Origin: Deltaproteobacteria bacterium UBA2385
Lineage (GTDB): Bacteria > Myxococcota_A > UBA796 > UBA2385
NCBI GenBank assembly: GCA_002343455.1
Contig: DDSR01000070.1
Span: 1-26,348 of the forward strand
DNA length: 26,348 bases
Reading direction: 5' to 3'
The notes beneath the pieces were generated by a model. It was not told the origin of the DNA. It ran no database searches and saw only the letters and a program-made list of their open reading frames with translations. Made by a program: the position numbers and the translations under genes. Positions 1-26,348 of this stretch are shown here, in pieces (within the stretch, counting starts at the first letter, position 1; every line of letters starts with the position of its first letter).

Positions 1-566
1 GCGGGGGGCGGGGCAGCGGCGGGCGCGGGCGCCTCGCGGCGGCTGCGGACGGGCGGGGCGGTGCCCACCGGCTGCTGCTCGAAGAGGCCGGGCACGAAGA
101 GGGGGGCGTCGTCCTTGGGGCGATCCTGCTCGCGGATCGACGCCATCCGCTGCTTGCGCTCGTCGATGCGCCGCAGGGCGTTGTCGGTCTCCTCGGCCGT
201 GGCCCCGTGCATGCTGGAGAGCGAGTTCAAGCTGTCCAGGCGGCTGCGCAGGTCGTCCGCAGGTCGCCCCCGTCGGGTCCGGTCCAGCCAGCCGGCGTAC
301 ACATCCTGGTCTCGGGCCTCGATGCGCACGATCTCGGCCCGGTAGCGGACCAGCGACCCCGGTGGCCCCTTGCCGGCGACCACCCGCATATCGCCCAGCA
401 CCGTCTCGTTGGCCCGCGGCAGCTCCATCCGGAACTCGATCACCTCGCCGACGGTGATCGGGTGCGTCATCTCGAAGAACACACCGTCCTCGGTCAATGA
501 GTCGGCCTGCCCGACGGAGACGCCGAGCGCGTTGCGGATCGAGATGATGTACGAGGTGGAGGACAC
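1..566 (-). CDS. PilZ-like domain protein, 3' end cut off by window edge
   Basis: An open frame on the minus strand starts at GTG (566-564), with GAGGAA about 7 bases upstream, and runs off the left edge after 188 codons. The N-terminus reads MSSTSYIISIRNALGV. Residues about 20-65 (SLTEDGVFFEMTHPITVGE, then FRMELP and a V-V-A strand) resemble the second half of a PilZ domain, the small beta-barrel that binds cyclic-di-GMP. The usual RxxxR switch motif is not obvious, so ligand binding is doubtful. After residue about 110 the chain becomes charged and helical (DNALRRIDERKQRM), then Ala/Pro-rich, as in a linker to a further part outside the window. No signal peptide is visible, so it is probably cytoplasmic. 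The start was chosen because it has the only good ribosome binding site and the frame upstream lacks ATG or GTG. The PilZ assignment is by eye. Confidence 0.6.
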   Translation of the reverse strand, partial: MSSTSYIISIRNALGVSVGQADSLTEDGVFFEMTHPITVGEVIEFRMELPRANETVLGDMRVVAGKGPPGSLVRYRAEIVRIEARDQDVYAGWLDRTRRGRPADDLRSRLDSLNSLSSMHGATAEETDNALRRIDERKQRMASIREQDRPKDDAPLFVPGLFEQQPVGTAPPVRSRREAPAPAAAPPP

Positions 567-683
567 CGCTTTCCTCGTTGACGCTGAGAATATCGTACCG
601 AGGGGGACTTGTGATCGCGGTCGTCGAACTTTCCGGAACCCGGGGCCAGCGAGATAGGGGGGCGCTCCTCCTCTGGATGAGCC

Positions 684-2741
684 ATGCTCCTGCTCCTCGC
701 CCTCGCCTGCACCCCGCCGCCCCCCTCTGCCCTGGTGGTCTACGTCGACCCCGAGGACGAGGCCATGCCCGCGATCGAGTCCTTCGTGCGGCTGCTCGGC
801 GACGAGCGGGTCAAGGTCGACGCGGTCGGGGGCTCGCCCGACGAGCGGGCCGAGGGCAGCCTGGCGGTGCGGGTGGAGTCCAGCGAGGAGTGCGCCGAGT
901 GCTACCTGCTGCGCGACGCGGACGGGGTCTTCGAGGTCGAGGCGGGGGGCATGCTGGGCAAGCAGTATGGCCTCGCCCACCTGCTGGAGCTGATGGACTA
1001 CCGCTTCCCCCACCCCTTCCGAACCCGCCTGCCCGGCTCGCTCCCCGAGTCGCTGGACCGGGATCACCCCGATCTGCTGACCCTCTTCCAGCCCGAACAG
1101 AGCCAGCGGGGCCTGCATATGCACACCCTGCACCCGATCGAGGGCCTCTTCGGCTTCTGGGAGGCCGATCCGGGCGGCGGCACCGACCGGGTCGAGGCGA
1201 TCGCCGACTGGGTGGTGAAGAACCGCGGCAACCACCTGCAGTGGGTCTCGCTCGACGACATCGAGGCCGGGGACACCGTGTACGAGGACTGGCTGGCCCG
1301 GGCGACGGCCACCAACGAGCTGGCCCACCAGCGCGGCCTGACGACCGGCCTGGGGGTGCAGCTCTTCGGCAGCGGCAACCTCCAGCAGGCCTTCGACCTG
1401 GTGGACGACGCCTCCGACGAGACGCTCTGGCAGGAGAAGATGGAGGACCGCTGGGGCCTGCTGACCCCGGCCGGCTTCGACCTCTACAGCCTCTCCTTCG
1501 GGGAGTTCTTCGGCGAGGACCCCGCGACCTTCATCCGTGCGCTGGAGCTGGCCCGCACGACCCTGAGCAGCAAGGACGACGAGGCCCGGATGGCGGCGGT
1601 GATCCACGTCGGCGACAGCGAGGACCAGAAGGTCGTCTACCCCGAGGTCGATGGCGAGGAGATGATCTACTACATGCTCGCCCTGAAGAGCGACGCCGAC
1701 CTCGTCCCGCACATCCACACGGTGATGTACTACACACTGTTCGACGACGCTGGCGGGGCCTACCACCACGAGGACTTCAGCGAGCACCGGCAGGCCCTGC
1801 TCGACCTGCTCGCCGCCGGCAGCCCGGTCGCCTACTTCCCCGAGAGCAGCTACTGGGTGGCCTTCGACAACCCCGTGCCCCTGTACCTGCCGGTCTATGT
1901 CCACAGCCGGTACCGCGACCTCGAACAGATCCGCCTCAGCGCCCAGGCCAACGGCCACGCCGATCTCAGCGAGCATGTGCTCTTCAGCAGCGGCTGGGAG
2001 TGGGGCTACTGGCAGAACGACGCCTTCACCCTGCGCATGGGCTACACCCTGCCGGAGTCCTGGGGGGATCTGTACCGGGACTGGTTCGCGGTCGACGCCG
2101 GAGAGGGGCTGCGCCTGGCCGAGGCGGTCGTGGCCCTGGCCGAGGCCCAGCACCGCGGCCTGATCGAGGCGCGGCTGGCGCCCTACCTGGCCGGGCGGGA
2201 CACGGTGATGGACATCGGCTTCGGGGCGGGCATCGTCGCGGCGCCGGACCGGGTGGAGCTGGCCGAGCTGGCGGTGGCCGACGCCAAGGGGCGAGCCGCT
2301 TTCGAGGCCGAGGTCCTCGCCCCGCTGGCGACCCTGGAGCAGGAGACCGCCCAGGCCCTCTCCCGGGTCCAGGTGCCGGGGCTGCAGAGCGGGGACCGGG
2401 ACGTCTGGGCCCAGGAGGTGGTCGACGGCATCGAGATCGACCTGCAACGGACCCGCTTCGTCCTGGCCCTCTACCGAGCGGTGCTGGCCGAGGACCCCGC
2501 CGCCGAGCTGGCCCTGGCCGACGAGGCCCACGACCTCGCCCGCGGGGTGGTGGACCGCCGCCACGCCGATCTGCACGATCCGATCGGCTCGACCTTGATC
2601 GCCGACGACGTCGCCAACGCCACCATCTACGACTACGGCTACCTGGTCCGGGCCGAGCAGCTCTGTTTCTGGGAGCGTGAGCGCACCCAGGCCGCCAACC
2701 TGCTGGAGGGCAGCGACGAGCTGCCGCCGAGCTGTTTCTAA
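684..2741 (+). CDS. Large lipoprotein with glycoside-hydrolase-like architecture (family unknown)
   Basis: The protein has 685 aa. Its N-terminus, MLLLLALACTPPPP, looks like an extremely short lipoprotein signal with Cys9 as the lipidated residue. An in-frame TGA lies one codon before the ATG, so no longer signal is possible. Residues about 15-115 resemble the small alpha/beta domain that precedes the barrel in GH20/GH67-type glycosidases: MLGKQYGLAHLLELMDYRF followed by HPF matches the style of the typical segment (Y-G-hydrophobic-LLE-x-L-G-x-RF). Residues about 140-420 alternate strands and helices like a TIM barrel, with Trp- and His-rich segments (RGNHLQWVSL at 181-190, SFGEFFGEDP at 271-280). 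The C-terminal third is helical and Glu/Ala-rich. The catalytic residues cannot be assigned. It ends tail to tail with the amidase gene, the two stop codons sharing bases. Codon use matches its neighbours. A surface polysaccharide-degrading or polysaccharide-binding role is inferred only. Confidence 0.8.
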   Translation: MLLLLALACTPPPPSALVVYVDPEDEAMPAIESFVRLLGDERVKVDAVGGSPDERAEGSLAVRVESSEECAECYLLRDADGVFEVEAGGMLGKQYGLAHLLELMDYRFPHPFRTRLPGSLPESLDRDHPDLLTLFQPEQSQRGLHMHTLHPIEGLFGFWEADPGGGTDRVEAIADWVVKNRGNHLQWVSLDDIEAGDTVYEDWLARATATNELAHQRGLTTGLGVQLFGSGNLQQAFDLVDDASDETLWQEKMEDRWGLLTPAGFDLYSLSFGEFFGEDPATFIRALELARTTLSSKDDEARMAAVIHVGDSEDQKVVYPEVDGEEMIYYMLALKSDADLVPHIHTVMYYTLFDDAGGAYHHEDFSEHRQALLDLLAAGSPVAYFPESSYWVAFDNPVPLYLPVYVHSRYRDLEQIRLSAQANGHADLSEHVLFSSGWEWGYWQNDAFTLRMGYTLPESWGDLYRDWFAVDAGEGLRLAEAVVALAEAQHRGLIEARLAPYLAGRDTVMDIGFGAGIVAAPDRVELAELAVADAKGRAAFEAEVLAPLATLEQETAQALSRVQVPGLQSGDRDVWAQEVVDGIEIDLQRTRFVLALYRAVLAEDPAAELALADEAHDLARGVVDRRHADLHDPIGSTLIADDVANATIYDYGYLVRAEQLCFWERERTQAANLLEGSDELPPSCF

Positions 2742-3382
2742 TCTCCTTGAAGGCCCAGGTCCGTCACCAAGGCGCGCACCTCGGTCATGAAGGCGGCGCC
2801 CGGATCGGGCTTGGTGGTGCGGTAGCTTGGGTCCTTCTCCTCGAAGTATGGGTGCCCTTCGAGCGAGCGGTACTCGTGGTGGCCGATCAGGTGGGTGATC
2901 GGGTGGCGGCCGGCCAGCCAGCGCACCAGGGCGGCGTTGGCCTGGACCTGGGCGGCCGTCAGGGGCCACCGCTCGCCTCCGCCGACGTTCTCGACGCCGA
3001 TGGCGAGGTGGTTGAGGCCGATGACGTGGCGCACGATCCGGTCCTCTTCGAAGAGGCGGGTGATGCTGCCGTCGCGGTCGACCAGGAAGTGGGCCCCGAC
3101 GTTGAGCGCGCCGGCGCCCAGCAGCTCGGCCCGGCCGGCCAGGGTCGGCGCGGTGAAGGTGTTCCAGGCGCTGGCGGCGCTGGGCCCGGCGGTCCAGTGC
3201 AGGACGATCACCTTCGGCTCCATCCGGGTGTCGCGCTCGGCCTCCCCGCTGAGCGGCGCGGTCCGGTGGGCCTGGAGGTACTCGACCGTGAGCTGCACCC
3301 GGGCATCCTCGTAGGGGAGGAGGCGGTCGGTGATCGGGGGCGGCTCGCCGGCGAGGGCGAGGCTCAGGAGCAGCAGGGTCAT
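2738..3382 (-). CDS. Exported N-acetylmuramoyl-L-alanine amidase (Amidase_2 family)
   Basis: The protein has 214 aa and is predicted to cleave the bond between N-acetylmuramic acid and L-alanine in peptidoglycan. A short hydrophobic leader, MTLLLLSLALAGEPP, suggests export to the periplasm. The Amidase_2 (T7-lysozyme-like) fold covers residues about 55-195. Zinc-ligand candidates are His62 (VIVLHWTAG), His168 or His169 (IGHHEY) and Asp193 (TKPDPG). The family features NVGAHFLVDRDG (95-105) and AIGVENVG (127-134) are also present. The start ATG overlaps the stop of the upstream nucleotidyltransferase gene (ATGA, 3379-3382), so the two are probably translationally coupled. Its stop codon shares bases with that of the convergent lipoprotein gene. 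It could act in cell-wall turnover or as a predatory or antibacterial lysin. The family assignment is secure, the role is not. Confidence 0.93.
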   Translation of the reverse strand: MTLLLLSLALAGEPPPITDRLLPYEDARVQLTVEYLQAHRTAPLSGEAERDTRMEPKVIVLHWTAGPSAASAWNTFTAPTLAGRAELLGAGALNVGAHFLVDRDGSITRLFEEDRIVRHVIGLNHLAIGVENVGGGERWPLTAAQVQANAALVRWLAGRHPITHLIGHHEYRSLEGHPYFEEKDPSYRTTKPDPGAAFMTEVRALVTDLGLQGD

Positions 3383-4533
3383 CGCGGCAGGGTATCCGAC
3401 GGGAGCCTCGTGCTCAGCGCCTCCTCGACCAGTCCGATGACCAGCCGATCCAACGCCACCCGGTCGGGGGCGCGAGGCAGGATGCAGGCCCCGCTGCGGT
3501 AGAGGGCCTCCAGCTCGGTGTCGATGCGCTCGGCCTCCTCGACGAGCTGCTCGTACTCCCAGGCGCCGTTGCGGATGGCGACCAGCTCCTCGGCGTCGAT
3601 GTCTCCTCGCCAGACGTTCACCCGCCCGGTCAGCATCAGCTCTCGCCCGGTGCGGAGCAGGCGGATCAGGTGCATTCCGTGCTTGGTGTCAAAGCCGTGG
3701 TCCGCCTCGAGCTGCGCGCGGGCGGGGTTTCGCTCGGTCTTCCAGTCCTGGTACTGCTGCCACTCGCGCATCGCGGCCTTGTAGCGCCGCTCCCGGTCGA
3801 GCAGGGCGATGAAGTTCTCGTCGTAGCCGATGCTCCGGGCCGCCGATCGCCAGTGCTCGTCGGTGGTGGTCTGGATCTCGGCGAGGTAGCGCGCGATCTG
3901 TTCTTGGATGTGGACGACCGAGGAGGGGTACAGATCCCCATAGTCCACGGCCCAGCCGTCGATCTTGTGGCGCAGCGCGGCCTGGGCCGCGGCGAGCTGA
4001 TCGGCGGGGATCAGGGTGCGCTCGGGCAGATCGTAGTCGGCCCGCTCGGGCTTCTGCGTGGGCGGGTTCAGCAGCCACTGGCGGTGCCCCCGAATGCGCT
4101 TGAGCTGGCTGGCGGCGTAGCCCGAGAAGGTGTGCTTGGCCTTCTGGGAGAGGAAGAGCTCCCGGCTCGCCCGCAGCGCCTCACCCGCGGGCGTGCAGAG
4201 GCGGACCTCGGCGTCGCGGCAGAAGAGCACGTCGAGCATGTTGGGGTTGCAGTCCGCGGCCAGCTGGCAGAACTTCACGAGGTGGTAGACCGACCCCTCC
4301 AGCTTGCTGTCGGCGCAGGCCGCGCGCTCGACCTCCGACAGGTCTCCCAGGAAGGCCTGCACCTGGCTCGGCTTGTCGGCCTGCTCGAAGCGAGACAGCA
4401 TCCCGTGGAAGTACGCGGCGGGTGGGATGGCCGCACCCTTGACGTCCACGTCGGAGGCGGCGGTGTGAACGCCGTAGGCGCGGCTGCCGGCCACCGTCAG
4501 CAACAGGGTGTGGGCTCGCAGATCGAAGTCCAT
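3379..4533 (-). CDS. RlaP/YcgL-family predicted nucleotidyltransferase
   Basis: The protein has 384 aa, is cytoplasmic and belongs to the DNA polymerase beta-type nucleotidyltransferase superfamily (COG3541/RlaP group). The signature is at the N-terminus: AGSRAYGVHTAASDVDVKG, with the Gly16-Ser17 helix cap and the metal-binding Asp28 and Asp30. The large helical remainder (KLEGSVYHLVKFCQLAADCNPNMLD in shorter blocks, and KHGMHLIRLLRTGRELM near residues 285-300) is typical of the family. Members are often found near RNA-repair ligases, but none is seen here; the only coupled gene is the downstream amidase, with which it shares an ATGA overlap. The start at 4533 has a very strong ribosome binding site (GGAGG, about 5 bases upstream). 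No substrate can be assigned. The superfamily call is firm because the G-S and D-x-D motifs are intact. Confidence 0.88.
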   Translation of the reverse strand: MDFDLRAHTLLLTVAGSRAYGVHTAASDVDVKGAAIPPAAYFHGMLSRFEQADKPSQVQAFLGDLSEVERAACADSKLEGSVYHLVKFCQLAADCNPNMLDVLFCRDAEVRLCTPAGEALRASRELFLSQKAKHTFSGYAASQLKRIRGHRQWLLNPPTQKPERADYDLPERTLIPADQLAAAQAALRHKIDGWAVDYGDLYPSSVVHIQEQIARYLAEIQTTTDEHWRSAARSIGYDENFIALLDRERRYKAAMREWQQYQDWKTERNPARAQLEADHGFDTKHGMHLIRLLRTGRELMLTGRVNVWRGDIDAEELVAIRNGAWEYEQLVEEAERIDTELEALYRSGACILPRAPDRVALDRLVIGLVEEALSTRLPSDTLPR

Positions 4534-4617
4534 GGTGCCTCCCTCCTCCTGGTAGCATCGCGGTCATGATCTCGTCTTCCCGGCTGGCGGACCGCACCGG
4601 CCTCGCCCGCGACGACG

Positions 4618-5595
4618 CTACTTGACCGGGCAGTCCAGGGCCGCCTTCGGCACGAACCACCGGGCACCCTCGGCGGGCACCAGCCAGCCGTCCAGGGGCG
4701 TGATCTCCGCCGTATCGCCGGAGCCATCCACGACCTGGAAGCGCACGCCGGGGCCCAGGACGCCCGCGACGAGCCGAAACTCGCCCACGGTGGTGGTGAT
4801 GGGGAGCAGGAACGGGCAATCGTGGCCGCTGGGCTTGCCGATCAAACCATCCACGAGGATGGAGGGGCCCAGAGGTCGCGGATCCGGCTCCGCCTTGATG
4901 TGTCGCGCGGCGATCCAGGCCCGCCAGTACAGCCTGCTCTCGTTGATGTCCCCGATCTCGACATGGCTCCCGCTCCGCGAGAGCTCCCCCACACCCTGGC
5001 TGAAGGTCGCCGCCGGGAAGCTGCCGATGATCTGTCCGCCGGGGGCGTCGAGCAGCTCCTTGGCTGCTCCGGCCTTGACGTAGACCGTTGTCGGTATGGC
5101 GGAGATCCCTTCCTTGGTCCTCCCGAACGATGGCCTGGGCCGGCCATTGTCCGTGTTGTAGGTCAGATCGTCGCAGCCCAGCTCCACCTCGCCGCTCGCG
5201 ATCGGAGAATCAAAGGCGACAACCCGCACGGAGCCCTCGCCGAAGCCGACGACCCGCAACGACCCCATCTCCAGCAGGGTCGCGTGGGGGCTCAGCTCGA
5301 CGTTGTGCATGGTCCAGAGCAGCCCCGCGGGCTCGACCTCCCCGCGGGCGCTGGAGCCCTCCTCGGCCAGCAGCAGCGAGAGGACCGGGACTCCATCGCG
5401 GACCCCGAGCTCGGCATCGGCCAGTGCGCTCTCGGCCCTCCAGCCTCCTCGCACGGTCGCCCAGGCGGTGGACGTACCGGGGATGTGCAGGTCGAGAGGT
5501 CCGTGCACGCGCATGAACGAGTAGCTGCACACGACCTGGAGTGGCGTGGCCGGTTCGGCGCGGGCGAGCCCCAGGAGGAGGGCGAGGGCGAGCAT
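4618..5595 (-). CDS. Exported protein of unknown function with an SH3-like segment
   Basis: The protein has 325 aa. MLALALLLGLARAEP is a short signal peptide with a plausible cleavage after ARA. A good ribosome binding site (GGAGG, 4 bases before ATG) supports the start. The middle (about residues 165-240) reads like a bacterial SH3 domain: TTVYVKAGAAKELLDAPGG, then a loop and strand, then YWRAWIAARHI. The flanking parts are beta-rich with no motif I recognise. The C-terminal part (PFLLPITTTVGEFRLVAGV, then GWLVPAEGARWFVP) could be a second, more divergent SH3-like unit. Three Cys pairs are possible. It is transcribed divergently from the FecR-domain operon, and the region between them carries the nested palindrome at 5634-5662, so expression may be controlled there. 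No cellular role can be assigned. Confidence 0.75.
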   Translation of the reverse strand: MLALALLLGLARAEPATPLQVVCSYSFMRVHGPLDLHIPGTSTAWATVRGGWRAESALADAELGVRDGVPVLSLLLAEEGSSARGEVEPAGLLWTMHNVELSPHATLLEMGSLRVVGFGEGSVRVVAFDSPIASGEVELGCDDLTYNTDNGRPRPSFGRTKEGISAIPTTVYVKAGAAKELLDAPGGQIIGSFPAATFSQGVGELSRSGSHVEIGDINESRLYWRAWIAARHIKAEPDPRPLGPSILVDGLIGKPSGHDCPFLLPITTTVGEFRLVAGVLGPGVRFQVVDGSGDTAEITPLDGWLVPAEGARWFVPKAALDCPVK

Positions 5596-5633
5596 GGGAC
5601 CTCCGCGCCGTAGTCTACCCCCTCCTGGGGTGA

Positions 5634-5662
5634 GACTAGCTAGTGCCAGGCACTAGCTAGTC
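5634..5662. promoter_or_regulatory. Nested perfect palindrome between divergent genes
   Basis: Two 14-base arms form a perfect inverted repeat (5634-5647 and 5649-5662) around a single central A. Each arm contains the 10-mer ACTAGCTAGT (5635-5644 and 5652-5661), which is itself a perfect palindrome. The element is therefore both an inverted repeat and a direct repeat with 17-base spacing. It lies 39 bases upstream of the start at 5595 (minus strand) and 79 upstream of the start at 5741 (plus strand). It has no T-run and sits between divergent genes, so a terminator is unlikely. A tandem operator site for a dimeric regulator is the best guess; a REP-like mobile palindrome is the alternative. 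Confidence 0.6.
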
Positions 5663-5730
5663 ATACCCCTCCACCCACGAGCCCGGCGCCTGTAACGACG
5701 AGGCGACGGGCCCCTTGATAGAGGGCGCCT

Positions 5731-5735
5731 GGAGG
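5731..5735 (+). promoter_or_regulatory. Ribosome binding site that points to a CTG start
   Basis: GGAGG lies five bases before the CTG at 5741. Between the in-frame TAA at 5693 and the TTG at 5774 there is no ATG, GTG or TTG in this frame, and the TTG has no Shine-Dalgarno-like sequence before it and would remove part of the hydrophobic leader. Confidence 0.5.
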
Positions 5736-5740
5736 CACCT

Positions 5741-6745
5741 CTGGCTCGCGCGATCCTGCTCTGCCTGCTGCTCTTGCTGCTGCCCTTGCCGGCGGCGGCG
5801 GCCAGCGCCGTGGTGGAGTCGCTCAGCCATGTGGACCGCAGCGGGCGGTGGCGGGCGGTGGAGCAGAGCGACCAGGGCTCGGTGCTGCGGCCGACGGGCG
5901 AGGACCTGCTGCGTAAGGGGGCCACGCTGCAGACCGGCGATCGGCTGGTCACGCGGGCCGCGCGGGTGCAGCTGCGCCTGTCGGACGGCTCGGTGCTCAA
6001 CGTCGGCGAGGACAGCGAGCTCAGCCTGGAGCAGCAGGCCGACGAGTCCAGCTTCAGCCGCCTGCGGCAGTCGGCCGGGCAGGTCTGGTATCGGATGCGC
6101 AACGCCCTGGTGGTCGAGCACGGGGCGGTCGAGACGATCGTCGAGGGGACCCGCTTCCTGGTCCGCCAGGGGGCCGAGGGCGCCCGGGTCCAGGTCGAGG
6201 AAGGCCAGGTCCGCACGGCCGGGCAGGCCCTCGGCCGCCGTCAGCAGCTGGTCTTGGACCCCTCGGGCGCGGGGCAGGTGTCGCGCTGGACGCCCAAGGC
6301 GGCGGACTTCGCCTCGACCTGGGCCCTGGGCCGCCCGCGCTGGCAGCTCGGCCTGCTGCTCAGCCCACAGCTCCGCTCCGGCGACGAGCTGGCCGGCGGC
6401 GGGGGCCTGCGGGTGGTCGCCGGCCTGCACCTGCCGGCCGATCTCCGCTTGCAGCTCAGCGGCGGGATGAACGCGCTGACGGGGCCCTCGCTGCAGGTGC
6501 CGCTGGGGGTGGGCCTCGCCTGGCAGCCCGGCGCCTTCAGCCTGGGCGGCGAGCTGGCGACCGCGCTGGAGCGCTGCTCGAACGCCTGCGGCGATCCCCT
6601 GGTCCAGCTGCACCTCGGCGGGGCCGGCTTCGTCCGCTACGCCCACACCCTCAGCCGCCGCCTCAGCCTGCTGGGCGAGGTCCGCGGCGGCTACGTCGGC
6701 GGCCTGGTCGTCGAGCCCGGCCTGGGCCTGGAGCTGGGGCTGTGA
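5741..6745 (+). CDS. FecR-domain protein with C-terminal outer-membrane barrel-like region
   Basis: With a CTG start at 5741 the protein has 334 aa and a convincing signal peptide, MARAILLCLLLLLLPLP followed by AAAASA. The first conventional start is TTG 5774, which gives 323 aa and clips the leader. After the leader, residues about 35-175 form a FecR domain: LRKGATLQTGDRLVT, then VQLRLSDGSVLNVGEDSELSL, then VVEHGAVETIVEGTRFLVRQ and VQVEEGQVRTAG. The last 125 residues alternate hydrophobic and polar residues in short strands ending in LGLELGL, as in a small outer-membrane beta-barrel. Unlike FecR anti-sigma factors it has no cytoplasmic helix, so it is not expected to bind a sigma factor. Its stop overlaps the GTG of the next gene (GTGA). 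It heads a four-gene run with overlapping ends, probably one operon. Confidence 0.82.
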   Translation: MARAILLCLLLLLLPLPAAAASAVVESLSHVDRSGRWRAVEQSDQGSVLRPTGEDLLRKGATLQTGDRLVTRAARVQLRLSDGSVLNVGEDSELSLEQQADESSFSRLRQSAGQVWYRMRNALVVEHGAVETIVEGTRFLVRQGAEGARVQVEEGQVRTAGQALGRRQQLVLDPSGAGQVSRWTPKAADFASTWALGRPRWQLGLLLSPQLRSGDELAGGGGLRVVAGLHLPADLRLQLSGGMNALTGPSLQVPLGVGLAWQPGAFSLGGELATALERCSNACGDPLVQLHLGGAGFVRYAHTLSRRLSLLGEVRGGYVGGLVVEPGLGLELGL

Positions 6746-7755
6746 CGCTGCTCCTGCTCTTCTCCTGCACGCTGACGCTCTGGGGCGAGGACTGCGACAC
6801 GGGCCTCGACACGGGCCCCGATGGGGGCACCGACGGAGGGACCCCCGACGGAGGCGGCACCGACGGGGGCGGCACCGACGGAGGGACCCCCGACGGGGGC
6901 GGCACCGACGGGGGCGGCACCACGACGGTCGAGAGCGCCCCGGAGTGGCTGGGCGTGGCGGCCGGCGGTCTGTTCAGCTGCGGCCTGCGGGTGGACGGCA
7001 GCCTGCGCTGCTGGGGCAACGACAGCGAAGGCCAGAGCACGCCGCCCTCGGGCAGCTACCAGCTCCAGGCCGCCGGCTACGAGCACGCCTGCGCCGCTCT
7101 CGCCGGTGGGCCTCCCAGCTGCTGGGGGCGCGACGACCAAGGCCAGGCCAGCCCGCCCGCCGCGCTGACGGTCGTCGGGCTCTCCCTGGGCGGCGCGCAC
7201 GGCTGCGGCCTGGAGGCGGGCGGCGCGGTGGCCTGCTGGGGCCGGGACACCGAGGGGCAGGCGACCCCGCCGGCCGGCCTCAGCGCGGGCTTCGTGGCCG
7301 CTGGCTGGCGCCACAGCTGCGCGGTGACCGAGACCGAGGTCCTCTGCTGGGGGGCCGACGAGCGCGGGCAGGTCAGCGGCACGCCCGCCTCGGCCGCCCG
7401 CCTCGTCATGGCCGGGCTCGAGCACAGCTGCGCCATCCTCGCCGACCAGCGCCTCAGCTGCTGGGGCAGCGACGACGACGGACAGTCCTCTCCTCCGTCG
7501 GGCGAGTACCAGGACCTGGCCCTGGGGGCCGACTTCAGCTGCGCGGTGGACACCTCGCAGCGCGTCCAGTGCTGGGGAGCGGACGACCACGGCCAGGTCA
7601 GCGGGGCCCCCACGGCCCTCGTCCAGAGCGTGACCGCCTCGTCCGGAGGCCGGCACGCCTGCGCCCTCCTGGTCGCCGAGCCCGAAGACCCGGGCGCGCG
7701 TATCGCCTGCTGGGGCCTGGACTTCGACGGACAAGCGGCGGTGCCTCTTGACTGA
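6742..7755 (+). CDS. Seven-blade RCC1-repeat surface lipoprotein
   Basis: The protein has 337 aa and starts at GTG overlapping the previous stop. MTLLLLFSCTLTLWGED is a short leader with Cys9 as a possible lipidation site. A Gly/Asp/Thr-rich linker follows (about residues 20-60). Then come seven units of the form (H/F)-S/A-C-x(6-14)-CWG-x(4)-GQ, at about residues 78, 112, 152, 192, 230, 266 and 307. Seven units fit a complete RCC1-type beta-propeller, and each blade carries a Cys pair that could form a disulfide outside the cytoplasm. Similar proteins are common in myxobacteria, where they are thought to be secreted binding proteins; the ligand is unknown. The position between a FecR-domain protein and a sigma-like regulator suggests a shared surface or signalling function, which is inference. 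Confidence 0.88.
   Translation: MTLLLLFSCTLTLWGEDCDTGLDTGPDGGTDGGTPDGGGTDGGGTDGGTPDGGGTDGGGTTTVESAPEWLGVAAGGLFSCGLRVDGSLRCWGNDSEGQSTPPSGSYQLQAAGYEHACAALAGGPPSCWGRDDQGQASPPAALTVVGLSLGGAHGCGLEAGGAVACWGRDTEGQATPPAGLSAGFVAAGWRHSCAVTETEVLCWGADERGQVSGTPASAARLVMAGLEHSCAILADQRLSCWGSDDDGQSSPPSGEYQDLALGADFSCAVDTSQRVQCWGADDHGQVSGAPTALVQSVTASSGGRHACALLVAEPEDPGARIACWGLDFDGQAAVPLD
6826..6915 (+). repeat. Two tandem 45-bp repeats encoding a Gly/Asp/Thr linker
   Basis: Units 6826-6870 and 6871-6915 differ at one base (GGA against GGG in codon 9). They encode GTDGGTPDGGGTDGG twice. The segment links the lipidated N-terminus to the RCC1 propeller. The near-identity at DNA level suggests recent duplication or slippage. 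Confidence 0.9.
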
Positions 7756-8779
7756 CCGCGGCGGCCTCACCGACGAGCTGCCCGAGCTGGTGGCTGCCTT
7801 CGTCCAGGAGCCCTCCTCGCCCGCAGCGCGCCCCCTGCTGGACCAGGTGCAGCGCCATGTCGCCCGCGCCAGCCGCTCCTACCCCGACGCCTGGTTCGTG
7901 CTGGGCCGCAAGGACAGCGAGGCGGTCACCGACCTGGGCCACCGGGTCTTCACGACCTGCGCCCAGGTGCCCAAGGGCCGCTTCCCCTTCAGCGGTCGGC
8001 CCCCCTTCGTCGCCTTCGTCCACGAGCAGTTCGAGGGCCGGGCGATCCGCTACCACGCCTTCTACGCAAAGCTCAGCATCACCCGCGAGATCATGCGCGA
8101 CGACTACGCCCGCAACCTGGTCCGCGACCCGGTCCTGCGCTGGCGTGCCGAACTGTACCGGCGCATCGGCCAGGTGCTGAAGGAGCGCTGCGAGTCCGAG
8201 CGGGTCGGCGAGGGCCAGCCCCCCCGCTGGCGGCTGCCCGGCGGCCGGCCGAGCGTCGCCCGCGCGCCCGAGGTGGTCGTCGCCCGCCTGCGCCAGGAGG
8301 GCCCGCGCGAGCTGCCCGAGCTGGTGCTCCGTGCCCTGGAGCTGGGCGGCCCGCAGAGCCAGTCCCGCCTGACCGGCATCGTCGAGGGCGTGCGGGGGGC
8401 CCCCGCGGTCGAAGCCCCGCCCGAGCCGGTGGAGTCCGCCCCTGACCACCCCACCCGGATGCTGGTGCGGCGGGCGGTGCTGGAGGCCTGGACCGCGCTC
8501 TCCGAGACCGAGCGCGACCTGCTGGTCAGCGTGGCCCGCGGCGACTCCTACGACGAGCTGGTGGCCCGCTGCCCGCACTTCGCGCACAAGGTCGCCGTCA
8601 CCCGGGCCATCTCCCGGGTCGGCCAGGGCTTCGTCCACCGGGTGCTGCTGGCGTCGTCCGCCGAGCTGCCCGCCACCCCCGGGGCTCGCCCCCTGGAGCT
8701 GGTCGAGCTGGTGCTGGAGGTGCTGCTCCAGGTCCTCCCCGAGCTGCACGCCGGGCTCCCGGAGGGGGACAGGCCATGA
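7748..8779 (+). CDS. Putative sigma-70-like regulator
   Basis: The protein has 343 aa, has no leader and is probably cytoplasmic. It starts at TTG 7748, inside the end of the RCC1 gene (8-base overlap). Residues about 60-150 (EAVTDLGHRVFTTCAQVP, then PPFVAFVHEQFEGRAIRYH and a basic/acidic helix with VLRWRAELYRRIGQVLKE) look like a divergent sigma region 2. After a Pro-rich linker, residues about 240-305 (AWTALSETERDLLVSVARG, then YDELVARC and VAVTRAISRVGQGF) resemble region 4 with its helix-turn-helix. The resemblance is weak and by eye only; another helical DNA-binding protein is possible. The ATGA overlap with the next gene (8776-8779) suggests the two products are made together, as for a sigma factor and its partner. 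Confidence 0.6.
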   Translation: MTDRGGLTDELPELVAAFVQEPSSPAARPLLDQVQRHVARASRSYPDAWFVLGRKDSEAVTDLGHRVFTTCAQVPKGRFPFSGRPPFVAFVHEQFEGRAIRYHAFYAKLSITREIMRDDYARNLVRDPVLRWRAELYRRIGQVLKERCESERVGEGQPPRWRLPGGRPSVARAPEVVVARLRQEGPRELPELVLRALELGGPQSQSRLTGIVEGVRGAPAVEAPPEPVESAPDHPTRMLVRRAVLEAWTALSETERDLLVSVARGDSYDELVARCPHFAHKVAVTRAISRVGQGFVHRVLLASSAELPATPGARPLELVELVLEVLLQVLPELHAGLPEGDRP

Positions 8780-9228
8780 GCCGGAAAGAGTACGAGCGCC
8801 TGTTCGAGGGAGGCCCTCCCCAGGAGGGCGAGGAGGACGCCATGGTCGAGCTGCTCTCCCTGTTCGCCCGGGCCGCCGGCCTGCGCCGTGCGGCTCGGGA
8901 CCTGGCCGAAGAGGAGCTCCTCGAAGGCGCCTTCGTCGAGGAGGAGCCCTCGCAGGAGCTGGCCCCGGTCCGCCTCGCCGCCCACGACGCCGGCGAGCTG
9001 GCGATGTACGCCGCGGGGCCCTTCCGCCTGCGCCTGAGCCGAGACGACGACGGCACGGCCTGGCTCTGCCAGGAGGAGGGGCCGGCCGGCCTCACGGTGG
9101 AGCTGGGCGAGCGCAGGCTGCCCCTCTCCCCCGAGCGCGAGGTCGAGGCCGGCGCGATGGGCAGCCTTCCTGCCGCCATCCGAGCCTGGGACGCCGCCGG
9201 GCGGCGCTGGCGCCTGGTGCGCGAGTAG
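8776..9228 (+). CDS. Small acidic protein of unknown function, coupled to the sigma-like gene
   Basis: The protein has 150 aa, starts MSRKEYERLFEGG, and is coupled by an ATGA overlap to the previous gene. The N-terminal half is acidic and helical (FARAAGLRRAARDLAEEEL, residues 30-48). The C-terminal half is beta-rich (PFRLRLSRDDDGTAWLCQ, then LTVELGERRLPLS and WRLVRE). No membrane segment, signal peptide or zinc-binding His/Cys cluster of the usual anti-sigma type is seen. The position last in the FecR/RCC1/sigma-like run makes a regulatory partner plausible, but nothing in the sequence proves it. The final four codons and stop are duplicated just downstream (9229-9243). Confidence 0.75.
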   Translation: MSRKEYERLFEGGPPQEGEEDAMVELLSLFARAAGLRRAARDLAEEELLEGAFVEEEPSQELAPVRLAAHDAGELAMYAAGPFRLRLSRDDDGTAWLCQEEGPAGLTVELGERRLPLSPEREVEAGAMGSLPAAIRAWDAAGRRWRLVRE

Positions 9229-9243
9229 CTGGTGCGCGAGTAG
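9214..9243. repeat. 15-bp tandem duplication across a stop codon
   Basis: CTGGTGCGCGAGTAG occurs at 9214-9228 and again, identically, at 9229-9243. Each copy would encode LVRE and stop. The second copy is not translated. Confidence 0.95.
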
Positions 9244-9269
9244 CCGGTCCGGGTGCAGCTCGCGGTCCC

Positions 9270-10880
9270 CTACAGACCCTGCAGGATCCAGGCCTCGCCG
9301 CTGCCGCTGTCGTCGAGCCCGGCGACCACGGCGTCGGGGGCGCCGTCCCCGTCCAGGTCGGCCCCCGCGCTCATCCACCAGCCGACCAGCCCGTTGGCGG
9401 CGGTGGCGGCCCAGCGGCGGTCGGCGACCGTCACGGTTCCTCCCGCGCGGGTGTCGGCGAAGACCAGCACGCCGCCCGCGAAGCCATCCATGACCGGTGC
9501 GCCGACCAGCAGCTCGGGAGGCCCGGCTCCATCGAGCTGGAGGGCCTGGACGGAGAAGCCGATGTAGGGCTCGGCGGCGGTGCCGACCAGCGTGGTCGTG
9601 GCGAGGGTGTCGGCGATGGCCCCCCGGCTGGCGGGGGCCAGCAGGACGAAGACCATGCCCAGGGGCACGCCGGCCTCCTCGCGGAGGGGGGCGCCGACGA
9701 CGAGGTCGTCCAGGCCGTCGTCGTCGAGATCGGCGAGCAGCAGGGTCGAGGCGAAGCTGTCCTGGCTGGAGGTGCTGAAGAAGCGGGTCTGGGCGTCGAA
9801 GAGGTCGAGCGCCCCGTCGATGGGCCCCTCGATCAGCCAGGCGCGCCCCTCTTGCGGTCCGGAGTCCGGGGTGGACTCGCCGACCGCGAGCTCGGCGATG
9901 CCGTCGCCGGTCGCGTCCCCCACGGCCATGGCGTCGAAGCTCTGGCGGGCGCCGCCGGCGGGGGTGATCTTGAAGGCGGTGGACGCGAGATCGGAGGAGG
10001 TGACCGGGCCGGGCAGCACCCAGCCGGGGGAGGCGCCGTCGCAGCAGCTGCCCAGGACGAGGTCGGGGACGGCGTCGCCTGTCAGGTCCAGCCCCCCGGC
10101 CAGGGTGGCGCCCAGGCCCTCGGCACCGCTGGAGGTGTGGAAGGTGAGGCCATCCTCGGCCCAGGTCGTGTCGCTCAGCGGCCCGGGCAACAGGATGGCG
10201 GCGCCCCGGTCGCCCAGCAGGCGTTGGGGCGCTCCGAGCACGAGGTCGTCGACGCCGTCCCCGTCGGCGTCGAAGCCGGCCAGCACCGCCGCGCCGAGGG
10301 AGTCCCCGTCTCCGCCGACGTCCAGGAAGGCCACCTCGGCGTCCCAGTCCTCTCGCTCGGCCTCCAGCGGGCCCCACAGGATGCGGGCGCGGCCGGAGTT
10401 GCTGTCCAGGTCGGGCCGGCCCAGCACGAGGTCGGCCTGCCCGTCGCCGTTGACGTCGCCCATCGCCAGCGGCTGGCGGGCCTCGTCGTCGGGGGTGATC
10501 GTCGCGACCCGGGTGGCGAAGTCCCGCAGGAGCCCGCTGGCCGGCAGCTCGCAGGGCAGGTCGGCGCCGTCGCAGTCCTCGTCGAGGCCGTTGCCGCAGA
10601 CCTCGGTCGCGCCGGGGAAGGCCAGGGGCGAGATGTCGTCGCAGTCGTCGCTGGTGGAGGAGTAGCCGACCGGCTCATCGCAGCGTCGGACCCTGAGGTC
10701 GGGGTCGCCGTAGCCGTCGGCGTCGGCGTCGTAGTACCAGTCCGGGCAGCCCGTCTCGCCCGCCTCGACCGCCTCGCCCGCCATGACGGCCTGGATCCCG
10801 ACGAGCTCCTCCCCCGGGTTCCGATCGCCGCAGGCGAGGAGCGCGCCGCAGGCGAGGAGCAGGGGGAGGAGCAGCGTCAT
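9270..10880 (-). CDS. MopE-motif and FG-GAP seven-blade propeller lipoprotein
   Basis: The protein has 536 aa from the ATG at 10880. The frame stays open 29 codons further up, but that stretch overlaps the preceding gene and lacks signal character, while AGGA sits 8 bases before 10880. MTLLLPLLLACGALLACGD has two possible lipidation cysteines (11 and 17). Residues about 45-107 form a MopE-type putative metal-binding motif: CPDWYYDADADGYGDPD, then DDCDD and CGNGLDEDCDGAD. Residues about 140-530 contain seven FG-GAP/integrin-like units with D-x-(D/N)-G-D-G loops followed by DLVLG-like strands (for example GDVNGDGQADLVLGRP and ADLDDDGLDDLVVGAP), enough for one closed beta-propeller with calcium loops. 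It lies 20 bases after the DUF11-like gene, probably in one transcript. A role in surface binding is likely; the ligand is unknown. Confidence 0.9.
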   Translation of the reverse strand: MTLLLPLLLACGALLACGDRNPGEELVGIQAVMAGEAVEAGETGCPDWYYDADADGYGDPDLRVRRCDEPVGYSSTSDDCDDISPLAFPGATEVCGNGLDEDCDGADLPCELPASGLLRDFATRVATITPDDEARQPLAMGDVNGDGQADLVLGRPDLDSNSGRARILWGPLEAEREDWDAEVAFLDVGGDGDSLGAAVLAGFDADGDGVDDLVLGAPQRLLGDRGAAILLPGPLSDTTWAEDGLTFHTSSGAEGLGATLAGGLDLTGDAVPDLVLGSCCDGASPGWVLPGPVTSSDLASTAFKITPAGGARQSFDAMAVGDATGDGIAELAVGESTPDSGPQEGRAWLIEGPIDGALDLFDAQTRFFSTSSQDSFASTLLLADLDDDGLDDLVVGAPLREEAGVPLGMVFVLLAPASRGAIADTLATTTLVGTAAEPYIGFSVQALQLDGAGPPELLVGAPVMDGFAGGVLVFADTRAGGTVTVADRRWAATAANGLVGWWMSAGADLDGDGAPDAVVAGLDDSGSGEAWILQGL

Positions 10881-10900
10881 CGGGGGATCCTGGGGGAGGC

Positions 10901-11677
10901 CTAGAAGCAGACCTCGTAGGGGGAGACGTAGCTGGAGCCGGGGAAGGTGGTGAGGCCCTCGTAGCAACCGTCGCCGACGCCGTCACCCAGGAACTCCGCG
11001 GTCACGGTGCCCAGCTCGGTGATGCTGAAGTACAGCTCGGTGCCGACCAGCTCCCAGTCGCCGCCGTAGTCGGGCCCGTAGAGCGGGAAGCTGAGGCTGC
11101 CGTCGTCCTCGAAGACCTGGCTGTGGCTGGTGATGCTGCTGGGGTACAGGCGGCACTCGTAGTAGGCGGACAGGTTGGTGCCGGTGCAGTGGTTGACCGT
11201 CGCGGTGGCCGGACCGACGATGTCGACCACCTCGTAGAGCACGACCGCGGTCTCGCTGTCGCTGTTGTTCGAGGTGACCGGCTCGTAGGTGGTCGTGGTG
11301 GCGCTGGCGCTCAGGACGAGGTCGTCGGCGCTCCAGGGCAGGGCCAGGGAGAAGGTCTTGCTGCTGGAGCGGGACTTGCGGACGGTGCCGAGGTTGCAGC
11401 TCACCGTGCTGCCCACCTGGGAGCAGCCCGAGGCCAGGGCGCTGAGCGTGCCCATGATGTGGGTGGTGGGGCTGGTGGCCGTCGGGGGGAGCTGGACGGT
11501 GACCGCGACGTTGGCCGCGTCGCGGCTGCCGGTGTTGGCGACCTGCACGGTCCAGACGCCGGCCTGGTCGACCTCGACCGAGCTGGGCGGGGTCAGGGTC
11601 GTGACCAGGTCCGGGCGGCTGGCGGCCTGCGCGCTGGAGAGGGTCAGGGCGGTCACGAGGAGGAGCGAGAGGGTCAT
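10901..11677 (-). CDS. Secreted DUF11/CARDB-like beta-sandwich protein
   Basis: The protein has 258 aa. MTLSLLLVTALTLSSAQA is a signal peptide with a cleavage site after AQA. Residues about 22-140 match the style of DUF11 repeats: PDLVTTLTPPSSVEVDQAG, then WTVQVANTGSRDAANVAVT, VQLPPT, and a Cys pair (CSQVGSTVSCNLG) that is usual in this domain. The C-terminal part (about 150-258) has four to six Cys and many aromatic and Gly residues, ends VSPYEVCF, and is not recognised. It lies directly upstream of the MopE/FG-GAP lipoprotein gene on the same strand. A role as an extracellular adhesion or scaffold domain is inferred from the family. Confidence 0.8.
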   Translation of the reverse strand: MTLSLLLVTALTLSSAQAASRPDLVTTLTPPSSVEVDQAGVWTVQVANTGSRDAANVAVTVQLPPTATSPTTHIMGTLSALASGCSQVGSTVSCNLGTVRKSRSSSKTFSLALPWSADDLVLSASATTTTYEPVTSNNSDSETAVVLYEVVDIVGPATATVNHCTGTNLSAYYECRLYPSSITSHSQVFEDDGSLSFPLYGPDYGGDWELVGTELYFSITELGTVTAEFLGDGVGDGCYEGLTTFPGSSYVSPYEVCF

Positions 11678-11824
11678 GGTGGGGGTCCTTCTGGAGGGGT
11701 GGGGAGCCGGGCCGTCTCCGACTCGAGCTCAGGTCAAGGCCCCAGCGGCCAGGCCGTTACAGCCGCCGGGAGAAAAATGGTGGACCGCGTGAACAGGCGG
11801 CTGCGGTTAGCCCCTTGGACCTCC

Positions 11825-11828
11825 GGAG
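11825..11828 (+). promoter_or_regulatory. Ribosome binding site supporting the GTG start at 11834
   Basis: GGAG lies five bases before GTG 11834. It favours this start over ATG 11777, which is in the same frame but would put about 19 polar residues before the signal peptide. Confidence 0.6.
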
Positions 11829-11833
11829 CGCCC

Positions 11834-13561
11834 GTGAATCCTGCTCGCCTGCTCGGCCCCGCCCTCGCCCTGACCGCGCTGCTGGGCACCGCCGCCCTCG
11901 CCCGCACCCTGCCTCCGCCCGATCCCGAGCCGGATCCGCTGCACCTCGCCCTGCAGGCCGAGCTGACCCGCGCCTGGGAGCTGCTGCAGGCGCAGCCCGA
12001 GCCTCCCTATTGGCTGCAGGTGGCGGTGATGGACCGTCGGATGCGCTCGATCCAGGCCACCCACGGGGCGACCGGCACCTGGCGGGACGACCGCGGGCGC
12101 ATCGGGGACGTCGACCTGCGGGTGGGCTCGCCCGAGCTGGACAACACCCGCAAGATCCGCGACGCGGGCTGGTTCTCCGACGTGCCGCGGGCGCGCTTCG
12201 AGGTGCCGATCGAGGACCAGGGTGGGGCCATCCAGCTGGGCCTCTGGCGGGGCATCGACGACAGCTACCGGGGCGCCGTGCGCCAGCTCATCCGGGTGCG
12301 GGCCAACGACGCGGTCAAGGTGGAGTCCCGCGACAGCAGCGCCGACTTCAGCCCCTCGCCCCCCCAGGTCGAGCTGCGCGCGGTGCCCTCGGTCGAGCTG
12401 GATCCGCAAGCCTGGACCGACCTGGTGCGCGAGGCCAGCGCGGTCTTCCTCTCCTACCCGGACGTGCACGACTCCAACGTCAGCTTCGCGGCCGAGGACC
12501 AGGTGCGCCACATCCTCTCCAGCGAGGGCACCCGGCTGCGCCTGCCGCAGTCTTTCGTGCGCCTGTCGATCTCAGCCTCGACGACGGCCGAGGACGGGAT
12601 GCGCCTGGACGTCTACGACTACGTCGACGGGGCCTCGCCCGGGGCGATGCCCGACCGCGAGAAGACCCTGGCCATGGCCCACGCCGTCGCCCAGCGGGTG
12701 ACGGATCTGCGCAAGGCGCCTATCGTCGACCCCTACGTCGGGCCGGCGATCCTGCGCGGCCGGGCCGCGGCGGTCTTCTTTCACGAGGTGCTGGGCCACC
12801 GGGTCGAGGGGCACCGCCAGAAAGACGAGGATGAGGGGCAGACCTTCACCGACAAGGTCGGCCAGCCGGTGCTGCCGGCCTTCCTGGACGTGGTCGACGA
12901 CCCCACCCTGGCGCGGGTGGGAGGGGTCGACCTGAACGGGCACTACCGCTACGACGACGAGGGGGTGGCCGCCCAGCGGGTCTCGGTGGTCGAGGCGGGC
13001 ATCCTCCGCGGCTTCCTGATGAGCCGCTCCCCGATCCAGGGCTTCGGAACCAGCAACGGGCACGCCCGCCGCCAGCCTGGCGCGGCTCCCGTGGCTCGGC
13101 AGGGCAACCTGATCATCAGCGCCCGGCAGAGCGTCAGCTACACGGAGCTGCGCCGCCAGCTGATCGCCCAGGTGCGCGCCCAGGGCCGTCCCTTCGGGCT
13201 CGTCTTCGACGACATCACCGGCGGCTTCACCTTCACCGGGCGGGTGACCCCCAACGCCTTCAACGTGCAGCCGGTCAGCGTCTGGAAGGTCTTCCCCGAC
13301 GGGCGCCCCGACGAGCTGGTGCGCGGGGTGGACCTGATCGGCACGCCGCTGACGACCTTCGAGCGCATCCTGGCGGCCAGCGACCAGGTGGACGTCTTCA
13401 ACGGCTCCTGCGGGGCCGAGAGCGGCTGGGTGCCGGTCGCGGCGGTGGCGCCAGATCTGCTGGTCGCCGAGGTCGAGGTCCAGCGCAAGGAGAAGGCCCA
13501 CGATCGACCGCCGCTGCTGCCGCCGCCGCTGCCGGCCACCACCAAGGCCGAGGTGCGCTGA
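11834..13561 (+). CDS. Exported TldD-like metallopeptidase (PmbA/TldD family)
   Basis: The protein has 575 aa. MNPARLLGPALALTALLGT followed by AALA is a signal peptide, so unlike the cytoplasmic TldD of enterobacteria it should act outside the cytoplasm. The family's zinc motif is intact: His317-Glu318-V-L-G-His322 in the block VFFHEVLGHRVEGHRQ. Cys526 (FNGSCGAESG) lies where TldD has its third zinc ligand. The region RVSVVEAGILRGFLMSR (about 395-411) and the C-terminal VPVAAVAPDLLVAEVEV are family landmarks. Known TldD/TldE complexes trim unfolded or leader peptides such as microcin B17. The next gene, with TGATG overlap, encodes a paralogue lacking the motif, as TldE does. The family call is secure; the extracytoplasmic substrate is unknown. 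Confidence 0.93.
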   Translation: MNPARLLGPALALTALLGTAALARTLPPPDPEPDPLHLALQAELTRAWELLQAQPEPPYWLQVAVMDRRMRSIQATHGATGTWRDDRGRIGDVDLRVGSPELDNTRKIRDAGWFSDVPRARFEVPIEDQGGAIQLGLWRGIDDSYRGAVRQLIRVRANDAVKVESRDSSADFSPSPPQVELRAVPSVELDPQAWTDLVREASAVFLSYPDVHDSNVSFAAEDQVRHILSSEGTRLRLPQSFVRLSISASTTAEDGMRLDVYDYVDGASPGAMPDREKTLAMAHAVAQRVTDLRKAPIVDPYVGPAILRGRAAAVFFHEVLGHRVEGHRQKDEDEGQTFTDKVGQPVLPAFLDVVDDPTLARVGGVDLNGHYRYDDEGVAAQRVSVVEAGILRGFLMSRSPIQGFGTSNGHARRQPGAAPVARQGNLIISARQSVSYTELRRQLIAQVRAQGRPFGLVFDDITGGFTFTGRVTPNAFNVQPVSVWKVFPDGRPDELVRGVDLIGTPLTTFERILAASDQVDVFNGSCGAESGWVPVAAVAPDLLVAEVEVQRKEKAHDRPPLLPPPLPATTKAEVR

Positions 13562-15237
13562 TGTGGACCCTCCTCCTGCTCGGCGTGGCGCTCGCCTCTC
13601 CCTCCAGCTCGGTGCTGGTCCAGGCCGCAGAGGCCGAGCTGGCCCGCGCCACGGATCTGCGCCTGCCGGACTCTCCTCCGCCCTACCTGCTCAGCTACGA
13701 GCTGCTCGACGGCCAGGTCGCCAGCGTCGAGGCCTCCTTCGGGGCGCTGACCAGCACGGACCAGGGGCCCTACCGGGTGCTGCGGGTCGAGGTGCGGGTG
13801 GGCGACTACGCCCTGGACAACGGCAACTTCGAGGGCAGCTTCGGCGAGCGCTCCGGAACCACCCAGCGCCTGCTGCCGGACGAGGACGATGTGCTGGCGC
13901 TGCGCCGGGAGATCTGGCTGGCGACGGACGAGGCCTACAAGGGCGCCACCGAGCAGCTCTCGGGCAAGCTGGCGGCGCGGGAGGGCAGCACCCGCAGCTT
14001 CGGGCCGGATCTGTACCGGGTGGAGCCCCTGGTCACCGAGCCGGTGGAGTGGGGCGAGGTTCCGGCCGAGCCGCTGGAAGAGCTGGTGCGCGAGCTCTCG
14101 GGGCGGCTGGTGGGCCGCGGCCTGGAGGAGGGTCGGGCCAGCGCCCGCGCCTGGCAGGGAGCGCGGCTGCTGATCAGCAGCGAGGGGCACCGGGCCTGGA
14201 TCCCGACCGGCTACGCGGTGGTGCGGGTAGAGGCGGTGACCCGGGCCGAGGACGGAGCCCGGCTGCGGGATGTGCGCTCCTGGGTGGTGCGCGACGCGGC
14301 CAGCCTGCCCGAGCGTGAGCAGATGGGGGCCGAGGTCGACGCGATGGTCGACTGGCTGGTGGGCCTGCAGACGGCGCCGGTGGAGGGGGACTACCTTGGC
14401 CCCGTGCTCTTCGAGGGCCCGGCCGCCCTCGAGCTGTTCCGGCAGCTCCTGGCGGCGGAGATCTCCGGCACGCCGCCGATGGAGCTGCCCCCCGAGGACG
14501 TCGGCGAGGGCGGGCAGGTGCCGACGGCGCGCATCGGGCGGCGGCTGCTGCCGCTGGGCTGGAGCGTGGTCGACGATCCGGCCCGGGCCGAGGAGGAGGG
14601 CCTCGCCGGGGGCTATACGGTGGACTTTGAGGGGGTGCCGGCTCAGCGGGTCGAGCTGGTCGAGGACGGGGTGGTCCGCCGCCTGCTGATGAGCCGGGTG
14701 CCGCGGCAGGGGATGGAGGGCAGCACCGGCCACGGGCGCTCCCTGGGCAGCAACCGGCGCGAGGCGATGCCGGCGGCGGTGCGGATCGAGCCGGCCCGGC
14801 CGAAGGGCGAAGGGCGCCTGCAGAAGAAGGGCCTGCGGCTGGCTCGGCCGACGCTTCAGCCCTACCTGCTGGTGGTCGAGGAGATGGAGCCACCGGCGGT
14901 CTCCGAGGACTTCCAGGTGGCCTTCTCGGGCGAGGGCCCTCTGCCGGGCCTGACGCGGCCCACCCGCGCCTGGCGGCTGTACCCGGACGGGCGGCGGGAG
15001 CCGGTGCGCGGCCTCTCCTTCGTCGGCGTCGACCGCCGGGTGCTGCGCGACATCGTGCTGGCCGGGCGGACGGAGGATCCGGTCGGCGTGATGGACGCGG
15101 CCCCGGGCTCGCAGCGCTTCGGGATCGGCACGCTGGGCGGCTTGCCGGCGAGCTGGGCGGTGCCGGCGGTCCTGATCGGCGAGCTGGAGCTCTCGGGCTC
15201 GCCCGGGCGCGAGCAGCGGGTCCTGAAGATGCCCTGA
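13561..15237 (+). CDS. Exported TldE-like paralogue without the zinc motif
   Basis: The protein has 558 aa. MWTLLLLGVALASPSS is a short leader. The arrangement follows the upstream TldD-like protein: an N-terminal alpha/beta domain with YLLSYELLDGQVASVEASFG, then the long central block, then PAQRVELVEDGVVRRLLMSR (compare QRVSVVEAGILRGFLMSR upstream), then GPLPGLTRPTRAWRLYPDGR and a closing strand. Where the partner has HEVLGH, this protein has RQLLAA (294-299), and the C-terminal zinc Cys is absent. It should therefore be the non-catalytic subunit of a heterodimer, as TldE/PmbA is for TldD. The ATG shares its A with the upstream TGA, suggesting coupled synthesis at a fixed ratio. No other function is apparent. 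Confidence 0.88.
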   Translation: MWTLLLLGVALASPSSSVLVQAAEAELARATDLRLPDSPPPYLLSYELLDGQVASVEASFGALTSTDQGPYRVLRVEVRVGDYALDNGNFEGSFGERSGTTQRLLPDEDDVLALRREIWLATDEAYKGATEQLSGKLAAREGSTRSFGPDLYRVEPLVTEPVEWGEVPAEPLEELVRELSGRLVGRGLEEGRASARAWQGARLLISSEGHRAWIPTGYAVVRVEAVTRAEDGARLRDVRSWVVRDAASLPEREQMGAEVDAMVDWLVGLQTAPVEGDYLGPVLFEGPAALELFRQLLAAEISGTPPMELPPEDVGEGGQVPTARIGRRLLPLGWSVVDDPARAEEEGLAGGYTVDFEGVPAQRVELVEDGVVRRLLMSRVPRQGMEGSTGHGRSLGSNRREAMPAAVRIEPARPKGEGRLQKKGLRLARPTLQPYLLVVEEMEPPAVSEDFQVAFSGEGPLPGLTRPTRAWRLYPDGRREPVRGLSFVGVDRRVLRDIVLAGRTEDPVGVMDAAPGSQRFGIGTLGGLPASWAVPAVLIGELELSGSPGREQRVLKMP

Positions 15238-15258
15238 GCGGGGCTGTCGAAGATTTTT

Positions 15259-15288
15259 TGTCGAAAGGTGCAGATCGCCGATCACAAT
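15259..15288 (+). promoter_or_regulatory. Weak promoter candidate before the cyclic-nucleotide-binding genes
   Basis: TTGTCG (15259-15264) and CACAAT (15283-15288) are separated by 18 bases and match the sigma-70 boxes at four of six positions each. The region is locally AT-richer, and TGTCGAA occurs twice (15245-15251 and 15259-15265), which could also be a regulator site. The evidence is pattern only. Confidence 0.25.
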
Positions 15289-15361
15289 CGCGCGGCCTCG
15301 TCCCATCGGGTCTAGCCGAGATGGTGCATCCCATAGCGGGAACCATGAGGAGGCAGGCGCC

Positions 15362-15880
15362 GTGACAAGTCTTCATTCCCTGAGATCGCTCCGTTCGCTG
15401 CAGGCCTGCGGCGACCGGGACCTTCAGGCCTTCATCCGCCACGCGACGACGACCGACTTCCGGACCGAGACGGTGATCATCGCCCAGGGCCAGCCCGCGG
15501 TCGGGGCCTTCTTGATCGTCTCCGGGCGCTGCCGGGCCGAGGTCCAGCGCGGCGACCGCCGGATGGTGCTGGGCAGCCTGGGCCCCGGTGATCTGTTCGG
15601 TGAGCTGGGCCTGTACGCCTGCGGCCAGAAGCGCACGGCGACGGTCGTCGCGGAAGAGGACGTCAGCGCGCTGCTGATCCTGCCCGACGCCCTCAACCAG
15701 GAGGCGCTGCGGCCGGTGATCGACGAGCTGGAGCGGCGCGCGATGGCCAGCGTGGCCGATCGGATCCGCCGCAGCGCGGCCAAGGCCCGGCGCTTCTCGG
15801 ACGAGGACGAGGACGACGATCCCTCGGCCTCCTGGGTCGCCAGCGTGATGACCTCGCTGCGGCGGCTGGTCGGAGGTTGA
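15362..15880 (+). CDS. Cyclic-nucleotide-binding-domain protein, canonical site
   Basis: The protein has 172 aa, is cytoplasmic, and starts at GTG with GGAGG about 9 bases upstream. A cNMP-binding (CRP-type) beta-roll covers residues about 20-125. The phosphate-binding cassette reads FGELGLYACGQKRTATVVA, with the ribose-contacting Glu81 and phosphate-contacting Arg91 in place, so cyclic nucleotide binding is plausible. No DNA-binding helix-turn-helix follows. Instead there is a charged helix (ELERRAMASVADRIRRSAA) and an acidic run (SDEDEDDD) before a short basic tail. It is therefore not a standard CRP-type transcription factor and may act through protein contacts. The next gene begins after a single base and encodes another such domain, so the two probably work together. 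Confidence 0.85.
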   Translation: MTSLHSLRSLRSLQACGDRDLQAFIRHATTTDFRTETVIIAQGQPAVGAFLIVSGRCRAEVQRGDRRMVLGSLGPGDLFGELGLYACGQKRTATVVAEEDVSALLILPDALNQEALRPVIDELERRAMASVADRIRRSAAKARRFSDEDEDDDPSASWVASVMTSLRRLVGG

Positions 15881-15881
15881 G

Positions 15882-16556
15882 ATGGCGCCGGACCTGAGGC
15901 TCAACCGAGCCCTGCACGAGCTCCTCACCCGCTTCAAGGCCTGCCCGGTCGACGTGGCCGAGCTCCGGGCCCTGCTCCAGCCCCTCCCCCGCGAGGAGTT
16001 CCCGATCGGCGCCTCGATCTACCGGGAGGGAGAGCCCTCGGAGTGCCTGCACCTGCTGCTGGATGGCACGGTGCGGGTCAGCGCGGGGAGCCAGAAGACC
16101 GTGCTGACGACCATCAGCGCGCCGACCGTCCTCGGGCACCTGGGGGTGCTGACCGGCCTGCCGCGCAGCGCCTCGATCGACACGGTCAGCCCGGCGGTCC
16201 TCATCCGGATCGGCCAGGCGCAGGTCAGGGAGCTCAGCGCCGGATCGGGGGCGGGAAACCAGGCCTTCCGGCGCCTGATGCTGGCGACCATGGGTGGCCT
16301 GATGTCCGACACCAACCAGCAGCTCCAGGAGCTGGTGACCGAGTACGGCGAGTCCATCCCCAGGGGAGCGGCCCGCCTGCAGGGCGAGGAGCCGCCCCGG
16401 CCGCCCAAGGGTGGCGGGCGCTCGGGGGTGCCGGCCTCGCCCGGGCACGCCGCGGATCGGCTCAGCTCGGGCTTCGACCCCGATCTGCTGGACGAGCTGG
16501 AGAACATCCGCCTGGTCCAGACCGAGGACGACCGGCGCCACAAGTACAAGCGCTGA
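15882..16556 (+). CDS. Cyclic-nucleotide-binding-domain protein, altered site
   Basis: The protein has 224 aa and starts one base after the previous stop. A beta-roll domain covers residues about 30-135 (FPIGASIYREGEPSECLHL, LLDGTVRVSAG). The phosphate-binding cassette reads VLGHLGVLTGLPRSASID: the Arg (95) remains, but the Glu that normally holds the ribose hydroxyl is His86. Ligand affinity may therefore be lost or changed. After the domain come a helix (LMSDTNQQLQELVTEYGES), a Pro/Gly-rich linker, and a charged tail ending RRHKYKR. No DNA-binding domain is seen. Together with its neighbour it looks like a two-protein signalling module whose output is unknown. Confidence 0.82.
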   Translation: MAPDLRLNRALHELLTRFKACPVDVAELRALLQPLPREEFPIGASIYREGEPSECLHLLLDGTVRVSAGSQKTVLTTISAPTVLGHLGVLTGLPRSASIDTVSPAVLIRIGQAQVRELSAGSGAGNQAFRRLMLATMGGLMSDTNQQLQELVTEYGESIPRGAARLQGEEPPRPPKGGGRSGVPASPGHAADRLSSGFDPDLLDELENIRLVQTEDDRRHKYKR

Positions 16557-16570
16557 GCGCCGGGACCGCC

Positions 16571-17188
16571 TCAGCCCAGGCGGTGGTTGTGGGCCAGCCG
16601 GGTGTACTTGGCGGCCAGGGCCCGGTTGAAGGCCTCGTTGTCCGGCGGCAGGCTCTTCACCACCTGGCCGGGCATGCCCAGCACCAGGCTGCGGGCGGGC
16701 ACCTCGCGGCCGGCAGGCACCAGGGCGCCCGCGCCGATCACGCTGCCGGGTCCGATGCGGCAGCCGTCCAGCAGGGTGGCCTGGATGCCGACCAGGCAGG
16801 CGTCGCCGATGGTGCAGCCGTGCAGTACCGCCCGATGCCCGACGACCACGTCCTCGCCCAGGATCGTGGGGTCCTCGTCCCCCAGGTGGACGACGGTCCC
16901 GTCCTGCAGGTTGCTGCGCGCGCCGACGCGGATCTCGGCGATGTCGGCGCGCAGGACGCAGCCGGGCCAGACGCTGGCCTGCGGCCCCAGGTGGACCCGG
17001 CCGATCAGCATGGCGCCGGGGGCCACGTAGGCGTCCTCGGCGACCTGGGGCACGAAGCCGAGGTAGCGCTGGAAGAGGGCCCCGGGGAAGCGCCGCCGGA
17101 GGGTGGCCAGGGCGGCGTCGAGGGCGGCCAGGTCCGGCGGCGGGTGGCTGACCGTGACGACGCTGTCGGGGATGGTGCGCACAGCCAT
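16571..17188 (-). CDS. Gamma-class carbonic anhydrase family protein (left-handed beta-helix)
   Basis: The protein has 205 aa and is cytoplasmic. Hexapeptide repeats from about residue 50 to 170 build a left-handed beta-helix (VAPGAMLIGRVHLGPQASV, then NLQDGTVVHLGDEDPTILG). The zinc-site histidines of the family are present: His101 (VVHLG), His118 (VVGHRAVLHG) and His123. Arg80 and Asp82 (LRADI) and Gln95 (NLQDG) match the structural and catalytic positions of Cam-type enzymes. The acidic loop of archaeal Cam is short here, as in YrdA/CaiE/PaaY relatives, so activity cannot be assumed. The product would hydrate carbon dioxide or act as a related transferase accessory protein. A trimer is expected. 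It is convergent with the cyclic-nucleotide-binding pair, 14 bases away. Confidence 0.93.
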   Translation of the reverse strand: MAVRTIPDSVVTVSHPPPDLAALDAALATLRRRFPGALFQRYLGFVPQVAEDAYVAPGAMLIGRVHLGPQASVWPGCVLRADIAEIRVGARSNLQDGTVVHLGDEDPTILGEDVVVGHRAVLHGCTIGDACLVGIQATLLDGCRIGPGSVIGAGALVPAGREVPARSLVLGMPGQVVKSLPPDNEAFNRALAAKYTRLAHNHRLG

Positions 17189-17276
17189 GCGGGGGCTCCG
17201 AGCCGGGAGGAGGGGTGCGCTTTACCATGGCGGGTCCCCGGGGCTATGGTGGGCGCCAACGGACCCTGGAGAGGCG

Positions 17277-17606
17277 ATGATCCTGCGCGGCTTGACCCTT
17301 ACGGTTGTCTCCTTCGGCCTGAGCCTGCTCTCGGGCTGCTGCACGGGCGAGGTCTGCGCCTGCGAGGCGGCCTTCGAGGACGTCGAGGTCCAGGGCGCGG
17401 TCGACACGGAAGAGCTGCAGGCGGTGGTCGAGGCCGAGGGCGTCGAGAGCTACCTCTGGCTGGAGTGCGAGCCGGTCTGCATGTACGTCTTCCAGCGGGA
17501 TGTCCGCGGTCCGGACGCCGCGCCGCGGGAGTGCTCGGTCACCTACGAGGCCAACGGCGAGGGCGCCGTGGTGGACTGCCTGGTGCGGAGCTGGGGCCAG
17601 TGCTGA
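17277..17606 (+). CDS. Small Cys-rich lipoprotein of unknown function
   Basis: The protein has 109 aa. The ATG at 17277 has AGAGG close upstream. MILRGLTLTVVSFGLSLLSGC is a proper lipoprotein signal with lipobox L-S-G-C (Cys21). It has one of the more conventional leaders in the window, with a basic residue at position 4. The mature part is acidic and has several Cys (CCTGEVCACE at the start, then CEPVC, a further C, CLV and a terminal C), so several disulfides are likely in an exported product. I recognise no family. It stands alone between convergent and divergent neighbours and ends four bases from the GH1 stop. Confidence 0.72.
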   Translation: MILRGLTLTVVSFGLSLLSGCCTGEVCACEAAFEDVEVQGAVDTEELQAVVEAEGVESYLWLECEPVCMYVFQRDVRGPDAAPRECSVTYEANGEGAVVDCLVRSWGQC

Positions 17607-17610
17607 GCCC

Positions 17611-19053
17611 TCAGGGCTTCAGGGCGTTGGCCAGGGCGATCTCCCGGTAGTCCAGCGCCATCGGGCGCAGGCTGCGGGCCTTGGTGTCGAGATCGACCTC
17701 GGCGAGGCCGAAGCGCATCGCCATGCCGTGGTTCCACTCGTAGTTGTCGATCAGCGACCAGACGTAGTAGCCGCGCACATCGGCGCCCTGGTCGATCGCG
17801 TCGGCCAGGGCGTGCAGGTGGGGCAGCAGGAAGGCGCCGGTCGGATCGCCCTCCCAGTCGCTGGTGCCGTTCTCGGTGATGTAGATCGGCAGCCCGTACT
17901 CGCCCGCCAGTCCGGCGACCTCGCCCAGGCCCTCGGGGTAGCTGTCCCAGAAGCTGCCGACGGGCAGGAAGTCGAAGAGCGGGCTCTGCTGGAAGATCTG
18001 CACGCCCAGGCCGTCGACGGTGATCCGGGTGTAGTAGTTGATGCCGATGAAGTCCGTGCGGCCGATCAGATCGGCCCGGATCTCGTCGACCTCGCCGTCC
18101 AGATCGGGATCCCAGTGCCCCAGGATCGTCCCGTCGAGGAAGAGCCGGTTGTAGAGGTACTCGAAGTGCTCGACGGACTGCACGTCCTCGGGATCCTCGG
18201 GATCCAGGGGGACGGCGGCGGCGAGGTTGGGGGCGGCGCCGACCATGGCCGTGTCGTCGTAGGCGTGCACCGCGTCGTACATCGCCGCGTGGGCCTCGAT
18301 CTGGGCCAGCATCACCTGGAAGGCGGCCTCGGGGTTGATCACCCCGGGCGGGTTGGTGCGGTCCTCGGTCTGGAGCAGGTAGCCGGAGAGCACCACCGCC
18401 AGCGGCTCGTTGAGGGTGACCCAGATGTCGACGAGGTCCCCGAGCTCGCGCGCCGCGAAGCCCGAGTAGAGGGCGATGTGCCGCAGCATGCGCTCGCGGT
18501 CCACCCAGCCCTTGTCCTCGCAGGCGTCGAGGTCGTCGTGGCAGCCCTTGGCGTCGTGCAGCCAGGTGGGGATGGTGTAGTGGTTCAGCGTCAGCATCGG
18601 CTCCAGGCCGGCCTCGCGCATCGCCGAGAGGCGCAGGCGGTAGGCCTCCAGCGCCTCGGCGTCGACGAAGGCGGCCAGCTCCTCGACCGTCTGCACCTCG
18701 CCTGGATCCTGGGGGAAGAGGCGGCTCCACTCCAGGCTGGTCCGCAGGCTGCCGAGGGAGAGCTCCTGCGCCGCCATCGCGAAGTCCTGCTCGAACAGCT
18801 CCCAGTGGCCGGGGCCCTGTGAGAGGGGCTCGCCGCTGAGGTAGTTGCTGCTCTGGGCGACGAGCTCGGGGTCGGTCACCCAGACATACCAGTCGCTGCC
18901 GCGATCCTCACACTGCTCGGCCGGCAGGCTGGGGCAGCCCGGGTCGACCTGGAAGCCGGCCATCGAGGCCCCCCAGAGGAAACCATCCGGGAAGGCGCGG
19001 CCCTCGTCGGTGGGGTCGGGGTCGGGAGCGCAGGCCAGCAGGAGCAGGATCAC
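17611..19053 (-). CDS. GH1-family beta-glycosidase lipoprotein
   Basis: The protein has 480 aa from GTG 19053, which has GAGG five bases upstream. The frame continues 17 codons further but without signal character. The leader MILLLLACAPDPDPTDEG is very short, with Cys8 as the lipidation site. The glycoside hydrolase family 1 barrel covers almost the whole chain: FPDGFLWGASMAGFQ at the start, SLRTSLEWSRLFP, the acid/base Glu216 in VTLNEPLAV, IGINYYTRI, the nucleophile Glu394 in YITENGTSD, and GYYVWSLIDNYEWNHGM for the substrate-binding Trp region. Both catalytic glutamates are intact, so retaining beta-glycosidase activity (glucosidase, galactosidase or similar) at the cell surface is expected. 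Membrane-anchored GH1 enzymes are unusual compared with cytoplasmic ones. The start overlaps a small upstream ORF (GTGA). Confidence 0.93.
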   Translation of the reverse strand: MILLLLACAPDPDPTDEGRAFPDGFLWGASMAGFQVDPGCPSLPAEQCEDRGSDWYVWVTDPELVAQSSNYLSGEPLSQGPGHWELFEQDFAMAAQELSLGSLRTSLEWSRLFPQDPGEVQTVEELAAFVDAEALEAYRLRLSAMREAGLEPMLTLNHYTIPTWLHDAKGCHDDLDACEDKGWVDRERMLRHIALYSGFAARELGDLVDIWVTLNEPLAVVLSGYLLQTEDRTNPPGVINPEAAFQVMLAQIEAHAAMYDAVHAYDDTAMVGAAPNLAAAVPLDPEDPEDVQSVEHFEYLYNRLFLDGTILGHWDPDLDGEVDEIRADLIGRTDFIGINYYTRITVDGLGVQIFQQSPLFDFLPVGSFWDSYPEGLGEVAGLAGEYGLPIYITENGTSDWEGDPTGAFLLPHLHALADAIDQGADVRGYYVWSLIDNYEWNHGMAMRFGLAEVDLDTKARSLRPMALDYREIALANALKP

Positions 19054-19217
19054 GGAGACCTCGTTTGGTTCGAACCCTGTACCCACTCCCGCACCACCGG
19101 CCACACCTCGGCGTCGAGCAGGATGAGGGTCCGGACGGTGGCGCCCTGGAGCCGGGCTAGTTCGTCCAGCCCGCCTGAGGGGAGGGAGGCCATGGGGACA
19201 TCATGAGCGAGCCCCAT
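19050..19217 (-). CDS. Possible small ORF coupled to the GH1 gene
   Basis: This is a 55-aa frame beginning MGLAHDVPMASLPSGG and ending WVQGSNQTRSP. AGAAGG lies four bases before the ATG at 19217, and the TGA overlaps the GTG start of the GH1 gene (GTGA, 19050-19053), the arrangement of a coupled gene. The central part (LDELARLQGATVRTLILLD, then AEVWPVVREW) is a plausible amphipathic helix or strand. Third positions are mostly G or C, but so is the background, so composition does not prove coding. It could equally be leader sequence of the GH1 message. No family is recognised. Confidence 0.35.
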   Translation of the reverse strand: MGLAHDVPMASLPSGGLDELARLQGATVRTLILLDAEVWPVVREWVQGSNQTRSP

Positions 19218-19249
19218 GGTACCTTCTCCCCCCCTCACCCGGAGCGCCC

Positions 19250-20620
19250 TTGTCCAGTCCTCGCCTCGCCCTGCACTGGCAGATCCTGATCGGGATGGCC
19301 GCTGGGATGGTGGTCGGCCTGCTGGTCAACGCCTTCCAGGGGCCCCTGGACGCCGCCCGCCTCGCCAGCCCCCTGCTCGACGACGCGGCCGGCTTCGCCT
19401 CCAACGCCAACGCCTTCGTCGGCGACATGTTCTTGCGCTGCCTGCGCTTCATCGCCGTGCCGGTCGTGCTCTTCAGCCTGGTGGTCGGGGCCAGCAGCCT
19501 CAACGACCTGCGCAAGCTGTCCCGGATCGGCACCCGGACGGTGCTGCTCTACCTGTCGACCACGGCGGCGGCGATCAGCACCGGGCTGCTGCTGGCCAAC
19601 ATCGTCCGGCCGGGCAGCTTCCTGCCCGCCGAGCTGCGCGACCGGCTGGCCAGCGAGGTGCCCGCCGGGGTGGCCGAGAAGGTCGGGGGGGCCGCGCCCA
19701 GCGCCTGGTCTACCCTGCTGGACCTCGTCCCCATCAACCCGTTCGAGGCCATCGCCGACGGCAACATGCTCCAGGTGGTCGTCACGGCCCTGGCCATCGG
19801 CGGGGCCCTGACCCTGGTGCGCGAGGAGCTCTCCCGGCCGGTCATCCAGGCGGCCGAGGGCCTGACGGAGGCCATCATCAAGCTGGTCGAGGCGGTGATG
19901 AAGCTGGCCCCGCTGGCGGTCTTCTGCCTGCTGGCCAAGGTCATGGCCGGGATGGGGCTGGAGGTGCTGGGGGCCCTGGCGGTCTACACCGTCACGGTCA
20001 TCGTCGGCCTGGCGATCATGACCTTCGGGGTCTACCCCACGATCCTGCGCGCCCTGGCGGGCATCGGCCCCCGGCGCTTCTTCGAGGCCATCGCCCCGGC
20101 GCAGCTGCTCGCCTTCAGCAGCAGCAGCAGCGCGGCGACCCTGCCGGTCACGATGGACTGCGTCGAGAAGCGCCTGGGCGTCGGCGAGGAGGTCACCGCC
20201 TTCGTCGTGCCGCTCGGCGCCACCATCAACATGGACGGCACCGCCCTCTACCAGGGCGTCGCCGCCGTCTTCATCGCCCAGCTCTTCGGCGTGCCGCTCG
20301 ACCTGGAGGACCAGCTCACCATCGTCCTGACCGCGACCCTGGCCAGCATCGGCACCGCCGGCGTGCCCGGCGTCGGGCTGATCATGCTGGTCATCGTCCT
20401 GCAGAGCGTCGGCATGGACGAGGAGGTCATGAAGGGCGGCATCGCCATCATCTTCGGCGTCGACCGGCTGCTGGACATGTGCCGGACGACGACCAACGTC
20501 ACCGGAGACGCCATGGTCGCCGCCGTGGTGGGCGCCCGGGAGGGCGACCTGCTGGACGAGGCCCAGGTGCGCGCGCGGCGGGTGGCCGAGGAGCTGGCGG
20601 GGCTGGACGAGAATCCCTGA
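19250..20620 (+). CDS. Dicarboxylate/glutamate:cation symporter (DAACS/SDF family)
   Basis: The protein has 456 aa and is an inner-membrane secondary transporter that couples uptake of acidic amino acids or C4-dicarboxylates to Na+ or H+. TTG 19250 is preceded by GGAG at five bases. The N-terminus SSPRLALHWQILIGMAAGM enters TM1 directly. The re-entrant loop HP1 has the serine run FSSSSSAATLP (289-299), TM7 has NMDGT (327-331), HP2 has GTAGVPGVG (368-376), and TM8 has DRLLDMCRTTTNVTGD (405-420). Asp409 and Arg412 correspond to the archaeal GltPh residues that hold the substrate amino group and side-chain carboxylate, so an acidic substrate is likely. All core motifs are intact. It is divergent from the GH1 gene. 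Confidence 0.96.
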   Translation: MSSPRLALHWQILIGMAAGMVVGLLVNAFQGPLDAARLASPLLDDAAGFASNANAFVGDMFLRCLRFIAVPVVLFSLVVGASSLNDLRKLSRIGTRTVLLYLSTTAAAISTGLLLANIVRPGSFLPAELRDRLASEVPAGVAEKVGGAAPSAWSTLLDLVPINPFEAIADGNMLQVVVTALAIGGALTLVREELSRPVIQAAEGLTEAIIKLVEAVMKLAPLAVFCLLAKVMAGMGLEVLGALAVYTVTVIVGLAIMTFGVYPTILRALAGIGPRRFFEAIAPAQLLAFSSSSSAATLPVTMDCVEKRLGVGEEVTAFVVPLGATINMDGTALYQGVAAVFIAQLFGVPLDLEDQLTIVLTATLASIGTAGVPGVGLIMLVIVLQSVGMDEEVMKGGIAIIFGVDRLLDMCRTTTNVTGDAMVAAVVGAREGDLLDEAQVRARRVAEELAGLDENP

Positions 20621-20626
20621 GTGGAC

Positions 20627-20647
20627 GTCATTTAACGTAGTCATTAA
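20627..20647 (+). promoter_or_regulatory. AT-rich direct repeat before the ArsR gene
   Basis: GTCATTTAA (20627-20635) and GTCATTAA (20640-20647) form an imperfect direct repeat 13 bases apart in a strikingly AT-rich island in a GC-rich genome. It lies 30 bases upstream of the ATG of an ArsR-family gene, where autoregulatory operators are usual. It may be the promoter, the operator or both. Confidence 0.45.
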
Positions 20648-20677
20648 GTGTTCGTCACCCCACCGGACCACCCCACC

Positions 20678-21010
20678 ATGACCGACCTCGACGCCACCTT
20701 CGCCGCGCTCGCCGACCCCACCCGTCGCGCGATCCTCGCGCGCCTGGCCTGTGGCGACGCCTCGGTGATGGAGCTCGCGGCGCCCTTCGACATGAGCCTG
20801 CCGGCGATCTCGCGGCACCTCAAGGTGCTGGAGCGCGCGGGGCTGATCACCCGCGGGCGTGACGCGAAACGAAGGCCCGCCAGCCTGCGTGCCGAGGCGC
20901 TGGACGAGGTGGCCCGCTGGGCCGAGCACACGAAGCGAGCCTGGGAGGCGCGCTTCGATCGACTGGACGAGTACCTCAAGCAGGAGAACGACGATGGCAC
21001 GAGCGATTGA
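20678..21010 (+). CDS. ArsR-family winged-helix regulator
   Basis: The protein has 110 aa. ATG 20678 gives the typical family start MTDLDATFAALADPTRRAI; GTG 20648 in the same frame would add ten residues (FVTPPDHPT) and overlap the presumed operator. The winged helix spans about residues 12-85: DPTRRAILARL, then SVMELAAPFDMSLPAISRH and LKVLERAGLITRG. The metal-binding Cys motif of arsenic sensors (CxC) is absent, so this belongs to the non-metal branch usually encoded beside an AHSA1/SRPBCC protein. The next gene is exactly that and overlaps by 17 bases. It probably represses its own operon through the AT-rich repeat upstream. Confidence 0.92.
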   Translation: MTDLDATFAALADPTRRAILARLACGDASVMELAAPFDMSLPAISRHLKVLERAGLITRGRDAKRRPASLRAEALDEVARWAEHTKRAWEARFDRLDEYLKQENDDGTSD

Positions 21011-21467
21011 GACCTGGGAGATGGAGCGCGAGATCGTGCTCACACGGGTGTTCGACGCGCCTCGCGAGCGTGTGTTTCGCGCCTGGACCGACCCCGATCG
21101 TATCGGCGCCTGGTTCGCGCCCAAAGGATTCGCCTGCCGGGTCCGGCAGGCGGACGTCCGCGTCGGCGGGATGCTGCGCTTCGACTTCGTCGGGGATGAA
21201 GGCCTGATCTACGACAACCGCATCACCTACCTCGAGATCACCTCGCCCAGCCGGATCGTCTTCGACCACGGCGCGGACAAGGACGACGATCCGGGCCAGT
21301 TCCGCGTCACCTTGCTGTTCGACGCCCAGAGCAACGGCAAGACCGTGCTGACCCTGCGTCAGCTCCACCCCACCAAGGAGCAGCGCGACGGCGGGATTGG
21401 CTTCGGCGCGGTCGAGATCGGCAACGGGACGATGGACAAGCTCGCCGAGTACCTGCGCGCGGAGTGA
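20994..21467 (+). CDS. SRPBCC/AHSA1-domain protein
   Basis: The protein has 157 aa and is cytoplasmic. It starts inside the end of the ArsR gene. The START-like helix-grip fold is evident: REIVLTRVFDAPRERVFRA, WTDPDRIGAWFAP, then VRVGGMLRFDF, YLEITSPSRIVFDH, and the C-terminal helix ending MDKLAEYLRAE. Proteins of this family paired with ArsR regulators are widespread, with proposed hydrophobic ligand-binding or Aha1-like roles that are mostly unproven. A second possible start is the ATG of MEREIVL seven codons downstream; the first was kept because of its overlap with the regulator. It is convergent with the HEAT-repeat gene. Confidence 0.93.
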   Translation: MARAIETWEMEREIVLTRVFDAPRERVFRAWTDPDRIGAWFAPKGFACRVRQADVRVGGMLRFDFVGDEGLIYDNRITYLEITSPSRIVFDHGADKDDDPGQFRVTLLFDAQSNGKTVLTLRQLHPTKEQRDGGIGFGAVEIGNGTMDKLAEYLRAE

Positions 21468-21486
21468 GGCGGGCCGTCCCTCCGGC

Positions 21487-22302
21487 TCAGCGCGCCAGGA
21501 GCCGCCGGGCCACGCTGGCGACGCTCTTGTCGGGATCCTGCGCCATCGCCTGGACCTGCGTCAGGCTGACCGCCCGCGCGCTGTCCAGCCGCTCCAGCGC
21601 CCGCAGGGCCTTCATCCGCACGCGCGCCTCGGGGTCGGACAGGCCGCCGACCGCGGTGTCCCAGAGGTCGGCGAGCCCCAGCCAACCGATGGCCTGCATC
21701 GCGGCGGCCCGGACCTCGTAGTCGGAGTCGCTGCTGCCGCGCAGGACGAGGTCGGCCCGCGCCGCGCCGTCCGCGCGCCCGGCCAGCACCTGCAAGGCGG
21801 TGGCCCGCACCCGGCCGGACTCGTCCTCCATCGCCTCGGCCAGACCGGCCAGGGCCAGCCCGGGCTCGGCCTTGCCGAGCACGTCGAGGAGCGCGGCCCG
21901 CGCCTCGGGCACGGGCTCGTCTCGGAAGAGGCCGATGACCGCCTCGGCCTCGACCCCTCCGGCCAGCACGGCGGCCTGGGTGAGGCCCCCTCGCCAGTGC
22001 TGGGGCACGCCGCCGCGGCGCAGGCGGTCGACCAGCACGACGCCGGCCACCGGGCCGTGGAAGTCGGGGCTGGTGAAGAGGGGGACCATGGTGCGGGAGA
22101 GCACGGGCTGGCCCTCCCAGGCCAGGGCGGCCTCGTCCGGTGCGCTGCGCCAGGCGAGGGCGACCCGGGCGTCGTGGCGCTCCTGCCAGGTGGGGGCCGA
22201 GAGGGCGGCCCGGTCGAGCTCGACGGTCGAGCGGGCGCTGAGCGCGTCGAGGTGGGGCGGGGCGGCCAGGGCGGCCAGGGTCAGCAGGGCGGTGATGAGC
22301 AT
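21487..22302 (-). CDS. Exported HEAT-repeat protein
   Basis: The protein has 271 aa. The ATG at 22302 has GGAG seven bases upstream and shares a base with the stop of the upstream arginine-deiminase gene (TGATG). MLITALLTLAALAAPP is a short signal peptide. The mature chain is a series of 30-35 residue helical pairs of HEAT/PBS-lyase type, clearest in the second half: VPEARAALLDVLGKAEPG, then SGRVRATALQVLAGRAD, DYEVRAAAMQAIGWLGLAD, EARVRMKALRALERLDSA and KSVASVARRLLAR. Such repeats form protein-binding solenoids. As the third gene of the deiminase operon, it could present or recognise a partner or substrate of the two enzymes, or be unrelated; the sequence alone cannot decide. Confidence 0.85.
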   Translation of the reverse strand: MLITALLTLAALAAPPHLDALSARSTVELDRAALSAPTWQERHDARVALAWRSAPDEAALAWEGQPVLSRTMVPLFTSPDFHGPVAGVVLVDRLRRGGVPQHWRGGLTQAAVLAGGVEAEAVIGLFRDEPVPEARAALLDVLGKAEPGLALAGLAEAMEDESGRVRATALQVLAGRADGAARADLVLRGSSDSDYEVRAAAMQAIGWLGLADLWDTAVGGLSDPEARVRMKALRALERLDSARAVSLTQVQAMAQDPDKSVASVARRLLAR

Positions 22303-24068
22303 CAGTCGACTCCAAGGAGATGATCGGCCTCGTCCCACCAGCTGGCGGTCGGGGTGCGCATGGTGTTGCTGCCGCAGTGAACCTCGCCCCAGTTGGCGTG
22401 GTAGGTGTTCCAGTCGTCGAGCCAGTGCGGGACGATGCCCGCGGGCAGCAGGGCCTCGATCTCGGCGACAAAGGGGTCGTCGGCGACGTCCACCCCGTCC
22501 TCGCGCAGGAAGGGGTCGGGCATGAAGGCGTGGAGCTCGCCGCCCATGGGGTAGACCGTCATGTTGGCGGTGCCGGGGATCAGCGCGAGCGCGGCGCCGC
22601 AGACCCGGCTCTGCTCGAAGAGGGCCGGGATGCGCAGGATGTCGGCCTCGTCCAGGTCGAGCTCCTCGATCATGATCTCGAGGGCGGGCTCGATGTTCTC
22701 GGCCTGCATGTCCTCGTTCTCGCGCTGCATGGCCGAGTCGGCCTGCATGTCGCCGACGGTGCGGTAGCCGTGGGTGCTGCGGTACTTGGAGAGGGAGGTG
22801 TCGGGGTCCAGGCTCTCCAGGAATTCCCAGCCGAGGTCGGTGTCGGCGACGACCAGGACGAAGCCCTTGTCGCGGTCGGGGTCGGGCAGGAAGGTCATGA
22901 ACTCGTCGACGTGGCCCACGCAGAGCCAACCCACGTCCAGCTCGAAGGGTTCCTGCACGGCCTGGTCCTCCAGGGCGGTGCGGAGGTCCAGGTGGGGCCG
23001 GGTGGTGCGGGTGTAGCCCCAGTAGACGCGGCCGTAGGGGTAGCTGACCCCGTCGACGGTGACCGGCGGGCTGATCTCCAGGTTGCCGAAGTAGTCCTGC
23101 GAGCTGGCCATGCCGCTGCCGTAGGTGACGACGGCGAGGCCGGGTCCGCCGAAGGTCTGGACGAGTCCGTCCAGATACTGTCCGCGGCTGGTGCGGATCG
23201 AGTCCAGGACCACGTCCAGGCGCAGGCCGGGGGCGGTGGCCGTGCCGTACTCGATCTCGTCCTGCAGCCAGACGTCGTAGTCGTAGGAGGCCGCCGGGTA
23301 GGACTCGAAGGCGCCGCCGAGGATCTCGGTGTAGCCGGCCAGCATCGCGGCGTTGCCGTAGGCCCCCGGGTAGCTCATCGCGTTCTGGAGCTCGCCGTCT
23401 TGCAGGTGGTGGTTGAGGATCAGCGGCGAGCTGCGCAGCGCCAGCTCCCAAGCGCCGACGCCCTCGATCGAGAGGTCGAGCAGGGCCTCGACGCGGAAGG
23501 TGGAGAACTCCACCCGCAGGTCGAGGCCGTCCAGCGGACCCTCGATGCGGGCGCTGGGGGAGCCGGAGTCCAGCAGCAGGGCGCCATCCCGCCAGACGCG
23601 GACGCTGGAGGTGTCGCCGGAGAGGCGCAGCTCGAGCGCCTCGCCTGCGCCGAGGGCCGGCAGGGTCAGGACGGAGAGGTCGTCCTCGGCGCTGCTGACG
23701 CGGGTCTGGCTCCAGTCGGCCCGGTCGTCCTCGTCGTCGTCGTCGAGGTTGGGGATGCCGAGCACCGGGCCCTCCAGGCCGTCCCAGGGGTGCAGGCCGC
23801 TGGTGCCGCCGTCGCCGCTGGTGCCGCCGTCGCCGCTGGTGCCGCCGTCGCCGCTCGTACCGCCACCGTCGCCGCTCGTACCGCCACCGTCGCCGCTCGT
23901 ACCCCCACCGTCGCCGCTCGTACCCCCGCCGTCGGCGGTGGTCTCTCCGCCGTCGCCGCTGGTGCCGCCGTCGCTCAGCGTGCCTCCGCCGTCCTCCGGC
24001 GGGCCGGTGTCCTCACCCAGGGGTCCTTTCTCGCCCGCACAGGCCAGCACCAGGAGCAGCCAGGTCAT
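22302..24068 (-). CDS. Protein-arginine deiminase (PAD family) lipoprotein, copy A
   Basis: The protein has 588 aa. Enzymes of this family convert protein arginine to citrulline using calcium. MTWLLLVLACAG is a very short lipoprotein leader (Cys10). A DGGTSG-type linker follows (about 20-92). A PAD_M-like segment starts at PNLDDDDEDDRADW (107-119), whose Asn/Asp spacing resembles the calcium sites of vertebrate PADs. The catalytic domain occupies about 215-588. It carries Asp270 (VWLQDEIEYG), the landmark DYFGNLEISPPVTVDG, His386 and Asp388 (LCVGHVDEFMTFLPDPD) and the nucleophile Cys565 (YHANWGEVHCGSN), matching Asp350, His471, Asp473 and Cys645 of human PAD4. The position of PAD4 Arg374 is Tyr316. 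The PAD_N domain is absent. The order of motifs rules out the Porphyromonas-type deiminase. It is the second gene of a three-gene operon. Confidence 0.94.
   Translation of the reverse strand: MTWLLLVLACAGEKGPLGEDTGPPEDGGGTLSDGGTSGDGGETTADGGGTSGDGGGTSGDGGGTSGDGGGTSGDGGTSGDGGTSGDGGTSGLHPWDGLEGPVLGIPNLDDDDEDDRADWSQTRVSSAEDDLSVLTLPALGAGEALELRLSGDTSSVRVWRDGALLLDSGSPSARIEGPLDGLDLRVEFSTFRVEALLDLSIEGVGAWELALRSSPLILNHHLQDGELQNAMSYPGAYGNAAMLAGYTEILGGAFESYPAASYDYDVWLQDEIEYGTATAPGLRLDVVLDSIRTSRGQYLDGLVQTFGGPGLAVVTYGSGMASSQDYFGNLEISPPVTVDGVSYPYGRVYWGYTRTTRPHLDLRTALEDQAVQEPFELDVGWLCVGHVDEFMTFLPDPDRDKGFVLVVADTDLGWEFLESLDPDTSLSKYRSTHGYRTVGDMQADSAMQRENEDMQAENIEPALEIMIEELDLDEADILRIPALFEQSRVCGAALALIPGTANMTVYPMGGELHAFMPDPFLREDGVDVADDPFVAEIEALLPAGIVPHWLDDWNTYHANWGEVHCGSNTMRTPTASWWDEADHLLGVD
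23800..23937 (-). repeat. Tandem 18-bp and 21-bp repeats encoding the DGGTSG linker
   Basis: Read on the plus strand, three identical 18-base units (23800-23817, 23818-23835, 23836-23853) are followed by four 21-base units (from 23854, 23875, 23896 and 23917) with one to a few substitutions. All keep frame and encode Gly/Ser/Thr/Asp repeats between the lipidated N-terminus and the deiminase. Near-identity in unit DNA suggests copy number may vary. Confidence 0.93.
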
Positions 24069-24072
24069 CGGC

Positions 24073-25641
24073 TCAGTCCCCCATCAGGTGGCGGGCGTCT
24101 TCCCACCAGGAGCCGCCGGGGGTGCGCCGCGTGTTGCTGCCGCAGTGCACCTCTCCCCAGGCCGCGTGGTAGGTGCTCCAGTCGTCGAGCCAGTGGGCCT
24201 CGACGCCGCTGGGCAGCAGGTCCTCGATGATGGTGATCATCGGATCGCTGGAGAGATCGTCGTCGTCGGTGCGCAGGAAGGGGTCGGGGATGAAGGCCTT
24301 GACGGTGTCGCCGCTGGGGTAGACCGTCATGTTGGCCGTGCCCGGGATGAGCGAGAGCGAGTAGCCGCCGCAGAGGCGGTTGGCCTCGAAGAGGGCGGGG
24401 ATGCGCACGATGTCGGCGTCGTCCAGGCCCAGCTCCTGCTTCATGATCTCGATGTTGGGCTCGATGTACTCGGCCTGCAGGTCCTGGTTGACCAGCAGCA
24501 GCTCATCGTCCTCGACCATCTGGCCGATCGTGTCGAAGCCGTGGGTGGGCCCGTAGCGGGGCAGCTCGGTCTCGGGGGCCATCTCGGAGATCAGGTCCCA
24601 GCCGAGCGCGGTGTCGGTGACCCACATCACGAAGCCCTTGTCGCTGTCGGGGTCGGGCAGGAAGGTGATGAACTCGTCGACATGACCGACGCAGAGCCAG
24701 CTGACGTCGAGCTCGAAGGGGCGCTGGACCTGCTGGGACTCCAGCATGGTGCGCAGATCCTCGTGCGGGGCCAGGGTGCCGTTGCGGCCCCAGTAGGCGC
24801 GCCCGTAGGGGTAGTGGACCCCGTCGACGGTGACGGGCGGGCTGACCTCGAGGTTGCCGAAGTAGTCCTGGGAGGAGGAGCGCCCCTGGCCGTAGCCGAT
24901 GACGGCGACGCCGGGCTCGGCCAGCTTGGGCGGCAGGGCGTCGAGGTACTGGCCGTTCTGCGAGCGGATGCTGTCCAGCACGAGGTCCATGTGCAGGCCG
25001 GGCGCGGTCTGCGTGGCGAACTCGATCTCGTCCTGGATCCAGACGTCGTAGCCGTAGCTGGCGACCTTCCAGCCATCGAAGGCGTCTCCCAGGCCGTCCT
25101 CGAAGCCCCTGATGAAGGCGGAGTTGCCACCGAAGCCGGTGTACTCCATCGCCATCTCGTACTCGCCCTGTTGCAGATGGTGGTTGAGGATGAGGGGGGC
25201 GGACTCCAGGCTGAGCGCCGCCTGGGCCAGGGGGCCGTCCTCGTCCTCGTGGCCGAGCGACAGCTCCAGGCCGGCCAGGACGCGGAAGTCGGAGAACTCG
25301 ACGCGCAGCTCGCGGCCGGAGTCGGGGCCGCTGAGGGTGGCTTGCAGGGTGGAGGCGTCCAGCAGCAGCTCGTCGTCCAGCCAGACCCGGCTGCGCTCGG
25401 CGTCGCCGGTCAGGGTCAGGCTGAGGCTCTGGCCCTCGAGCAGGGCGGGGAGGCTGAGGCTGGCGAGGTCGTCGTCTCCGGCCACCTGGAGGTCCTCCCA
25501 GTCCATCACCTCGTTCTCGTCGTCGTCGTCGAGGTTGGCGATCCCGATGACCGCCTGGCCGTCCAGCGCTGCCCAGTCGGAGTCGACCGGCTCCTCGCGA
25601 TAACAGGCGAGGCCGAGGGCCAGCATCAGCAGCGGGGACAT
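24073..25641 (-). CDS. Protein-arginine deiminase (PAD family) lipoprotein, copy B
   Basis: The protein has 522 aa and is the first gene of the operon; copy A follows after four bases. The ATG at 25641 has GGAG seven bases upstream. The leader MSPLLMLALGLACYREEPV places the lipidated Cys at 13, and there is no long linker. The PAD_M-like part begins ANLDDDDENEVMDWED (35-50). The catalytic residues are Asp204 (VWIQDEIEFA), His320 and Asp322 (LCVGHVDEFITFLPDPD) and Cys500 (YHAAWGEVHCGSNTRR). DYFGNLEVSPPVTVDG and QELGLDDADIVRIPALF closely follow vertebrate PAD4 (FGNLEVSPPVTV, ELGLAESDIIDIPQLF). As in copy A, the PAD4 Arg374 position is Tyr (250). The two copies share long near-identical blocks but differ at the N-terminus and in surface loops, so the duplication is not recent. 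Calcium-dependent citrullination at the cell surface is expected. Confidence 0.94.
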   Translation of the reverse strand: MSPLLMLALGLACYREEPVDSDWAALDGQAVIGIANLDDDDENEVMDWEDLQVAGDDDLASLSLPALLEGQSLSLTLTGDAERSRVWLDDELLLDASTLQATLSGPDSGRELRVEFSDFRVLAGLELSLGHEDEDGPLAQAALSLESAPLILNHHLQQGEYEMAMEYTGFGGNSAFIRGFEDGLGDAFDGWKVASYGYDVWIQDEIEFATQTAPGLHMDLVLDSIRSQNGQYLDALPPKLAEPGVAVIGYGQGRSSSQDYFGNLEVSPPVTVDGVHYPYGRAYWGRNGTLAPHEDLRTMLESQQVQRPFELDVSWLCVGHVDEFITFLPDPDSDKGFVMWVTDTALGWDLISEMAPETELPRYGPTHGFDTIGQMVEDDELLLVNQDLQAEYIEPNIEIMKQELGLDDADIVRIPALFEANRLCGGYSLSLIPGTANMTVYPSGDTVKAFIPDPFLRTDDDDLSSDPMITIIEDLLPSGVEAHWLDDWSTYHAAWGEVHCGSNTRRTPGGSWWEDARHLMGD

Positions 25642-25666
25642 GGGGCGCTCCGGGTTTGCGGCAGCT

Positions 25667-25693
25667 TAGCGCGCGAGGAGGCCCGTCGCGCTA
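25667..25693. promoter_or_regulatory. Inverted repeat between divergent PAD and DTW genes
   Basis: TAGCGCG (25667-25673) and CGCGCTA (25687-25693) are perfect inverse complements separated by 13 bases. They fill the middle of the 61-base space between the start at 25641 (minus) and the start at 25703 (plus). It could be an operator controlling one or both genes. With seven-base arms in GC-rich DNA, chance is not excluded. Confidence 0.35.
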
Positions 25694-25702
25694 GAGAGTG
25701 GA

Positions 25703-26341
25703 ATGAGCCCCCGCTGCGAACGCTGTGACAAGCCCACCGGGATCTGTGTCTGTGACCGGGTCCGCCCGCGTGAGGTCCAGACCCGGGTGCTAGTCCTGCA
25801 ACACCCTGAAGAGCCCGACTCGGTGCTGGGGACCGCCCGCCTGCTGGAGCTGGCCCTGCCCTCGCAGGTGCGGGTGGTCGTGGGGCAGAGCTGGGGCTCC
25901 CTCGCCGATGCGTGGGGTGAGCCCCTCGGCAACGAGGGCTGGGCCGTGCTCTGGCGCGGGCAGCTGCCTCGGGAGCTCAGTCCGGAGGAGGACGCCGCCG
26001 CCTTCCTCAGCCTGGACCGCGCGGGTCGTCGGAGCCCGACGGTCTGGCAGGGCGTGGTCGTGCTGGACGGGACCTGGGCCCAGGCTCGGAGCCTGTGGTG
26101 GCGCAACCCCTGGCTGCTGCGGCTGGGCAGGATCCTGCTGCGCCCGAAAGAGCCCTCGATCTACGGCAAGGTCCGCCGCGAGCCGCGGCCCGAGGCGGTC
26201 TCGACCTTGGAGGCGGTGGCCGAGGTCCTGGCCTGGAACGGCGAGGGCGACGAGGTGCGCGCCGAGCTGCGGGCCCTGATGCGCACGATGGTCCAGCGGG
26301 CCCGCGACACGGCACCCCCCGGGCTGGGCAAGCGACGCTGA
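25703..26341 (+). CDS. DTW-domain tRNA-uridine aminocarboxypropyltransferase
   Basis: The protein has 212 aa and is cytoplasmic. Members of the DTW family (TapT in bacteria) transfer the aminocarboxypropyl group of S-adenosylmethionine to uridine in tRNA, making acp3U. The family's N-terminal Cys cluster is present (Cys5, Cys8, Cys15, Cys17 in CERCDKPTGICVC), followed by VLVLQHPEEPDSVLGTARL (29-47) and the name-giving motif in VVLDGTWAQA (Asp122 to Trp125). A C-terminal segment RPKEPSIYGKVRREP and STLEAVAEVLA matches the usual LRKEP..STLEA region. All key motifs are present and the length is normal. It lies divergent from the deiminase operon, to which it is probably unrelated in function. 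It ends seven bases before the window edge. Confidence 0.93.
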   Translation: MSPRCERCDKPTGICVCDRVRPREVQTRVLVLQHPEEPDSVLGTARLLELALPSQVRVVVGQSWGSLADAWGEPLGNEGWAVLWRGQLPRELSPEEDAAAFLSLDRAGRRSPTVWQGVVVLDGTWAQARSLWWRNPWLLRLGRILLRPKEPSIYGKVRREPRPEAVSTLEAVAEVLAWNGEGDEVRAELRALMRTMVQRARDTAPPGLGKRR

Positions 26342-26348
26342 GCTTGGC

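Follow-up and report, generated by a model that had tools for sequence, protein, structure and literature searches.

Animal protein-arginine deiminases (PADs), human PAD4 among them, combine PF03068 and PF08527 with a PAD_N domain. Exported citrullination in bacteria is represented by Porphyromonas PPAD, which belongs to PF04371. Members of the PAD family itself also occur in bacteria: the available part of PMC8826395 counts 295 bacterial species with a PAD, 69 of them Proteobacteria, and describes the three-domain cyanobacterial enzyme of Cyanothece as calcium-dependent and active (Cummings et al. 2021, PMC8826395). In the same part of that paper, the calcium-switch residue is Gly in the PADs of actinobacteria and fungi, and Asp is confined to the animal/cyanobacterial clade. 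It also mentions bacterial outgroup sequences, which could include the clade described below, and regards the roles of PADs in bacteria and fungi as fertile ground for investigation. In Streptomyces, the citrulassin PADs provide a case of a bacterial PAD with a defined client, a lasso-peptide natural product (available text of PMC12971885).

The window, i.e. the whole stretch of 26,348 nucleotides analysed here, comes from a myxobacterium-like genome (6.76 Mb, 496 contigs, 87.6% complete). Three of its genes probably specify an exported, calcium-dependent citrullination module of Myxococcota, in which a HEAT-repeat protein serves as adaptor, regulator or client of the PADs; enzymatic activity, location and the role of the partner are what we infer here. 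Membership of the PAD family is ordinary, bacterial PADs being already known; the part that appears new is the near-obligate pairing with the HEAT protein. Neither this partner nor its export was found in print in the open-licence literature searched.

The three genes are packed head to tail on the minus strand in the order B-A-HEAT. PAD copy B (522 aa, 24073..25641) consists of a lipoprotein-like leader, a PAD_M-like calcium domain and a PAD_C catalytic domain. PAD copy A (588 aa, 22302..24068) has the same parts, with a Gly/Asp/Ser/Thr-rich repeat linker after the leader. The HEAT-repeat partner gene (271 aa, 21487..22302) encodes a hydrophobic, signal-peptide-like N-terminus. Copies A and B are separated by 4 bp, and the ATG of the HEAT gene shares one base with copy A's TGA (TGATG); this layout suggests that the three genes are co-transcribed as one operon. 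The operon promoter is likely to lie in the 61-bp divergent intergenic region (25642..25702) between copy B and a plus-strand DTW-domain gene; a promoter and terminator scan returned no sigma-70-type promoter and no terminator (shuffled means 0.1 and 0.5). The window contains no tRNA. Both PAD open reading frames are present as an adjacent pair, as the first-pass annotation of this DNA had reported. The HEAT-repeat third gene was absent from that annotation.

Both copies score far over the curated 25-bit cut-off of PF03068 (217.5 bits, E 4e-64 for copy A; 218.4 bits, E 2e-64 for copy B), which bears out the earlier assignment to the PAD family. They are the only PF03068 matches in the window's own genome, at its completeness of 87.6%, and share 59% identity across 500 aligned positions. 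A sequence search of solved structures returned 27 distinct sequences per copy, all of them PADs, with human PAD4 at the top (copy A, E 3.1e-40; copy B, E 1.5e-41). A profile built from 68 family sequences matched chain residues 135-663 of PAD4 (E 1.5e-81), which comprise the middle and catalytic domains. The overlay on human PAD4 that the first-pass annotation had proposed reveals a PAD fold in copy B, aligned over 475 residues beginning at PAD4 residue 112. PAD_N has no match at E 1e-3 in A or B, and in copy B about 30 residues, leader included, stand ahead of PAD_M; the architecture is thus two-domain (PAD_M-like + PAD_C). PF04371 likewise has no match at E 1e-3 in either copy, consistent with the stated difference from the Porphyromonas enzyme. 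NCBIfam assigns no family to A or B.

The catalytic residues D350, H471, D473 and C645 of human PAD4 align with D270/H386/D388/C565 in copy A and with D204/H320/D322/C500 in copy B; the catalytic set had been named correctly before. All four columns are invariant in 68/68 aligned family sequences, both copies included.

Calcium and substrate residues were identified from the aligned columns of PAD4, whose D388 is the calcium switch of animal PADs. In PAD4 numbering, columns N153, D155, D157, D165, E351, E353, S370 and E411 are invariant (68/68); D179 is Asp or Glu in all 68. Near-invariant columns are Q349 (Gln in 65/68), D369 (Asp in 65/68) and F407 (Phe in 67/68). The D168 column is more variable (Asp in 47/68, Gln in copy A), as is D176 (Asp in 36/68, Asn in 27/68). 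Most calcium ligands are kept in the window PADs, whose predicted reaction is the calcium-dependent deimination of peptidyl-arginine. At the switch, the 68 sequences have Asp (46), Gly (17) or Asn (5); the position is Gly310 in copy A and Gly244 in copy B. R374 and R639 of PAD4 contact the substrate backbone. The R374 column holds Arg in 31/68 (Gln in A and in B); R639 is not conserved across the 68 sequences. Since both copies have Gly at Asp388 and Gln at Arg374, the two enzymes may be controlled by calcium and recognise substrates in a different way. The pattern given in the available part of PMC8826395 is one switch state per group, whereas the present family of 68 has both Asp and Gly.

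Conserved guanidine-handling residues combined with non-conserved backbone contacts would also suit an enzyme whose periplasmic substrates are free arginine or small guanidines, with a nutrient or pH function, instead of proteins. We consider this improbable: a PAD_M domain, a long linker in copy A and a dedicated solenoid partner fit an enzyme that works on proteins, and the fold follows that of PAD4 over 475 residues.

The leader of copy B (25603..25641, minus strand) reads MSPLLMLALGLA up to Cys13, and that of copy A (24039..24068, minus strand) reads MTWLLLVLA up to Cys10; in each a lipobox-like Cys follows a short hydrophobic stretch. This column is Cys in 65/68 aligned PAD rows. A simple, home-made lipobox rule, applied in the same form to clade members and neighbouring ORFs, found a lipobox-like Cys in 32/41 clade members versus 39/240 neighbouring ORFs. 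Three of the nine misses (L003, L061 and L076) run into a contig edge, which hides where they really begin. The lipoprotein leaders claimed in the first-pass annotation hold as regards the hydrophobic stretch and the Cys, but neither leader has the usual Lys/Arg that would give the n-region a positive charge. Judged from these features, export of the window PADs is likely and lipoprotein anchoring plausible. Between its anchor Cys and the PAD domains, copy A carries TSGDGG-type tandem repeats (23796..23970, minus strand), for which TRF reports a 21-bp period with 8.2 copies and 87% matches as well as an 18-bp-period row. Exported-type N-termini are found on both partners, PAD and HEAT.

PADs are common in the phylum: PF03068 matches occur in 94/377 genomes, and, with 1338 proteins matching at E 1e-3 out of 7999 candidates scored, the family is a large one. 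These counts would be in keeping with the tandem duplication of an ordinary bacterial PAD, the adjoining HEAT gene being a passenger. The gene neighbourhoods make this reading most improbable. Thirty loci from the phylum PF03068 search and 60 further stretches were examined; about two dozen listed PAD places lie outside the classification. Scores against a window-type profile split the PADs into set 1 (at least 490 bits) and set 2 (under 300 bits). Set 1 holds 41 non-redundant proteins from 37/377 genomes and one further named MAG (L004); six duplicates were dropped from the linkage count (L001, L002, L045, L070, L075 and L083, the last four sharing sequence with named loci). A HEAT gene comes next on the same strand after 38/39 set-1 PADs with at least 600 bp downstream, the criterion for scoring linkage. 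The lone exception is copy B itself, which precedes A and HEAT in the window operon. In set 2 there is no HEAT partner in 54 PADs (49 from the phylum, 5 from outside), a further 5 having too little downstream sequence. The linkage, 38/39 versus 0/54, extends across 36 genomes and to PADs with identities to copy B down to 35%, and no other neighbour recurs. When the 308 called ORFs of 38 set-1 loci were clustered, PAD was found in 38, HEAT in 28 by plain BLAST and any other family in at most 3.

The two remaining set-1 PADs have 1 and 411 bp left downstream; the 411 bp (L102) read by eye as the start of a HEAT partner with a lipobox-like leader. One fragment (L073, 293 bits, no downstream sequence) was counted in set 2 and falls with the window clade on the tree. 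The seed profile for HEAT comprised the window protein, four PAD-adjacent proteins, which match by construction, and seven from a context-free protein search. All 38 HEAT matches in the non-redundant loci adjoin a PAD; one of them, the neighbour in L049, matched the seed profile only weakly (27 bits). The side-by-side pair of PADs in the window has no second instance at any other set-1 locus.

Eleven loci had been found by protein similarity. Five are named Myxococcota loci (L003, L004, L005 of Enhygromyxa salina, L006 of Plesiocystis pacifica, and L013) and have a homologous HEAT gene after the PAD. HEAT was not found after the PAD in the six others (Vibrio, Bowmanella, Endobugula and three Methanophagales), of which L012 has only 325 bp downstream. 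Two annotated Streptomyces PAD loci, outside the 54, also have no HEAT partner.

The HEAT protein matches PF02985 (43 bits) and PF13646 (41.5 bits). Its predicted structure is an all-helical solenoid except for one hairpin (pLDDT 95.8), and the nearest solved structures are designed alphaRep/Armadillo repeats, a generic similarity only. A reading as a metal enzyme resembling deoxyhypusine hydroxylase has no support: no His occurs in invariant or near-invariant HEAT columns, and the structure match, at rank 45, is one of many generic solenoids. Across 42 aligned HEAT proteins, Arg70 (codon 22093..22095, minus strand) alone is invariant. The alignment did not include those of L003, L044 and L067, for which the chosen start was wrong; the TRxG motif is present in L003 and L067. 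Arg70 lies within a (T/S)R(A/T)GxxRF-like motif in the predicted hairpin, between two short strands and ahead of the solenoid.

HEAT proteins were also sought with a profile of the 42 proteins in the 377 genomes, with about 6 candidates scored per genome; weak copies of the partner can therefore be missed. Among the matches listed, strong ones (at least 131 bits) stand apart from the rest (at most 95 bits). In genomes without a PF03068 match, strong matches are confined to 10 genomes of one genus, g16; in an eleventh (G184) the only HEAT matches are fragments (90 and 95 bits). The PAD-bearing genomes G363 and G216 hold another three copies, unlinked to a PAD. No PAD lies beside the orphan g16 genes or the unlinked paralogs, and no single enzyme replacing PAD was found beside the orphans. 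An HlyD-type membrane-fusion gene, mostly divergent, is near HEAT in 6/10 g16 loci (3 of these 6 Pfam-scanned), a pattern that synteny among members of one genus would by itself produce; a beta-eliminating-lyase gene is upstream of HEAT in 2/3 paralog loci. Neither gene is shared by all of these loci. Two apparent orphans (L118 and L119) were set aside: both are at contig edges, their genomes have whole or fragmentary PADs at further contig edges, and they are probably split pairs. The g16 HEAT proteins form one clade (support 100/99), which is consistent with a single loss of PAD. As far as sampled, then, a PAD of the window clade comes with HEAT, while HEAT can come without PAD. The HEAT protein is not only a PAD chaperone, being present without PAD in the 10 g16 genomes and in the three unlinked paralogs.

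The asymmetry suggests that the enzyme needs the partner more than the reverse. It would fit a HEAT protein that is the dedicated client of the PAD, citrullinated possibly at Arg70 in the (T/S)RAGxxRF hairpin so that binding to an envelope or prey partner is switched: in the sampled loci with downstream sequence the clade PAD never occurs without HEAT, HEAT exists without PAD, and Arg70 is the sole invariant column, flanked by two short predicted strands. This remains somewhat unlikely, because Arg70 is kept in 10/10 g16 orphans, whose genomes have no PF03068 match; its conservation need not depend on PAD. Arg70 as the PAD target, an idea that came from its invariance, was dropped as the main reading for this reason. 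The Arg70 column in the three unlinked paralogs holds Thr, Gly and Asp. These paralogs decide nothing on Arg70, since two of them carry a look-alike motif shifted by an insertion (TRSG in L115, SRPG in L116).

One-to-one pairing, overlapping genes and co-export also fit an enzyme and its inhibitor, and the orphan HEAT genes resemble orphan immunity genes; HEAT would then be an immunity-like partner that shields the cell's own envelope proteins from the exported PAD. We think this quite unlikely. A Pfam scan of the two window PADs shows neither a delivery nor a toxin domain, both have a single HEAT gene between them, and HEAT is always downstream of PAD in the 38 pairs.

A PAD tree of 76 rows (LG+C20, quick method, SH-aLRT only) contained 43 rows of the window clade (L104 and L105 duplicating parts of L057 and L069), 24 of the 50 full-length set-2 PADs (22 random, plus L066 and L103), one human row and two Streptomyces rows, none of the rows being cyanobacterial or fungal. 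A branch of length 0.73 and support 100 sets the 43 set-1 rows, together with fragment L073, apart from all others. Human PAD4 groups with gammaproteobacterial and archaeal PADs (L007-L012; support 99), and the two Streptomyces PADs group with set 2, apart from the window clade. The label 'vertebrate-type' used in the first-pass annotation does not survive: the window copies have no PAD_N and have Gly at the switch, and human PAD4 falls in another tree group. Copies A and B form a group with the PAD of a genus-mate (L003) with support 100, the inner order being unresolved. Identities among the three are 59-62%, which dates the A/B duplication to about the time of divergence from the genus-mate; it is no recent event. 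Since L003 starts right at the edge of its contig, that genome may hold a second PAD copy. A tentative extension is that Myxococcota evolved a two-protein, envelope-exported form of citrullination, a third distinct PAD branch that is never encoded without its HEAT adaptor, regulator or obligate client.

Under the favoured reading, that of an exported citrullination module, the B-A-HEAT operon would work as a single unit. Both PADs would be two-domain, calcium-dependent cysteine hydrolases that convert peptidyl-arginine to citrulline, exported probably as lipoproteins, with copy A on a long repeat linker. Their site of action would be the periplasm or the cell surface, with calcium there tracking the outside level; their substrates would be arginines of envelope or outside proteins. 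Loading by environmental calcium, as proposed here, may make the switch Asp dispensable. The exported HEAT solenoid would work with the PADs by recruiting them, tuning them or receiving the modification, and so decide what is citrullinated. A physical PAD-HEAT interaction is suggested by gene linkage, which alone is no proof of it.

The role of citrullination in bacteria is largely open, and the window clade brings a conserved genetic partner to the question. The clade occurs in at least 37/377 phylum genomes (classified loci), including those of the cultured marine species Enhygromyxa salina and Plesiocystis pacifica. The existence of a partner gene makes the substrates of bacterial PADs testable. 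If the tentative two-protein reading holds, these bacteria would use protein citrullination as a post-translational modification outside the cytoplasm, directed by a defined targeting subunit. The natural variation at the switch (Asp, Gly or Asn) offers a series on calcium control of PADs outside the cytoplasm.

The window PADs differ from human PAD4 and the animal PADs in the absence of PAD_N, Gly at Asp388, non-conserved R374 and R639, an exported-type leader and a separate tree branch. The cyanobacterial enzyme is likewise a bacterial PAD, but has both PAD_N and the switch Asp according to the available part of PMC8826395; the window PADs have neither. Porphyromonas PPAD is of another family, given the absence of PF04371 matches at E 1e-3. 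The two-domain PADs of actinobacteria and fungi (Streptomyces; set 2) are alike in having PAD_M-like and PAD_C domains and no PAD_N, and the Gly that the window copies have at the switch is also what the same part of PMC8826395 gives for actinobacteria and fungi. Searches of plasmids for PADs returned only three Streptomyces records and one Embleya record; Streptomyces and Embleya PADs are 24-32% identical to copy B. The available text of PMC12971885 mentions no HEAT partner or export for the citrulassin PAD system, whereas the window PADs have a HEAT partner gene and exported-type leaders. In contrast to the two-domain actinobacterial PADs, the window clade lies behind a branch with support 100 and is accompanied by a HEAT partner.

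The putative operon of PAD copies B and A and the HEAT-repeat partner gene (21487-22302) lies on the minus strand between two plus-strand genes identified by Pfam. The DTW-domain protein gene (25703-26341) is divergent from the operon, and the AHSA1-type protein gene (20859-21467) is convergent with it. Further Pfam-annotated genes occupy 2738-20620 of the window; these are matches to Amidase_2 (N-acetylmuramoyl-L-alanine amidase), RlaP nucleotidyltransferase, DUF11, FecR, RCC1 repeats, FG-GAP, the TldD C-terminal domain, cNMP-binding, GH1 and SDF symporter families. Besides PAD and HEAT, no family recurs in more than three of the 38 neighbourhoods of window-type PAD loci (those of the clade of copies A and B).

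Window-type PADs coexist with PADs of the other set in two genomes, G317 (loci L065/L066) and G376 (L082/L102). In the window-type PADs P0101 and P0116, the catalytic domain is interrupted by a long Cys-rich repeat insertion built of CSD...CE units. The PAD of a genus-mate, L003:18-400, abuts a contig edge; its N-terminus, NIVVIVADDLGF, presumably resembles the start of a sulfatase. This PAD is possibly an assembly chimera or a fusion.

The HEAT partner family also occurs without PAD. Ten genomes of genus g16 (loci L106-L114 and L120) retain it with zero matches per genome to the PAD catalytic domain, PF03068. A HlyD-type membrane-fusion gene is close to the g16 HEAT gene in six of these ten loci.

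PADs are present on three contigs of Methanophagales archaeal MAGs (L008, L010 and L012); PMC8826395 regards its sole archaeal PAD hit as a misattribution. All three have an N-terminal extension, and a transglutaminase (protein-glutamine gamma-glutamyltransferase) gene is immediately upstream in 3/3 loci. In the domain scan of L008 and L010, the middle domain PAD_M is significant (63 and 65 bits, respectively). The three archaeal PADs cluster with human PAD4 in the PAD tree (support 99).

PADs with PAD_M are also found in the gammaproteobacteria Bowmanella (L009), Vibrio amylolyticus (L011) and Endobugula (L007). Neither the archaeal transglutaminase nor the HEAT partner has a match in the stretches retrieved around these PADs. 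In the PAD tree, the gammaproteobacterial PADs cluster with human PAD4 and the archaeal PADs.
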